The translations under genes and the position numbers were made by a program. From Tateyamaria omphalii (GTDB lineage Bacteria > Pseudomonadota > Alphaproteobacteria > Rhodobacterales > Rhodobacteraceae), in NCBI RefSeq assembly GCF_019802125.1, contig NZ_JAHVHT010000001.1, positions 992,001 through 1,056,000 on the forward strand: DNA of 64,000 nucleotides. The letters are read 5' to 3'. Positions 1-64,000 of the stretch are shown here, one piece after another. The notes under the pieces were generated by a model. It was not told the origin of the DNA. It was given only the letters and a program-made list of their open reading frames with translations, and made no database searches. How positions within the stretch are numbered: the stretch's first letter is position 1; every line of letters starts with the position of its first letter.

Positions 1-185
1 TGCATCTCGCGTTGCAGCGTGTTGGCATAGGTTTGCACGTCGATATGCTTGTCGCCGACCTTGCCCACGGTGCGGATCGTGCCGCCCAAGCCATCGAGGC
101 CAAAGCCAAGGCTCAGGCCCACAAACAGCAGGCCCAAAAGGATCCAGACAGCGATTTTCGAGATGGAAGTCTTGCCCTGAGCCAT
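1..185 (-). CDS. PpiD/SurA-type peptidyl-prolyl isomerase, N-terminal part only
   Basis: Only the first 61 codons are inside the window; the gene runs off the left edge. The start is the ATG whose complement lies at 183-185. The protein begins with a short basic stretch (MAQGKTSISK) and one strong hydrophobic segment at about residues 11-31, followed by the SurA_N-like phrase VGDKHIDVQTYAN. This is the build of the membrane-anchored PpiD chaperone that helps outer-membrane and periplasmic proteins fold. The family call rests on this short segment, so it is moderate; another SurA_N protein with an N-terminal anchor is possible. Confidence 0.6.
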   Translation of the reverse strand, partial: MAQGKTSISKIAVWILLGLLFVGLSLGFGLDGLGGTIRTVGKVGDKHIDVQTYANTLQREM

Positions 186-262
186 GTGCGCCTTCTTGCG
201 GGTTTTGTTGCGTTCCGGGGATGTCTAACGGCCCCGCCAGACACGGGCAAGGCCGGTTGAGG

Positions 263-1438
263 TCAGAGCGTGAGCGCTGACAGCCTTGTGTAGAGTTCCG
301 CTATGCCTGCCGCGTCGAGATTGGCAAAGGCGATGCGCAGTTGTGTCCGGCCTTCGGTCGTGCCCTCGGGCCAGAACATGTTGCCCGGCAGGCACAGGAT
401 ACCCGCCTCCTCGACAAGGCGCGGCGCGAGGTCGGCAGAGGACATGTCGAACGGATGCCGCATGTAGGCGAAGTAAGCGCCCAGCCCCATCAGTTCCCAT
501 CCCTTGTCGGCCAGCATCGGGAAGCCATCGGTGATCGCCTGTCTGCGCGCAAGAATCTCATCCCGCTCACCGGCAACCCACTGGCCGAGGTGCTCCAACC
601 CCCAAAGCGCTGCATATTGGCCAATCTGCCCGGGACAGATCGCGACAGTGTCCAGAAACTTCTCTGCCTCTGCCAAGCGATCCGGCGACGCCACCAACGC
701 CCCAACGCGGTGGCCGGTCAGCCGATAGGCCTTGGAAAAAGAGTAAAGGTGGATGAACGTCTCGTCCCACCCGTCCTGCTGGAACAGCGCATGAGGAGCG
801 CCGCTCCGGCTGTCGAAATCGCGATAAGTCTCGTCGACAATCAGCGCGATGCCATGTGCCTTCGCCAATTCATAGAACCCCAGAACCAGCGCGTCCGGAT
901 ATTCGACCCCGGCGGGGTTGTTGGGCGTCACAAGCGCAATGGCCCGCGTCCTGTCCGTGATCAGGGCCTTGGCGGCTGCCACATCCGGCAGCATCCCATC
1001 GCTCACCGGCAACGGAACCGAGGCCACACCCGCCATGTCCAGCCACATCTTGTGATTGAAGTACCACGGCGTCGGCAGGATCACCTCGTCCCCTTCATCG
1101 CACAGGGTCGCGATAGCGGCGGCAAAGGCCTGGTTACAGCCCGAGGTGATGGCCACGTTTTCGGCGGTGGTCGTCGCGCCATAGTGCCGGTTGATCTGAT
1201 CCGATAGGCCAGCGCGCAGCGCGGGCATCCCGAGAACCGGGCCGTAGAGGTGCGCGTCATCGCGCATCAGGGCCGCATCGGCCATCGCCTGGCGCAGCGC
1301 ATCGGGCGGCGGGTCGACAGGTGCGGCCTGGCTGACATTGATCAGCGGACGGTCGGGCGGAAAGGAGACCCCGTCAATCCAGCGCCGCGCCTCCATCACC
1401 GGCGGGGCAAAGGTTGATGCGGTGCGCGTCATTTTCAT
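263..1438 (-). CDS. PLP-dependent class I/II aminotransferase
   Basis: The 391-residue protein is a fold-type I aminotransferase. Visible hallmarks are PNNPAG (about 172-177), DETYRDF (about 202-208, the Asp that binds the pyridine nitrogen) and SFSKAYRLTGHRVG (about 233-246) with Lys236 as the probable Schiff-base lysine. It should move an amino group between an amino acid and a 2-oxo acid in the cytoplasm; the substrate cannot be read from the sequence. It is last in a minus-strand run fabI, LysE-type exporter, gpt, with 64 bp between it and gpt. An alternative start is the ATG two codons downstream. Confidence 0.85.
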   Translation of the reverse strand: MKMTRTASTFAPPVMEARRWIDGVSFPPDRPLINVSQAAPVDPPPDALRQAMADAALMRDDAHLYGPVLGMPALRAGLSDQINRHYGATTTAENVAITSGCNQAFAAAIATLCDEGDEVILPTPWYFNHKMWLDMAGVASVPLPVSDGMLPDVAAAKALITDRTRAIALVTPNNPAGVEYPDALVLGFYELAKAHGIALIVDETYRDFDSRSGAPHALFQQDGWDETFIHLYSFSKAYRLTGHRVGALVASPDRLAEAEKFLDTVAICPGQIGQYAALWGLEHLGQWVAGERDEILARRQAITDGFPMLADKGWELMGLGAYFAYMRHPFDMSSADLAPRLVEEAGILCLPGNMFWPEGTTEGRTQLRIAFANLDAAGIAELYTRLSALTL

Positions 1439-1502
1439 CGGGTTGCTCGGTTTGAAAGCGCCGGAGCCTCCGGCGGGAGTTTATCTGGCAAGATGAAGGA
1501 GC

Positions 1503-2006
1503 TTAGTCCTTGCCGCGATAGGGCTCCACATATTGCAGGGCCATGTCCCAGGGGAAGAAGATCCAGGTGTCCTGGCTGACACCGGTGATGAACGTGTCGA
1601 CCATCGGCTCGCCCTTGGGCTTGGCATAGACGGTGGCGAAATGCGCCTTGGGATAAAGGTCGCGGACCACTTCCAGCGTGCGGCCCGAATCCACCAGATC
1701 GTCGATGATCAATATGCCCTTGCCATCGCCCATCAGGTCGGCATCCGGTGCCTTCAGCACCTCGACCTCGCCCTGGCTCTGGTGGTGGTAGGACTTGACG
1801 CTGATCGTATCGACAGTGCGGATGTCCAACTCGCGGCTGACGATCATCGCGGGCGCCATTCCACCCCGGGTAATGGCCACCACGGCCCGCCACGCACCAT
1901 CATCCGGGCCATGCCCATCCAGCCGCCACGCCAGTGCCCGGCTGTCGCGATGGATCTGGTCCCAACTGATATGGAACCCTTTTTCGTGGGGGAGGCGGTC
2001 TGCCAT
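1503..2006 (-). CDS. gpt: Xanthine-guanine phosphoribosyltransferase
   Basis: This 167-residue protein matches bacterial Gpt in length and motifs. The PRPP-binding loop is [13 protein letters not shown] (about 98-110), and [12 protein letters not shown] (about 42-53) supplies the upstream phosphate-binding turn. Gpt converts guanine or xanthine plus PRPP to GMP or XMP in purine salvage, in the cytoplasm or at the inner face of the membrane. The gene starts 3 bp after the stop of the LysE-type exporter gene, so the two are probably co-transcribed. The family assignment is firm; the relative preference for xanthine, guanine or hypoxanthine is not visible. Confidence 0.92.
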
Positions 2007-2009
2007 GGT

Positions 2010-2618
2010 CTATTTCTCCAGGATCAGGCGCAGGCCAAGTGCGCCCAGCAAGGTGGCCGCGACGCGGTCAAAGATGGGTTTCAGGCTGACATAGCCGCGC
2101 CGCACATGGGGTGTGCTGAGCGCCAGCGCCAGACAGGTGTAAAAGATCAGCTCAAGCACCCAGTGGTTCAGCACGATCACCGCGATGTCGGTGGGGGCCA
2201 GGCCCTTGGGAAAGACCACCACGATCACGGCAGCGGCAAAGAGCATGGATTTTGGATTGCCGAAGTTCAGCAGCATCCCCGACAGAATGGCACGACCGCG
2301 CGCAACAGGCGCCTGGCCCAGCGGGTCGCGGGCATGGCGCCACGTCTGAACGGCGATCCAGATCAGGTAAAGCGCGCCGCCGATCTTCAGGGCCGTGTAG
2401 GTCCACGGAAACAGCGAAAACACCACTTCCAGCCCCAGCAGTGCGGCCAGGGTCCACATCGCGGCGGCCGTCCCCAGCCCGATACCTGTCGCAATGCCCG
2501 CACCCCGCCCGCCGGTCACGGTGGAACGGGTGATAAACAGCATCGCAGCGCCCGGCGACACGAGGGCCGCCAGCAATACGGTGTTGAAAGCGATCAGCTC
2601 GGCAACGGTCAGCGACAT
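2010..2618 (-). CDS. LysE/RhtB-family exporter
   Basis: The 202-residue protein is very hydrophobic, with about six predicted membrane spans. Its opening (AELIAFNTVLLAALVSPGAA) carries the Pro-Gly turn typical of the LysE/RhtB amino-acid and homoserine efflux family. It should export an amino acid or related metabolite across the inner membrane. It lies 4 bp after fabI and 3 bp before gpt on the same strand, suggesting one transcript. The substrate is not inferable from the sequence. Confidence 0.85.
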   Translation of the reverse strand: MSLTVAELIAFNTVLLAALVSPGAAMLFITRSTVTGGRGAGIATGIGLGTAAAMWTLAALLGLEVVFSLFPWTYTALKIGGALYLIWIAVQTWRHARDPLGQAPVARGRAILSGMLLNFGNPKSMLFAAAVIVVVFPKGLAPTDIAVIVLNHWVLELIFYTCLALALSTPHVRRGYVSLKPIFDRVAATLLGALGLRLILEK

Positions 2619-2622
2619 GGGC

Positions 2623-3429
<807 letters not shown>

Positions 3430-3579
3430 GTCACTGCCCATCCCGTACCCCACTTTCGGCCGTGTCGTCTGCCGGCCAGCTTTAGGCCATTGCCCAAGAC
3501 GCATCAAGAGAGGCAGGTGCGGTTGAACCTCGATCCGGCGAACGCTAGCTGTCTGAGGACGAAAGCGAAGGAGACTGGC

Positions 3580-4185
3580 ATGGCGGATCGGGATGGCAAG
3601 TTTGCAGGGGACAACCCCTTTGACATCGTACGCGCCTGGATGGCCGAGGCCGAAGCGGCCGAGTTGAATGATCACAACGCCATCGCACTGAGTACGGTCG
3701 ATGCCGACGGGCTGCCCAATGCCCGTATGGTGCTGCTGAAAGAGGTCGAGGACAACGCCTTTGTCTTCTATACCAACTACACCAGCGCCAAGGCGGCGGA
3801 ACTGGACCAGGCGGGCAAGGCGGCATTTGTCATGCACTGGAAGTCCCTGCGGCGGCAGGTGCGCGTGCGCGGTCTGGTTGAAAAGGAAGACGGGCCACAG
3901 GCCGATGCCTATTACGCATCGCGGTCCCTGAAATCCCGGTTGGGCGCATGGGCCTCGGATCAAAGTGCGCCACTCGACAGCCGGACAAGCCTGATGGCCA
4001 AGGTCGCGAAAGTGACGGCGCGTGAGGGCACGAACCCGTCGCGGCCACCATTCTGGGGCGGCTATCGGATCACCCCGGTCGAGATCGAGTTCTGGGCCGA
4101 CGGCGCATTCCGGTTGCACGACCGCTTCCGCTGGGTACGCGAAAATGCGGCTGCGGATTGGACGATCACACGTCTCAACCCGTGA
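3580..4185 (+). CDS. pdxH: Pyridoxamine 5'-phosphate oxidase
   Basis: PdxH oxidises pyridoxamine or pyridoxine 5'-phosphate to PLP with FMN and oxygen, the last step of vitamin B6 synthesis and salvage. The 201-residue protein has the full family pattern: [20 protein letters not shown] near the N-terminus (FMN phosphate side), [12 protein letters not shown] in the middle, [11 protein letters not shown] and FRLHDRFRW near the end. The start at 3580 has a good AAGGAG ribosome-binding site eight bases upstream; the frame is open upstream, but that part is not PdxH-like. Confidence 0.95.
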
Positions 4186-4204
4186 ATTTCACGTGACGTG
4201 AAAT
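4186..4204 (+). promoter_or_regulatory. Perfect palindrome at the end of pdxH
   Basis: ATTTCACG and CGTGAAAT flank the three bases TGA immediately after the pdxH stop. No run of T follows on the plus strand, so it is a weak terminator at best. It lies at the upstream edge of an AT-rich stretch (about 4205-4260) that probably contains the cold-shock gene promoter, so it could also be an operator. Confidence 0.35.
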
Positions 4205-4304
4205 GTAACCATCTGAAAAATATTCGATATTTCGTGCTTGAATTATCATGTGAAAATGGCGCAAGTCTTGGGGGCGGCAAAAAGCACTTAAAGAAAGACA
4301 AGTC

Positions 4305-4841
4305 GTGTCAGAACACTCATCAGATACAGACATGGTCACTGGAACGGTGAAGTGGTTCGATCCCGTCAAGGGTTTCGGCTTTATCGTGGCAAATTCGGGC
4401 GGCCCCGACATCCTTCTGCATGTCAATGTCCTGCGCAATTTTGGACAATCGTCGGTTGCGGATGGTGCCAATGTCGACGTGCGCATTCAGCACACGGAAC
4501 GGGGCGTGCAGGCGGTCGAGGTGCTGTCGATCACGCCTCCCACCCATACGGATTCGTCGTCGTTGAGCGATCTGGCTCACATGGACGAAGCGGCTGTCGC
4601 GGATGCCCCCCTTCAACCGGGCCGTGTGAAATGGTTCGACAAGGGCAAGGGGTTCGGCTTTGCCAACGTTTTCGGCAGCACCGAGGACGTGTTTCTGCAT
4701 GTCGAGGTTCTTCGCCGCTCGGGCCTGTCGGATCTGCAACCGGGCGAGGCGCTCGCGCTGCGCGTGATCAACGGCAAGCGTGGCCACATGGCGGCCGAAG
4801 TGCTCGCGTGGGAGGCAGCGCTGCCCAAGGAAGATGCCTAG
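4305..4841 (+). CDS. Protein with two cold-shock domains
   Basis: The 178-residue protein contains two complete cold-shock domains joined by an acidic linker of about 30 residues. Domain 1 has GTVKWFDPVKGFGFI (13-27) and DILLHV (35-40); domain 2 has GRVKWFDKGKGFGF (106-119) and DVFLHV (128-133). These are the RNP1- and RNP2-type nucleic-acid-binding motifs. Most CspA proteins have one domain of about 70 residues; the doubled form is common in alphaproteobacteria. It should bind single-stranded RNA or DNA and act as an RNA chaperone. The start used is GTG at 4305; the in-frame ATG at 4332 (MVTGTVKWFD) is an alternative. The DUF192 gene follows one base after its stop. Confidence 0.9.
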   Translation: MSEHSSDTDMVTGTVKWFDPVKGFGFIVANSGGPDILLHVNVLRNFGQSSVADGANVDVRIQHTERGVQAVEVLSITPPTHTDSSSLSDLAHMDEAAVADAPLQPGRVKWFDKGKGFGFANVFGSTEDVFLHVEVLRRSGLSDLQPGEALALRVINGKRGHMAAEVLAWEAALPKEDA

Positions 4842-4842
4842 G

Positions 4843-5313
4843 ATGCGGCTGGTGCGCGGTTGCATCGCCATGCTGTTCGTCATGGTCAGCGCGCATCTTG
4901 CGGCGGCATCCTGTAGCGAAAACACCGTCTGGATTCGCGGAGACTTTGGCGAGGCGCGGTTCTCGGTCGAGATCGCGGACACACAGCGCAGCCGCGCCAT
5001 CGGCTTGATGAACCGCCCCTCCATGCCGTCGAGCGAGGGTATGCTGTTCATCTATCCCCGACCGCAGCCATTGTCGTTCTGGATGCGCAACACGCTCATC
5101 TCTCTCGACATGCTGTTTGTCGACCCGACCGGCACTGTCACGCACATCCATCACGAAGCGATCCCGCTCGATGAAACGTCAATCTATGGCGGCGATGGGT
5201 TGACGCATGTGCTCGAAATCAACGGCGGGCTGGCCCGTTTGCTTGGGATCGAGGAAGGGGCGGAGCTGCGTCACCCCAGTTTTGATCAGAATAACGCTGC
5301 GTGGGCGTGCTGA
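4843..5313 (+). CDS. DUF192 family exported protein
   Basis: The 156-residue protein starts with a signal peptide (MRLVRGCIAMLFVMVSAHLA, probable cleavage near residue 22) and continues as a DUF192 domain, recognised by RSRAIGLMNRPSMPSSEGML, FWMRNTLISLDMLFVD and the ending that relates to the gene product's position in the fold, GLARLLGIEEGAELRH. DUF192 proteins are small periplasmic beta-barrel-like proteins without an agreed biochemical role. The start at 4843 nearly abuts the cold-shock gene stop (4841); an ATG at 4834 would overlap it. The two genes are probably one transcript. Confidence 0.85.
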   Translation: MRLVRGCIAMLFVMVSAHLAAASCSENTVWIRGDFGEARFSVEIADTQRSRAIGLMNRPSMPSSEGMLFIYPRPQPLSFWMRNTLISLDMLFVDPTGTVTHIHHEAIPLDETSIYGGDGLTHVLEINGGLARLLGIEEGAELRHPSFDQNNAAWAC

Positions 5314-5368
5314 TCGTGCGCTTTGGGCTTTTCAATTCGAAACGCGCCGTCTAAGACAGCGCCACGGT

Positions 5369-5445
5369 CGGAGCGTGGCGCAGCCTGGTAGCGCACCTGT
5401 TTTGGGTACAGGGGGTCGGAGGTTCGAATCCTCTCGCTCCGACCA
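5369..5445 (+). tRNA. tRNA-Pro (anticodon UGG)
   Basis: A 77-base cloverleaf with CCA encoded. The acceptor arms are CGGAGCG (5369-5375) and CGCTCCG (5435-5441), followed by ACCA. The anticodon arm is CCTGT-TTTGGGT-ACAGG, giving UGG. The T arm contains the usual GGTTCGAATCC. It is the elongator that can read all four proline codons by wobble. Confidence 0.97.
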
Positions 5446-5450
5446 GTTCC

Positions 5451-5918
5451 TCAGCTTTCGGAAACACCACCCGTTGCAACCAGCAACTGGTCCATCAACT
5501 CGTCCAGCGCACGCTGCTTGATATAGATGCGCCGCGGGTTGCCCGACTTCTGCACCACTTCCGCGAAATAGGACAGCTCGACAACGTAGTCCCCGTTGGC
5601 GCGATCCGTTTCTTTCTGGACCACCAGCGTCGGCGCCTCGAGCGCGCCATCGTAGCGCAAGAGCAGAAACGCAGCCACATCCGGGGGCGGCAGGATACGG
5701 CATTGCACGACGGACCGGGACACATTGCGCAACTCATCACCCGGCGCGTTGCATGACGACCGGAACGCATCATCCAGCGGCGCGGGATTCGCGGCAAAGG
5801 TGGCACGGCGCACGGGCAAATCTTGTTCGTCCGTCACCACAGTCTCTACATATTGTGGTGCGCAGGCGCTCAACGCGACGGCAAAACAGGCTATGAATGG
5901 TCGCATTTCGGGCCTCAT
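5451..5918 (-). CDS. Putative lipoprotein of unknown function
   Basis: The 155-residue protein begins with a lipoprotein signal, ending in the lipobox-like ALSAC with Cys19, and should be anchored to a membrane facing the periplasm. The mature part contains two more cysteines and no domain I recognise. A start at the fourth codon downstream (MRPFIACF) would give an equally good signal. Its stop is five bases from the end of tRNA-Pro on the other strand, and its start faces the hairpin and nrdJ promoter region. Confidence 0.7.
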
Positions 5919-5987
5919 GTCAGGGATGGCCGAACATCACCACATTTTCCGCAGCGCGGCAAAACCTTTCTATATGACCGGGTGTTA

Positions 5988-6022
5988 ACCTGTGGATAAC
6001 TTCAGGTGAAGCATCCACAGGT
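5988..6022. promoter_or_regulatory. Long inverted repeat containing an exact DnaA box
   Basis: Outer arms ACCTGTGGAT (5988-5997) and ATCCACAGGT (6013-6022) enclose inner arms CTTCA (6000-6004) and TGAAG (6007-6011). The left arm contains TGTGGATAA (5991-5999), the exact complement of the DnaA box TTATCCACA. Both flanking genes point away from it, so it is not a terminator for either. A DnaA-linked control of nrdJ, as known for E. coli nrdAB, is an inference. Confidence 0.5.
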
Positions 6023-6223
6023 GCCCCTAAACTGCACGAATACTGGTGATTTCTCGGGTCAGACCTCGGGATGATTTTTGCGGCGCGACACTCGGCGTTA
6101 ACGAAGTGAATCGGCGCTATTCCGCAGGCCGCCATCGTCAAGAAAAAAGTTGTCAAAAAACTTCTAAAATGTCGTTGACGGACACCCTCCAGATACGCCA
6201 CCTTGTGCGAGCCGGGCGGCTCA

Positions 6224-6239
6224 CCACAACATTTAGTGG
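6224..6239 (+). promoter_or_regulatory. NrdR box upstream of nrdJ
   Basis: CCACAACATTTAGTGG matches the NrdR consensus (acaCwAtATaTwGtgt) at about 13 of 16 positions and has perfect CCAC/GTGG arms. NrdR represses ribonucleotide reductase genes when dATP is high and usually binds two boxes about 31 bp apart. The sequence at 6193-6208 is a degenerate candidate for the partner. It lies about 180 bp before the nrdJ start. Confidence 0.6.
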
Positions 6240-6418
6240 TCAACACTACGGGCGGGGCGCCAGGCACGAGGGACAGACTCAACCGCGCACAACGTATCAA
6301 ACAGACCTGACACTCGGGTCTGCGCGCGTCCGGTTTTCCCCTTGTGTCGGCAAGACATCGGGGGGTCGCAAAACCAGGCACTCCGCACGGGAACACCAGC
6401 TGGGAATGAGGCAGCGCA

Positions 6419-9400
6419 ATGAAAATTGAAAGACAGTTCACCAAAGCCGGTCAGGACGCCTATGCGGACCTTGATTTCGTGACCACAGCGTCCGAAATCC
6501 GCAATCCCGACGGCACCGTGGTGTTCCGTTTGGACGAGGTTGAAGTACCGGGCTCGTGGAGCCAGGTGGCAAGCGACGTCATCGCGCAGAAATACTTCCG
6601 CAAGGCGGGCGTGCCCTCCAAGCTGCAAAAGGTCGAAGAAAAGGACGTGCCCGAGTTCCTGTGGCGCTCCGAAGCGGCCAAAGACGCCGAGATGGGTGGC
6701 GAAACCTCCTCCAAGCAGGTCTTTGACCGTCTCGCCGGCGCTTGGGCCTACTGGGGCTGGAAAGGCGGCTACTTCTCGACCGAGGAAGATGCACGCGCCT
6801 ACTACGATGAAATGCGCCACATGCTGGCCACCCAACGCGCGGCCCCCAACAGCCCGCAATGGTTCAACACCGGTCTGCACTGGGCCTACGGCATCGACGG
6901 TCCGGCCCAAGGGCACCACTATGTCGACTACAAAACCGGCAAACTGACCAAATCCAAATCTTCCTACGAACACCCGCAGCCCCACGCCTGCTTCATCCAG
7001 TCGGTCGAAGACGACCTGGTGAACGACGGCGGCATTATGGACCTCTGGGTCCGCGAGGCGCGTCTGTTCAAATACGGCTCCGGCACCGGCACGAACTTCT
7101 CCAGCCTCCGCGGCGAGGGCGAGAAGCTGTCGGGCGGCGGCAAATCCTCCGGCCTCATGGGCTTCCTCAAAATCGGTGACCGTGCAGCGGGCGCGATCAA
7201 GTCCGGCGGCACCACCCGCCGAGCGGCCAAGATGGTGATCGTCGATGCCGACCACCCGGATATCGAAGACTTCATCAACTGGAAGGTGATCGAAGAGCAA
7301 AAAGTGGCGTCCATCGTCGCAGGCTCCAAGATGCACGAGGAAAAGCTGAACGGCATCTTTGAAGCCATCGGCACATGGGATGGCGCCGAAGCAGACGCAT
7401 ACGATCCCAACAAAAACAATGCTTTGAAGGCGGCAGTGAAAGCAGCCAAACAGGTTGCGATCCCCGAAACCTACATCAAGCGCGTGCTGGACTACGCCCG
7501 TCAGGGCCACACCAGCATCGAGTTCCCGACTTACGACACCGACTGGGACTCCGAAGCCTACAGCTCCGTTTCCGGCCAGAACTCGAACAACTCGATCCGC
7601 GTGACCAACGCCTTCCTCACGGCTGTCGAAAAAGACGCCGACTGGGAACTGATCTCCCGCGTCGATGGCACCGTGACCAAAACGGTCAAGGCGCGCGATC
7701 TGTGGGAACAAGTGGGCCACGCCGCATGGGCCTGTGCCGATCCGGGCATCCAATACCACGACACCGTCAACGATTGGCACACATGCCCCGAAGATGGCGC
7801 AATCCGCGGCTCCAACCCGTGCTCGGAATACATGTTCCTCGACGACACGGCCTGTAATCTGGCGTCGATGAACCTGCTGACCTTCCTCAAGGATGGCCAG
7901 TTCCAGGTCGAGGATTACATGCACGCGGCCCGTCTCTGGACCGTGACGCTGGAAATCTCGGTGATGATGGCGCAGTTCCCGTCCAAGGAAATCGCCCAAC
8001 GCTCCTACGACTTCCGCACGCTGGGCCTTGGTTATGCCAACATCGGCGGCCTGCTGATGAACATGGGCCACGGTTATGACAGTGATGAGGGTCGCGCGCT
8101 TTGCGGTGCGCTGACCGCGATCATGACCGGCGTGTCCTACGCCACCTCGGCCGAGATGGCAGGCGAGCTTGGGCCATTCCCCGGCTACAAGAAAAACGCC
8201 GACCACATGCTGCGGGTCATGCGCAACCACCGCAACGCGGCCTACGGTGCGACCGAAGGATACGAAAAGCTGGCGGTGAAACCGGTCGCACTGGATCACG
8301 CCAACTGCCCCGATCCGCGCCTGATCGACGTCGCCATGTCCTCGTGGGACGAGGCGCTTAAACTGGGCGAGGCCAACGGCTACCGCAACGCGCAATCCAC
8401 CGTGATCGCGCCCACCGGCACCATCGGTCTGGTCATGGACTGCGACACCACGGGGATCGAGCCGGACTTCGCACTCGTGAAGTTCAAGAAGCTGGCCGGT
8501 GGCGGTTACTTCAAGATCATCAACCGCTCGGTGCCCGCCGCCCTCGAAAACCTCGGCTATGGCTCCGCCCAGATCGAAGAGATCGTCAGCTACGCAGTGG
8601 GCCACGGCTCCATTGGTAACGCACCGGCGATCAACCACACGACGCTTGCGGGCCACGGCTTTGGCGCCAATGAGCTGGCGAAGGTGGACGCAGCGCTGGA
8701 AAGCGCCTTCGACATCCGCTTCGTGTTCAACCAGTGGACACTGGGCGAAGAGTTCTGCACCGGCGTGCTGGGCATCCCGGCGGCCAAGCTGAACGACCCG
8801 ACCTTCGACCTGCTGAAGCATCTGGGCTACGCCAAGGCCGACATCGATGCCGCGAACGACCATGTCTGCGGAACGATGACGCTGGAAGGGGCACCGCACC
8901 TGAAGGAAGAGCACTACCACATCTTCGACTGCGCCAACCCGTGCGGCAAGAAAGGCAAGCGTTTCCTGAGCGTTGACAGCCACATCACCATGATGGCCGC
9001 GGCACAGTCCTTCATCTCGGGCGCGATCTCGAAAACGATCAACATGCCCAACGATGCAACGATCGAGGATTGCCAACGCGCCTATGAACTGTCTTGGTCG
9101 CTGGGGGTGAAGGCCAACGCGCTCTACCGTGATGGCTCCAAACTTTCGCAGCCCTTGGCCGCAGCACTTGTTGAGGATGACGAGGACGCGCAAGAGGTTC
9201 TCGAAAGCGGCGCACCCGCCGAAAAGGCCGCTGTGCTGGCCGAAAAGATCGTCGAAAAGATCATCGTTAAGGAAGTGGTCAAATCGCACCGCGAGAAGAT
9301 GCCTCAGCGTCGCAAGGGCTACACTCAGAAAGCCATCGTGGGCGGCCACAAGGTCTACCTGCGGACAGGCGAGTATGAGGACGGCAACCTCGGTGAGATC

Positions 9401-10078
9401 TTCATCGACATGCACAAGGAAGGCGCCGGCTTCCGTGCGATGATGAACAACTTCGCCATCGCCGTCTCCGTTGGCCTGCAATATGGTGTGCCGCTCGAAG
9501 AGTTCGTGGATGCCTTCACCTTCACCAAGTTCGAACCGGCGGGCATGGTGCAGGGCAACGACAGCATCAAGAACGCGACCTCGATCCTCGACTACGTGTT
9601 CCGCGAGCTCGCTGTCAGCTACCTGGACCGCACCGATCTGGCGCATGTGAAACCCGAAGGGGCCACATTCGACGATCTGGGCCGGGGCGAGGAAGAGGGC
9701 GTGTCCAACGTCTCCGAACTCTCCGAGACAGCGGCGTCCAAGTCCCTGGAAGTGCTGAAGCAGATCAGCTCGACCGGCTACCTCCGCAAGCGCCTGCCCC
9801 AAGACCTGGTGGTGCTGCAGGGCGGCATGGCCGAGACGACCTCCATGGACGCCGAAGTGGCCCTGCAAACCCTGGTGCCCGAAGTGGCAGCCAGCGGTGC
9901 AGCGGCAGTGTCGACCACGACCGTGTCGGCAACTGCGATGACCATGGACGCACGGACCAAAGCCAAGATGCAGGGCTACGAGGGCGAGGCCTGCGGCGAA
10001 TGCGGCAACTACACGCTGGTGCGCAACGGCACCTGCATGAAGTGCAACACCTGCGGCGCGACGTCCGGGTGTAGCTGA
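6419..10078 (+). CDS. nrdJ: Class II (adenosylcobalamin-dependent) ribonucleotide reductase
   Basis: NrdJ reduces ribonucleotides to deoxyribonucleotides with a thiyl radical made from adenosylcobalamin, independent of oxygen. At 1219 residues it is the long alphaproteobacterial form. Visible parts are NPCSEY (about 465-470, the N-x-C-x-E active-site set), PTGTIG (about 663-668, nucleotide phosphate site), [14 protein letters not shown] (about 221-234), and a C-terminal cysteine-rich tail ending CGECGNY...CMKCNTCG that looks zinc-binding and probably also shuttles electrons. The ATG at 6419 has GAGG upstream. No class I or III reductase is in the window. Confidence 0.97.
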
Positions 10079-10159
10079 GACATACGCTCCCCGGGGAAGG
10101 GGGGCGAGGGGGCCGGGTCGGACGATCAGATCCGGCTCCCGACGAGACGGGTGGGGCGG

Positions 10160-10331
10160 ACGTTTGCTCCTCCCACCTTTTGAGGAGGCAGAGAGATCTG
10201 CCTCTGACACACGGGGCGGGTGCGCTCGCCCCCGACGACGTGCAGGCCGCAGGCAGAAAAGTACCGGGCGGTTAACATATTGAGCCTGTACGGCGAAACT
10301 ATCAGGGGGGCCTTCCGGTCCCCCTTTTTTC
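10160..10331 (+). ncRNA. Candidate structured RNA or long structured 3' UTR after nrdJ
   Basis: Between nrdJ and the sigma-factor gene there is no gene I recognise, but several stem-loops occur in a row: CTCCTC/GAGGAG (10167-10187), GGCAGA-GAGA-TCTGCC (10187-10202, a GNRA-type tetraloop, extendable to 8 bp and competing with the first), and GGGGCG/CGCCCC (10213-10232). A clear intrinsic terminator closes the stretch. It could be an independent small RNA or the processed 3' end of nrdJ mRNA. No named RNA family was matched. Confidence 0.4.
10305..10330 (+). terminator. Intrinsic terminator downstream of nrdJ
   Basis: GGGGGGCC pairs with GGTCCCCC around a TTCC loop, followed by six T (10325-10330). 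It serves plus-strand transcripts, that is nrdJ or the candidate RNA before it, and stands 65 bp before the end of the convergent sigma-factor gene. Confidence 0.85.
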
Positions 10332-10395
10332 TTGTCGCAGTGTCGGTGAGCGCTCTCTTTGCTGCGCAAATTCGCCCACCCACCGACCCCGACGG

Positions 10396-10869
10396 CTATG
10401 CGTCCTTGGCCAGAACCAGCCGCAACTTCGCCCGTGCGCGCGCCAGCCGTGACATGACCGTGCCCAGCGGCAGGCCCGTCGCATCCGACAGCGCGCGGGG
10501 TGAGGTTTCGCCCGAGACCACCAGATCCATCAGCTGACGCTGTGGTTTGGGCAGCTGCTCGATTGCGGCCAGCGTGTCCGCGCAATCCAGCCGCAACAGC
10601 GCATCGGGTTGGGTCAGCGCGTGATCCTCCTCCAACTCGTCCGTGGCCTCCATGCGCCAGGTCCGGCGCGCGCGGTTCGACAGGGTGCGCATCGCATAGG
10701 CGGGCAGATCGTCGATCTCGGTGCCGTCCTGCAGGCGCTGGCACAGGCTCAGGAGCGTGTCCTGCACCAGATCCTCGGCTTCGGCCCGCGTGCGGGACAG
10801 CCTGCGCGCCCGCCGCGTCAGCACGGGGATCAGCGGCACAAGGCGGGGGACGGTCGTGCGATGTGTCAT
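10396..10869 (-). CDS. ECF-type sigma factor
   Basis: The 157-residue protein has only sigma-2 and sigma-4 regions. Sigma-2 shows EAEDLVQDTLLSLCQRL (about 30-46); sigma-4 has a helix-turn-helix in SPRALSDATGLPLGTVMSRL (about 123-142). It should bind core RNA polymerase and direct it to a stress-type promoter set. The frame is open upstream but homology starts at the ATG at 10869. No anti-sigma gene is adjacent. The divergent neighbour is an EF-hand protein 236 bp away, a pairing I associate with Rhodobacterales genomes but cannot confirm here. Confidence 0.85.
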   Translation of the reverse strand: MTHRTTVPRLVPLIPVLTRRARRLSRTRAEAEDLVQDTLLSLCQRLQDGTEIDDLPAYAMRTLSNRARRTWRMEATDELEEDHALTQPDALLRLDCADTLAAIEQLPKPQRQLMDLVVSGETSPRALSDATGLPLGTVMSRLARARAKLRLVLAKDA

Positions 10870-11105
10870 GCGACATAGGCTGGGCGCAACCGAACCGCTT
10901 GAACACCCCGGGGGTTTTCGCCGACGCCGCAGGGCCGCCCTTTTTGGGCAGCCTGCCGCCCATCGTCGCGGCGCGGATCGGCAGGCGCTCGCGCGATCCG
11001 CATCCGTGCTGCAGCGCGGGGATGCAAAGCGGCAAAAGGTGCTCAATCTTTGTGAAGGCGCGTCAAAAGTGCCGCACAAAACAAAAACTCAAGTGGAGTT
11101 CACCC

Positions 11106-11354
11106 ATGAAGAAGATTGCGTACCTGAGCTTTGTCGCAGCAATCAGCCTTCCCGTGATCGCCGTGGCCGAGATCCCCGCGGATCTCGACACCGACGCGGA
11201 TGGCGTGCTGACCATCGACGAAGTGCAAGCGAGCTTTCCAGAGGTCACATCGGACGGTTTTTCCGCAATGGATTTGAATGCTGACGGCGTTCTCGACGAG
11301 GACGAAGTCACCGCCGCACAGGAGGCCGGCTTGATGCCGCCAACCGAAAGCTAA
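11106..11354 (+). CDS. Exported EF-hand calcium-binding protein
   Basis: This 82-residue protein has a signal peptide (cleavage likely after about residue 21, AVA-EIP) and two canonical EF-hand loops: DTDADGVLTIDE (28-39) and DLNADGVLDEDE (56-67), each with acidic or Asn residues at positions 1, 3, 5 and Glu at 12. It should bind two calcium ions in the periplasm. GGAG lies before the ATG. It is divergent from the ECF sigma-factor gene, so the two may share control, for example by envelope or calcium stress; that link is inference. Confidence 0.85.
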   Translation: MKKIAYLSFVAAISLPVIAVAEIPADLDTDADGVLTIDEVQASFPEVTSDGFSAMDLNADGVLDEDEVTAAQEAGLMPPTES

Positions 11355-11433
11355 CCCGAACACCCGGCTTTCGCTGCGTGTTGTAACGTCCGCGCAGTGG
11401 AAAGGTGGGAGTGTGGGGTCCGGTCTCCCCCCA

Positions 11434-11454
11434 GGGGCCGGGCCCCGTTTTTTT
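11434..11454 (+). terminator. Intrinsic terminator of the EF-hand gene
   Basis: GGGGC-CGG-GCCCC followed by G and seven T (11448-11454). It lies 80 bp downstream of the EF-hand stop on the same strand. Confidence 0.8.
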
Positions 11455-11499
11455 GTCTGCGTGCTTTATGATGTGGCCTGGGGCGTCTTGGCCAATCGG

Positions 11500-11519
11500 C
11501 CCTTCGGGGAGGATTTTTT
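11500..11519 (+). terminator. Small UUCG hairpin followed by six T
   Basis: CCC-TTCG-GGG (11500-11509) is followed by AGGA and six T (11514-11519). The stem is short but closed by a very stable tetraloop. It may be a back-up terminator behind the EF-hand gene. Confidence 0.45.
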
Positions 11520-11530
11520 GAAACAGGGAA
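11511..11530 (+). repeat. 20-bp repeat, copy 1 (second copy at 46357-46376)
   Basis: GGATTTTTTGAAACAGGGAA occurs identically here and at 46357-46376. In both places it sits directly after a GC-rich hairpin and supplies the T tract, so it looks like a dispersed terminator-associated element. Confidence 0.7.
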
Positions 11531-11571
11531 TTCGGACCGGTCCGCGCCAGCGGCAAACGCCGTGAGACGGC

Positions 11572-11607
11572 GTCCCTCTCGCGCATCGCTGCGCGATACG
11601 CTGCCGG
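11572..11607. repeat. 36-bp hairpin repeat, copy 1
   Basis: A fixed left flank GTCCCTCTCGCGC, a 13-base palindromic centre ATCGCTGCGCGAT and a fixed right flank ACGCTGCCGG. Copy 2 at 11667-11702 has identical flanks but a different centre that is also palindromic. The elements fill part of the 391-bp gap between the EF-hand gene and the mttB-like gene (11355-11745), which otherwise holds the terminators listed and no gene. Confidence 0.6.
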
Positions 11608-11666
11608 TCATCGCGCGCCGCGTTGCGTCACGCTTGTTGAGGTCCGAATGGGCGGAGCCCCGGACC

Positions 11667-11702
11667 GTCCCTCTCGCGCGCCACGTCGTGGCACGCTGCC
11701 GG
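11667..11702. repeat. 36-bp hairpin repeat, copy 2
   Basis: It has the same 13-base left and 10-base right flanks as the copy at 11572-11607, with centre GCCACGTCGTGGC. The two start points are 95 bp apart, in the same orientation. Confidence 0.6.
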
Positions 11703-11745
11703 GCGACGCGGGCGAAGCCCGCTGGTCCGCCCAGATGGCCCGGCG

Positions 11746-13287
11746 CTACGCCTCCGGCAGATGGATCGCGAATTTTTCTCTGATCGCGCCGTCCAGCACA
11801 GGGTCAAAGGCCGCGGCGGGGCGGGTGGCGAGGATTTCGTCCTTGCGCGCCCTGGCCTTGGCGATCAGGTCCGGCTTGCCCCGTTCGACCCACTCCTTGG
11901 GCGACGTGCGATCACCAAATGTGGGATAGACGCAGTCCGATTGCATCCGCGACAGGGTCTGATCCGTCCCGAGATAGTGACCCGGTCCCTCCATGCAGAC
12001 CTGCGCGATCTGGTCCAGCGCCAACGTTTCATCCGTCACCTCGATCCCGCGCGTGCAGCGCAGCGCCTGGCCGATGATGTCATCGCCAAGGATCAGGCTT
12101 TCGTGGCAGAACCCAAGCAGCGAGGCGTGCATGCCTGCGGCTTCATACACCATGTTCAGCCCCGACAGACCCGCCATCACGTTCGAACACATCTGTTCCC
12201 AACCCGCCTGCATGTCGGGCAGCTTGCTGTCGGTCGCCCCCGCCGCGGCCCCACCCGGCAGGTCGTAGAAGCGGTGCATCTGCGCGCAGCCCGCCGTCAG
12301 CAGTGCCTGTTCACCCGATCCGATGGACATGGCCCCGGTGCGCAGATCAAGGCCGAAGGGCCACGTGCCGAAGATCGCAGGCGCGCCCGGTTTGACCGAG
12401 TTCACATAGACAAGGCCCGCGAGGCATTCGGCCACCGCCTGCACAATGGCGCCCGCGATGGTCGACGGCGCCGTGGCCCCTGACATGCCCGCCGACAACA
12501 GCAGGACAGGCAAGCCCGCCTTGATACAGGCCTCCATCACCTGGCAGGATTCCGATGCGAATTTCATCGGCGGCACGACAAAACAGTTCGTGTTCGACAT
12601 GAAGGGCCGCGCGCGCCATGCGTCTTCCCCACCGGCGATCATGTGCAGCATCTCGACTGCGGGTGCGACGCATTCCGGTTCGGAAAAGCTCATGCCGATA
12701 TGTTTGGTCGTGCCGGACGTGCAGGCGTAGACCGAATTGTATTCGCTCTCGACCGTGTCGGGGATGTCGCGACAGACCATGGGCCGCTGGCAGAAATGGA
12801 TGTTGTCGAGCACATCGCAAATGCGGGCGGCATCGTGCAGGTCCTGCACCGTGCTGTCGCGGTAATTCTGCCCGTCGACATCCACCATGTGCACGGCGGC
12901 CCCGGCGGTGCCGTAGTGCACGCGGCTGCCGCTGAGGTCGAGGTCATGCTTGCCGTCACGGCTGTGCAGCGTGATGGCGCGGTTTGCCTGTGCCAGCGTG
13001 TCCTCGACCAGCGCACGCGGGAAGCGGATCCGTCCGTCATCGCCCTGGATCGCGCCCGCACTGGTCAGATAGGCGACGCCCGACGGTGGGGCATCGGCAA
13101 GGCCGATGGTTTCAAGCGCATCAAGGGCCGCGTTGTGGATGCGCGCCACCTCGGCGTCGGTGAGCGGGTTGTACCGCCCGCCTTGCAGGCCGGGCCGCAC
13201 CGGGCGCAGGTGGTCGGGCAGGGCGGTGGCGCGGGCGGCACGACGCGCAGCGCGTCCGCCTGAGCGGGAAGGGGTTTGATCGTTCAT
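11746..13287 (-). CDS. MttB-family (trimethylamine methyltransferase-like) corrinoid methyltransferase
   Basis: The 513-residue protein belongs to the MttB superfamily, whose members move a methyl group from a quaternary or tertiary amine to a corrinoid protein. Recognisable stretches are YNPLTDAEVARIHNAALDAL near the N-terminus, RPMVCRDIPD in the middle, and SGATAPSTIAGAIVQAVAEC and PAIFGTWPFGLDLRTGAMS later. The frame has no internal TAG, so it is a non-pyrrolysine member, like glycine-betaine demethylases, rather than a true trimethylamine enzyme. The N-terminus is arginine-rich. No corrinoid-binding protein gene or activase is adjacent, so substrate and partner are unknown. Confidence 0.85.
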   Translation of the reverse strand: MNDQTPSRSGGRAARRAARATALPDHLRPVRPGLQGGRYNPLTDAEVARIHNAALDALETIGLADAPPSGVAYLTSAGAIQGDDGRIRFPRALVEDTLAQANRAITLHSRDGKHDLDLSGSRVHYGTAGAAVHMVDVDGQNYRDSTVQDLHDAARICDVLDNIHFCQRPMVCRDIPDTVESEYNSVYACTSGTTKHIGMSFSEPECVAPAVEMLHMIAGGEDAWRARPFMSNTNCFVVPPMKFASESCQVMEACIKAGLPVLLLSAGMSGATAPSTIAGAIVQAVAECLAGLVYVNSVKPGAPAIFGTWPFGLDLRTGAMSIGSGEQALLTAGCAQMHRFYDLPGGAAAGATDSKLPDMQAGWEQMCSNVMAGLSGLNMVYEAAGMHASLLGFCHESLILGDDIIGQALRCTRGIEVTDETLALDQIAQVCMEGPGHYLGTDQTLSRMQSDCVYPTFGDRTSPKEWVERGKPDLIAKARARKDEILATRPAAAFDPVLDGAIREKFAIHLPEA

Positions 13288-13676
13288 GTGTTTGGGTCCG
13301 CGGATCAGATAAGTGACAGGAATGGCGTGGTTCGGGCCAATTCGGGTCGCCCGCGCGCGGCTCGTCCGCGCTCTGCACCGATGGTACGTGTCACCAAACT
13401 GATCTTGCTGAAAGCACCCTGCACGTCGTGCGACTCCCCCATCGCGAATGTTTCAGTGTGTCGTCTGCTCACAGGATGTTGTGCAAAATGCCGCTTGTCT
13501 TGTCTGTTTGCGACAGGGGTCACGCGGCATGTTGCTGCCGCCGTCCGGCAATTTGAGCGATCTGCTGCGCAGGCACGCGACTGTGAAGGGCCGGGGCTGG
13601 AACACCACACCATAGTCGCCACTTGTTCCGCGGAAGGCGCGGGATCGCGTCTTGCCAACACAAAAGGAGCAGACTT
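13288..13676. other. 389-bp divergent intergenic region
   Basis: This stretch lies between the starts of the mttB-like gene and the outer-membrane barrel gene and must contain both promoters. Apart from the AAGGAG ribosome-binding site of the barrel gene I see no convincing motif, repeat or small gene in it. Confidence 0.5.
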
Positions 13677-14264
13677 ATGAAGACGCGCATTCTTGCGATT
13701 GGCCTGGCCGCGGCGCTGGCAGGCCCCGCTTTGGCAGGCAGCCTTGAGCCTCCGGCGCCTGAACCTGCGGCGCCCGCACCACTGCCCCCCGCACCCGTGC
13801 AGACCTTTGGCGGTGACTGGACCGGTGGCTATGCCGGTTTGCAGTTGGGCTACGGTGACGTGGACGGCAGCGGCGCGGCTGACGGCGACGATTTCCTCTA
13901 CGGTGCCCATCTCGGTTACCGCTATGATTTCGGTACGTTCGTTCTGGGCGGTGAGTTGGACTATGACTTTGCCGACATCGACCTGAACGGCGCAGCCGAG
14001 GTGGACAGTGTCGCCCGACTGAAGCTGCAGGCTGGCTATGACTTCGGTCGGACGCTGGGCTATCTGACAGCCGGTGTGGCTGAAGTGGACACGTCACTGG
14101 GCAGTGAATCGGGTGAGTTCTATGGTATCGGCGTCGCCTACCAGATCAACGATCGATACACCGTCGGTGCCGAGCTGTTGGACCACAACTTCGACGACAT
14201 CAACGGAACCGGGGTCGATGCTGACGCAACAACCCTGACCGTGCGTGGTTCGATCAACTTCTAA
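13677..14264 (+). CDS. Outer-membrane beta-barrel protein
   Basis: The 195-residue protein has a signal peptide (cleavage near ALA-G, residue 20), a proline/alanine linker (about 22-42), then an OmpA-like or porin-family eight-strand barrel: WTGGYAGLQLGYGDVDG, YGAHLGYRYDFG, FVLGGELDYDFADID, and a final strand ending in TLTVRGSINF with the C-terminal Phe that the BAM complex recognises. AAAAGGAG precedes the ATG, which supports this start over an upstream in-frame ATG. It is acidic and probably a small surface barrel or adhesin-like protein. Its last four bases overlap the end of the convergent aminotransferase gene. Confidence 0.85.
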   Translation: MKTRILAIGLAAALAGPALAGSLEPPAPEPAAPAPLPPAPVQTFGGDWTGGYAGLQLGYGDVDGSGAADGDDFLYGAHLGYRYDFGTFVLGGELDYDFADIDLNGAAEVDSVARLKLQAGYDFGRTLGYLTAGVAEVDTSLGSESGEFYGIGVAYQINDRYTVGAELLDHNFDDINGTGVDADATTLTVRGSINF

Positions 14265-15439
14265 GCGGCCCGCGCGCAGGTCTCGGCAAATGCCGTGAGC
14301 CTGCGCAGCGCCGCTTCAAATCCCGCGTCGTCAATGGTCATCGCGACGCGGACATGCCCGGCGGCAGCGTTCCCAAAGCTTTCGCCGGGCATCACTGCGA
14401 TGTGGTGCTGATCCAGCAGCGCATTGGCAAAATCATCACCGCTCATACCCGTCGCCCGGATGTCCAGCATCAGGTACATGGCCCCCTGCGCCGGGATCAT
14501 GCCGATGGTGTTCTGCGCCCCGAGCACCCGCTGCGCAATGGCCCGGCGGCGCAGGAAGGGGGCTGCGATCTCGGCTTCGAAATCGGGGCCCTGACCCAGG
14601 GCAAAGACCGACGCATCCTGGATAAAGCCGGGCACGCCGTAGGTGGTGTGGGTGGCAAAGGTGATGAGGTGCGCAATGACCTCCTCGGGCCCGATGATCC
14701 AGCCACAGCGGGACCCGGTCATGGCATGGCTTTTCGACATGGATCCCACGACCAGCGTCCGCTCCGCCATGCCCGGCAGGGCACGGGGCGAGACATGCGC
14801 GCCCTCCCATACCTGCGTGTCATACACCTCGTCCGAGATCAGCCACAGATCGTGCTCCATGCACACCTGCGCAATCCCGTCGAGTGTCGCCCGGGAATAG
14901 ACGGTGCCGGTAGGGTTGTTGGGTGAGTTGATCAGCAGGCTTCGCGCGTCCGGCGCATGGGCGGCAATATCGGCTGCACGCGGCTGAAACGCATCCTCGG
15001 CCCGGGTCTGAACGGCGCGCGGCACGGCAGAGACGCCACGGATCGTGCCGGGATAGGTGGCATAGTAGGGATCGATATACAGCGCGGTATCTCCGGGATC
15101 GCACGCCGCTGCATGAGCCGTAAACAGGGCCGATTGTCCGCCGGGGGTGATCAAAACATTGTCGCGGGTCGTGGGCACGCCGGTTCGCTCGGACGTGCGC
15201 CGCGCCACCATGTCACGCAAAGCGTCCGTGCCGGGCACCATGGCATAACCGGTATGCCCACCCATCGCGCTGCGGTGCATGTCCTGCAGAATGGGGGCGG
15301 CGGTGCGTATGTCATGCTCACCAATGGTCAGCTCGACCACGGGCGTACCCTCGGCAATCATCCGGCGCGCCTTGAGGAACACATCCCACCCGTCCGATCC
15401 GCCGCCGGTCAGGGTTTGCATCCGTTGGGACAGGGTCAT
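14261..15439 (-). CDS. PLP-dependent class I aminotransferase
   Basis: The 392-residue protein is a fold-type I aminotransferase of the aspartate-aminotransferase group. Motifs are NSPNNPTGTVYS (171-182), ISDEVYD (201-207) and VGSMSKSHAMTGSRCGW (231-247) with Lys236 as the probable PLP lysine. It differs clearly from the aminotransferase at 263-1438. The amino-acid substrate is not evident. It is followed on the same strand, upstream, by nothing closely spaced, so it is probably transcribed alone. Confidence 0.85.
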   Translation of the reverse strand: MTLSQRMQTLTGGGSDGWDVFLKARRMIAEGTPVVELTIGEHDIRTAAPILQDMHRSAMGGHTGYAMVPGTDALRDMVARRTSERTGVPTTRDNVLITPGGQSALFTAHAAACDPGDTALYIDPYYATYPGTIRGVSAVPRAVQTRAEDAFQPRAADIAAHAPDARSLLINSPNNPTGTVYSRATLDGIAQVCMEHDLWLISDEVYDTQVWEGAHVSPRALPGMAERTLVVGSMSKSHAMTGSRCGWIIGPEEVIAHLITFATHTTYGVPGFIQDASVFALGQGPDFEAEIAAPFLRRRAIAQRVLGAQNTIGMIPAQGAMYLMLDIRATGMSGDDFANALLDQHHIAVMPGESFGNAAAGHVRVAMTIDDAGFEAALRRLTAFAETCARAA

Positions 15440-15553
15440 GCGCGCGCTCCTTGGCAGATGGTGGCGCCAAGGGGACAGAGGGGACGAGCGATGTCAACAC
15501 GATGGACCGGGGCGCTGCCCCGGACCCCGTCGTATTTCCAGTCAGAAGAAGAC

Positions 15554-15916
15554 CTAGGTGTCGTCCTGCCAGGCCGCCAGCTCTGCCTGCGCCTTCTTGG
15601 GCAGGCTCTTGCGGATCAGGCCATAGGAGGTGTGGATCCGGTCCTGCAAAGCGTCCACGCCGGGATGATCAAAGGGAATCCGCACCCAGGACCGGTGAAA
15701 ATACTTCGCCTTTACTGCCGCGCCAATCTCGATCAGGAACTGCGCACTTTCAGGATCTGCTGTCTTGACCGAAATCCCGTCCAGCGCATGTCCGTAACAG
15801 GCAAACATCTTGTTACCCACCTTCCACGCCTCAAGCCCGCCCTCGGCGTTGGAGTGATACCAGGCGCCGGGCAGGGCGGCGCAGATGCGGTTCGCGTCAT
15901 CGAGGGTCATGGTCAA
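15554..15916 (-). CDS. MmcQ/YjbR family protein
   Basis: The 120-residue protein matches the MmcQ/YjbR fold: an N-terminal helix with LPGAWYHSNAEGGLEAWKVG, the strand MFACYGHALDGISVKT, and the ending SYGLIRKSLPKKAQ. E. coli YjbR has a CyaY-like fold with double-wing DNA-binding features; the biological role of the family is not established. It lies between the aminotransferase and an EamA transporter on the same strand with about 100 bp on each side. ATG codons at residues 1 and 3 are both possible starts. Confidence 0.8.
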   Translation of the reverse strand: MTMTLDDANRICAALPGAWYHSNAEGGLEAWKVGNKMFACYGHALDGISVKTADPESAQFLIEIGAAVKAKYFHRSWVRIPFDHPGVDALQDRIHTSYGLIRKSLPKKAQAELAAWQDDT

Positions 15917-16012
15917 GCCTTGTCCGGTGCAGCTTCGGGTGCGGAAACTGTTGTGCGTCTGGGCGCGCCTGTCAAATCCTGCGGTGCCTTGCCAGCCAAG
16001 AATCCGAGCCGC

Positions 16013-16930
16013 TCAGGCAGCCGGCCCCTTAGCCCGCATCGGCACGCTGACACAGACGATTCCAGCCAAAACAAGGACCAATCCAAGCGCGATGATGGGC
16101 CGAAACGGCTCTCCGAGCAAAAGGACAGCCAGCCCGATTGCCGCGATCGGATTGAGCGTGACAAAGATCGCCACCTTCGTGGGTGTCGTGCGTTGCAAGG
16201 CCCAAATCCAGAGGTAGAAACCGATACCACCCCCAAGCGTGCCGAGGAACAAGACCGCCAGCAGGCCGCTGGTCGAGATCGCAGGCAAGCCAACCATGGC
16301 AGCCTCGAAGGCGGCGAAGGGCAGCAGGAAAGCGGCACCCGACATCATCGACACCGTCGTGAACGCAATCGAATTGTTCCGCTGCAGGAATGGGCGCGAA
16401 AAGACATTGTAGATTGCGCCACACAGGGACGTGGCAAGCATCAGGGCTGCACCAATCCACAGATCGACGCCGGTCATACCGGCGAACGACCCGGGCGAGG
16501 CAACGGCTATGGCCACGCCTGCAAATGCCAAACCCGTTCCAATCAGCTTGTTCCGGGTGAGCGCCTCGATCCCCACGAGTGCGGCCATCACGAGCGTAAG
16601 AACGGGCATGGTGGCAAGAATGATCGCTCCGACCGATGCGGGTATGAACAGCAGGGATTGACTGAACAGCCACGGAAAAACCCCGAAAAACAGCGCGCCC
16701 AGGGCGAGCGTGGCGGGAATGTCCTTGCGCCGAATTCCGACCCCGGACGTGACAACCGCGATACTTGCGATACAGGCCGTGCCAATCGCGAACCTGAGGA
16801 ATGCAAGGGTCACCGCGCCCGTCTCGCCAACGACAAACCGGGTTGCCACCACCGAAGCGCCAAAGAACAGCGCGGCCGACATGGCGGCAAGGGCTGGCGC
16901 TGCAACGCCGTTTTCGGTCTCAGTGGCCAT
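16013..16930 (-). CDS. EamA/DMT-superfamily transporter
   Basis: The 305-residue protein has about ten membrane spans arranged as two EamA repeats. The first begins AALFFGASVVATRFVV near residue 17 and the second near LWIGAALMLATSLCGAIYNVF. It should be an inner-membrane metabolite exporter of the drug/metabolite transporter type. The substrate is unknown. Its start faces the cysS leader region across about 225 bp. Confidence 0.85.
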   Translation of the reverse strand: MATETENGVAAPALAAMSAALFFGASVVATRFVVGETGAVTLAFLRFAIGTACIASIAVVTSGVGIRRKDIPATLALGALFFGVFPWLFSQSLLFIPASVGAIILATMPVLTLVMAALVGIEALTRNKLIGTGLAFAGVAIAVASPGSFAGMTGVDLWIGAALMLATSLCGAIYNVFSRPFLQRNNSIAFTTVSMMSGAAFLLPFAAFEAAMVGLPAISTSGLLAVLFLGTLGGGIGFYLWIWALQRTTPTKVAIFVTLNPIAAIGLAVLLLGEPFRPIIALGLVLVLAGIVCVSVPMRAKGPAA

Positions 16931-17154
16931 GCCGTCATGCTACAGCCTTGCCGGGGCGGAGACCATCGAGCTGTCAGGCGAAACTGTCACCCATCTGCCG
17001 GGCAGCATTGGACAATCCGGGCTCAGACCCCACCTCCATCTCATGCGGTCGCCCCCCAACGCATATGTCCTCTCCAAACCCCGCACGGCCCCACGGCACT
17101 GCCCAGCCGCCGAAAAGGGTTGACCGCCGTCACCCGCCGCGCTACCCACAGCCC

Positions 17155-17196
17155 ATGACCGGAACGATCTGCATTACCTGCTGCATCATCTGCTGA
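17155..17196 (+). CDS. Cysteine-rich 13-codon leader peptide upstream of cysS
   Basis: ATG at 17155 opens a 13-residue frame, MTGTICITCCIIC, with four cysteines in its last eight residues, ending at TGA 17194-17196, 97 bp before the cysteinyl-tRNA synthetase start. Short frames rich in the cognate amino acid directly before a synthetase gene are classic attenuation leaders: ribosomes stall when charged tRNA-Cys is scarce. There is no clear ribosome-binding site. A TTGACC at 17120-17125 with a weak -10 17 bp later would put the transcript start near the ATG, so leaderless translation is possible, as for the poly-cysteine leader ORFs known in mycobacteria. Confidence 0.55.
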   Translation: MTGTICITCCIIC

Positions 17197-17252
17197 TTTC
17201 TTCAGCGGGCCGGTTCTTTGTTTCCATGACATCTCAGAATTGCTAGGCCCGC
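17192..17252 (+). promoter_or_regulatory. Candidate cysS attenuator: two mutually exclusive stems
   Basis: Stem A is GCTGA-TTTCT-TCAGC (17192-17206), overlapping the stop of the leader peptide. Stem B pairs GCGGGCC (17205-17211) with GGCCCGC (17246-17252). They share bases 17205-17206, so a ribosome over the Cys codons or stop would shift the balance between them. No T tract follows stem B, so control would be through Rho or translation rather than an intrinsic terminator. Confidence 0.4.
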
Positions 17253-17293
17253 GCCAAACCCGCGCCCGCGACGTGCATATCTGAGGCTTCGAC

Positions 17294-18787
17294 ATGACCA
17301 TCCAGCTCCACAACACCGCGACCCGAGGGAAAGAGGCGTTCACGCCCATCGATCCGTCAAATGTGCGGATGTATGTCTGCGGCCCCACGGTCTATGACCG
17401 CGCCCATCTGGGCAACGCGCGGCCCGTGCTGGTCTTTGACGTGCTCTTTCGCCTGCTGCGCCATGTTTATGGTGAGAATGCAGTGACTTACGTGCGGAAC
17501 TTCACGGATGTGGATGACCGGATCAACGAAACGGCACAGGCCCGCAAGGCTGCGGGCGCTCCGGGCACGTTGGAAGAGTTGATCCGCGACCGATCCGACG
17601 AAACCATCCACTGGTATCACGAGGATATGGATGCCCTCGGCGCGCTGCGGCCCAGCCAGGAACCGCGCGCCACGGAATTCATCGCCCAGATGATCGCCAT
17701 GATCGAGGATCTGATCGCCAAGGGCTTCGCCTACGCCAACGACAGGCACGTGCTGTTCCGCGTCCGCGAATACGCCGACTATGGCAAGCTGTCGGGTCGC
17801 TCCGTCGACGACATGATCGCCGGTGCCCGGGTCGAGGTCGCGCCTTACAAGGAGGACCCGATGGATTTTGTCCTCTGGAAGCCCTCCGACGACGATCTGC
17901 CCGGCTGGGACAGCCCATGGGGCCGGGGACGGCCCGGCTGGCACATCGAATGCTCGGCCATGGCCTATGATCTGCTGGGCGACCGGTTCGACATCCACGG
18001 CGGCGGCAACGATCTGCAATTTCCGCACCATGAGAACGAGATCGCGCAGTCGAAATGCGCAGGCCACGGCTTTGCCAATGTCTGGATGCACAACGAGATG
18101 TTGCAGGTCGAGGGCAAGAAGATGTCCAAGTCCCTGGGCAACTTCTTTACCGTGCGCGACTTGCTGGATCAGGGCGTTCCGGGCGAGGTGATCCGGTTTG
18201 TCATGCTGTCCACGCATTACCGCAAGCCGATGGACTGGACGGAGAAGAAGCGGGCGGAGGCGGAAAAAACTCTCCGCAAGTGGGCGGCGCTTTTGGCCGA
18301 TCCGCCGCTCTGGACGCACCGAGGGCATCACAATGGAAAGCTGATACCACCTCCCGACGAGTTTGTTAGGGCCTTATCTGATGACTTGAACACGTCCCTG
18401 GCACTGAAATTACTACGGGACTATGCGTCCGAATTGCAAACTGGTGCGCTAGCCTCGGGGCTATACCTACTGGGTTTTGACCCAGAGCATCTGGTGCGCG
18501 CTTTTTATCCATTTCAGTTTCAATCCCGTGAAAACGAACAGTCTTCCTCGTGCGCTTCGCAAACGTGGGGGCAGGAAGAACACGGCCTGGGCGAGCTGGC
18601 ACAACACCTAGGAAGTGAACTGGATCGATTGCGAAAACGGGCGAAGGAAACCAAGGATTTTTCAGAAGTCGATGAATTGAAGGCCAGTTTGCTAGCTGCA
18701 GGAGTCGAGGTTCGTATGACTCAGGAAGGTGTCGAATTGGTGCCCGGCCCAGACTTCGACGCCACCAAACTGGAGGCGCTGAAATGA
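17294..18787 (+). CDS. cysS: Cysteinyl-tRNA synthetase
   Basis: CysS attaches cysteine to tRNA-Cys. The 497-residue protein has the zinc ligand Cys29 in [10 protein letters not shown], the HIGH-type HLGN (38-41), [13 protein letters not shown] (about 215-227, further zinc ligand) and KKMSKSLGN (about 275-283). TGAGG precedes the ATG. The family is normally 460-480 residues; here the part after about residue 335 contains an extra serine- and glutamine-rich stretch (about 405-430). From about 18,300 the codon choice changes: TTA, CTA and AGG appear repeatedly although they are nearly absent elsewhere in the window, hinting at a recombined 3' end. The catalytic part looks intact. Confidence 0.95.
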
Positions 18788-18872
18788 GACCGAACCTTAC
18801 CAACAGGTTAAAACACCTCTGTAACCCCTTGAAATCGTGTCGCTGCACAGGCGTCCCAGCAAGGGACAAGAC

Positions 18873-20489
18873 ATGACCCGCGAACGCCTCTACCTTTTTG
18901 ACACCACATTGCGGGACGGCCAGCAAACCCAGGGGGTCCAATTCTCGACCCCCGAAAAACACCAGATCGCCCAGGCCCTCGATACCCTCGGCATCGACTA
19001 TATCGAAGGCGGCTGGCCGGGTGCCAATCCCACCGACAGCGCCTTTTTCGAGGACGCCCCCAAAACCCGCGCCACCTTCACCGCCTTTGGGATGACCAAG
19101 CGGGCGGGCATCAGCGCCGAAAATGACGATGTTCTGGCTGCGGTCCTGAATGCGGGCACGAAGGCCGTCTGCCTGGTCGGCAAGACGCATGATTTTCACG
19201 TCGAAAAGGCGCTCGGAATCTCTCTGCCCGAAAACACCACCAACATCTCCCAAACCTTCGCCCACCTCGCGGCCCAGGGGCGCGAGGCGATCTTTGATGC
19301 CGAACACTTTTTTGACGGGTTCAAAAGCAACCCCGACTACGCCCTGGAGGCCATCCACGCTGCCCACGACGCAGGCGCGCGCTGGATCGCTCTCTGCGAC
19401 ACAAACGGGGGCACGCTGCCCCATGAAATCCACGAGATCACCAAGGCCGTGATCGCATCAGGCATCCAAGGCGACCGGCTGGGCATCCACACCCACAATG
19501 ACACCGAAAACGCTGTCGCGGGGTCTTTGGCCGCCATCGACGCAGGCGCGCGGCAGATCCAGGGCACCCTCAACGGGCTGGGCGAGCGCTGCGGAAACGC
19601 GAACCTGACGGCCCTGATCCCCATCCTGCTGCTCAAGGAACCCTATGCCAGCCAGTTCGAAACGGGCGTGTCGCAAGAGGCGCTGGCAGGGCTGACGCGG
19701 ACAAGCCGGATGCTCGACGACATCCTGAACCGTGTGCCACAGAAACAGGCCGCCTTCGTCGGCGCATCGGCGTTCGCCCACAAAGCAGGGCTGCACGCCT
19801 CTGCCATCCTCAAGGACCCGACGACCTACGAGCATGTCGATCCGGCCACGGTCGGCAACACCCGCATCATCCCGATGTCGAACCAGGCCGGGCAGTCGAA
19901 CCTGCGCAAGCGCCTGGCCGAGATGGGGTTGGAGGTCCCGCCGAAGGACCCGGCTCTGGCCCGTATTCTGGACCGGATCAAGGCGCGCGAGGCGGAGGGG
20001 TATTCCTACGACACGGCGCAGGCGTCCTTTGAGCTGCTGGCGCGGGACGAGCTGGGGCTGCTGCCCGAGTTTTTCGAGGTCAAGCGCTACCGCGTGACCA
20101 TTGAGCGGCGCAAGAACAAGCGGGACCAGATGGTGTCGCTGTCCGAGGCGGTCGTGGTGGTGACGGTCGACGGGCAGAAGATGCTGTCGGTCAGCGAGTC
20201 CATGGACGAGGCAGGCACCGACCGTGGCCCTGTGAACGCGCTGGCCAAGGCCCTGGCCAAGGACCTGGGGCGGTACCAAACCTATGTCGAGGACATCCGC
20301 CTGGTCGACTTCAAGGTGCGCATCACCCAAGGCGGGACCGAGGCAGTCACCCGTGTCATCATCGACAGTGAAGACGGGCAGGGGCGCCGGTGGTCCACGG
20401 TGGGCGTGAGTGCGAATATCGTGGATGCGTCCTTTTCCGCCCTGCTGGACGCTATCCGATGGAAGCTGGTGCAGGATGGCGTGACATGA
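18873..20489 (+). CDS. cimA: (R)-citramalate synthase
   Basis: The 538-residue protein is a DRE-TIM family enzyme of the CimA type. It condenses pyruvate with acetyl-CoA to citramalate, which opens a threonine-independent route to 2-oxobutyrate and isoleucine. Motifs are LFDTTLRDGQQTQGVQFS (catalytic Arg-Asp near 12-14), HTHNDTENAVAGSLAAIDAG (metal-binding His-x-His), NGLGERCGNAN, and a C-terminal LeuA-type regulatory domain (about 400-538) where isoleucine feedback would act. The start at 18873 (MTRERLYLFD) is chosen over an ATG 12 codons upstream. It stands 85 bp after cysS. Homocitrate or isopropylmalate synthase is less likely given the sequence pattern. Confidence 0.88.
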   Translation: MTRERLYLFDTTLRDGQQTQGVQFSTPEKHQIAQALDTLGIDYIEGGWPGANPTDSAFFEDAPKTRATFTAFGMTKRAGISAENDDVLAAVLNAGTKAVCLVGKTHDFHVEKALGISLPENTTNISQTFAHLAAQGREAIFDAEHFFDGFKSNPDYALEAIHAAHDAGARWIALCDTNGGTLPHEIHEITKAVIASGIQGDRLGIHTHNDTENAVAGSLAAIDAGARQIQGTLNGLGERCGNANLTALIPILLLKEPYASQFETGVSQEALAGLTRTSRMLDDILNRVPQKQAAFVGASAFAHKAGLHASAILKDPTTYEHVDPATVGNTRIIPMSNQAGQSNLRKRLAEMGLEVPPKDPALARILDRIKAREAEGYSYDTAQASFELLARDELGLLPEFFEVKRYRVTIERRKNKRDQMVSLSEAVVVVTVDGQKMLSVSESMDEAGTDRGPVNALAKALAKDLGRYQTYVEDIRLVDFKVRITQGGTEAVTRVIIDSEDGQGRRWSTVGVSANIVDASFSALLDAIRWKLVQDGVT

Positions 20490-20526
20490 CGGGCCGCCAA
20501 GTTGCTTGCGGTACGACGTGCCGGAC

Positions 20527-21294
20527 ATGAGCCTCCCCGACGCAGTCGTTCCTTCTGCCCGCATCGTTGAACAGGGGGACCCGGACCGCTTTCGCACCGT
20601 GATGGCAGCGCCGGTTCCAGCCCGGGCCGTCCTCTTTCCCCTTTACGCCTTCAATGTCGAAGTGGCCCGTGCCCCTTGGGTGACGCAAGAAGCCATGATT
20701 GCCGAGATGCGCTTGCAGTGGTGGCGCGACGCGCTTCAGGAAATTGCCGAAGCGCGCGCGGTGCGCAAGCATGAGGTCACCACGCCCTTGGCTTCTGTTT
20801 TGACGCAGGCCGCTGCGCGCCGTCTTGATGAAGCTGTCGCCGCGCGCCGCTGGGACGTGTACCGTGATCCGTTCGAAGATGAGGCCCATTTCGACCGCTA
20901 TCTCGACCAGACCGCAGGGCATTTGATGTGGACCGCCGCCGAGGCCTTGGGCGCGCCCGCGGATCAGGAACAAGCCGTGCGCTCTGTGGCGGTAGCTGGC
21001 GCTCTGGTCGCCTTTTTGCGGGCCGTGCCCAAGCTGGAGGAGGCGGGGCGCATACCGCTGCTGGATGGAACGCAGGATGGTGTCGCAGCACTTGCCCGGC
21101 GCATCAGGATGCGCCTTACAACGCCGCGCCTGCCTGCGGATGCGCGCGCGGCGTTGTGGCCTGCTTTGGGATCAAGTCAGGCTTTGAAACAGATCGAGCG
21201 CGCTCCGGGCATGGTCGCGGATGGCGCAATACCTGCGCCAGTGGCTCCGTGGCGTTTGAGCGTGGCGGCTTTGACCGGGCGCGCGATGCTGTAA
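20527..21294 (+). CDS. Squalene/phytoene synthase-like protein
   Basis: The 255-residue protein has the trans-isoprenyl synthase helical pattern: YAFNVEVARAPWVTQEAMIAEMRLQWW and the second segment FDRYLDQTAGHLMW. The usual DxxxD-type metal motifs of carotenoid phytoene synthases are poorly kept (MRLQWWRDAL replaces the first), so it resembles the NDUFAF6-like branch, whose human member helps assemble complex I, more than a carotenoid enzyme. No carotenoid genes are adjacent. The ATG at 20527 is chosen; a TTG at 20506 is in frame upstream. Confidence 0.7.
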   Translation: MSLPDAVVPSARIVEQGDPDRFRTVMAAPVPARAVLFPLYAFNVEVARAPWVTQEAMIAEMRLQWWRDALQEIAEARAVRKHEVTTPLASVLTQAAARRLDEAVAARRWDVYRDPFEDEAHFDRYLDQTAGHLMWTAAEALGAPADQEQAVRSVAVAGALVAFLRAVPKLEEAGRIPLLDGTQDGVAALARRIRMRLTTPRLPADARAALWPALGSSQALKQIERAPGMVADGAIPAPVAPWRLSVAALTGRAML

Positions 21295-21314
21295 GGCGGA
21301 TCCGGGTCCGTCCG

Positions 21315-22538
21315 CTACGCTGTCACGGCGCGCTGCCGCATCACCAGCCAGATCAGCGATCCACCCGCCAGCACCAGGAATGGCACCATGGCGATGTTCA
21401 CCGCCGCCCAGCCCTCGACCGCGTCACCGCCTGCACAGTTCATCAACCCGCCCGAGGCCAGCGACGCCAGCGTCACGCCACCAAAGACAATCAGGTCGTT
21501 CATGCCCTGCATCCGTCCACGCTCTTGCGGGCTATGTGCGCCTGCCAGCATCGTGGTTGCGCCGATGAAGCCGAAGTTCCAGCCCAGACCGAGCAGGAAC
21601 AGGGCCCAGTAGAAGTTCTCCAGCTCGACACCTTGCAGCGCCACCACGCCCGCAAGGCCGAGGATGGCAAGGCCAAGGCCCATGATCCGCTCAACTCCGA
21701 ACCGCGAGATCAGGTGCCCGGTGAAAAAGGACGGGGCGAACATGGCGAGCACATGCACGGTGACGACGTTTGCCGCGTCTGGCTCGGTGAACCCGCAGCC
21801 GACGACGGCCAAAGGCGTGGATGTCATCACAAGGTTCATAAGGGCGTAGGATACTGCGGCACAGATGACGGCCACGGCAATGCGCGGATCGCGCAACAGC
21901 TCTTTGCGTGAGCGGCCCGGTCCGTCCGTGGCTGAGGGTGCGGGCGGCTTGGGGATGTCGAGCAAAAGGAACAGCGCCATGCCCATCAGGTTGAACCCCA
22001 TCGCGACCCAGTAGATCGGGATGTAGCGCGCGACGGTTGCGTCCGCCGTATCCGCCGTGACGTAGCCCACCACTTGCGGGCCGATGATGGCCGAGAGCAG
22101 GCCGCCTGCCATGACGTAGGAGATTGCTTTGGGCCGGAATGCATCTGATGCGGTGTCGGCGGCGGCAAAGCGATAAAAGCCCTGCGCGGACATATAGATA
22201 CCCGTCATGTAGCTGCCCACCAGGAACAGCCAGAAGCTGCCGATGCTGAGCGCCCAGACGCCAATTGCGGCCCCCAGAAGCCCGCCAAGGGCGCCCACGA
22301 TGAACCCGGTGCGTCGGCCAAAGCGCTGCATGACGTTTGACAGCCAAGGTGCCGCCGTCATCGACCCGAACACGATAAGAGATATGGGCAGCGTGGCGAG
22401 GCAGACAAATGGCGTGAGTTGCTGTCCCGCAAGCCCCGCCACCACGAACATCATGGTAATCTGGCTGCCGAGAAAGGCCTGCGCCGCCACGAGGACGGCC
22501 ACGTTGCGCTTGGCGCGTGTATCGTCGATTTGGGTCAT
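21315..22538 (-). CDS. MFS transporter
   Basis: The 407-residue protein has about twelve hydrophobic spans and the MFS loop 2-3 pattern WLSNVMQRFGRRTGFIVGALGG (about 65-86, DxxGRR variant). A hydrophilic central loop (IPKPPAPSATDGPGRSRKEL) separates two six-span halves. It should be a proton-driven inner-membrane transporter of the drug-efflux or nutrient type; the substrate is unknown. It converges with the phytoene-synthase-like gene (20 bp apart) and diverges from cobK. Confidence 0.85.
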   Translation of the reverse strand: MTQIDDTRAKRNVAVLVAAQAFLGSQITMMFVVAGLAGQQLTPFVCLATLPISLIVFGSMTAAPWLSNVMQRFGRRTGFIVGALGGLLGAAIGVWALSIGSFWLFLVGSYMTGIYMSAQGFYRFAAADTASDAFRPKAISYVMAGGLLSAIIGPQVVGYVTADTADATVARYIPIYWVAMGFNLMGMALFLLLDIPKPPAPSATDGPGRSRKELLRDPRIAVAVICAAVSYALMNLVMTSTPLAVVGCGFTEPDAANVVTVHVLAMFAPSFFTGHLISRFGVERIMGLGLAILGLAGVVALQGVELENFYWALFLLGLGWNFGFIGATTMLAGAHSPQERGRMQGMNDLIVFGGVTLASLASGGLMNCAGGDAVEGWAAVNIAMVPFLVLAGGSLIWLVMRQRAVTA

Positions 22539-22629
22539 GGGTGTTGACTATCCCCACGGCACGCGCCCGACAAGCGCGCGTTTGAGCACAGGTGCTTGCG
22601 CGCGGGGTGAACAGGGGTAGGGTGGCGCC

Positions 22630-23313
22630 ATGACACGGCTTCTGATCCTTGGTGGTTCGGCGATGACCGAACCCGCGCTGCATGCGCTGGCCGGGGCAGG
22701 GTATGATGTTTCGGTCTATTGGTCGCGCGATCCGATGCAGACCGATGCGCCTTGTGTGCGCGATTTGCGCGATGGTTTGCGGGGGGCAGATGCCATTGTC
22801 GATACGACCCATCCGTTCGACGATGCCGTGCGCTCCATCGCGGCGCGTCTGGCGCCTGACCTACCGCGCGTGCGCTTGCGTCGCCCCGGATGGGCCGCGA
22901 CGGCCAAGGATCAATGGCAGCACGTCGCCACGCTGGCCGATGCTGTGGCAGTGCTCCCGCCTAATGCGCGCGTCTTTGCAGCATCCGGTCGCGACAGCGC
23001 GGAGGTTCTGACCCATCATGATGGTCCCGTTTTTCTGCGCCAGTTGCATCGCCATGATGGTGCTGCACCATCGGGGTGTACATATGTCTTCGGCGCTGGA
23101 CCCTTTGATGTGGACGATGAAATCGCTTTGTTCCGGGAGATGGCAATCGACGTGGTTCTGGTTCGCAATATCGGGGGATCGGGCAGCTTTCCGAAACTGG
23201 CCGCAGCGCGGGCATTGGGTTTGCCGGCGGTCCTGATCGATCCGCCTGATAGCGGTTTTGACGTACAGGTGGATGACTGCGATGCGTTGCTGGCCTGGGT
23301 GAATGCCCTATGA
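22630..23313 (+). CDS. cobK: Precorrin-6A / cobalt-precorrin-6A reductase
   Basis: CobK reduces precorrin-6A to precorrin-6B with NADPH in cobalamin synthesis. The 227-residue protein has the N-terminal nucleotide-binding start RLLILGGSAMTEPALHAL and the family signature DTTHPFDDAVRSIAA (58-72), with VVLVRNIGGSGSFPKLAAA later. Here it is not inside a cob cluster; it overlaps an alkA-like gene by four bases, which in turn overlaps an esterase gene. The organism's NrdJ and MttB-like protein both point to a B12 need, consistent with a synthesis gene being kept. Confidence 0.9.
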   Translation: MTRLLILGGSAMTEPALHALAGAGYDVSVYWSRDPMQTDAPCVRDLRDGLRGADAIVDTTHPFDDAVRSIAARLAPDLPRVRLRRPGWAATAKDQWQHVATLADAVAVLPPNARVFAASGRDSAEVLTHHDGPVFLRQLHRHDGAAPSGCTYVFGAGPFDVDDEIALFREMAIDVVLVRNIGGSGSFPKLAAARALGLPAVLIDPPDSGFDVQVDDCDALLAWVNAL

Positions 23314-23942
23314 CAGCCGGGCGCATCATTGCAGCTGATGCTGATGTGGCAGAGGGGGCGGCCTGGCTGGCTGCGCGCGATCCGGCGCTGGCAAAAGCGC
23401 TGGATGTGGCGGGGCCGCTTCCGCTGCGCCGCAGGCCTGACGGATTTGCCGCCCTTCTGAACGCGATCATCGGACAGCAGGTCAGCACGGCGTCGGCCAA
23501 CGCGATCTGGGGCCGGTTGGAGGCGGGCGGCATGACAAGCCCGGCCCCTGTCCTCGCTGCGGGCGAAGAAGGTTTGCGGGCAGCGGGGCTCAGCCGTCAG
23601 AAGATCACTTACGCCATCGCGTTGGCCGAGGCGGGGATCGACTATGAGGCTTTGCGCGCTGCGCCCGATGCAGAGGTGATCGCGACGCTGACGGCCGTGA
23701 AGGGGATCGGCGTCTGGACGGCCGAGGTCTATGCCATGTTCGCCCTCGGACGCGCCGATGTCTTTGCACCGGGTGATCTGGCGTTGCAGGAAGCAGCGCG
23801 CATGATCTTTGACCTGCCTGAACGGCCCAAGGAAAAAAACCTGCGGCAAATGGCCGAGGACTGGTCGCCCTGGCGGGCGGTTGCTGCGCGGCTGTTCTTC
23901 ACCTACTACCGGGTCGCAAAGGGACGAGAGGGGATCACATGA
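23310..23942 (+). CDS. DNA-3-methyladenine glycosylase II (AlkA-like)
   Basis: The 210-residue protein is a helix-hairpin-helix glycosylase that should remove alkylated purines from DNA as the first step of base-excision repair. FAALLNAIIGQQVSTASANAI (46-66) is the typical first helix pair, LTAVKGIGVWTAEVY (127-141) is the hairpin with Gly-rich turn, and Asp156 in FAPGDLALQEA is the catalytic aspartate. Its start overlaps the cobK stop (ATGA) and its stop overlaps the esterase start, so all three are translated from one mRNA. Confidence 0.88.
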   Translation: MTAGRIIAADADVAEGAAWLAARDPALAKALDVAGPLPLRRRPDGFAALLNAIIGQQVSTASANAIWGRLEAGGMTSPAPVLAAGEEGLRAAGLSRQKITYAIALAEAGIDYEALRAAPDAEVIATLTAVKGIGVWTAEVYAMFALGRADVFAPGDLALQEAARMIFDLPERPKEKNLRQMAEDWSPWRAVAARLFFTYYRVAKGREGIT

Positions 23943-24604
23943 CGCGGGTATTGCAGGCAGGGCGGGTCGAGCCGCGGTCGGGGGAATTGCGGTCTATCGT
24001 CGTGTTCCTGCATGGCTACGGTGCCAACGGCGCGGACCTTCTGGGTCTGGCAGAGCCGCTTGGTGAACACCTGCCGGACACGCTGTTTGTGGCACCTGAT
24101 GCGCCCGAAACAATTCCGATGATGCCAAGCGGCTATCAGTGGTTCCCGATCCCCTGGATTGACGGGTCGTCCGAAGAGGAAGCAGAGCGCGGCCTGCGTG
24201 CAGCTGCGGAGGATCTGAACGCCTTTCTCGACGCGCTGATGGTGGATGAGGATGTGTTGCCCGAACAGGTCGTCCTCTTCGGCTTTTCACAAGGGACGAT
24301 GATGTCACTGCATGTGGCCCCGCGACGCGAAGATCCGGTTGCGGGGATCGTCGCGTTCTCCGGTCGCCTTTTGAACCCTGAGGTGCTGGCGGACGAGGTT
24401 GTCAGCCGTCCGCCCGTCCTGCTGATCCACGGCGATCAGGATGATGTCGTACCTCCGCAATCCCTGCCGCAAGCTGCAGAGGCCTTGCAGGGTGCAGGTT
24501 GGAAAGACGTCTATGCCCACGTCATGAAGGGCACAGCCCATGGAATCGCGCCCGATGGGCTGAGCGTTGCCTTGGCTTTCATGCGCGATAAATTGGGGCT
24601 CTGA
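23939..24604 (+). CDS. Carboxylesterase / lysophospholipase-like alpha/beta hydrolase
   Basis: The 221-residue protein is an alpha/beta hydrolase of the carboxylesterase (EstB, acyl-protein-thioesterase-like) group. The nucleophile elbow is GFSQG (Ser117), the oxyanion side is HGYGANGADL (25-34), and the triad is completed by an Asp in HGDQDDVVPP (164-173) and His201 in GTAHGIA. It lacks a signal peptide, so it acts in the cytoplasm on short acyl esters or lysophospholipids. It is the last gene of the cobK-alkA-esterase set. Confidence 0.85.
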   Translation: MTRVLQAGRVEPRSGELRSIVVFLHGYGANGADLLGLAEPLGEHLPDTLFVAPDAPETIPMMPSGYQWFPIPWIDGSSEEEAERGLRAAAEDLNAFLDALMVDEDVLPEQVVLFGFSQGTMMSLHVAPRREDPVAGIVAFSGRLLNPEVLADEVVSRPPVLLIHGDQDDVVPPQSLPQAAEALQGAGWKDVYAHVMKGTAHGIAPDGLSVALAFMRDKLGL

Positions 24605-24746
24605 CGCGAACAATACTGCCAAATCGGCTACTTTTTTCGCGGTTTCCCTTGATCTGGTGCCGCATCGGCACATTTGGTTTGCCCCATCGCCAAATCTGTG
24701 GCGCACTAATCGCATAATAACAAAGTGCGACACAGGGGGACGCGAA

Positions 24747-25340
24747 ATGAGGATGGCGCTGGCTGGGGGTATGGCCCTCGCCGCGGCAGTGCTGAGCATG
24801 AGTTTGACGGCACCCGCCACGGCCTTGAACATAGACGAAATGCAAACAACATCGGCTGCGGTCGACACGGAACTGGACCGCTCGGTTGTCTTGCGTTCGG
24901 TCCGGATGCCGGGTGCTTTTGGCAAGCTGCTCTTGGACATGGACGCAGACGCCGGCCTGATTGACCGCAAACGCGATGTGGACAACCTGACCGACGCGGA
25001 TGTGTGGGTGGTCGGGCTGAAAGGGTGGTCTGACACCGATTGGTTGGAAACCAGCCCCCTTCACAAACTCTTCGCGGCCCAACTGCATGCTGCCTCTCCG
25101 GTGCAGCGGTTCAAATCCTTTCAGTGGAATGTGCGGGGCGGCCAGATGATGGATGTCCATTTCGTCAATCTCAGCCGTGCGTCCGAACTGTCCGAAGCCT
25201 GCCTTGCCGAGCTGGTCTACCGCTTGTCACAGCGTGCCGTCACCAGCAGGCGGGTGGCCGATCTGTCGCTGGTCAGCCCGCGGGCCGAACCGCTGGTTGC
25301 GCTGGCCGAAGGTCCAGCGGATGCGGGGCATTGCAAGTAG
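24747..25340 (+). CDS. Exported protein of unknown function
   Basis: The 197-residue protein starts with a signal peptide (cleavage near ATA-LNIDE, about residue 26). The mature protein has no transmembrane segment and two cysteines near the C-terminus (SEACLAELV and GHCK). I do not recognise a domain. GGGGGA lies seven bases before the ATG at 24747; an ATG two codons later is also possible. It is preceded by 142 bp with AT-rich patches and followed by a DnaA-box region. Confidence 0.65.
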   Translation: MRMALAGGMALAAAVLSMSLTAPATALNIDEMQTTSAAVDTELDRSVVLRSVRMPGAFGKLLLDMDADAGLIDRKRDVDNLTDADVWVVGLKGWSDTDWLETSPLHKLFAAQLHAASPVQRFKSFQWNVRGGQMMDVHFVNLSRASELSEACLAELVYRLSQRAVTSRRVADLSLVSPRAEPLVALAEGPADAGHCK

Positions 25341-25350
25341 CGATGCACCC

Positions 25351-25359
25351 TGTGGATAA
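25351..25359 (-). promoter_or_regulatory. Exact DnaA box
   Basis: TGTGGATAA on the plus strand is the complement of TTATCCACA. It lies in the 185-bp gap before the HNH nuclease gene. It is one of four exact copies in the window; the others are at 5991, 27682 and 27758. Confidence 0.5.
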
Positions 25360-25525
25360 CCGTCACATGGCTGTCACGAACCTGTCCTATCCGACCTGCG
25401 ACATCTCGTGGTTGTCTCGGCACTTGTCAGACGCTTTCCACAAGATATAGTCACCATATAAAGCCGGGGCGGGTTCCCCGCTCTGGTGCCGATAACGGGC
25501 AGACAGGGCGAAGACGGAGTCACGA

Positions 25526-26110
25526 ATGGACGGCGATTTCAGGACAGAATTCACGCGCAGCCCCTCTGCGTTGAAACAGCACCCGGCGCTGGTGCTGAAC
25601 GCGGACTACAGGCCGCTCAGTTACTATCCGCTGTCGTTGTGGCCGTGGCAGGAAGCGATCAAGGCCGCGTGGCTCGATCGGGTGGACATCGTGGCCGAAT
25701 ATGATGAGGTCGTCCGCAGCCCGAGTACCGAGATCCGAATACCGTCAGTCGTTGTTCTCAAGGACTATGTCAAACCTCAAAAGCGCGTGGCCTTCACGCG
25801 CTTTAATTTATTTCTGAGGGACGAATTCCGTTGTCAGTATTGCGGGGCTAAGGGCGATCTGACCTTTGACCATGTTGTGCCGCGCGCATCGGGTGGCGTG
25901 ACAAGCTGGCAGAATGTGGTGGCAGCTTGCAGCCCCTGCAACCTGCGCAAGGGGTCCAAACCACTGCATCGGACCGGCATGGCGTTGCGCAAACCGCCAC
26001 GTCAGCCCGGGGCAGAGGAATTGCGCAATATGGGCCGTAAGTTCCCACCCAACCATCTGCATGAAAGCTGGATGGACTTCCTTTATTGGGATGCCGAGTT
26101 GGAGGCATAA
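25526..26110 (+). CDS. HNH endonuclease
   Basis: The 194-residue protein contains a complete HNH nuclease motif with zinc ligands: CQYCGAKGDLTFDHVVPRAS (103-122, two Cys plus the catalytic Asp-His), then N130 and CSPCNLRKG (135-143). The N-terminal 90 residues (LVLNADYRPLSYYPLSLWPW) are the conserved front part of the widespread chromosomal HNH proteins in alphaproteobacteria, which are not restriction enzymes. Its cellular target is unknown. No mobile-element context is present. A hairpin terminator follows. Confidence 0.88.
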   Translation: MDGDFRTEFTRSPSALKQHPALVLNADYRPLSYYPLSLWPWQEAIKAAWLDRVDIVAEYDEVVRSPSTEIRIPSVVVLKDYVKPQKRVAFTRFNLFLRDEFRCQYCGAKGDLTFDHVVPRASGGVTSWQNVVAACSPCNLRKGSKPLHRTGMALRKPPRQPGAEELRNMGRKFPPNHLHESWMDFLYWDAELEA

Positions 26111-26114
26111 AAAC

Positions 26115-26135
26115 ACGGGAGCCAGTGGCTCCCGT
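26115..26135 (-). terminator. Hairpin terminator between convergent genes
   Basis: ACGGGAGCC-AGT-GGCTCCCGT is a perfect 9-bp stem. On the minus strand it is followed by GTTTTTA, so it mainly terminates the exported-protein gene at 26165-26644, and may also stop HNH-gene transcripts from the other side. Confidence 0.75.
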
Positions 26136-26164
26136 TACTCGTTACAGACTGTTCAGTTTGAGCG

Positions 26165-26644
26165 TCATTGCAGCTTCTTGACGACGTTGTCGGCGAAGGC
26201 GGCGATGATCGCCTGGTAGTAGATGTCGCTACCCAGCGTCAGGTCTGCCATCACGGTGCCGTCCGGGAAGTACTGTTGCGCCTGATCCGTGGTCACAGTC
26301 AGTGTGTAACGCTCGTTGTTGGCCAGGCCGGGCACCTTGATCTTTACCTCACCGGACAGAACCGAGTCGGCCGTACCGATGCTTTGTTCAAAGCTGTTGG
26401 CCAATTCCACCTCGTCGATGTCGATTTCAATCTTGGCACCACGCTCTTCGATCTGTGGTGCAAGACGTTCGGCCAAGGCGGTTTCAAGGTCTGCATCAAG
26501 GCCAGACCAGACGGACGCGGCCTTTTCATTCTCGACTGCGGTCAGATCGGTTTGAACGTCGATTTCCCCGACCGGAGTTGCCGCCAAGGCGGCTGTGCCA
26601 GCCAGTGTCAGGGCGGCGGCGGTCGTCATCAAGAAGCGTTTCAT
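26165..26644 (-). CDS. Small exported protein of unknown function
   Basis: The 159-residue protein has a signal peptide (MKRFLMTTAAALTLAGTAAL, cleavage near residue 20) and a mature part of about 140 residues that is acidic, without cysteine, and ends in an amphipathic AIIAAFADNVVKKLQ. The pattern of alternating strands (GEVKIKVPGLANNERYTLTV) suggests a small beta-rich periplasmic protein. No domain is recognised. The start at 26644 is chosen over an upstream ATG because it gives a clean signal peptide. Confidence 0.65.
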   Translation of the reverse strand: MKRFLMTTAAALTLAGTAALAATPVGEIDVQTDLTAVENEKAASVWSGLDADLETALAERLAPQIEERGAKIEIDIDEVELANSFEQSIGTADSVLSGEVKIKVPGLANNERYTLTVTTDQAQQYFPDGTVMADLTLGSDIYYQAIIAAFADNVVKKLQ

Positions 26645-26727
26645 GTCGTCTCTCCTATCTTTCCGCACGCATTTCTGCGTGCTTGGGAGATACAACACCG
26701 TAGGCCCGAACTAGTTCCCAAGCGTTG

Positions 26728-27510
26728 TCAGGCGGCGAGGTCGACCCATACTGGAACGTGGTCCGACGGCTTCTCTTCTCCTCGCACGCCCTTGTCGATC
26801 TGGCAGTCGGTCATCAGGTCCGCGCAGGTCGGGCTGAGCAGGAAATGGTCGATGCGAATGCCGTCGTCCTTGTTCCATGCGCCGGCTTGGTAGTCCCAGA
26901 ATGAGTAGTGCCCCGGTCCGAAGGTACGGGCTCGGAACGCTTCGGTGAGGCCCAAGTTCAAGAGCCGCCGAAATGCGGTGCGGCTTTCCAGGCGGAACAG
27001 CGCGTCGTCGCGCCAATCATCGGGCCGCTTGGCGTCTTCGGCCTGCGGGATGATGTTATAGTCACCCGCCATAAGGAAGGGTGTTTCTTCGGCTAGTAGC
27101 TGGAGAGCACGGACACGCAGCCGCTCCATCCAGGCAAGTTTATAGTCGTATTTCGGACCCGGCGTCGGGTTGCCGTTTGGCAGGTACAGTCCACAGAGGC
27201 GAATGGCCTGCGTGTCGCCCATGACGGTCGCCTCGATGTAGCGCGCTTGTTCGTCGGTATCGTCGCCGGGCAGGCCGCGGGTCACATCCTCGAGCGGCAG
27301 CTTTGACAGGATTGCGACCCCGTTGAAGGACTTCTGGCCATGCGTTTCAACGTTGTATCCCCGATCCTCGAACAGTTCGGTGGGGAAGTTCTCATCCACG
27401 GACTTGATTTCCTGCAAAAGCACGACGTCGGGCTGTGCCTCGTCCAGCCAGCGTGGCAAAGCCTCGATCCGGGCCTTGATGCCGTTGATGTTGAATGTTG
27501 CGATTTTCAT
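26728..27510 (-). CDS. xthA: Exodeoxyribonuclease III
   Basis: XthA is the AP endonuclease and 3'-5' exonuclease of base-excision repair. The 260-residue protein has the family set: MKIATFNINGIKARI (1-15), LLQEIK with metal ligand Glu34, LMAGDYNI, WDYQAGAWNKDDGIRIDHFL and SDHVPVWVDL with the catalytic His near the end. The start is the ATG at 27510; a 13-codon extension upstream is not homologous. It diverges from the repeat-protein gene across the AT-rich DnaA/CtrA region. Confidence 0.95.
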   Translation of the reverse strand: MKIATFNINGIKARIEALPRWLDEAQPDVVLLQEIKSVDENFPTELFEDRGYNVETHGQKSFNGVAILSKLPLEDVTRGLPGDDTDEQARYIEATVMGDTQAIRLCGLYLPNGNPTPGPKYDYKLAWMERLRVRALQLLAEETPFLMAGDYNIIPQAEDAKRPDDWRDDALFRLESRTAFRRLLNLGLTEAFRARTFGPGHYSFWDYQAGAWNKDDGIRIDHFLLSPTCADLMTDCQIDKGVRGEEKPSDHVPVWVDLAA

Positions 27511-27598
27511 ATCCACCCCTTGCGCCGCTCCCTCCGACATGTCGCGCATCCTATCCGCAACGGCAAGCCCCTCGAACTGACCGCTTGAAGGGCGTAAA

Positions 27599-27613
27599 TT
27601 AACTATTTCTTAA
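27599..27613 (+). promoter_or_regulatory. CtrA binding site (TTAA-N7-TTAA)
   Basis: TTAACTATTTCTTAA followed by C is an exact full CtrA site. It is 269 bp upstream of the repeat-protein start (27868) and 89 bp upstream of the xthA start (27510). Confidence 0.65.
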
Positions 27614-27654
27614 CTATTCGATTCGCGCTAAAAATGACTAACCACATGCTGTGA

Positions 27655-27766
27655 TGTGAAAAAACGCATTGAAATCAGGGTTGTGGATAAGTTTTTTTGT
27701 TCTGAAACGTTCTGGTTTGAAGCTGGCCGCGACCAAATGGTTCTGCGGCTTTCCTTATGTGGATAA
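27655..27766 (-). promoter_or_regulatory. Cluster of three DnaA boxes
   Basis: TGTGAAAAA (27655-27663, fits TTWTNCACA on the other strand), TGTGGATAA (27682-27690) and TGTGGATAA (27758-27766) lie in the same orientation within 112 bp of AT-rich DNA. Confidence 0.55.
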
Positions 27767-27805
27767 GTTCCCAAGAACTCGCCTCTTACAAGAAAAATCC
27801 TTTTG

Positions 27806-27819
27806 TTAATCGCCTTTAA
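27806..27819 (+). promoter_or_regulatory. CtrA-like TTAA pair with 6-bp spacing
   Basis: TTAA-TCGCCT-TTAA followed by C, 48 bp before the repeat-protein start. The spacing is one base short of the consensus, so binding is uncertain. Confidence 0.35.
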
Positions 27820-27867
27820 CGGGCAACGCTTTTGATGTCTCAACTCAAAGGCGAAAGGAATTCAGCC

Positions 27868-28386
27868 ATGACAGCCCAACGCAAAATGAACCTCGCTCTC
27901 GACACCTCTGCATTGGGGGGATTGCACGCTGGTGAAGGTGTCGAAATGTTCTCGACCAGTAGCGCACCAGGCGCGATGGAAGCCATTCTTGGTGACGGTG
28001 TCGAGATGTTTTCGACCAGCAGCGCTCCTGTTGCGACCGACGTAACCGTCGGAGAAGGCGTGGAAATGTTCTCAACCAGCAGCGCACCGACCGCGACAGA
28101 CGCAACGATGGGTGAGGGTGTGGAAATGTTTTCAACCAGCAGCGCACCGACTGCCAAGGACGCAACGATCGGCGAGGGCGTCGAGATGTTTTCGACCAGC
28201 AGTGCGCCAGCAGCCACCGAGATTACGGCGGGCGATGGTGTGGAGCTTTTCTCGACCAGCAGCGGCCCGACGGCTTCGGATGTGACAACCGGCGATGCGA
28301 CCGGTGCGTTTTCTTCCGGCTCGGGTCCAGTGACAGGCACCGTCACGCAGCGTGATGTCACCGGCCTGTTCTCCTCGGGCTCCTGA
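27868..28386 (+). CDS. Tandem-repeat protein with eight 20-residue units
   Basis: The 172-residue protein has a 21-residue N-terminal segment (MTAQRKMNLALDTSALGGLH plus A), then seven exact-length 20-residue repeats and a final 11-residue piece. Units 1-5 read G(E/D)GVEMFSTSSAP plus seven variable residues; unit 6 has GVELFSTSSGP; units 7-8 drift to ATGAFSSGSGP and VTGLFSSGS. There is no signal peptide, no cysteine, no aromatic residue but one Phe per unit. AAAGGA precedes the ATG at 27868; ATG 27835 is a poorer start. The partner gene begins 45 bp downstream. The layout, leader plus repeated short cores, resembles multi-core peptide precursors, but a structural repeat protein is equally possible. 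It may belong to an uncharacterised Rhodobacterales DUF (possibly DUF6749, from memory). Confidence 0.75.
   Translation: MTAQRKMNLALDTSALGGLHAGEGVEMFSTSSAPGAMEAILGDGVEMFSTSSAPVATDVTVGEGVEMFSTSSAPTATDATMGEGVEMFSTSSAPTAKDATIGEGVEMFSTSSAPAATEITAGDGVELFSTSSGPTASDVTTGDATGAFSSGSGPVTGTVTQRDVTGLFSSGS
27931..28350 (+). repeat. Seven in-frame 60-bp tandem repeats
   Basis: Units start at 27931, 27991, 28051, 28111, 28171, 28231 and 28291. The DNA copies differ at many third codon positions while the GVEMFSTSSAP core stays fixed, so the repeats are old and kept by selection on the protein, not a recent slippage product. Confidence 0.9.
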
Positions 28387-28431
28387 CCCGCGTCGGCGGG
28401 ACATGATCACAGCACGTGAAAGGACACACCC

Positions 28432-29499
28432 ATGTCAAATATCATTGCGCTCAATGTCCCGCCGCGCCGTCAGCGCCTGGCCGAACGGACGGACAGGCTG
28501 ATTGACCTCTTTGCCACGCAACGTCGGCTTCCCGATGATGTGCATTGGTTGAAGGAAAACGCCGAATTGCTCAGCATCCTGGAATGTATCGGGATGCCGA
28601 TCACCCCGGCAGCGCTGGATCCACATGTGGACTTCTACGTCGGGTTGAAGGAGCGTTTGCAGTTCTTTCCGCAATACTACCGCTTCCTGCTGTCCATTGG
28701 TCTCGATCTCGAAGACCTGGGGCTGACGGGAACGGGCGTCGATGGCCAGATGGAGGATTTGTGTCACTGGGTTGCAGGGCAGGGGTTGCCCGATGCCGAA
28801 CTCAGCGATCTGCAACGCGCCGAAGCGCGTCGTCTGCTGGCCCGTCGTGGTGTCATATGTACTGCCGCAGACCGGTACCTTGACGAACGTCTGCGTGCTT
28901 TCATTGGCCGGTCACAGACCTTTGCCTTGCCCAACAAGAAGGCAGCATATGAACTGACGCACATCGTTTTCTACCTGTCAGAATACGGACGGCGCGACCC
29001 AGCCCTGGACGCTGGCGCGCTGCGGAGCCTCGAATACGTCGGTATTCTTGCCCATATGGACCAGAACATCGACCTGCTCGCTGAGGTGTGCATCGCGCTG
29101 AATCAGGCGGGTCAGCAGCCCAACGCTGTTTGGGTCGACGCGGTGCGAACCGCCATGGGCACATTCGTTGTCACCACGGACGACACTGTGGCGGCGGCTG
29201 ATGATTATCATGAATATCTGGTGGCAAATTGGGCAGGTCAGGTTCTGGGGTACGATGACACAAGCGCTGCCATTCCGGTAGGCCGCGCACGTTTCGATCA
29301 GACCGAGTACAGGCCGAGTGCGTTGCGCGGTGTGTCAGGTGCGCTGTTCGCCGCCGCCCAAACCAGAAGCAACGAGTGGCATCACATGTCTGACTATGTA
29401 TTCAGTTTGCTGGAAGATGACGCCGCATTGTTGTTGGAGGCGACAATCGCTTCCACTACGGAATTTGATGCATTCTTTGACGTGTTCGCGCGGGCCTGA
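28432..29499 (+). CDS. Uncharacterised helical protein partnered with the repeat protein
   Basis: The 355-residue protein is soluble and almost wholly alpha-helical in character, without signal peptide or membrane span. Notable conserved-looking stretches are DDVHWLKENAELLSILECIG (35-54), the motif AYELTHIVFYLSEYGRRDP (172-190) and ILAHMDQNIDLLAEVCIALN (205-224). The Thr-His-x3-Tyr and Asp-rich stretches could be catalytic, but I recognise no known enzyme. GAAAGGA before the ATG and the 45-bp gap make it one transcript with the repeat gene. I think this is an uncharacterised family (possibly DUF6902, from memory). A role in modifying or handling the repeat protein is inference from adjacency. 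Confidence 0.7.
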   Translation: MSNIIALNVPPRRQRLAERTDRLIDLFATQRRLPDDVHWLKENAELLSILECIGMPITPAALDPHVDFYVGLKERLQFFPQYYRFLLSIGLDLEDLGLTGTGVDGQMEDLCHWVAGQGLPDAELSDLQRAEARRLLARRGVICTAADRYLDERLRAFIGRSQTFALPNKKAAYELTHIVFYLSEYGRRDPALDAGALRSLEYVGILAHMDQNIDLLAEVCIALNQAGQQPNAVWVDAVRTAMGTFVVTTDDTVAAADDYHEYLVANWAGQVLGYDDTSAAIPVGRARFDQTEYRPSALRGVSGALFAAAQTRSNEWHHMSDYVFSLLEDDAALLLEATIASTTEFDAFFDVFARA

Positions 29500-29501
29500 G
29501 G

Positions 29502-29825
29502 CTACATCGAGAACGACGTGCCGCAGCCGCAGGAACTGGTGGCGTTCGGGTTGTTGATCACGAACCGGGCGCCGATCAACTCTTCGGAAAAGTCGATCAC
29601 GGCGTCGGAAAGGAAGGGCAGGCTGATGCTGTCCACGACAACTTTTTGGCCCGCGCCTTCCAATACGAGGTCGTCTTCTTTTGGGTCGTCCAGCGCGATC
29701 TCATACTGAAACCCGGAACATCCACCCCCTTCCACGGCCACACGCAGGGCCTGTCCCTGATCGGCGGCGCCAATCTCGGCCAGGCGTTCAAAGGCGCGGT
29801 CGGTGACTTTGGGTGGCATTTGCAT
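29502..29825 (-). CDS. erpA: A-type iron-sulfur cluster insertion protein (ErpA/IscA/HesB family)
   Basis: The 107-residue protein carries the three cluster-binding cysteines of A-type carriers: Cys36 in GGGCSGFQY and Cys99, Cys101 in SCGCGTSF. It passes Fe-S clusters to apo-proteins. The family assignment is sure; naming it ErpA rather than IscA or SufA is by the HesB-like ending and its place near xthA and dgt. GGAG nine bases upstream supports the ATG at 29825 over the one two codons later. It converges with the partner gene of the repeat protein (2 bp apart). Confidence 0.88.
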   Translation of the reverse strand: MQMPPKVTDRAFERLAEIGAADQGQALRVAVEGGGCSGFQYEIALDDPKEDDLVLEGAGQKVVVDSISLPFLSDAVIDFSEELIGARFVINNPNATSSCGCGTSFSM

Positions 29826-29905
29826 CTGCGTCTGCTCCGAACGGTTTTCATCGTGCTGCGTCTGCAATATATGCGCGACACGAACAGGCGACAAGGATTT
29901 GGCAG

Positions 29906-31039
29906 ATGTCCGCGCCCTATGCATCGGATCCAGCCCGCGCACGGGGACGGCGCTGGCCGGAAGAGGAGATGTCATTCCGCTCGCCATTTCAGCGGGACCG
30001 GGACAGGATCATTCATGCCTCGGCCTTTCGGCGGCTGAAGCACAAGACCCAAGTGTTCGTGGAACATGAGGGCGACTATTACCGAACGCGGCTGACCCAT
30101 TCGATCGAGGTAGCTCAAGTGGCGCGCACCATCGCGGGTGCCCTCGGCCTGAACGATTGCCTGACCGAAGCCGTGGCACTCGCCCATGATCTGGGCCATC
30201 CGCCCTTCGGTCATACGGGCGAGGACGCTTTGCAATCGCTCATGGCGCCCTATGGCGGCTTCGATCACAATGCCCAGGCGATCAAGATCGTGACGCGGCT
30301 CGAGTGTCACTATGCCGACTTCGACGGGTTGAACCTCACCTGGGAAGCCCTTGAAGGTATTGCAAAACACAATGGTCCTGTCGTCGGTGAGCTGCCTTAT
30401 GCGCTGGCTGAATATGACGCGGAACATGATCTGGAACTGGGCACCCATGCCAGTGCTGAGGCACAGGTGGCGGCCCTGTCCGACGACATCGCCTACAACA
30501 ATCACGACCTGCATGACGGATTGCGCGCCGGTTTGTTCAGCGAGGATAACATCTGCGACCTGCCCATGATCGGCCCGGCTTTTGCCGAGGTTGACAGGCT
30601 CTACCCGGATCTCGACCCCATGCGCCGGCGGCACGAAGGCTTGCGCCGCGTCTTTGCAGCCATGGTCACGGATGTGGTCGAAACTTCCCGCACCCTGCTC
30701 GCGGACAGCGGCGCGCAATCGGTGGAAGACATCCGCCATCTTGGTCGTCCAGTTGTGCGCTTTTCGGATGCCCTTTGGGCGGACCTGAAACAGATCCGAG
30801 CGTTCCTGTTTACCAATATGTACCGCGCTCCGTCCGTCATGGTCGAACGCGAGCGCGTCACGTGTATCGTCAACGATCTCTTTCCGCTTTTCATGTCCCG
30901 ACCTGACCTGCTGCCGCAGGAATGGCGGCGCAATGTGGACGCTGGTGATGAAATCGCGCTGGCGCGCAGCGTCTCGGACTATATCTCCGGCATGACGGAC
31001 CGCTTCGCACTGCAGGAACACACCCGTCTCACCGGCTAG
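29906..31039 (+). CDS. dgt: dGTPase-like deoxynucleotide triphosphohydrolase
   Basis: The 377-residue protein is an HD-domain hydrolase that splits dNTPs to deoxynucleoside and tripolyphosphate. Metal ligands are visible: His65 in TRLTHSIEV, the His-Asp pair 94-95 in LAHDLGHPPFGHTGE, and a later Asp in DDIAYNNHDL. It begins MSAPYASDPARARGRRWPEE with AAGGA upstream. It diverges from erpA with 80 bp between starts, and argS follows 60 bp downstream. It is the shorter alphaproteobacterial type rather than the 505-residue E. coli Dgt. Confidence 0.9.
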   Translation: MSAPYASDPARARGRRWPEEEMSFRSPFQRDRDRIIHASAFRRLKHKTQVFVEHEGDYYRTRLTHSIEVAQVARTIAGALGLNDCLTEAVALAHDLGHPPFGHTGEDALQSLMAPYGGFDHNAQAIKIVTRLECHYADFDGLNLTWEALEGIAKHNGPVVGELPYALAEYDAEHDLELGTHASAEAQVAALSDDIAYNNHDLHDGLRAGLFSEDNICDLPMIGPAFAEVDRLYPDLDPMRRRHEGLRRVFAAMVTDVVETSRTLLADSGAQSVEDIRHLGRPVVRFSDALWADLKQIRAFLFTNMYRAPSVMVERERVTCIVNDLFPLFMSRPDLLPQEWRRNVDAGDEIALARSVSDYISGMTDRFALQEHTRLTG

Positions 31040-31099
31040 TCCCGCTTGACGCTTGAGGTGCGCGTGATACACCGCGCGCACCCAATGAATAGGCCCCAA

Positions 31100-32842
31100 A
31101 TGAACCTCTTTGCCGACATCCGCGCCCTTGTGCTGACCAACCTTGCCGCCATGGTCGAGGCGGGCCAGCTGCCCGAAGGTCTGGCGACCGACAACGTCAC
31201 GGTCGAGCCACCCCGCGATGCGGCACACGGCGATATGGCGACCAACGCCGCGATGGTGCTGGCGAAACCCGCCAAGATGAAGCCGCGCGACATTGCCGAG
31301 ATGCTGGCCGAAAGACTGGCCGACGATACGCGGATCACCAGTGCCGAAGTGGCAGGCCCCGGCTTTCTGAACCTGCGGCTGGACCCGTCGGTCTGGCAAG
31401 GCGTTGTCGCTGCCGTCCTGCAAGCGGGCGAGGACTATGGCCGCTCTGACCTTGGCGCGGGCAAGAAGGTCAACGTCGAATACGTCTCCGCCAACCCCAC
31501 CGGCCCACTGCATGTGGGTCACACACGGGGCGCGGTCTTTGGCGATGCGCTGGCATCTCTGCTGGATTTTGCAGGCCACGATGTCACACGGGAATACTAT
31601 ATCAATGACGGCGGCGCGCAGGTCGATGTGCTCGCGCGCTCCGTCTATCTCCGCTATCTCGAAGCGCACGGGCAGGAAGTGGCGTTCGAGGACGGCACCT
31701 ATCCGGGCGACTACCTGATCGGTGTGGGTGAAGCACTCAAGGCCAAGGTGGGCGACGCCTTTGTCGACAAGGGCGAGCAGTTCTGGCTGGCCGAAGTGCG
31801 CGAGTTCGCAACAGAAGCCATGATGAACCTGATCCGCGATGACCTCGCCGCACTCGGCGTCGAGATGGACGTGTTCTATTCCGAAAAGTCGCTCTATGGC
31901 ACAGGCCGGATCGAAGCCGCGCTGGATGATCTGCGGTCCAAGGGGTTGATCTACGAAGGCGTGCTCGAACCGCCCAAAGGCAAGAAGCCCGAGGATTGGG
32001 AGCCGCGCGAGCAGACCCTGTTTAAATCCACCGACCATGGCGACGACGTGGACCGGCCCGTCATGAAATCGGACGGGTCCTGGACCTATTTCGCGCCCGA
32101 CATCGCCTATCACTATGACAAGGTGCAGCGCGGGTTCGACGCGCTGATCGACGTATTCGGTGCCGACCACGGTGGTTATGTCAAACGAATGAAAGCGGCC
32201 GTTAGCGCACTCTCGGACGGCAAGGTGCCGCTCGACATCAAGCTGACGCAGCTGGTGAAGCTGTTCAAGAACGGGCAGGAGTTCAAGATGTCCAAGCGGG
32301 CAGGGACCTTTGTCACCCTGCGCGACGTCGTGGACGAGGTTGGCCCGGACGTGACCCGCTTCATGATGCTGACGCGCAAGAACGACGCAATGTTCGACTT
32401 TGACCTCGACGCCGCCCTTGAGCAGTCCAAGGAAAACCCGGTGTTCTACGTCCAGTACGCACACGCGCGGGTGAAATCGGTTCTGCGCAAGGCGGGAGAG
32501 GCGGGCATCGCCGCTGATGACGCGACGCTTGCAGCCGCCGATCTGACCAAACTGGATCACGAGGCCGAATGGGCGCTTGCCGCCAAGCTGGCCGAGTGGC
32601 CGCGGCTGGTGGAGACTGCCGCCCGCACGAACGAGCCACACCGGATCGCATTCTACCTCTATGATCTCGCTGGTGTCTTCCACGGGCTCTGGAACCGGGG
32701 CAACGATCTGCCCGAATTGCGCTTTTTGCAGGACGACGCGGCCACCTCGCAGGCAAAAATCGCACTGGCCCGTGCCTCTGCCGTTGTAATTGCAGCGGGC
32801 CTTGGTATTCTTGGTGTGAAACCAGCCGAAGAGCTGCGTTAA
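31100..32842 (+). CDS. argS: Arginyl-tRNA synthetase
   Basis: The 580-residue protein is a class I synthetase with the N-terminal Add-1-type domain ([20 protein letters not shown]), [16 protein letters not shown] containing the HIGH motif HVGH (about 137-140), and [10 protein letters not shown] (about 395-404) in the KMSKS position. The C-terminal DALR anticodon domain occupies roughly 465-580. The ATG at 31100 matches the usual ArgS opening; ATG 31085 is five codons upstream. It is second in the run dgt-argS-SPOR-nagZ-scpA-scpB. Confidence 0.95.
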
Positions 32843-32952
32843 CGCTCCGCAAACGGGGCACACAGGCACACTTCCCAAGGCACGCGATCACGCGGGCGCT
32901 AACAGACAGATGACTTGCGCGGGCACGTATCCGCGCGGGCAATGAGGCAGAG

Positions 32953-33957
32953 ATGGCAGATATGCACTACACCCACGAGATGGGTCACGGGGGCTATGAT
33001 GCGCATGATGAAGCATCCGCGCCGCCTTCGAACGTTTTGAAAAACCTCACGAATTTCGCGGGAGCTGCCGTGTCGCTCGCGCTGATTGCTGGCGTGTCCG
33101 TCTGGGGCTACAAGCTGGTGATGCGCGACGTGTCTGGCATCCCCGTCGTGCGCGCCGCCGAAGGCGAAATGCGTGTGCGCCCTGAGAACCCCGGTGGGCA
33201 GCTGGCCCGCAACACTGGCCTGGCCGTCAACGAAGTGGCCGCTGCGGGTGAAGCCTCGGGGCCCGTCGATCAGGTCACGCTGGCCCCACGCCCCGTCGAT
33301 CTGACAGAGGAAGATCAGCCGGTTCCCGCGCAAGCCGTGGCGCCCGTGCAACAACCCGAACCGCTCGACGTAGAAGCCAGCCTCGATGCGCCACAGCTGG
33401 ACGTGGCAACAGCCCTTGCCGAAGGCAATGTCGATGACCTCGTGAACCAGCTCACAGCTGGCGTAGACACAATTGAAGCCGCCCCGATCGAAGATGCAGT
33501 TGCCGAAGCCGTGCTGGCCAGCGTCAGCGCAGCCGATCTGCCGGAAACACCGACGCCTGTGCCCGCGGTGGTCAAGGGGCCGGGGCCTCAAACCTCCGTG
33601 CGGCCGCAACTGCGCCCCGCATCCACCCCGAAAACGGTCACACGTGCACCGACGGAGGTTGCTGCAACGTCCCAAACATCCGAACTGGACGCTGCAGCCA
33701 TCCCGACCGGGACGCGGCTTGTGCAGCTTGGCGCGTTCGACACCCCCGACATTGCCCGCGCGCAATGGGATCAGATGCAGGGTCGCTTTGGCGATCTGCT
33801 GCACGACAAGCAGCGGATCGTTCAACAGGCGCAATCGGGCGGTCGCACCTTCTACCGCTTGCGCGCGCACGGCTTTGCCGACCTCAGCGATGCGCGCCGC
33901 TTCTGCTCGGCCCTTGTTGCTGAAGGTGCCGACTGCATCCCGGTCGTCACACGATGA
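32953..33957 (+). CDS. SPOR-domain membrane protein
   Basis: The 334-residue protein has a cytoplasmic N-terminus of about 37 residues, one membrane span (about 38-56), a long alanine-, proline- and glutamate-rich periplasmic linker, and a C-terminal SPOR domain (about 252-334: RLVQLGAFDTPDIARAQWDQ and FYRLRAHGFADLSDARRFCS). SPOR domains bind denuded peptidoglycan at the septum, so it probably acts in cell division or wall remodelling. Its stop overlaps the nagZ start, consistent with a shared wall-recycling context. Confidence 0.9.
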   Translation: MADMHYTHEMGHGGYDAHDEASAPPSNVLKNLTNFAGAAVSLALIAGVSVWGYKLVMRDVSGIPVVRAAEGEMRVRPENPGGQLARNTGLAVNEVAAAGEASGPVDQVTLAPRPVDLTEEDQPVPAQAVAPVQQPEPLDVEASLDAPQLDVATALAEGNVDDLVNQLTAGVDTIEAAPIEDAVAEAVLASVSAADLPETPTPVPAVVKGPGPQTSVRPQLRPASTPKTVTRAPTEVAATSQTSELDAAAIPTGTRLVQLGAFDTPDIARAQWDQMQGRFGDLLHDKQRIVQQAQSGGRTFYRLRAHGFADLSDARRFCSALVAEGADCIPVVTR

Positions 33958-34955
33958 GCAATTTTGGCGCGACCATCCTCGACGCGGATGGTTTGCGTCT
34001 GACGCCGGATGAAAGGGCGTTCTTTCGCGACGCTGATCCGTTCGGTTTCATCCTCTTTGCCCGCAATATCGACACGCCTGATCAGGTCTATGGCCTGTGT
34101 TCGGAAATGCGTGATGCGGTGGGACGAGACGCGATCATCACCATCGATCAGGAAGGCGGGCGTGTGCAGCGTTTGCGCGGGCCGACCTGGACCGAGTGGC
34201 TGCCCCCGCTCGATTTCGTGCAGGCTGCTGGCGATGATGCAGAACGCGCAATGTATTTGCGATACAGGCACATAGCGTACGAACTTAAAGCATTGACCAT
34301 TGACAGCAACTGCGCGCCCATGGCCGACCTGATCGTCACGCAGACCCATGATTTCCTGCGCAATCGCTGCTACGGGACATCCCCTGGCGACATTGCGGCC
34401 CTCGGCCGTGCAGCAGCGCAAGGGCATCTCGACGGCGGCGTGGTGCCGGTCCTGAAGCACATGCCCGGCCATGGGCGCACCGATCTTGACAGCCACTATG
34501 ATCTGCCGCGCGTTGATGTCAGCCTCGACACCCTGCGGGAAAAGGATTTTGCACCTTTCCGCGCGCTGAACGACCTGCCCATGGGGATGACAGCCCATGT
34601 TGTCTATGAGGCCGTGGACGAAGCGCCAGCGACGCTGTCCAAAGACACGATGGACCTGATCCGCAGCGACATCGGCTTTGACGGCCTGATCATGACGGAC
34701 GATATCGGGATGAAAGCGCTTGAAGGGACCGTGGACCTGATTACACGCCGCGCTCTCGACGCTGGCTGCGACGTCATCCTGCACTGCAATGCCCCGCTGG
34801 CGGCGCGCATCGCCTCCGCCAATGCCGCCGGTCCGATGACCGACGCGGCCCAAGCCCGCGCAGAAGCCGCGCTCGCGACGCGCAAAACCCCCGACGACAT
34901 TGACATTGCCGAGCTCACCGACGAACTTGAGGCGCTTTTGGGCGGGGCAGGTTAA
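33954..34955 (+). CDS. nagZ: Beta-N-acetylhexosaminidase (glycoside hydrolase family 3)
   Basis: NagZ removes GlcNAc from anhydro-muropeptides in cytoplasmic peptidoglycan recycling. The 333-residue protein has the family signature KHMPGHGRTDLDSHYDLP (167-184) with the catalytic His-Asp loop, IDQEGGRVQRLRGP (63-76) and the later nucleophile region GLIMTDDIGMKAL (about 243-255). It overlaps the SPOR gene by four bases (ATGA) and ends 10 bp before scpA. Confidence 0.93.
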   Translation: MSNFGATILDADGLRLTPDERAFFRDADPFGFILFARNIDTPDQVYGLCSEMRDAVGRDAIITIDQEGGRVQRLRGPTWTEWLPPLDFVQAAGDDAERAMYLRYRHIAYELKALTIDSNCAPMADLIVTQTHDFLRNRCYGTSPGDIAALGRAAAQGHLDGGVVPVLKHMPGHGRTDLDSHYDLPRVDVSLDTLREKDFAPFRALNDLPMGMTAHVVYEAVDEAPATLSKDTMDLIRSDIGFDGLIMTDDIGMKALEGTVDLITRRALDAGCDVILHCNAPLAARIASANAAGPMTDAAQARAEAALATRKTPDDIDIAELTDELEALLGGAG

Positions 34956-34965
34956 AGCGTGGGGC

Positions 34966-35769
34966 ATGGCTGAGGACACATTCGAGGAAGACCGCATTTC
35001 GGTCGCCGACCGTCTCGCGGCGGAAGCGCTGATCGTCGATGTCGACGGGTTCGAGGGGCCGCTCGATCTGCTGCTGACGCTCAGCCGCACACAAAAGGTC
35101 GACCTGCGCAAGATCTCTGTCCTGCAACTGGCGCACCAATATCTCGCCTTTGTCGAAAAGGCCAAGCAACTGCGCCTTGAGCTTGCCGCCGACTACCTTG
35201 TCATGGCCGCCTGGCTTGCCTTCCTGAAGTCCCGCTTGCTTCTGCCGCCGGACCCGACCGAAGAGGGACCCTCGGGCGAAGAACTCGCCGCGCACCTCGC
35301 GTTCCAACTGGAACGTCTGCAAGCGATGCGCGACGCAGCGGCGCGGCTGATGGCGCGCGACCAATTGGGGCGCGACTTCTTTGCACGCGGTCAGTCCGAG
35401 ATGGTGACGCGGGTCCGCAAGGTCACTTATTCCGCGACATTGCTCGATTTGATGCAAGGCTATGCCCGCATCCGCACCCGTGACGAATTCCGCCCCTTTG
35501 TCATGGATCGCGACGCTGTCTTTACCATGGAACAAGCGCTCGACCGGATGCGCGGCTTGATTGGCTTTGCGGGCGACTGGACGGACATCCTGTCCTACCT
35601 GCCCGAAGGCTGGGAAATGGACCCGGCAAAGCGCCGCTCGGCCACCGCTGCCACCTTTGCCGCCAGCCTAGAGCTAGTAAAGGAGGGGCACTTGGAAATC
35701 CGGCAGTCCGAAACATTCGCGCCCATTCAGTTGCGCAAAAGAGATGAACACCGTGACCGAAGCACCTGA
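34966..35769 (+). CDS. scpA: Segregation and condensation protein A
   Basis: ScpA is the kleisin that links the SMC ATPase heads in the bacterial condensin. The 267-residue protein has the N-terminal FEGPLDLLLTLSRTQKVDLR (24-43), the helical middle, and a C-terminal winged helix (about 190-255). The start is the ATG at 34966; the frame extends upstream inside nagZ without homology. It overlaps scpB by 26 bp, so the two are translationally coupled. Confidence 0.92.
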   Translation: MAEDTFEEDRISVADRLAAEALIVDVDGFEGPLDLLLTLSRTQKVDLRKISVLQLAHQYLAFVEKAKQLRLELAADYLVMAAWLAFLKSRLLLPPDPTEEGPSGEELAAHLAFQLERLQAMRDAAARLMARDQLGRDFFARGQSEMVTRVRKVTYSATLLDLMQGYARIRTRDEFRPFVMDRDAVFTMEQALDRMRGLIGFAGDWTDILSYLPEGWEMDPAKRRSATAATFAASLELVKEGHLEIRQSETFAPIQLRKRDEHRDRST

Positions 35770-36406
35770 AGAACAAGAAGAAAGCCTGTTCGAGGCGCCA
35801 CCCATGGCAGAACAGGAACGCATGGTCGAAGCGATCCTCTTTGCCACTGCTGAGCCCGTCACCACCCGTGAACTCGAAGCGCGGATGCCCCATGGCTGCG
35901 ATGCGGCGGAGGCTTTGGTGTACTTGCGCAAACGCTACGAGGGGCGTGGTGTGCAAGTGATGAAGGTCGGCGATGCCTGGGCCATCCGAACTGCCGCCGA
36001 CCTAGGCTTTCTGATGCAGAAGGAAACGGTCGAGACCCGTAAACTGTCACGTGCCGCCATCGAAACACTTGCCATCATCGCCTATCACCAACCCGTCACG
36101 CGGGCAGAGATCGAGGAAATTCGCGGCGTCAGCGTCAGCCGTGGCACGGTGGATCAGCTTTTGGAACTCGAATGGATCCGGTTTGGACGGCGCAAGATGA
36201 CGCCCGGGCGGCCCGTGACCTTTGTTGTCACGCAATCCTTCCTCGATCATTTCGGGCTCGAGAACGCCCGCGATCTGCCGGGTCTCAAGGAATTGCGGGC
36301 TGCGGGGCTGTTGGAAAACCGGCCGCCGCCCGGCACTCTGCCTGGCCCGGAAACCGAGGCGGAAGACGAAAGCGGAGAGGGTCAATCCGAGCTTTTCGAG
36401 GATTGA
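35744..36406 (+). CDS. scpB: Segregation and condensation protein B
   Basis: ScpB dimerises and binds ScpA in the SMC-ScpAB condensin. The 220-residue protein consists of two winged-helix domains, seen in VEAILFATAEPVTTRELEAR (28-47) and SRAAIETLAIIAYHQPVTRAEIEEIRG (split as SRAAIETLAIIAYHQPVTRA, then EIEEIRG), followed by an acidic tail. In many relatives the tat genes come next; here a small basic protein gene follows instead. Confidence 0.93.
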   Translation: MNTVTEAPEEQEESLFEAPPMAEQERMVEAILFATAEPVTTRELEARMPHGCDAAEALVYLRKRYEGRGVQVMKVGDAWAIRTAADLGFLMQKETVETRKLSRAAIETLAIIAYHQPVTRAEIEEIRGVSVSRGTVDQLLELEWIRFGRRKMTPGRPVTFVVTQSFLDHFGLENARDLPGLKELRAAGLLENRPPPGTLPGPETEAEDESGEGQSELFED

Positions 36407-36478
36407 TCGGCGAAAGAGCCTGAAAAACGCCCCATTCATTGTTATGTTGCGCGCGAGCGAAACGGGAGGAGCAGTCCC

Positions 36479-36721
36479 ATGAATGCAAATCAGATCATCA
36501 ACATGATCATGCGTGTCATCATGCGCAAGGCGATCAACAAGGGCATAGATGCTGGCGTGAAACAGGCAACACGCGGTCGCAAACAACCGAAGGTCGCCCC
36601 GCCGCTTCCGGTTGATGATGCAGAGCACGATGGCCCGACCCAGGCAGAGATGCGCGAACAGCGACGCGCCCGCCGGGCCGCGCGTCAGGCGCGCCGCGCC
36701 GCGAGAGAAGGGCGCGAATAG
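36479..36721 (+). CDS. Small basic protein of unknown function
   Basis: The 80-residue protein has an amphipathic N-terminal stretch (NQIINMIMRVIMRKAINKGI) and an arginine/alanine-rich C-terminus (RRARRAARQARRAAREGRE). A strong GGGAGGAG ribosome-binding site supports expression. The helix may associate with the membrane and the tail with nucleic acid or lipid; this is a guess. It is 72 bp after scpB on the same strand. Confidence 0.65.
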   Translation: MNANQIINMIMRVIMRKAINKGIDAGVKQATRGRKQPKVAPPLPVDDAEHDGPTQAEMREQRRARRAARQARRAAREGRE

Positions 36722-36826
36722 CTCGGTTCGCCCTGTCGATCCAAAAGGGTCGGGAATACCACCGTTGCTTGAACATCGACGCTGCCGTAGCGTCACCTCC
36801 ATTGATTAAAGTGGGGGATTTAAATC

Positions 36827-38062
36827 ATGGCAGATCGCACACCCAGTCTGTTTGTCTCGTCCGTGTCACTCGGAGTGACCGTTATCGGGCTCTACATCGT
36901 CTTCGTGCTGTTCGTCACAATCGGCTTTGGCAGCTATATCTACCGCACTGCATGGCAGGCCGAACCGATCAGCGCGGCAACCCCGGACACTCAACCGCTT
37001 GCGGCGGATATCGACAACCTTCTGTTCATCATCAAACGCGAACAGGATCTCGAACGGGCCAAGACGCTGGTGAGTGAAGACATTCAGATTCATGCGGCAG
37101 CGATGTCGGACATCGAGACGCGGCACAGCAAATCTTTCGGTACGATCGCAGTGGCCAAGCGCGCACTTCGGGCAGAGGTCGATGCCACCCTTGGCAAGCT
37201 GTCGGAGTATCAATACGACCTCGCCGGTCCGCAGCGACTGATCTACGACACAACGCTGGAGAACCTGTACCTCACCGTGGCGGCCGAAGAGGTCAATCTG
37301 CGCGCGACAACAGCCAACTTGCAGCTCCGCGCCCTGCTGCGCACGCTCGGTGATGGGCTAGGGGACAGCGACGTCGATCTGGACACAACCGACCGCTATG
37401 CATCCTTTCATGACGACGCGATTGCGAAGCTGGATTTGCTATCCAAAGACGTGGACAGCGCCAATACAGCGTCCTTGGGAATCAAGGCCGAAAAGGAGGC
37501 GCTTCAGGCCCAGATCGACGAATTGCGACTGCGCTGGACAGCGCATGACGAACAGATCCTCGCGCTGCAAAACACACTTGGGCCAGGTGATCCGGCGCGG
37601 GCGCGGCTGTCGGCATTGTCGCTGAATTTCCCGATTTTTCCAGACATCCTGATGCGCTTCGTCAGCTTTCCCACCATCTTCCTGACCTTGATCGTGACCA
37701 TCGCGGCAGGGGGGCTCGGCACCGTTGTGGCATTTTCCCGGCGCTACTATTCCGCCAAAAACGCGGATGAACTGACCCTATCGCGCCTCTTCGTGAACGT
37801 GGGCGAGGGGATTGCGGCCGCCATCGCGATCTTCCTGTTCTCGGGCGCGGGGATGCTGGCGCTGACGCAGGGCAGTGGCCCCGCTAACGACGTGGAACTC
37901 AGCCCCTATACGGTCGCCTTCATCGCGTTCCTGTCAGGCTTCATGGCCGAGGATGCCTTTGCCTCGATCCAGTCAGCGGGCAAGCGCATCTTCAAACCCG
38001 ATCCGCCCGCTGAAAAAGACGGTCAGACGACCGACGATAGTGCGCAGCCGGAACAGGCCTAG
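36827..38062 (+). CDS. Membrane protein with a coiled-coil periplasmic domain
   Basis: The 411-residue protein has a first membrane span at about 15-40 (LGVTVIGLYIVFVLFVTIGF), a long helical region (about 55-260) with heptad-like stretches such as SLGIKAEKEALQAQIDELRL, and two to three further spans between about 275 and 375 (FLTLIVTIAAGGLGTVVAF, IAAAIAIFLFSGAGMLAL, YTVAFIAFLSGFMAEDAF). No domain is recognised. Its end overlaps the dCTP-deaminase gene end by four bases on the other strand. Confidence 0.7.
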   Translation: MADRTPSLFVSSVSLGVTVIGLYIVFVLFVTIGFGSYIYRTAWQAEPISAATPDTQPLAADIDNLLFIIKREQDLERAKTLVSEDIQIHAAAMSDIETRHSKSFGTIAVAKRALRAEVDATLGKLSEYQYDLAGPQRLIYDTTLENLYLTVAAEEVNLRATTANLQLRALLRTLGDGLGDSDVDLDTTDRYASFHDDAIAKLDLLSKDVDSANTASLGIKAEKEALQAQIDELRLRWTAHDEQILALQNTLGPGDPARARLSALSLNFPIFPDILMRFVSFPTIFLTLIVTIAAGGLGTVVAFSRRYYSAKNADELTLSRLFVNVGEGIAAAIAIFLFSGAGMLALTQGSGPANDVELSPYTVAFIAFLSGFMAEDAFASIQSAGKRIFKPDPPAEKDGQTTDDSAQPEQA

Positions 38063-39141
38063 CCCTTCGGCACGGCGAAGTGTTTGGACAGCTTCAGGCC
38101 CTGACCCTGGTAATTTGAAGCGATGCCCGCGCCATACAGCTGCGCGGGCCGCGCACTCATGCGTTCATAGATCAAACGGCCCACGATCTGGCCATGCTCC
38201 AGCACAAAGGGCGCTTCGTGACAGCGCACCTCAAGCACCCCGCGTGAGCCGGTGCCACCGGCGGCGTCATGTCCAAAGCCGGGGTCGAAGAACCCGGCAT
38301 AGTGCACCCGGAATTCGCCCACCATGGCAAGGTAGGGTGCCATTTCGGCGGCGTAGTCCGGCGGGATGTGCACCGCCTCGCGACTGACAAGAATGTAGAA
38401 TGCACCGGGGTCGAGGATGATATGCCCGTCGCGCGCGTGCACCTCTTCCCAGAACTCTGCCGGGTCGTAGTGCCCGATATTGTCCAGGTCGATCACACCG
38501 GTATGCGGTTTGGCGCGATAGCCGACCAACGTGGTCTCGGGCAGGCGCAGATCGACGGAAAAACCGAGGCCCTCGTCAATGACTGCGTCTCCGTTCACCA
38601 GCGGCGTGTCCGCGTGCAAGGTGACAAGCGCCGCATCGTCCAGCACCGCTTGTCCCGCTCGGAACCGGATCTGGTTCAATCGCATTCCGGGTCGCACGAG
38701 AACGGAAAAGGAGCGTGGGCAAATCTCGGCATAGAGCGGGCCGGAATAACCCGGTGGAATGCGGTCGAACTCCACACCGCCATCCGTGATCGTACGGGTC
38801 AACAGGTCCAGCCGCCCGGTCGAGCTTTTGGCATTGGCGACCGCCTGCACGTCTTCGGGCAGGTCCAGCGCTTCCATCAAGGGCACGACATAAACGCAGC
38901 CCTTTTCAAGCACGGCACCACCGGACAAATCCACCTCATGCATCTGGAACTCATCCAGCCGGTCGGCCACACGTTGTCCATGCCCCGCCAGGAATGACGC
39001 GCGCACGCGGTACGCCACAGTGCCCAGCCGCAGATCTAGGCTCGCCGGTTGGATCTGTTCGGGAATGACAGCCGGATCGGCGGTGATCTCACCGCGGTCC
39101 ATCATCGCCTGCAATTCTGTATCTGGTAAAACGCCGATCAT
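38059..39141 (-). CDS. dcd: dCTP deaminase, double-domain type
   Basis: The 360-residue protein is about twice the usual 190-residue Dcd and contains two dUTPase-fold halves. The first holds QPASLDLRLGTVAYRVRASF and AVANAKSSTGRLDL; the second holds YLAMVGEFRVHYAGFFDPGFG and SRGVLEVRCHEAPFVLEHGQ, the latter with the catalytic Glu-type motif. It should deaminate dCTP to dUTP for thymidylate synthesis. Such fused forms occur across alphaproteobacteria, so this is a lineage feature and not a recent fusion. Confidence 0.88.
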   Translation of the reverse strand: MIGVLPDTELQAMMDRGEITADPAVIPEQIQPASLDLRLGTVAYRVRASFLAGHGQRVADRLDEFQMHEVDLSGGAVLEKGCVYVVPLMEALDLPEDVQAVANAKSSTGRLDLLTRTITDGGVEFDRIPPGYSGPLYAEICPRSFSVLVRPGMRLNQIRFRAGQAVLDDAALVTLHADTPLVNGDAVIDEGLGFSVDLRLPETTLVGYRAKPHTGVIDLDNIGHYDPAEFWEEVHARDGHIILDPGAFYILVSREAVHIPPDYAAEMAPYLAMVGEFRVHYAGFFDPGFGHDAAGGTGSRGVLEVRCHEAPFVLEHGQIVGRLIYERMSARPAQLYGAGIASNYQGQGLKLSKHFAVPKG

Positions 39142-39208
39142 ATCGCCCCCTCTGTGACTGTCGTGAGGCTTTGTGTCAGCGGCCCCGTAGCGCCGGGGCG
39201 GTGTGTTA

Positions 39209-39285
39209 TGGTCGGGCTAGCAGGACTCGAACCTGCGACCTTCCGTCCCCCAGACGGACGCGCTACCAGGCTGCGCCATAGCCCG
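39209..39285 (-). tRNA. tRNA-Pro (anticodon GGG)
   Basis: A 77-base cloverleaf on the minus strand with CCA encoded. Acceptor arms CGGGCTA and TAGCCCG; anticodon arm TCCGT-CTGGGGG-ACGGA gives GGG; the T arm has GGTTCGAGTCC. The window thus has two proline isoacceptors, with UGG at 5369. Confidence 0.97.
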
Positions 39286-39355
39286 ACGTGAGGGGTGTCA
39301 TACCCGATTTCTGGCCGGGGGCAAGGGGGAATTGGCACTGTTCGATCGGTTCTTT

Positions 39356-40756
39356 TTACCGCGGCTCGCGCCGGTTGTTGGCCATCTGATCACGCAAGGC
39401 GGTGAGCTGGGCGAGAAGGGGCCTGATCATGTTACGCTGCGCATCGCTCAACTGTGTCAGCGTCGCCGCCTTGCTCAGCGCAGAAGGGGACACGGCGATC
39501 GTGGTCGGATCAGGATCATCGGGGACATCAACGACACGCGCAACTGGAAGCGGGGCAGATTCGGGGGCAGGTTCCGCTTCGGGCAGAGCATCCTCGGGGA
39601 CATCTGTCTCGTTGGCGGAGCCCCCACGGTCAGACAAAAACGTCGGCAGTGTTGGAGCGGCTGCCGGGCTTTCCTCAGCCCCTGCTGGGGGTTCTGCCGC
39701 CTCGGAGACCGCAGTTTCGTCAGCTTCAACTGTCTGAACAGTTTCAATCCCAGGTTCAGGCTCAAGTTGCGCGTCTGGATCAATGTCGGGCGCGTCGGCC
39801 CCGTCGGCTTCAGCAAACGCCTCCGGGGTATCTTCCTTGGCCGGGGCGGCGTCTGGCGTCGCAAACGGCTCGGGTTCGGCTGTCTGGCTGACCGCAGTGT
39901 CGTCATGCGCGTCAGTATCGGTTGCGGCGGCAAGAGGCAGTTCGGCATCCGCCTCGACCGCGGCGCTGTCGATAAGCTCCTCACCGAAGTCCATCATCGG
40001 CTCTGCCGCATTTTCCGTCTGCACATCGACGGCCTCTGGCGGCGTGTCATGCGGTACGAAACCGGACGGATCTTCGGCACGTTCCGGGGCGCTCTGCTCC
40101 TCCGCGGGCAGGGGCTCCTCGTCAAATGTCTCAGACGATGTATTAAAGGAAGATGCCGGTGGAACATCTTCGACAAGAGGCGGGTAGGGCAGGCCGACCG
40201 ATGCGTCATCTTGCACAGAGTCTTGGGCATCCGGCGATGGCGTTGGCGTGCGTAGGAAGGATGGCAACGGCGCCATTTCCTCGCCCCTCACCGGAGACAA
40301 AGCCGGTTCGTCAAGCGTGGCAGGTGCCTCGGGTGGCGCTTGCTCTTCGGACGGCGCTTTTGTTTCATCCTGTTCAGGCGACGCTGCAAAAGGCAAGACC
40401 TCGGCCTCGACGGGCGGCTGCGCGACATCCTCGGCAATGCGCGCGGTCAGGTCGGCGTCAAGCTGTGCATCGGTTTCGGCATCCAGCGGCGGCGACATGT
40501 CTGCAACATGGGCCATGCCCTCTTCGCGCAGGATCTTCTGTACGCCCTTGATGGTCAGACCATCCTCGTGCAGCAGCTTGCGGATGCCACCCAAGAGCAG
40601 CATGTCTGCAGGGCGATAATATCGCCGCCCACCAGCCCGTTTGACGGGCTTTACTTGCGTGAACTTGCTTTCCCAAAACCGCAGCACATGGGTCTGAACC
40701 CCAAGCCACTCGGCCACTTCGGAAATGGTTCGAAAGGCGTCGGCGGATTTGGTCAT
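39356..40756 (-). CDS. MerR-family regulator with a long acidic C-terminal region
   Basis: The 466-residue protein has a MerR-type winged helix at about 8-80 ([39 protein letters not shown]), then about 380 residues of low-complexity, Glu/Ala/Pro/Asp-rich sequence, and a short helical end ([20 protein letters not shown]). Typical MerR regulators are 120-150 residues. No metal- or drug-binding Cys motif is present. It starts 4 bp after ihfA, the usual alphaproteobacterial pairing. An upstream ATG ten codons earlier is less likely. Confidence 0.85.
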
Positions 40757-40760
40757 GGGC

Positions 40761-41063
40761 TCAGGACTTGTTGCCTGCGGCCACACGGTCCTTCATCAGA
40801 TGCGAAGGCCGGAAGGTCAGCACGCGGCGCGGGTTGATCGGCACTTCTTCTCCCGTCTTGGGGTTGCGTCCGATCCGGGCCGACTTGTCGCGCACCGAAA
40901 AGGTGCCGAAAGACGAAATCTTGACTTGCTCGCCCCGCACCAGGGCGTCGGACATGTGATCCAGCACGCTCTCTACCAATTGCGCGCTTTCGTTCCGCGA
41001 CAATCCGACCTCACGAAAAACGGCTTCGCTCAGGTCCATGCGCGTCAAAGTCTTGTCAGTCAT
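40761..41063 (-). CDS. ihfA: Integration host factor alpha subunit
   Basis: The 100-residue protein is an HU/IHF-fold DNA-bending protein. The beta-arm sequence [20 protein letters not shown] (about 65-84) contains the Pro that intercalates into DNA, and [20 protein letters not shown] opens the alpha type. IHF bends DNA at specific sites in replication, recombination and transcription. The start is the ATG at 41063. It is cotranscribed with the merR-like gene. Confidence 0.93.
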
Positions 41064-41195
41064 ACGAACTCCCCTTTGGCAAACCATAGGGCGCGGTGAA
41101 ATTCCGAGTCAATATCAAGAGCTTGGGCAAAGGAACGGAAGTCGGGTTTCTGCGGTGGCTCGCAGAATTCTGCCCGCATACGTTCCTCGATCGCA

Positions 41196-41246
41196 CGGAA
41201 AACCGCATCCAAACGCAGTCGTACAGCGCAATCGGCGGAAAACCGC
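41196..41246. repeat. Two CGGAAAACCGC direct repeats 40 bp apart
   Basis: CGGAAAACCGC begins at 41196 and again at 41236, in the 283-bp gap between ihfA and the AraC-like gene. Each copy is itself a short inverted repeat (CGG/CCG). A 40-bp spacing is close to four helical turns, so the two would face the same side of the DNA, as paired operators do. Confidence 0.4.
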
Positions 41247-41346
41247 GAGAATCGCGACAGTTCTGTAACATTGTGTCAGTTCGCCAAGACCTCGGCGCGC
41301 GAATGGGGTAAATTCAACCGGCGATTACGCAATGGGAGGAACTGCC

Positions 41347-41787
41347 GTGCCGCATCATGCTGCCGAATTGAACCACCAATTGACCAATCTCGCACACGCG
41401 CCTCTGACGAATCCCTGCGCAGAGTTGAGCAGCCGGCAGGCTCAGGGACAGCATGATCATTCACTCAGCGGGCAAACCTACCAGCGCATCGTCGACTGGA
41501 TGCGCAGCCGTATAGATGAGCCCATCACCGAGGACATGATCTGCGCCCGGTTCCTGATGGGTAAATTCGCGTTTCGAAACGCGTTTGCCGCGCATGCCGG
41601 CATGGCGCCGATGAACTATCTGACCTGGTTGCGCGTCGACATGGCCGTGCGTCTGCTGGTCGATACGCGCTTCGATCTGGACGAGATCGCCTTCGTCACT
41701 GGGCTAAAGGAAGAGAAGGGCCTGATCGCCGCCTTCGTGCGCACGCTTGGTGTGCGGCCACATGCACTGCGCGCCTCTGCTGCATGA
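41347..41787 (+). CDS. AraC-type helix-turn-helix protein
   Basis: The 146-residue protein ends with an AraC-type double helix-turn-helix domain (about 50-146): MICARFLMGKFAFRNAFAAH and the C-terminal LDEIAFVTGLKEEKGLIAAF plus RTLGVRPHALR. It lacks the usual ligand-binding N-terminal domain; only about 45 residues precede the HTH. GTG at 41347 is preceded at six bases by GGGAGGA, so it is preferred to the ATG at 41332 that lies inside that site. It lies between fabH and ihfA, on the opposite strand to both, where most relatives have no gene. Confidence 0.8.
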   Translation: MPHHAAELNHQLTNLAHAPLTNPCAELSSRQAQGQHDHSLSGQTYQRIVDWMRSRIDEPITEDMICARFLMGKFAFRNAFAAHAGMAPMNYLTWLRVDMAVRLLVDTRFDLDEIAFVTGLKEEKGLIAAFVRTLGVRPHALRASAA

Positions 41788-41836
41788 CAAAACAGGGATG
41801 AGGCGCGTGTCGCTCGGCTTTGCGGGTGAGTGACGG

Positions 41837-42808
41837 CTACCAGCGCAGGACGACAGAACCCCACGCGAGGCCTCCACCGATGGCTTCGGTGACCAGCAGA
41901 TCGCCGTCCTTGATCTGACCGTTCTTGCGGCCGACCGACATCGCCAGCGGGATAGACGCAGCAGACGTGTTGCCGTGGTCCTGAACCGTGACCACGACCT
42001 TGTCCATGCCGATGCCCATCTTCTTGGCCGTGCCCTGGATGATGCGGATATTGGCCTGATGCGGCACGATCCAGTCGACCTCGTCGGCGGTCACGCCTGC
42101 GCGTTCCATCGCCGTTTCCGCAGTTGCGGCCAGTTTTTCAACGGCGTGGCGAAACACCTGATTGCCCTGCATCCGCAGATAGCCGCTTGTCCCGGTGCTC
42201 ACACCACCGTCGACATAGAGAAGGTCGCGATGCCGTCCGTCTGAATTCAGATCGGTGGCCAGAATGCCCCGGTCATCGGTTGTGCCCGCACCTTCCTGTC
42301 CCTCCAGCACCAGCGCACCGGCCCCGTCACCAAAGAGTACGCAGGTGCGGCGGTCGGTCCAGTCCATGATCTTGGAAAAGGTCTCGGCCCCGATGACAAT
42401 CACACGTTTGGCCTGTCCTGACACGATCAGCGCATTGGCGTTGGCCAGCGCATAGACAAATCCCGCGCACACGGCCTGCACGTCAAAGGCAAAGCCATGG
42501 GTCATGCCCAGCTTGTCCTGCACCATGGTCGCGGCAGAGGGAAAGGTCAGATCGGCGGTCGAGGTTGCCAGCACGATGGCGTCGATGTCCTCCGGCCCAA
42601 GCCCCGCATCCTCCAGCGCCGACTGCGCGGCAGCGGTCGCCATGGACGACGTCGTGTCGTCTTCGGTCGCAAAATGACGGCGTTCAATGCCCGAGCGCGC
42701 GCGAATCCACTCGTCCGAGGTGTCCAGCGTCGCCTCGAATTCTGCATTCTCGACCACCCGCGACGGCAGGTAGTGACCCACACCACGCACCACAGCACGA
42801 AGCGTCAT
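41837..42808 (-). CDS. fabH: 3-oxoacyl-[ACP] synthase III
   Basis: FabH starts fatty-acid synthesis by condensing acetyl-CoA with malonyl-ACP. The 323-residue protein has the complete triad: Cys114 in AVCAGF, His250 in VPHQANIR and Asn280 in DHGNTSAAS, and the C-terminal GGGLAWGSVVLRW. Its start overlaps the plsX stop by four bases, so both are translated from one mRNA. Confidence 0.95.
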   Translation of the reverse strand: MTLRAVVRGVGHYLPSRVVENAEFEATLDTSDEWIRARSGIERRHFATEDDTTSSMATAAAQSALEDAGLGPEDIDAIVLATSTADLTFPSAATMVQDKLGMTHGFAFDVQAVCAGFVYALANANALIVSGQAKRVIVIGAETFSKIMDWTDRRTCVLFGDGAGALVLEGQEGAGTTDDRGILATDLNSDGRHRDLLYVDGGVSTGTSGYLRMQGNQVFRHAVEKLAATAETAMERAGVTADEVDWIVPHQANIRIIQGTAKKMGIGMDKVVVTVQDHGNTSAASIPLAMSVGRKNGQIKDGDLLVTEAIGGGLAWGSVVLRW

Positions 42809-43896
42809 CGCTTGCTCTCCTCTGCCAGCGCAGTGGCCCGGGCAACCCGGGCGGCCAGCTTGTCGTTGAAGCCCTGTTCGGACAATTGGGCGGCCAGCTT
42901 GATGGCCGCCGATATCCCCGTAGCATCGGCTCCGCCGTGCGATTTGACAACCGTGCCGTTCAGCCCGAGGAAAACACCGCCGTTTACACGCCGTGGATCA
43001 ATGCGCTTGCGCAGACGGCGCATGGAGGTGAAGGCCAGCAAATAGGCGAGGCGGGACAGGGGCGTGAACTTGAACGCTTCACGCAAAAGATCACCAATCA
43101 GGCTCGCCGTCCCTTCGCCGGTCTTGATGGCGACGTTGCCTGTGAACCCGTCGGTTACAACAACGTCAACGCTATCGCCCTGGATGTCGCCACCCTCGAC
43201 AAAACCGACAAAGTCGAACTCCGCCGCATCTGCCTGGGCGCCAATGAGCTCATAGGCTTCCTTCAGCTCGGAGCGGCCCTTGTGCTCTTCGGTGCCCACA
43301 TTCAGCAAGCCGATTCGCGGTCGGGGCAGGTCCATCCCGTTCCGGGCATAGGACGCGCCCATCAGGGCATAGCGCAGCAAATCGTCGGCATCGGCGCGCA
43401 CATCGGCGCCCACATCCAGCATCACGTTGAAGCCCTGCGGGTTCCGGCTGGGCCAAAGAACGGCAATGGCGGGACGGTTCACGCCTGGCAGCTTGCGCAG
43501 GCGGATCATCGACAGGGCCATCAAGGCGCCAGTGTTGCCGCAGCTCACGGCCACATCCGCATCGCCCGCGCGCACGGATTCGATGGCCGACCACATCGAC
43601 GTGCCCTTGCCGTTGCGGACAACGTGGCTGGGCTTGTCATCCATGGTGACGACGCCCTGCGCGTCGCGGATGATACAGCGCTTGGCCAGGTTCTTGCGCT
43701 TGGCGACAAGGCGCTCAAGTTCGTCCCGCGGGCCGTGCAGGATGAACCCCAGCTTGGGGTTCTTGCTCGCGGACGTCGAACAGCCAGACACGACAGCAGC
43801 GGGGCCCAAGTCCCCGCCCATCGTGTCAATGGATACGATTATCGGAAAGGCAAGCTTCGCACTGGCATCGGCCGTATCGGAGGAAGGGGCCGTCAT
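42805..43896 (-). CDS. plsX: Phosphate acyltransferase PlsX
   Basis: PlsX makes acyl-phosphate from acyl-ACP for phospholipid synthesis. The 363-residue protein has the family opening IVSIDTMGGDLGP (about 19-31), GNTGALMALSMIRLRKLPGV and NVGTEEHKG, and a C-terminal LGLNGTVVKSHGGADATG. It lies between rpmF (35 bp upstream) and fabH (overlap). Confidence 0.95.
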   Translation of the reverse strand: MTAPSSDTADASAKLAFPIIVSIDTMGGDLGPAAVVSGCSTSASKNPKLGFILHGPRDELERLVAKRKNLAKRCIIRDAQGVVTMDDKPSHVVRNGKGTSMWSAIESVRAGDADVAVSCGNTGALMALSMIRLRKLPGVNRPAIAVLWPSRNPQGFNVMLDVGADVRADADDLLRYALMGASYARNGMDLPRPRIGLLNVGTEEHKGRSELKEAYELIGAQADAAEFDFVGFVEGGDIQGDSVDVVVTDGFTGNVAIKTGEGTASLIGDLLREAFKFTPLSRLAYLLAFTSMRRLRKRIDPRRVNGGVFLGLNGTVVKSHGGADATGISAAIKLAAQLSEQGFNDKLAARVARATALAEESKR

Positions 43897-43931
43897 TGCG
43901 CGCTGTCTTGCCTTGTCGCTGGGGACGCCGC

Positions 43932-44138
43932 TCAGGCCGCGTCGTCTTCCAGTTCAACCTCTTCGGTCATCGGGACGATCTCGTTGTCGTCGTAGTGACC
44001 ACATGCCGCGCAAATGTGGTGCGGGCGCTTCAGCTCGCCACAGTTGGGGCATTCGTTGGGGTTGGCGGGGGTCAAGCTGTCGTGGGCGCGGCGGTTGTTG
44101 CGGCGCGATTTCGACACTTTATTCTGTTGTACAGCCAT
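43932..44138 (-). CDS. rpmF: 50S ribosomal protein bL32
   Basis: The 68-residue basic protein begins [20 protein letters not shown] and holds a zinc ribbon with Cys30, Cys33, Cys43 and Cys46 (CPNC, CAAC), followed by an acidic tail. It is a large-subunit component near the exit tunnel. The gene order DUF177-rpmF-plsX-fabH is widely conserved. Confidence 0.96.
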
Positions 44139-44345
44139 TGAAGCGGGCCTTCGGTTCGGGCAGCGCCGCGTGCGTCACGCGGATGCGAGTTGTTTCGTCT
44201 CGCCCCTCTGGGGGCATTTCAGTTCAACCAAGTACGGGTTGAAGCAGCGTTTAGGCAAAGCGCCGCGACATGTCCAACCCAAAATCTCGTGAGGGCGGCA
44301 AAATACGCATCCTTCTCCAAGACGCAAGGGCAAATCCGCGCCAAA

Positions 44346-44900
44346 TCAGCCGTCCTTGTCACTCTCCAGCTTGGATTTCAGATCGGCCAAACCGGCAAAC
44401 GGTTTTGCCGCTTCATCGGTAAGGGGGGCAACGCCTGGTTCAGTCAATACCATCTCGCCCAATGCGGCACCCTCGGCGCGCGGAAAATCCGGCACGGCAA
44501 GGCTGAGTGCCTCAACCATAACGACCTCTGGGTCGATCCAGGCGCCGAGCTGTTCAACCTCATCGTCCTCCGGCATCTCGGCTTCGGGTGCCTCGATCTC
44601 TTTATAATCGCGCATGTACAGGCGACGGACGGGCGTATCGATGCGGGTGGTGACCGGCACAAGTGTAACGGCACAGGGCTGCGTCACGGTCGCTCCCAGC
44701 TGTCCTGTGAGCAGCCAGTCAGTGGCGCCATGGGCGGTAACTTGCCCCTCGAACCTCAGTTTCCGCAAACCGGACAAATCCAGTTCCTGCGCCAACGCCC
44801 GCGTGGTTTCGGAATCGGGCTGGATGACAAAGGGGTTCGGGGCATTCTGCGCCAGACCGCTGACCTTCAGAGCCGATGTCGAGGGAGGGGTCTGAGACAT
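44346..44900 (-). CDS. DUF177 (YceD-like) protein
   Basis: The 184-residue protein belongs to the DUF177 family, associated with ribosome assembly or 23S rRNA accumulation and usually encoded directly upstream of rpmF. The core VTQPCAVTLVPVTTRIDTPV (about 107-126) with its conserved cysteine and the acidic ending AKPFAGLADLKSKL are visible. The start at 44900 is chosen over an upstream frame extension. Here 207 bp separate it from rpmF, wider than usual. Confidence 0.85.
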   Translation of the reverse strand: MSQTPPSTSALKVSGLAQNAPNPFVIQPDSETTRALAQELDLSGLRKLRFEGQVTAHGATDWLLTGQLGATVTQPCAVTLVPVTTRIDTPVRRLYMRDYKEIEAPEAEMPEDDEVEQLGAWIDPEVVMVEALSLAVPDFPRAEGAALGEMVLTEPGVAPLTDEAAKPFAGLADLKSKLESDKDG

Positions 44901-45003
44901 GGGGCGCACTTTCGTTTCTTGAACCAAGGCCAACACTTGAGTAAGTCGAGATAAAAGCACCACGCCCCCTGAGCAAGGGGCGACGCGTAACAAGGGGGGT
45001 CAT

Positions 45004-45456
45004 ATGGGGACCTTTACACCACTTTCCGCAGCGGGCCTGGCCCTGATTGTCATGATTGGCGTTGCGGGTTGCTCCCCCACATTCCGCAACCACGGCTATG
45101 TCCCACCCGAAGAGGATCTGGCCGAACTGGCTGTGGGAATCGACACGCGCTCCACCGTCGAGGATCTGATCGGGCCGCCGACCGCAGGCGGCGTGCTGGA
45201 AGGGGGCGATTACTTTTATGTCCGCAGCCGGGTGCGCACATTTGGTCCCCGCCGTCCGGAGGTCATCGAGCGGCAGGTTCTCGCCATCACCTTCGATCAG
45301 GAAGGTGTGCTGCAGAACATCGAACGGTTCGGGCTGGAAGACGGGCGTGTTGTCGCGCTGTCGCGGCGCGTGACCGAAAGTGGCGTGACCGACACCACCT
45401 TCCTGCGCCAGCTTCTCGGCAATATCGGCCGCATCGGGCCAGAGGGCGTTCTCTGA
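45004..45456 (+). CDS. bamE: Outer-membrane assembly lipoprotein BamE (SmpA/OmlA)
   Basis: The 150-residue protein has a lipoprotein signal with lipobox VAGC (Cys23) and the SmpA/OmlA fold: VGIDTRSTVEDLIGPPTAGG and DYFYVRSRVRTFGPRRPEVI. BamE is a lipoprotein of the beta-barrel assembly machine that stabilises BamA-BamD. It diverges from the DUF177 gene with about 100 bp between starts. Confidence 0.9.
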   Translation: MGTFTPLSAAGLALIVMIGVAGCSPTFRNHGYVPPEEDLAELAVGIDTRSTVEDLIGPPTAGGVLEGGDYFYVRSRVRTFGPRRPEVIERQVLAITFDQEGVLQNIERFGLEDGRVVALSRRVTESGVTDTTFLRQLLGNIGRIGPEGVL

Positions 45457-45532
45457 CCGGCTCCGCTTCACGCGACTGTCATGTGCTCCGTGCTAACGGG
45501 GCGCACAAGGGCATGAGCAAGGGGCGGTTCGC

Positions 45533-46255
45533 ATGATTGGGCTCAGGAAAGGGCGTTACGCGGCCCGCCAAGCGCAAACATCGCAGGACGTCGCAGCCGC
45601 GCAGGCACTCAGGGCGAGGTGTTTTGGCCTCATGTCGGACGCAGACGCTTTTGACGACCGATGTACGCACATCCTGATCCACAGGGTCGCCGACGACGCC
45701 GTTGTTTGCTGCTTTCGGATGATGCCGCTAACGGGCGCCACGATAACGCACAGCTATTCCGCGCAGTACTACGAACTCAGCGCACTCGAAGCCTATGACG
45801 GTAAGATGGTCGAGATGGGACGTTTCTGCATCGACCCCGACGCAGCTGATCCCGACATCCTGCGCGTCGCATGGGGGGCCATGACCTCTTATGTCGACGA
45901 GGCGGGAGTCGAACTGCTCTTTGGATGTTCGTCCTTTGCAGGGACCGAGACGGCGGACTATCTTGACGCCTTTGCCATGCTCAAGGCGCGGCACCTTGCG
46001 CCATCGCGCTGGTTGCCGCAGGTCAAGGCGCCCAAGGTCTTCAAATACGCGGCCCGGCTGCGTCGCAAGCCCGATGCGAAAAAGGCGATGCTGCGGATGC
46101 CGCCCCTCTTGCGCACCTATCTGATGATGGGCGGTTGGGTCAGCGATCATGCGGTTGTCGATGACCAGATGAATACGCTGCACGTCTTCACCGGGGTCGA
46201 GATCGGATCGATCCCACCGGCGCGAAAGAAATTGTTGCGCGCCGTTGTGGGGTAG
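45533..46255 (+). CDS. Ornithine acyl-ACP N-acyltransferase (OlsB-like)
   Basis: The 240-residue protein is a GNAT-fold acyltransferase of the OlsB type. Phrases are RARCFGLMSDADAFDDRCTH, KMVEMGRFCIDPD (about 89-101) and MTSYVDEAGVELLFGCSSF. OlsB adds a 3-hydroxyacyl chain to ornithine, the first step to phosphorus-free ornithine lipids. In many relatives olsA, the O-acyltransferase, follows; here a G tract and an ABC-F gene follow instead, so olsA must be elsewhere or absent. Confidence 0.82.
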   Translation: MIGLRKGRYAARQAQTSQDVAAAQALRARCFGLMSDADAFDDRCTHILIHRVADDAVVCCFRMMPLTGATITHSYSAQYYELSALEAYDGKMVEMGRFCIDPDAADPDILRVAWGAMTSYVDEAGVELLFGCSSFAGTETADYLDAFAMLKARHLAPSRWLPQVKAPKVFKYAARLRRKPDAKKAMLRMPPLLRTYLMMGGWVSDHAVVDDQMNTLHVFTGVEIGSIPPARKKLLRAVVG

Positions 46256-46283
46256 GGATTTCGGATCGGGGTGCCCCGATCCG

Positions 46284-46316
<33 letters not shown>

Positions 46317-46328
46317 CGACCCCCCCGG

Positions 46329-46365
46329 CTGGGGGGCCAGCCCCCCAGACCCCCCGGGATTTTTT
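46329..46365 (+). terminator. GC hairpin with T tract
   Basis: CTGGGGGGCCAGCCCCCCAG (46329-46348) folds as an 8-bp stem with a 4-base loop and is followed, after ACCCCCCGGGA, by six T (46360-46365). It probably terminates the olsB-like transcript. Confidence 0.6.
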
Positions 46366-46376
46366 GAAACAGGGAA
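46357..46376 (+). repeat. 20-bp repeat, copy 2 (first copy at 11511-11530)
   Basis: GGATTTTTTGAAACAGGGAA, identical to the copy at 11511-11530. Again it supplies the T tract after a hairpin. Confidence 0.7.
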
Positions 46377-46498
46377 GAAGATCTGTTGCGCGAAGGTACA
46401 CTCGAGCGCGCGTTGGGGGTGCACAGGGGGGTACGCATGGTGCACGGGGGGTGACACCCTGGTTGACGGCCCTGAATTGACCCACTAGCTGCCCCGAT

Positions 46499-48307
46499 AT
46501 GGCGCGTGTTCCACTTCTTCAGCTTTCCGATATTTCGCTCACTTTTGGCGGCGATCCCGTCTTTGATAACCTGTCTCTCGTGGTGCAACCGGGGGATCGT
46601 GTGGCACTTGTTGGCCGCAATGGTTCGGGCAAATCCACGCTAATGAAAGTCATGGGCGGGCTTGTAGAACCGGACCGCGGAGAGGTCGTGCCAGGCCCCG
46701 GCGTGAGCGTCGGGTACATGGAGCAAGACCCTGACATGACAGGGTTTTCCACGCTGGGAGATTTTGCCATCCACGGTCTGGAAGCCTCCGATCTCTACAA
46801 GGTTGAACGCGCAGGCGAAGGCCTCAAGTTCGACCCGGCACGCCCGGTCGAGACGGCTTCGGGCGGCGAGCGTCGTCGCGCCGCCCTTGCGCGCCTGATG
46901 GCCGAAGCCCCCGATCTGATGCTGTTGGACGAGCCCACCAACCACCTGGATATCGAAGCCATCGCCTGGCTCGAAGCCGAGCTGAGGGCCACGCGCGCGG
47001 GCTTCGTCCTGATCTCCCACGACCGCGCCTTTTTACGTGAGCTTACCCGCGCAACCCTCTGGATTGACAGGGGAATGGTGCGGCGACAGGAGAAGGGATT
47101 CGAAGCGTTCGAGGCTTGGCGCGACACCGTATGGGAAGAAGAAGACACCGCGCGCCACAAGCTCAACCGCAAGATCAAGGCAGAGGCGCGTTGGGCTGTC
47201 GAGGGCATCAGCGCGCGGCGCAAGCGCAACATGGGCCGTGTGCGCGCACTGCAGGATCTGCGGGCCGAACGCGCAGCACAGATCAAGCGTCAGGGCGCGG
47301 CGGCCATGGCCTTGGAAAGTGGTCCAAAGTCGGGGCGTAAGGTTCTTGAAGTAAAGGGAATTTCCAAGTCTTTCGATGGAACGACGATCCTTTCGCCGTT
47401 CTCTTTGAAAGTCCAGCGCGGCGACCGCATCGCTTTTGTCGGGCCCAATGGCGTTGGCAAGACAACCCTTCTCAAGATGCTGATCGGAGAGGTCGCGCCC
47501 GATACCGGCTCTGTCAGCATGGGCACCAACCTCGAACTGGCTGTCTTTGACCAAACACGCTCGAAACTCGACCCCGATGCCAGCCTTTGGGACAGCCTGA
47601 CCGGTGATCCCGAAATGCGCGTCAGTGGGAAAGCCGACCAGGTGATGGTGCGGGGTACGCCCAAGCATGTCGTTGGATATCTTAAGGAATTTCTGTTTGA
47701 CGAGGCGCAGGCCCGCTCGCCTGTGCGGTCCTTGTCGGGGGGCGAAAAGGCACGGCTGCTGCTTGCCAAGATCATGGCGCGACCCTCGAACCTGCTGGTG
47801 CTCGACGAGCCGACAAATGACCTCGATGTCGAAACCCTTGATCTGCTGCAGGACCTGCTGGGCCAGTATGACGGAACTGTCCTCCTGGTCAGCCACGACC
47901 GCGATTTCCTCGACCGAGTGGCCGTGACCACGATCGCCATGGAAGGCGATGGTAAGGCGACCGTCTATGCGGGTGGTTGGAGCGACTACCAATCCCAGCG
48001 CGCCCCTCGGGCAGACGCCGTTGTTCAGGTGACAACTAAGAAAACGGTGCCCGCGTCCAAACCAAAACAGTCTCCCAAGGTCGGATTGTCTTTCACCGAG
48101 AAGCACAGGCTCGAAGCCCTTCCTGCCGAGATCGAACGGCTGGAGGCGGAAATGGCCAAGTTGCAAGAACTCTTGTCCGACCCTGATCTGTATTCCCGCG
48201 AACCGGTGAAATTCAAAAAGGCGACCGAAGCGTTGGTAGAACGCCAAGCCAAGCTGGAAGCCGCGGAGGAGGAATGGTTGCATCTCGAAGAAAAGGCGGA
48301 AGCCTGA
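46499..48307 (+). CDS. ABC-F family ATPase, Uup-like
   Basis: The 602-residue protein has two ABC cassettes and no membrane span. Cassette 1: GRNGSGKST (39-47), SGGERRRA (about 121-128), LLDEPTNHLDIEA. Cassette 2: GPNGVGKTT (about 317-325), SGGEKARLLLAK (about 411-422), LVLDEPTNDLDVET. The C-terminal 75 residues are a coiled coil (EIERLEAEMAKLQELL), as in Uup, which acts on ribosomes and branched DNA. It is not a transporter subunit. The start codon is ATG at 46499. Naming it uup is probable but EttA-like roles cannot be excluded. Confidence 0.88.
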   Translation: MARVPLLQLSDISLTFGGDPVFDNLSLVVQPGDRVALVGRNGSGKSTLMKVMGGLVEPDRGEVVPGPGVSVGYMEQDPDMTGFSTLGDFAIHGLEASDLYKVERAGEGLKFDPARPVETASGGERRRAALARLMAEAPDLMLLDEPTNHLDIEAIAWLEAELRATRAGFVLISHDRAFLRELTRATLWIDRGMVRRQEKGFEAFEAWRDTVWEEEDTARHKLNRKIKAEARWAVEGISARRKRNMGRVRALQDLRAERAAQIKRQGAAAMALESGPKSGRKVLEVKGISKSFDGTTILSPFSLKVQRGDRIAFVGPNGVGKTTLLKMLIGEVAPDTGSVSMGTNLELAVFDQTRSKLDPDASLWDSLTGDPEMRVSGKADQVMVRGTPKHVVGYLKEFLFDEAQARSPVRSLSGGEKARLLLAKIMARPSNLLVLDEPTNDLDVETLDLLQDLLGQYDGTVLLVSHDRDFLDRVAVTTIAMEGDGKATVYAGGWSDYQSQRAPRADAVVQVTTKKTVPASKPKQSPKVGLSFTEKHRLEALPAEIERLEAEMAKLQELLSDPDLYSREPVKFKKATEALVERQAKLEAAEEEWLHLEEKAEA

Positions 48308-48324
48308 CACCCATTCGGGGTGTC
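48306..48324 (+). terminator. Hairpin at the end of the ABC-F gene
   Basis: GACACCC-ATTCG-GGGTGTC directly overlaps the stop codon. The following GCATTTAATGCG adds a second small inverted repeat but no long T run, so termination strength is uncertain. Confidence 0.5.
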
Positions 48325-48735
48325 GCATTTAATGCGTTTCCGGAACGATCGCCGCTCATATACTGTATCGGGCCTTTCTGAAACGAAGTGCGCGATACCT
48401 CATCAACCAAATGGGGATTTGTGCCTCTAGCGCCACTGCGATGTACGGCCGGTGGACAGATACTTCCGAGACTTTGATTGTATTTCAGCGGTTTAGCGCG
48501 CGGTGCTTAAGGCAAGGCAAAACCCGCACACGTCATTTGGGTTGTTCGATTTGGCTATACCCAAAGGCTTTACGCCAATGGCTCCGGGGTGGCGCTTATT
48601 CTGACATCAGGCCGGGGCAGTTTCTGCTGCATGGTCGGGTGATTGCGCGAACCGGTGGTCAGTTGAGTCTACCAATTCCTGGGTGCATGCGGCCTACGAC
48701 GCTGGTGAAAACTTCAACGTCAGAACTGTGCTGCG
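48325..48735. other. 411-bp region without a recognised gene
   Basis: The base composition is more AT-rich than the neighbours. An open frame runs through it on the plus strand (from 48411), but its translation resembles nothing I know and continues into the antisense of the acetyltransferase gene, so I do not call it. It may be the decayed remnant of a gene or a long untranslated stretch. Confidence 0.4.
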
Positions 48736-49314
48736 CTACGGATCGATTGTTGGCGGCCCGCCACCTTGCACGGGTTTTGCCGGAATGCCGACGACTGTCG
48801 CGCCCTGCGACACGTCGCGGGTCACGACGGCCCCTGCGCCGACAATCGCTTCGGCCTCGATTGTCACACCAGGCATCACAATGGCGCCCGCGCCGATCCA
48901 GACATTCGCGCCGATGGTGACTGGGCGCGCGATCTCTATCCCTGCACGTCGCTTCGCGGGGTCGCGATGGTGATCGGCACACAGGATCTGCACGCCGGTC
49001 CCTATCATTGTCCCATGGCCGATATGCACCGGTGCGCTGTCGAGGATGACACAGCCACTGTTGATAAAAACCTCGGTGCCCAGATGGATGTTGCGCCCGT
49101 AGGAGCAGTGAAAGGGGACCTCTACCAGGCAATTGGTCCCGGGATCAGCAAACAGGCCGCATAGCGGGGCGCTCAGCGCGCGGCGTTCGGAAGGAGGCAG
49201 GTGGTTGTGAGCATGAACGGCATTCAGCGCCACCATTCGCAGCGCTTCGAGTTCGTCGTCGAGACAACTGTACCAGTCTCCCGCTTCCATCTTTTGCCGT
49301 TCAGAGACCATCAT
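48736..49314 (-). CDS. Maltose/galactoside O-acetyltransferase-like enzyme
   Basis: The 192-residue protein is a left-handed beta-helix acetyltransferase of the Maa/LacA/NodL group. The N-terminal [19 protein letters not shown] is the family's first domain; [20 protein letters not shown] and [20 protein letters not shown] are hexapeptide coils, with the catalytic His in [11 protein letters not shown]. It transfers acetyl from acetyl-CoA to a sugar hydroxyl. Its start overlaps the end of the SDR gene by four bases, so both may act in one pathway. Confidence 0.88.
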
Positions 49315-50066
49315 TGCATCCGCAAGGCACCGTCGAGACGGATCACTTCGCCGTTCAGGTATCCCATCTCGATGATGAATGCTGCAAGGCGCGCATATTC
49401 ATCCGGATCACCCAAGCGAGGCGGATTGGGGACATCGGCGGCCAGAGCGGTCTGCACGTCCTCGGGCAATCCGGCCAGCATCGGCGTTCGGAAAATTCCC
49501 GGAGCGATGGTCATCACCCGAATGCCGGAGGAGGCCAGGTCGCGTGCCATGGGCAGCGTCATTCCCACCACACCGCCCTTTGATGCGGCATAGGCCGCCT
49601 GGCCCTTCTGTCCGTCAAATGCGGCGATGGAGGCTGTATTGATGATCACGCCGCGCCCGCCATCTGAGCTCGGCGCATTGTCGATCATCGCCGCAGCCGC
49701 GAGCCGGACCACATTGAAGCTGCCAACAAGGTTGATGTCGATGGTCTTCTGAAAGGCCGGCAGGGGGTGCGGCCCGTCCCGGCCCACCGTTTTGATCCCG
49801 AGCGCGATCCCTGCGCAATTCACGGCGGCGTTGATACCGCCCATCTTTGCACGCGCAAGATCGATGGCCGCCGCGACAGAGCGGTCGTCGGTTACATCCG
49901 TCTCGGCAAAGTATCCATCGATCTCTGTGGCGACCTGTTGTCCGCGATTCGAATCGCGATCCAGAAGGGTCACTTGTGCCCCGCGCGCCGCAAAGTGACG
50001 TGCAGTGGCTTCTCCGAGCCCCGATGCGCCGCCGGTCACTACCGCCATGGTTGTGTTGAGTGTCAT
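49311..50066 (-). CDS. Short-chain dehydrogenase, 3-hydroxyacyl-CoA dehydrogenase type II-like
   Basis: The 251-residue SDR has the cofactor motif [18 protein letters not shown] (9-26), NCAGIA in the middle and [20 protein letters not shown] with catalytic Tyr and Lys. The phrase [20 protein letters not shown] and the ending [13 protein letters not shown] are typical of the HSD17B10-like type II 3-hydroxyacyl-CoA dehydrogenases, which use NAD in fatty- or branched-chain acid breakdown. The exact substrate is uncertain. Confidence 0.85.
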
Positions 50067-50137
50067 CAGATCCTCCGCCTGTCGAATATGAACGTGCGTT
50101 CAGTTAAGCGGATCACCGGCATGCTGGCAAGGTGGGC

Positions 50138-51277
50138 TTAGCCCTTGTGGATCCACCCGCCGCCGAAGATGCGGCTGCTGTCGCGGTCGTAGAACACGCA
50201 GGCCTGACCCGGCGATACACCTGCTTCCGCCGCAGCCAATTCGACCGTTGCTTCGGTCGCGTTGATGGGACGGATGATGGCGTCGGTCGGTGGGCGGGTT
50301 GAGCGGACTTTCACGGCCACATGCCATTCGTCGCGGCTGTCGAATCGCGCATCGCCCAGCCAGTTCACTTCGCGCACCTGTATGGTTCGCGTCGCCAGCA
50401 TCTCTTTGGGGCCGACAACAACCTGCCGATTTTCGGCGTCCAGTTTCACCACGTACAGAGGGTCCGCCAATCCGCCGATTCCCAGGCCGCGCCGTTGCCC
50501 GATAGTGTAGTTTATCACACCGTCGTGCTGTCCCAGCACGCGGCCCTTGTGGTCGACAATATCGCCCGGGGCAGCAGCTTCGGGCCGCAGTTTCCGGATA
50601 ACGGACGCATAATCGCCATTTGGGACGAAACAGATGTCCTGACTGTCTGGCTTGTCTGCCACGCTCAGCCCGTACTTGGCAGCCAGCGCACGGGTGTCGT
50701 CCTTGGACGGCAGGTGGCCCAGCGGAAAGCGCAAATAGTCAAGTTGCTCGGAGGTGGTCGAGAACAGAAAATAACTCTGATCGCGGTTGGCGTCGGCAGC
50801 GGCATGCAATTCGGGGCCGTGTTGCCCCATCTTGCGTTGGATATAGTGACCGGTGGCCATGCAGTCTGCCTCGAGATCCTTGGCGGTTTCGAGCAAATCC
50901 TTGAACTTCACACGCTCATTGCAGCGAATGCACGGTACCGGCGTCGCGCCGCCCAGATAGCTGTCGGCGAATTCATCGATCACGGCATCGCGAAAGACGT
51001 TTTCGTAGTCCAGCACGTAGTGGGGGAAACCCATTTCCTCCGCCACGCGGCGCGCATCATGGATGTCGCGCCCGGCGCAACAGGCGCCTTTCTTGGCCAG
51101 CGCAGCGCCATGATCATAAAGCTGCAAGGTCACGCCAACCACATCATATCCCTGACTTTTCAGTTCAGCAGCCACAACCGAACTGTCCACGCCACCCGAC
51201 ATGGCAACGACCACGCGCGTGTCGGCAGGGGCTTTGGGAAAGCCCAATGAATTGAGCGGACCGGACTGGTCAAGCAT
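50138..51277 (-). CDS. mnmA: tRNA 2-thiouridylase MnmA
   Basis: MnmA thiolates U34 of tRNA-Glu, -Gln and -Lys. The 379-residue protein has the PP-loop [15 protein letters not shown] (25-39), the catalytic cysteine in [33 protein letters not shown], and the second catalytic Cys in [11 protein letters not shown]. The N-terminal start ([10 protein letters not shown]) gives a slightly longer protein than E. coli MnmA. It precedes sciP-ctrA in the opposite orientation. Confidence 0.95.
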
Positions 51278-51400
51278 GGCAAATCTCCGAGGGAATTGAG
51301 CGCATATATATGAAAATGCGAGACAGTCTCAAGGCCTCGCTTAACTGCACATTAAACGCAAAAGTTCACCGTGCCGCAAAAGCGAAGAGCGAGCGGTGAA

Positions 51401-51679
51401 ATGTATCTGAAGAAAGTCAACGGCCCCCGTGCGGTGACAATGCCCGATGGCACTGTGCTGACCCAGGCGGACCTGCCCCCGAATACGACGCGACGTTGGG
51501 TGGCCTCGCGCAAGGCAGCCGTTGTGCGCGGTGTCCTTTACGGTCTGATCACACAAGAGGCAGCGCTTGAACGCTACGGGCTGAGCGAAGACGAGTTCCA
51601 CGAGTGGGTGCGCGCCGTATCGATGCACGGTGAGGACGCGTTGAAGGCAACAGCATTACAAAAATATAGACAACTTTAA
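51401..51679 (+). CDS. sciP: SciP-type CtrA-inhibitory regulator (DUF1153)
   Basis: The 92-residue protein is a small helix-turn-helix protein of the SciP/DUF1153 family: YLKKVNGPRAVTMPDGTVLT, NTTRRWVASRKAAVVRGVLY and GLSEDEFHEWVRAV. In Caulobacter SciP binds CtrA and blocks its activation of target promoters. It stands directly before ctrA on the same strand, 98 bp apart, which supports the role. The ATG at 51401 is used; a GTG at 51371 would add ten residues. Confidence 0.85.
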   Translation: MYLKKVNGPRAVTMPDGTVLTQADLPPNTTRRWVASRKAAVVRGVLYGLITQEAALERYGLSEDEFHEWVRAVSMHGEDALKATALQKYRQL

Positions 51680-51777
51680 GTTGTTAAGATAAGTTTGCAT
51701 CAAGGGTAACGTGTGGTTAACCTTTTCGGTTCACGTTTAGTTCAACACCCGAACACCCCCAGTGTGGAGACCGAAAA

Positions 51778-52497
51778 ATGCGTGTGCTGCTTGTAGAAGA
51801 CGACCCGACAACCTCCAAAAGCATTGAACTGATGCTGACCCATGCCAACCTGAACGTCTATGCGACGGACCTGGGGGAAGAGGGGATCGATCTGGCGAAG
51901 CTGTATGACTACGACCTCATACTGCTCGACCTCGACCTGCCGGACATGAACGGTCACGAGGTGCTGCGCCAGCTGCGTCTGGCCCGTGTTGAAACGCCGA
52001 TCCTCATTCTGTCCGGCGCCGATGACACGGAAAACAAGATCAAGGGATTTGGTTTCGGTGCCGACGACTATCTGACCAAACCGTTCCACCGCGAAGAACT
52101 GGTGGCGCGCATTCACGCCATTATCCGTCGCTCGAAGGGGCATTCGCAGTCGGTGATCGAAACCGGCGACATTTCGGTGAACCTGGATGCCAAGACGGTC
52201 AGTGTCGACAACAAGACAGTGCATCTGACGGGCAAAGAATACCAGATGCTGGAGCTGCTTAGCCTGCGCAAGGGCACCACGCTGACGAAAGAGATGTTCC
52301 TGAACCATCTGTATGGCGGCATGGACGAGCCGGAGCTGAAGATCATTGATGTTTTCATCTGCAAGTTGCGCAAGAAGTTGAGCAATGCCACGGGTGGTCA
52401 GAACTACATTGAGACGGTCTGGGGCCGCGGTTACGTGCTGCGTGATCCGGAGCCGGTTGAAGCGGCGGAAGACCGACCCATAGCGATTGGCGCATAA
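51778..52497 (+). CDS. ctrA: Cell-cycle response regulator CtrA
   Basis: The 239-residue OmpR-type regulator has Asp51 as phosphoacceptor in [13 protein letters not shown], conserved Lys101 in LTKPF, and a winged helix at about 120-229 including [20 protein letters not shown] and [11 protein letters not shown]. CtrA binds TTAA-N7-TTAA sites; in Rhodobacterales it controls motility, gene transfer agent and other non-essential traits rather than being essential. The 98 bp upstream hold several TTAA half-sites (51676, 51684, 51717), which may serve autoregulation. Confidence 0.96.
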
Positions 52498-56975
<4,478 letters not shown>

Positions 56976-57002
56976 GCTGTTTGTTCCGAAAAGTTCGCAA
57001 AT

Positions 57003-57017
57003 GTTCTCAAAAAGTTC
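57003..57017 (+). promoter_or_regulatory. LexA (SOS) box GTTC-N7-GTTC
   Basis: GTTCTCAAAAAGTTC is an exact alphaproteobacterial LexA site. Two further GTTC copies lie at 56983 and 56993, in steps of ten. The box is 59 bp before the start of the 42-residue membrane-protein gene and just after recG, so it most likely controls that small gene. Confidence 0.7.
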
Positions 57018-57075
57018 TTTACCAATGGTTAAGAATATGAGAACAAAGAGGCAACTCGAAGACGGAGACGCTGAC

Positions 57076-57204
57076 ATGACCACGTTGCGCCACATCAAGG
57101 ACATAGCCACCCGCGCCGAAGCTAATTTGCTTCAGGATGCAATGGGTGTTGCGGCCCTGACCGTGATGCTGGTGGTTGGTTTGCATCTGCCGACTTTGAT
57201 CTGA
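57076..57204 (+). CDS. Small single-span membrane protein, probably SOS-induced
   Basis: The 42-residue protein has a charged N-terminus (MTTLRHIKDIATRAEANLLQ) and one hydrophobic span (AMGVAALTVMLVVGLHL, about 22-38). GGAG eight bases before the ATG supports translation. A LexA box lies 59 bp upstream and a strong terminator downstream, so it looks like a free-standing SOS unit. The layout recalls Caulobacter SidA, a 29-residue SOS-induced inner-membrane division inhibitor; sequence similarity cannot be judged here. An in-frame ATG at 57001 would overlap the LexA box and is unlikely. Confidence 0.65.
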   Translation: MTTLRHIKDIATRAEANLLQDAMGVAALTVMLVVGLHLPTLI

Positions 57205-57346
57205 GTTCTGCCTGCGATCTTGCTTGATCCCATACCGCGCCCGTCCCAGGTGCTGTTTCCGCGTCAGTCGGCTCTGCCTGCCGAAGTTGACGCCCCCGTT
57301 TGCCTCGGGGTCCCCGGATCTGTCCCAAGCAAGAGACGCTTTCCTC

Positions 57347-57383
57347 GCGCCGCCATCCGCCCGGATGTGCGGCGCTTTTTTTT
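57347..57383 (+). terminator. Intrinsic terminator with eight T
   Basis: GCGCCGC (57347-57353) and GCGGCGC (57369-57375) with inner CATCCG/CGGATG pairing, then eight T (57376-57383). It ends the small SOS gene transcript and abuts the 3' end of the convergent chemoreceptor gene. Confidence 0.9.
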
Positions 57384-58776
57384 AGAAGGTGTAGGCGAGG
57401 CGCAAGCCGCCCCAGTGCCGTCCATGCACAAAGATCGGTGCCGAAAGGTCTTTCATCATCTTGAATGTGCCGCCGCCCATGTTCCGGCGGTAGACTTGAA
57501 GCAGGAAAGGTGCGGTGTTGCGCCCGGCTTTCAATCCCACCCGGTCATCAAAGATCCTGCGGTTCCGGCAATGTGCGGTATTCCAGACCTCGTCGTCCGA
57601 TTGTGGGCGTGAGAACTTGGTATTGTGCGTGGGCAGATAGCCGTTGATGTCAACAGCGGCGCAAAACACAACCCGGGCATCAAGACTGAGCGCCGGTTCC
57701 TGGATCGGTGGAAGGATGCGATCCAGCACTGCATTGTACGATGTGACAACCTGCAGGGGTCGCGTGTCCGGCACGGCGACATAGGTACGATCGAACAGTG
57801 AGGTCTCGGTCAATTCTTCTTGTGCCAAGGCGTGTTCAAAGGCGGCACCAACAGAAACTGCGCGCCTGCGCACATCGTCGATAAGGGGTGCATCGTCCGT
57901 CATCCCACCCAAGGCGGCCGTTGACTGAACGATTTCCTCGGATGTGTCGACCATGCTCTCGATCCGCTCATGTGCCTCGATGATGCCCGCGGCGGTTTGG
58001 GCGATACTGCGCTCAATCTCTTGCATGTTCGGAGCAAAGGCGGTGGCGGCTTCCTTCACCTGCACGGAATGAGCAGCGATGCGTGCGGCTTCACCCTTTG
58101 TTTCGTTTACGGATTGCTCCATCCGACCCAGCGCGCGATCCGTTTCAGCACTTTGTGAGATAACACCCATGGCCTGCTCTGCCACGTCATCAGCTTCTGT
58201 TCCCAACGCCGCGATCCATTGTGTCAGCGTTTCTATGTTGGAAGAGATTTCTGCAGCGGCACCTTTGGTCTTTTGCGACAGTTCGTTGATGGCCTCCGCA
58301 ACCACGGCAAAGCCGCGACCCGCGTCGCCAGCACGCGCGGCCTCGATCTTGGCATTGATGGCAAGTGTGTTGACCTGCATGGCGATGGCGGCGATCTGGC
58401 TGTTGTTGGTCGTCACCGCCGCCAGTGTCTTGCCGACAGCTTCGCTGCGGTCCGACAAATGCTGTACCCAGGCGGCCACTTGGCGGGAGCGGCTGCCCAG
58501 TTCGCGCATCAACTCGACCGAGTGCCCTACATCTTCGTAGGTGCGTGCCACGCTTTGCACCAAGTCAGTTGCGACGGCATCGACTGCGCCATTCGCCAAT
58601 TCAACATCCCCGGCGCTGTCGCACAGCGCCTTGAGAGCTATGCGTTGATCCTGTGCCTGCCGCTCGATCATGTCGAGGAAACCGGCCAAGTCCACGATCT
58701 CGTACCCGAGGGTCGACGCGGAACGCGCCAAACCATTCAAATGCGGCATTTCCGGGAAATCGGGCTGAGCCGTCAT
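57382..58776 (-). CDS. Soluble methyl-accepting chemotaxis protein
   Basis: The 464-residue protein has the MCP signalling hairpin (about 90-290; the tip includes [20 protein letters not shown], followed by [20 protein letters not shown]) but no membrane span, so it is cytoplasmic. The C-terminal 130 residues form a separate domain with [28 protein letters not shown] and [20 protein letters not shown], probably a sensory module of unknown ligand. It should control CheA kinase activity. No other chemotaxis gene is in the window. Confidence 0.85.
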
Positions 58777-58849
58777 GACAAAACCTTCAGCGAATGCGGA
58801 ATGTCAAAGGACTAGCCGGGAATCGTTCACACTTTCCTAAGCCGCAGCC

Positions 58850-59302
58850 TCACGCGCAGTCGGCTTGGATCGCTTGTTCCATTGCCTCGGCCGTCGCTTC
58901 AATGCTGAGCAGGATGGAGGCGTGACGGTTCTTGTAGTCGCGCGCCGGTTCCAGCACCTCAAATCCGTCAAAAGGAGCCGCTGGCACGGGCCCGCTGGAT
59001 TTGAGCATGGCGCGCAACGCCTCGCGCCCGTTCCTTACGTCCTCAAGTGTCAGCCCGATCACCGCACTGCCGGTTACTGCTGCTGCGGCTTGTCCCAATG
59101 CACAGGCTTTGACATCCTGGCCAAAGCCTGTGATCCGACCGTTTTCAACCTGCACGTCGACCGTGACGGTCGATCCACAGAGCGGCGAGCGTTTCTTGAC
59201 CGTTGCATCGGGAGCATCCAGCCGCTTGTGGTGCGGAATATCGGCCGCGAGCCCAAGGATGCGGTTTGAATAGAGCTTGATCAGATCCGTATCGGCGGGC
59301 AT
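58850..59302 (-). CDS. NifU/IscU-like iron-sulfur scaffold protein
   Basis: The 150-residue protein resembles IscU/Suf[21 protein letters not shown] at the start, Cys42 in [19 protein letters not shown], Cys67 in [13 protein letters not shown], where IscU-type scaffolds have two of their three ligands. The third is not in the usual place; a Cys is the penultimate residue. It probably serves Fe-S cluster assembly, but a modified role is possible. The ATG at 59302 is chosen over one eight codons upstream. It diverges from hisI with 75 bp between starts. Confidence 0.75.
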
Positions 59303-59377
59303 GTCGCCTCCGCACTGGTGTTGCATTGCTTTTGGCCATACTTAATCGGCCTGACCCCAGATGCAAAAGGTTTTGCC

Positions 59378-59740
59378 ATGTCGGCGTTTGATCCCAATAG
59401 CTTGAAATTCAACGATCAGGGGCTGATCCCTGCAATCGCGCAAGACGCTGAGAGCCATGAGGTTCTGATGATGGCATGGATGAACGTCGAAGCGGTGGTG
59501 CGAACTCTGGAAACGGGCAGGGTGACCTATTGGTCTCGGTCACGTCAGGCGTTCTGGATCAAGGGAGAAACATCGGGCCACGTGCAGGAGCTGGTATCGA
59601 TGCGCGTGGATTGTGACCGCGATTGCCTTTTGGTGCTGGTCCGACAAACCGGTGCGGCCTGCCACACGGGCCGGCGCACATGTTTTTACACGGATGTCAC
59701 CGATGGGTCCGAGGTCGAGTTGATGGCGCCGATGGCGTAA
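59378..59740 (+). CDS. hisI: Phosphoribosyl-AMP cyclohydrolase
   Basis: HisI opens the adenine ring in step three of histidine synthesis. The 120-residue protein is the single-function form, without HisE. It has the metal-binding [14 protein letters not shown] (77-90) and the cysteines Cys95 and Cys102 in [13 protein letters not shown], plus [20 protein letters not shown]. The start is the ATG at 59378. Other his genes are not nearby. Confidence 0.94.
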
Positions 59741-59770
59741 GAGCGTTCTGCCGCCGTGGCCCTGTCCGGG

Positions 59771-60640
59771 TCACCCCTGCGCGGCTCTCTCGAACTTTGG
59801 CGCCAACCCAACCATCTCGCGAATGTCCGCAGGTGTCGCACCGTCAGCCCGAAATTTCGCGATGGCCCTCGCATCATCGCGTTTTGCCAGGCGCTTGCCG
59901 GCATCGTCGCGGATGAGGCGGTGATGGTGGTAAACCGGTGTCGGCAAGCCCAGCAACTTCTGCAGGACGACCTGCAGCGGTGTGGTATCAAACAGGTCTG
60001 CGCCCCGGATCACATGCGTGACTTCCTGTGCGGCATCGTCGATCACGGCGGCGAGGACATAAGACACCGTCTCTATCTCCTTGCGTCCCAGCACCGCGTC
60101 GCCGGTTTTGTTGAGGAGCGCATCCATGCTGACCACTTGGGAACCGCAGTGCAGTGGACCGACCTCCATAAGTGTGGCTGGGGCGTCCAGATGCTCCAGT
60201 GCGCGTGCCATGTGGAGGCGCAGGGCGTCGCCCGGTTTGCGCGATGACATGGGGCGGCCGCGGCAGAGGCCGGGATAGACAAGCGGTGCCGTCACGCCTT
60301 CCTGTGGTGCAGATAACGCTGCGCGAATGTCGCTGCGCCGACATGAACATGGATAGATCAGCCCCTTGTCGGCCAGACTCATCAAAACCTTGTTGTAGCG
60401 CTCCAGATGTTCCGACTGACGCAGGACAGGTGTCTGCCATGTCAGGCCGAGCCAGTTCAGATCGTCGTAGATCTGCTCTTCCCACGCGATGCGCGCCCGG
60501 CTTGTGTCCGTATCCTCGATCCGCAACAGGAACACCCCATCGGCCTCACGTGCCAGATCATGCGCCAGCAGGGCGGAATAGGCATGGCCAAGATGCAGTG
60601 GTCCCGTAGGTGACGGCGCGAACCGGGTGATGAAGGTCAT
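59771..60640 (-). CDS. gluQ: Glutamyl-Q tRNA(Asp) synthetase
   Basis: The 289-residue protein is a short GluRS paralogue without an anticodon-binding domain. It shows FAPSPTGPLHLGHAYSALLA (8-27) with HLGH, the zinc-binding YPCSCRRSD and KLLGLPTPVYHHHRLIRDDA followed by KRLAKRD (KMSKS position). It attaches glutamate to queuosine at the wobble base of tRNA-Asp. It overlaps the methyltransferase gene by four bases. Confidence 0.9.
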   Translation of the reverse strand: MTFITRFAPSPTGPLHLGHAYSALLAHDLAREADGVFLLRIEDTDTSRARIAWEEQIYDDLNWLGLTWQTPVLRQSEHLERYNKVLMSLADKGLIYPCSCRRSDIRAALSAPQEGVTAPLVYPGLCRGRPMSSRKPGDALRLHMARALEHLDAPATLMEVGPLHCGSQVVSMDALLNKTGDAVLGRKEIETVSYVLAAVIDDAAQEVTHVIRGADLFDTTPLQVVLQKLLGLPTPVYHHHRLIRDDAGKRLAKRDDARAIAKFRADGATPADIREMVGLAPKFERAAQG

Positions 60641-61242
60641 TGCTTTTCAAGCACGTAGACGTTGGAGTTGAGGTTGATGCCCGGCAGGTGCGGCCCATGC
60701 TCTTTAACCAGCAAACGCGCGGCACCACAGTCTGTCCACTCCGCGACGCCAGCCTCGTGCGCCGGGTCTTCGAGCGCGTGATCGTTGAAGGAAAACACGA
60801 GCTTGCCTGTCCGTGGCAGGGCGCGCATCAAGATGTGCAGCACGTCGATCGGGGCCGCTCCTGCGCCGATCACGCCGATGGCTGCGATCGCGGTGTAGTC
60901 CGCGTCTGGCAGCGCGCCACCCGCTTCGATCTTGTCCAGCCGACGATACACACCCTTGCGACGCGCGCCGTCCAGCATTTCCGCGGACAGATCCACGCCA
61001 TCAATGATCTCGAATCCGGCGAGTTTCAGAGCGAGACCCGACAGTCCGGTGCCGCAGCCGAAATCGAGAAGAGGCGCCGACATGTCGTTGACATGTGTTT
61101 TAAGGGCTTCGGCACAGCGGGCCGGTGTGGCATAGCCGTTCTCGCCGACCTCCGCGTCGTAGCTTGCGGCCCAATCGTCGTAGAGTTCTCGGGTCGAGGC
61201 CGCGTCGCGCGCCCTGTAGGCCTTGTCCAGAAATCCGGTCAT
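60637..61242 (-). CDS. SAM-dependent methyltransferase
   Basis: The 201-residue protein is a class I methyltransferase: LLDFGCGTGLSGLALKLAGF is motif I and VDLSAEMLDGARRKGVY motif II. The opening ELYDDWAASYDAEVGENGYA matches the methyltransferase type 11/12 group with the YDxWA start. The substrate is unknown. The ATG at 61242 is used; the upstream extension of the frame is not homologous. It overlaps gluQ and lies 40 bp after trmFO. Confidence 0.8.
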   Translation of the reverse strand: MTGFLDKAYRARDAASTRELYDDWAASYDAEVGENGYATPARCAEALKTHVNDMSAPLLDFGCGTGLSGLALKLAGFEIIDGVDLSAEMLDGARRKGVYRRLDKIEAGGALPDADYTAIAAIGVIGAGAAPIDVLHILMRALPRTGKLVFSFNDHALEDPAHEAGVAEWTDCGAARLLVKEHGPHLPGINLNSNVYVLEKQ

Positions 61243-61282
61243 GAAGCGACAGTAGCGGGCTGTGACTGTGACCGTCCAGTGC

Positions 61283-62635
61283 TTATGCGGCAGCAGCTTG
61301 CGGCGCCAGCCACGCACGCCAGTCCGCTTTTGCGCGGTCGGTATAGGCCTTGTAGCGGTCCTTTCGACCGCGGCGTCCTCCGCGCAGACCGTCGACCGGG
61401 GGGAACAAGCCGAAATTCACGTTCATTGGCTGGAACGTCTTGGCATCGGCGCCGCCCGTGATGTGGGTGATCAGCGCGCCCATGGCGGTGGTGTTCGGGG
61501 GCATGTCCAGCGTGCCTCCGAGGATCTCGGCCGCAGCGGCGCGTCCTGCCAGCAGGCCCATGGCGGCGGATTCCACATAGCCTTCAACCCCGGTGATCTG
61601 TCCCGCGAAGCGGATATTGGGCCGCGATTTCAGGCGCATGTCGGCGGTCAGCAGCGTTGGTGCATTCAGGAACGTATTGCGGTGAATGCCGCCCAGCCGG
61701 GCAAAGCGCGCATCTTCAAGGCCGGGAATGGTTTTGAAAACATCAGCTTGCGCGCCGTACTTCATCTTGGTTTGAAAGCCGACGATGTTATAGAGCGTGC
61801 CGAGCTTGTTGTCCCGCCGCAGTTGGACCACCGCATAGGGTTTGACGTCAGGCTGGTGCGGGTTGGTCAGGCCTACGGGTTTCATCGGGCCATGACGCAG
61901 GGTCTCGCGGCCGCGTTCTGCCATGACCTCGATCGGCAGACAACCGTCGAAGTAGCCCGCTGTCTCGCCCTCGTGAAACTCGGTCTTGTCTGCAGCCAAA
62001 AGCGCGTCGATGAACGCCTCGTACTGATCTTTGTCCATGGGACAATTCAGATAGGCGGTGCGTTCTTCCTCGGTTTCGCCCTTGTCATAGCGGGACTGCA
62101 TCCACGCCTTTTCCATATTGATCGAGTCGAAATAGACGATGGGCGCAATGGCATCGAAAAAGGCCAGCGCTTCGGCCCCGGTCTCGGTGGCTATGGCCTC
62201 GCCCAGGGCGGAGGATGTGAGCGGACCGGTGGCAAAAATCCAGTGACCGCTGTCCGGCAGGTCAGTGATCTCACCATATTCAACCGTCACATTTGGATGC
62301 GCCATTAGGGCATCAGTCACCGATTGGGCGAACGGATCACGGTCGACCGCCAGAGCACCACCCGCGGGCAGGCGGTGTTTGTCGGCGGTCTGCATGATCA
62401 GGCCGTTCGCCTGCCGCATTTCCCAATGCAGAAGACCCACAGCGTTTTGCTCGCTGTCGTCGGAACGAAACGAGTTCGAGCAGACCATTTCGCCCAGCAG
62501 GCCGGTCTCATGCGCAAAGGTGCCGACCTGCGGGCGCATTTCGTGGATCACCACCTCAACGCCCATGTTTGCGGCCTGCCACGCGGCCTCGGAGCCGGCC
62601 ATGCCGCCGCCCACGATATGAAGTTTTTCTGCCAT
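61283..62635 (-). CDS. trmFO: Methylenetetrahydrofolate-tRNA-(uracil-5-)-methyltransferase TrmFO
   Basis: TrmFO methylates U54 of tRNA to ribothymidine with methylene-THF and FADH2. The 450-residue protein has the FAD-binding start [20 protein letters not shown] (6-25), [12 protein letters not shown] with a catalytic Cys, [19 protein letters not shown], and [20 protein letters not shown] later. The ATG at 62635 is used. Alphaproteobacteria commonly use TrmFO instead of TrmA. Confidence 0.94.
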
Positions 62636-62752
62636 GGCGCGGATGTAGGGCAAGCGGCCTGTCTACGCAATGGCGCGAACTGATCTGGATCAAGGCGGGG
62701 ATGCAAGGTGCTGCTAATTTCGCAGTATTATTGGAACAAGGAAGAAACGACG

Positions 62753-62902
62753 ATGAACGCGAAGACTGCTCTGATGCTTGTGGCCCTTCTCTTTGCTGCG
62801 GCTTGCGGGGACCCCGACAGCTATCCGATTTCGGGCGAGGCATGTTCTCCCGATGATCCGGTCCAAGATCTGCAAGTGGATATGTGCGCGCCCACGCCAT
62901 AG
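62753..62902 (+). CDS. Small lipoprotein
   Basis: The 49-residue protein has a signal peptide and a lipobox-like FAAAC (Cys18), followed by a short mature part with two more cysteines (EACSP and DMCAP). AAGGAAG precedes the ATG. It should be lipid-anchored in the periplasm. Its function is unknown. The structured element at 62946 follows 44 bp downstream. Confidence 0.6.
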   Translation: MNAKTALMLVALLFAAACGDPDSYPISGEACSPDDPVQDLQVDMCAPTP

Positions 62903-62945
62903 GCTTTGCGCGCGCCACCGATCTAGACTGTCACAATTCGGGGAG

Positions 62946-63024
62946 TTTTGGGGTCGCCGCTGCGGGGATGGTCGGTCAGAGAGAGGCTGACCTGGAGGGA
63001 CCTTCCGCTCACGGCGACCCAAAA
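62946..63024. ncRNA. 79-bp imperfect inverted repeat with internal hairpins
   Basis: Outer arms TTTTGGGGTCGCCG (62946-62959) and CGGCGACCCAAAA (63012-63024) pair with one bulged base. Inside lies GGTCAG-AGAGAGG-CTGACC and a GGAGG/CCTTCC pair, giving a rod with side stems. No T run follows on either strand, so it is not a plain terminator. It could be a structured RNA or the 3' UTR of the small lipoprotein gene. It does not match 4.5S or 6S RNA that I know. Confidence 0.4.
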
Positions 63025-63148
63025 TCGTCATCGGTTTGTTAACCGTGTCTAATTTGTGCCTCATTTGCGCCCAAATTGCCAGCGGTGATTTGGAAATAGT
63101 CGGGTGACGATTTGGAAACAACCAAAAGTCCTATCAGATTTTAGCAGT

Positions 63149-63934
63149 CTATTGTGACCAATCCGGAGGGCGTTTTTCGATGAACGCGTCGATGCCTTCG
63201 ACCGTGTCGGGGTTCAGCATGTTGGTGACCATCACTTCGCCCGTATAAGCATAGGCTTGCGCCACCGGCATCTGCAGCTGTTCATAGAAGGCCTGCTTGC
63301 CGATCTTGACCGCGCTGCCCAGCTTGGCTGCGATGCGGTTTGCGAGGTCCTGCGCGGTGCTGTGCAGCGCGTCATGCGGTACGGCATGGTTAACGAGGCC
63401 CAGCTCAACGGCCCGATCCGCTTCGATGAATTCACCGGTTGTTAACATTTCGAACGCCTGCTTGCGCGGTATGTTGCGGCTGAGCGCCACCATGGGGGTC
63501 GAGCAGAACAGGCCGATGTTCACACCATTCACGCCGAACCGTGTGCCGTGGGCTGCGACCGCCAGGTCACAGGTGGCCACCAACTGGCATCCGGCGGCGG
63601 TTGCGATCCCATGGACCTGCGCGATCACTGGTTGGGGCAGGGACTGCACGCGCGCCATCATGGCCGCACAGCGGTCGAACAGGTCCTTGAAATAGGCGGC
63701 CCCACCATCGGCAGTCTGCCGCCCGGCCGTCATCTGTTTCAGGTCGTGACCCGCACAGAACGCCTTGCCGGCGCCGGACAGGATCACTGCGCGAACCGCG
63801 CTGTCCTCGGCCACATCGTCCAGCGCGCCGTGCAATTCTGCAATCATCTCGTCCGACAGGGCATTCAAACGATCCGGCGCGTTCAAGCGCAGATGCGCCA
63901 CCGCGCCCGTGACCTCACGTTCCAGAATTGTCAT
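63149..63934 (-). CDS. Enoyl-CoA hydratase/isomerase family protein
   Basis: The 261-residue crotonase-fold protein has GAGKAFCAGHDLKQMTA (oxyanion hole, about 54-70) and ATAAGCQLVATCDLAVAA (about 110-127). The canonical pair of catalytic Glu residues is not obvious: in the second motif position, Gly-Cys-Gln replaces the usual Gly-Gly-Glu and no Glu is seen. It is close to the ECHDC3-like branch, whose activity is unclear. It may act on acyl-CoA in the cytoplasm but hydratase activity is uncertain. Confidence 0.82.
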   Translation of the reverse strand: MTILEREVTGAVAHLRLNAPDRLNALSDEMIAELHGALDDVAEDSAVRAVILSGAGKAFCAGHDLKQMTAGRQTADGGAAYFKDLFDRCAAMMARVQSLPQPVIAQVHGIATAAGCQLVATCDLAVAAHGTRFGVNGVNIGLFCSTPMVALSRNIPRKQAFEMLTTGEFIEADRAVELGLVNHAVPHDALHSTAQDLANRIAAKLGSAVKIGKQAFYEQLQMPVAQAYAYTGEVMVTNMLNPDTVEGIDAFIEKRPPDWSQ

Positions 63935-64000
63935 CTTGCCCTCCGCGTTGTTTGCGGCTCACCCTAGGGCAGGGACAGGGGAAGGGAAAGCATGGCCATT

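Follow-up and report, generated by a model that had tools for sequence, protein, structure and literature searches.

In the window, i.e., the whole stretch of 64,000 nucleotides of Tateyamaria omphalii DNA analysed here, a gene for a repeat protein (27868..28386, + strand) is followed by a gene for a protein of the Pfam family DUF6902 (28432..29499, + strand), and the two probably form a substrate-enzyme pair which makes a modified peptide. A probability of roughly 0.7 is assigned to this reading, which was obtained by comparison of sequences. The repeat gene would encode a multi-core precursor, probably the raw material for small modified peptides, and the DUF6902 protein of 355 residues is the candidate core-modifying enzyme. 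The best reading of the whole is a stand-alone RiPP system, perhaps an epimerising one, with a multi-core branch in Rhodobacteraceae. A probable substrate can now be named for DUF6902, so far a Pfam domain without known function, and in this family of marine bacteria the species-specific cores (45 of the 149 genomes sampled) suggest an overlooked peptide class.

The repeat gene and its cores

The repeat ORF opens with an ATG at 27868, ends with a stop codon at 28384-28386 and encodes 172 residues. An alternative opening at an upstream TTG (27832) appears in the mechanical ORF list, and an AAGGA 5' of the ORF represents a candidate ribosome-binding site. Reading the ORF bore out its position, the 21-residue leader-like segment and the eight 20-residue repeats given in a preliminary description of this DNA. 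The leader (27868..27930, + strand) starts with MTAQRK, which fits the motif M-[TSN]-A-[QL]-x-K, and is followed by eight units at seven intervals of exactly 20 residues or 60 bp. Units 1 to 6 (27931..28290, + strand) comprise 60 bp each, with the core pentamer FSTSS encoded by codons 7-11 of every unit; G-x-G-V-E-M-F-S-T-S-S-A-P is exact in units 1-5, and unit 6 reads GDGVELFSTSSGP. Units 7 and 8 (28291..28383, + strand) end in the core FSSGS, whose last residue is at the same time the end of the protein. Tandem Repeats Finder reported a 60-bp period for positions 27930-28211 with 76% matches and zero indels, and the repeats are therefore exact in length, not in sequence. The array is conserved as a peptide and not as DNA: among the six FSTSS units of the window, the 13-residue core block features a pN of 0.045 vs. 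a pS of 0.713, and the 7-residue linker a pN of 0.374 vs. a pS of 0.773. Accordingly, the values of the core block confirm that selection acts on the peptide, as had been proposed. Scans of the repeat protein against Pfam and NCBIfam gave no match above chance, and both the promoter scan (2 vs. 0.9 +/- 1.1 in shuffles) and the terminator scan (2 vs. 2.4 +/- 1.7) remained within noise.

Core statistics were collected from 43 precursors with 297 units, which were chosen by G at position -6, F, Y or M at core position 1, and spacing. Pairs of units within the same protein agree at core positions 2-5 with 0.93, 0.97, 0.90 and 0.90, whereas the agreement of the consensuses between species amounts to 0.27, 0.63, 0.35 and 0.48. 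At positions -5 to -1, agreement within the proteins reaches only 0.48-0.63 (297 units), and where residues at core positions 2-5 are identical, the codon differs in 0.34-0.52 of the pairs. A pentamer which is nearly invariant within a protein and variable between species, with varying codons, is the signature of a multi-core precursor, and the architecture suggested in the preliminary description is well supported by this comparison. The motif-ending pentamer, FSTSS in the window, is replaced by FTSGS, FTSWS, FCSAS, FTTSM, MMCCS or YIAGL in other species, and FVSWS and FPSWS are further cores among the relatives. Because FVSWS, FPSWS, MMCCS and YIAGL exist, the Ser/Thr-rich character formerly attributed to the core is not required; S, T or C occupies core position 3 in all species consensuses but FTNWC and YIAGL (41 of 43).

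The number of units ranges from 2 to 20 across the 43 precursors, some of them being cut by contig ends, and 27 of these proteins end exactly in the core pentamer (at most two mismatches to their own consensus, determined by script). The strict leader motif is present in 23 of the 43 family-sample precursors, and three others (G027, G053, G056) are cut by contig ends; the recognition-segment pattern G-[DE]-x-[VT]-x-[ML] occurs in most units. Homologues which have lost the repeats and kept the N-terminal segment, named beforehand as the case speaking against a multi-core precursor, were absent among the 43 family-sample precursors and 79 precursors from named genomes, two sets which have 12 loci in common and include some precursors cut by contig ends. 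Besides, the precursors L130 (G829, 7095-7616) and L131 (G857, 7716-8192) repeat the core STSSF with the aromatic residue last, and the "F first" core is hence not universal.

Tateyamaria itself reveals a switch of the core. Most units read FSSGS in 10 of the 15 Tateyamaria loci; the other five, which have the highest identity to the window, combine FSTSS in the upstream units (one unit FSTCS) with FSSGS in the last, and the window follows the pattern of these five. As the last unit is FSSGS even where the upstream units are FSTSS, FSSGS is probably the older core, and the switch probably spread through the upstream units. The "drift" of the last units to FSSGS assumed earlier is probably wrong in view of the ten loci in which this core prevails.

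Gene pairing and genomic locus

The DUF6902 gene starts 45 bp 3' of the repeat gene. Among 149 genomes of the same family, DUF6902 was found in 45 and a repeat-protein match in 40 (the window's own genome included), and all 40 fall within the 45 (Fisher p 4e-31, kinship uncorrected). When the DNA was read, 43 of the 45 genomes proved to have a repeat ORF upstream of DUF6902 in the same orientation, with 32-342 bp between its end and the DUF6902 match; among them are three ORFs which the protein search had missed (G099, MMCCS; G041, YIAGL; G138, FPSGS). Of the remaining two genomes, one (G139) is interrupted by the end of a contig, and the other (G039) lacks a detectable precursor. Likewise, four of four extra family genomes (G170, G829, G834, G857) possess the repeat ORF. 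A scan of named genomes, which partly overlaps the family sample (12 of 80 loci identical), yielded 362 stretches encoding DUF6902 relatives, with an upstream repeat ORF in 79 of the best 80; the single locus without a counted repeat ORF (L186) is masked there by a run of N. The loci nearest to the window among these best 80 belong to Tateyamaria, and by their record titles all 80 come from genera of the Rhodobacteraceae type or from alphaproteobacterial bins of unspecific name; the pair is also carried by a strain named Ruegeria pomeroyi (L180). When 385 genomes were sampled across the class, four gave a DUF6902 match above the cut-off, all from the window's family and including the window's own; G151 of this sample stayed below the DUF6902 cut-off and encodes a DUF6895-type protein. 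Plasmid records contained no DUF6902 match at E <= 1e-3. Moreover, the distance between enzymes tracks the distance between cores beyond that of xthA (partial Mantel r 0.354, 14 of 5000 permutations, 39 genomes), and the correlation allowing for dgt is similar in direction (partial Mantel r 0.231, 94 of 5000 permutations, 38 genomes).

At the 43 family-sample loci, xthA lies upstream in 39 (the contigs of the other four begin there) and erpA at most 3 kb downstream in 37, with both being present in 33. In genomes without DUF6902, xthA and erpA are still close in 11 of 11 sampled; the gaps between the aligned parts of the two genes measure 36 and 65 bp in two of these genomes, and others have a wider interval with unrelated sequence in between. 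The variability of the xthA-erpA interval is also apparent in L224-L235, where it is near-empty or occupied by unrelated genes (Hint-domain-like or sulfotransferase-like, judged by eye). A gene for an EamA-family carrier directly 3' of DUF6902 was found at 34 of the 43 family-sample loci (27 by script, 7 overlapping ones by eye) and at 47 of the best 80 named loci, with 32 lacking it and one being too short. It is absent from the window locus and from all 15 Tateyamaria loci, and its best match in the genome to which the window belongs has an identity of 30%.

The immediate neighbours of the window pair encode exodeoxyribonuclease III, an ErpA/IscA-like protein, a dGTPase and ArgS. Besides the pair, 14 genes of the window (18837-33957) were scanned; they are ordinary genes of metabolism or repair or hypothetical genes, without any match to ATP-grasp, YcaO, LanM or radical-SAM proteins or another known RiPP enzyme. 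Graspetides, lanthipeptides, YcaO-dependent and radical-SAM RiPPs are thereby not indicated, as the enzyme of each class is absent from these 14 neighbours. Lasso peptides are defined by a lasso cyclase and a B-protein peptidase beside the precursor; neither was found among the 14 genes, and the window pair does not belong to the lasso peptides by this definition. In multi-core graspetides, a leader and repeated cores are combined in one precursor and served by a minimal enzyme set which requires an ATP-grasp ligase. The window pair resembles them in its leader, its repeated cores and a likewise minimal enzyme set, but differs in having no ATP-grasp ligase among the scanned neighbours. What the repeat gene and DUF6902 do provide is a ribosomal precursor with leader and cores, co-encoded with a candidate modifying enzyme.

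The DUF6902 protein and its DUF6895 relatives

The protein encoded at 28432-29499 matches Pfam DUF6902 with an E-value of 8.4e-152 and additionally DUF6895 with 1.7e-20. Direct comparison of the two profiles by hhalign resulted in a probability of 94.7 and an E-value of 5.6e-8, with 18% identity over 196 columns. In the numbering of the window protein, H177, D214, E218, Y259 and H260 occur without exception in the DUF6902 (43 of 43) and DUF6895 (9 of 9) proteins compared, and the nine DUF6895 proteins have Y-x-x-[ST]-H, D, E and Y-H conserved in the same way; Y173, F180 and G186 are present in all nine DUF6895 proteins and in 42, 41 and 43 of the 43 DUF6902 proteins, respectively. Invariance of the H, D, E and Y-H was likewise obtained from four DUF6895 proteins aligned on their own. 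By profile match and common conserved residues, DUF6902 and DUF6895 thus form one superfamily, and the five invariant residues constitute the putative active site of the DUF6902 protein. The AlphaFold2 model of this protein is confident and almost all-helical (pLDDT 92.9, pTM 0.91). Searching the PDB sequences with the DUF6902 profile produced three matches without significance (E 0.5-0.8), and Foldseek found no match of the model in the PDB at E <= 0.001; drimenol synthases, considered as fold relatives, were rejected with best TM-scores of only 0.36 among the 50 matches listed. As the model has no convincing solved relative, the putative active site was delineated from conservation. A corresponding AlphaFold model of a DUF6895 protein, built from only 4 sequences, was discarded as poor (pLDDT 59.9).

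By the title of Shi et al. (ACS Catal. 2026, cited in PMC13352647), DUF6895 is a lasso-peptide epimerase family. The preliminary description had stated that no known RiPP enzyme is adjacent to the repeat gene, which has to be corrected insofar as the next gene encodes a homologue of this family, going by that title. Nine DUF6895-type loci were inspected, namely those of G621, G690, G451, G151 and G817 and those on plasmids of Kitasatospora, Streptomyces (two) and Pseudalkalibacillus; L134 and L135 fell below the DUF6895 cut-off with apparently unrelated ORFs and were left out of the nine. A short leader-plus-core peptide is encoded directly upstream of the DUF6895 gene at seven of the nine loci, which belong to Pseudomonadota, Actinomycetota and Bacillota. 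In these peptides, an aromatic core, e.g., W..YVLVV, WFVLAG or NYVYKG, goes with a leader of related sequence ([SAN]-G-[ILA]-[ILV]-[DN]...), and at two of the seven loci one ORF contains two leader-core units. At the other two of the nine loci, those of G817 (L132) and Streptomyces fungicidicus (L247), the leader peptide was not seen upstream; the ORF of G817 has 215 residues and matches at the DUF6895 level with 38.9 bits. The plasmid operon of Streptomyces fungicidicus (L247, 4833-7600) contains two tandem DUF6895 genes behind a different peptide of 62 residues. At the proteobacterial locus L125 (7104-7703), the DUF6895 gene is preceded by genes for two paralogous peptides of the leader-plus-core kind. 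Upstream lie genes for a papain-like peptidase, a methyltransferase and an MFS carrier, and the locus is a candidate for a larger gene cluster around this enzyme family. Around three other DUF6895 loci, scanning of the neighbouring genes revealed no RiPP enzyme.

One DUF6902 gene deviates from all others. The copy of G039 (L103, 8831-9928) is found in the same place without a detectable precursor and reads Q, L, R, L and T at H177, D214, E218, Y259 and H260. It retains 27 of the 66 columns which are common to at least 42 of the 43 other DUF6902 proteins, among them G186 and D257, and has lost 39. Since this copy is divergent throughout, a loss of all five residues by chance has a probability of about 0.06. 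In this one case, the residue loss fits a loss of function along with the substrate, and the copy may be a decaying or repurposed enzyme; alternatively, G039 may have a very divergent precursor beyond detection.

Proposed mechanism, alternatives and known systems

In the mechanism proposed, the ribosomal precursor would consist of the leader and eight recognition segments (most of them of the pattern given above), each with a five-residue core. DUF6902 would bind this precursor via its leader, its G-[DE]-x-[VT] segments or both, and would alter one or more core residues. The likeliest change would be the conversion of core residue(s) to the D form by the conserved His/Asp/Glu/Tyr-His set, as is suggested by the homology to DUF6895 and the title of the paper on that family. 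Short peptides would then be freed by proteases encoded elsewhere (no peptidase is seen within the pair), and in many relatives the next-in-line EamA-family carrier could export the product. Because many loci lack EamA, such export can be at most part of the story. Epimerisation is favoured due to that title and the freedom of the core side chains, and as the specific chemistry of DUF6902 it has about an even chance. Given the species-specific cores, a role of the product in signalling or competition is a speculation.

A different chemistry of the same pair, with DUF6902 dehydrating, cyclising, cleaving or otherwise processing the cores and epimerisation being confined to the lasso-linked DUF6895 branch, is possible but rather doubtful; it overlaps the preferred reading, which leaves the chemistry open. 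Such a chemistry would suit the distance of the DUF6902 branch (18% identity over 196 columns) and the prevalence of S, T or C at core position 3, which fits a hydroxyl- or thiol-directed reaction. However, FTNWC and YIAGL do without these residues at position 3, the remaining positions vary freely, and none of the ATP-grasp, YcaO, LanM or radical-SAM enzymes was met in the 14 scanned neighbours. Dehydration of Ser/Thr as the general chemistry was down-weighted in view of the cores YIAGL and MMCCS. Less probable still, and on the whole unlikely, is a structural or binding repeat protein whose units bind a metal, ligand or partner, with DUF6902 acting as chaperone or binding partner. The regular spacing of the units and the almost all-helical prediction for DUF6902 agree with such a function, as does the circumstance that modification of the protein is an indirect conclusion; yet a core that is uniform in each protein and contains W, C, M or L in other species, a unit number between 2 and 20 (some precursors cut by contig ends) and residues of a catalytic kind common to DUF6902 and DUF6895 argue against it. 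A neutral DNA tandem repeat in a dispensable ORF, for which the varying copy number might be quoted, is rejected as having a negligible chance because of the codon data (pN vs. pS of the core block), and the near-constant pairing with DUF6902 stands against it as well.

For the preferred substrate-enzyme pair, the closest known system is the DUF6895 lasso-peptide epimerase of Shi et al., with which it has the homologous enzyme family and, according to the title of that work, the action with a ribosomal peptide in common. It differs from this lasso system by its own Pfam family, DUF6902, by the multi-core candidate substrate and by the absence of a lasso cyclase and leader peptidase among the scanned neighbours. 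A D residue in a ribosomal peptide, the outcome proposed here, is likewise generated by MslH, described in PMC10406935 as the metal-dependent D-Trp epimerase of the lasso peptide MS-271, acting on the C-terminal Trp of the precursor. By this description, MslH is set apart from the DUF6902 proposal through its metal dependence and its C-terminal Trp target, and it was absent from the matches listed in the PDB sequence and structure searches with DUF6902. In the open-access literature searched, no mention was found of DUF6902 or of six core strings, DUF6895 is named in one paper, PMC13352647, and broader RiPP searches contained nothing on the repeat protein/DUF6902 system among the matches listed. 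The system is undescribed in the sense that it was not found in this literature.

Extended to the whole superfamily, the comparisons would allow for a stand-alone class of ribosomal D-peptides in at least three phyla, for which one enzyme and one precursor would suffice; in Rhodobacteraceae, the multi-core form would yield a short, species-specific D-peptide in many copies, perhaps as a species signal exported by EamA. We regard this wider picture as conceivable, with the odds somewhat against it. A single enzyme able to act on numerous short cores of varying sequence would make a useful tool for peptide modification. As a minor observation on the units themselves, some cores in the precursors L178, L185, L199 and L068 (G100) are only 8 residues apart (e.g., FTSGLVQMFTSGL), which hints that a core with three spacer residues may suffice as a unit.
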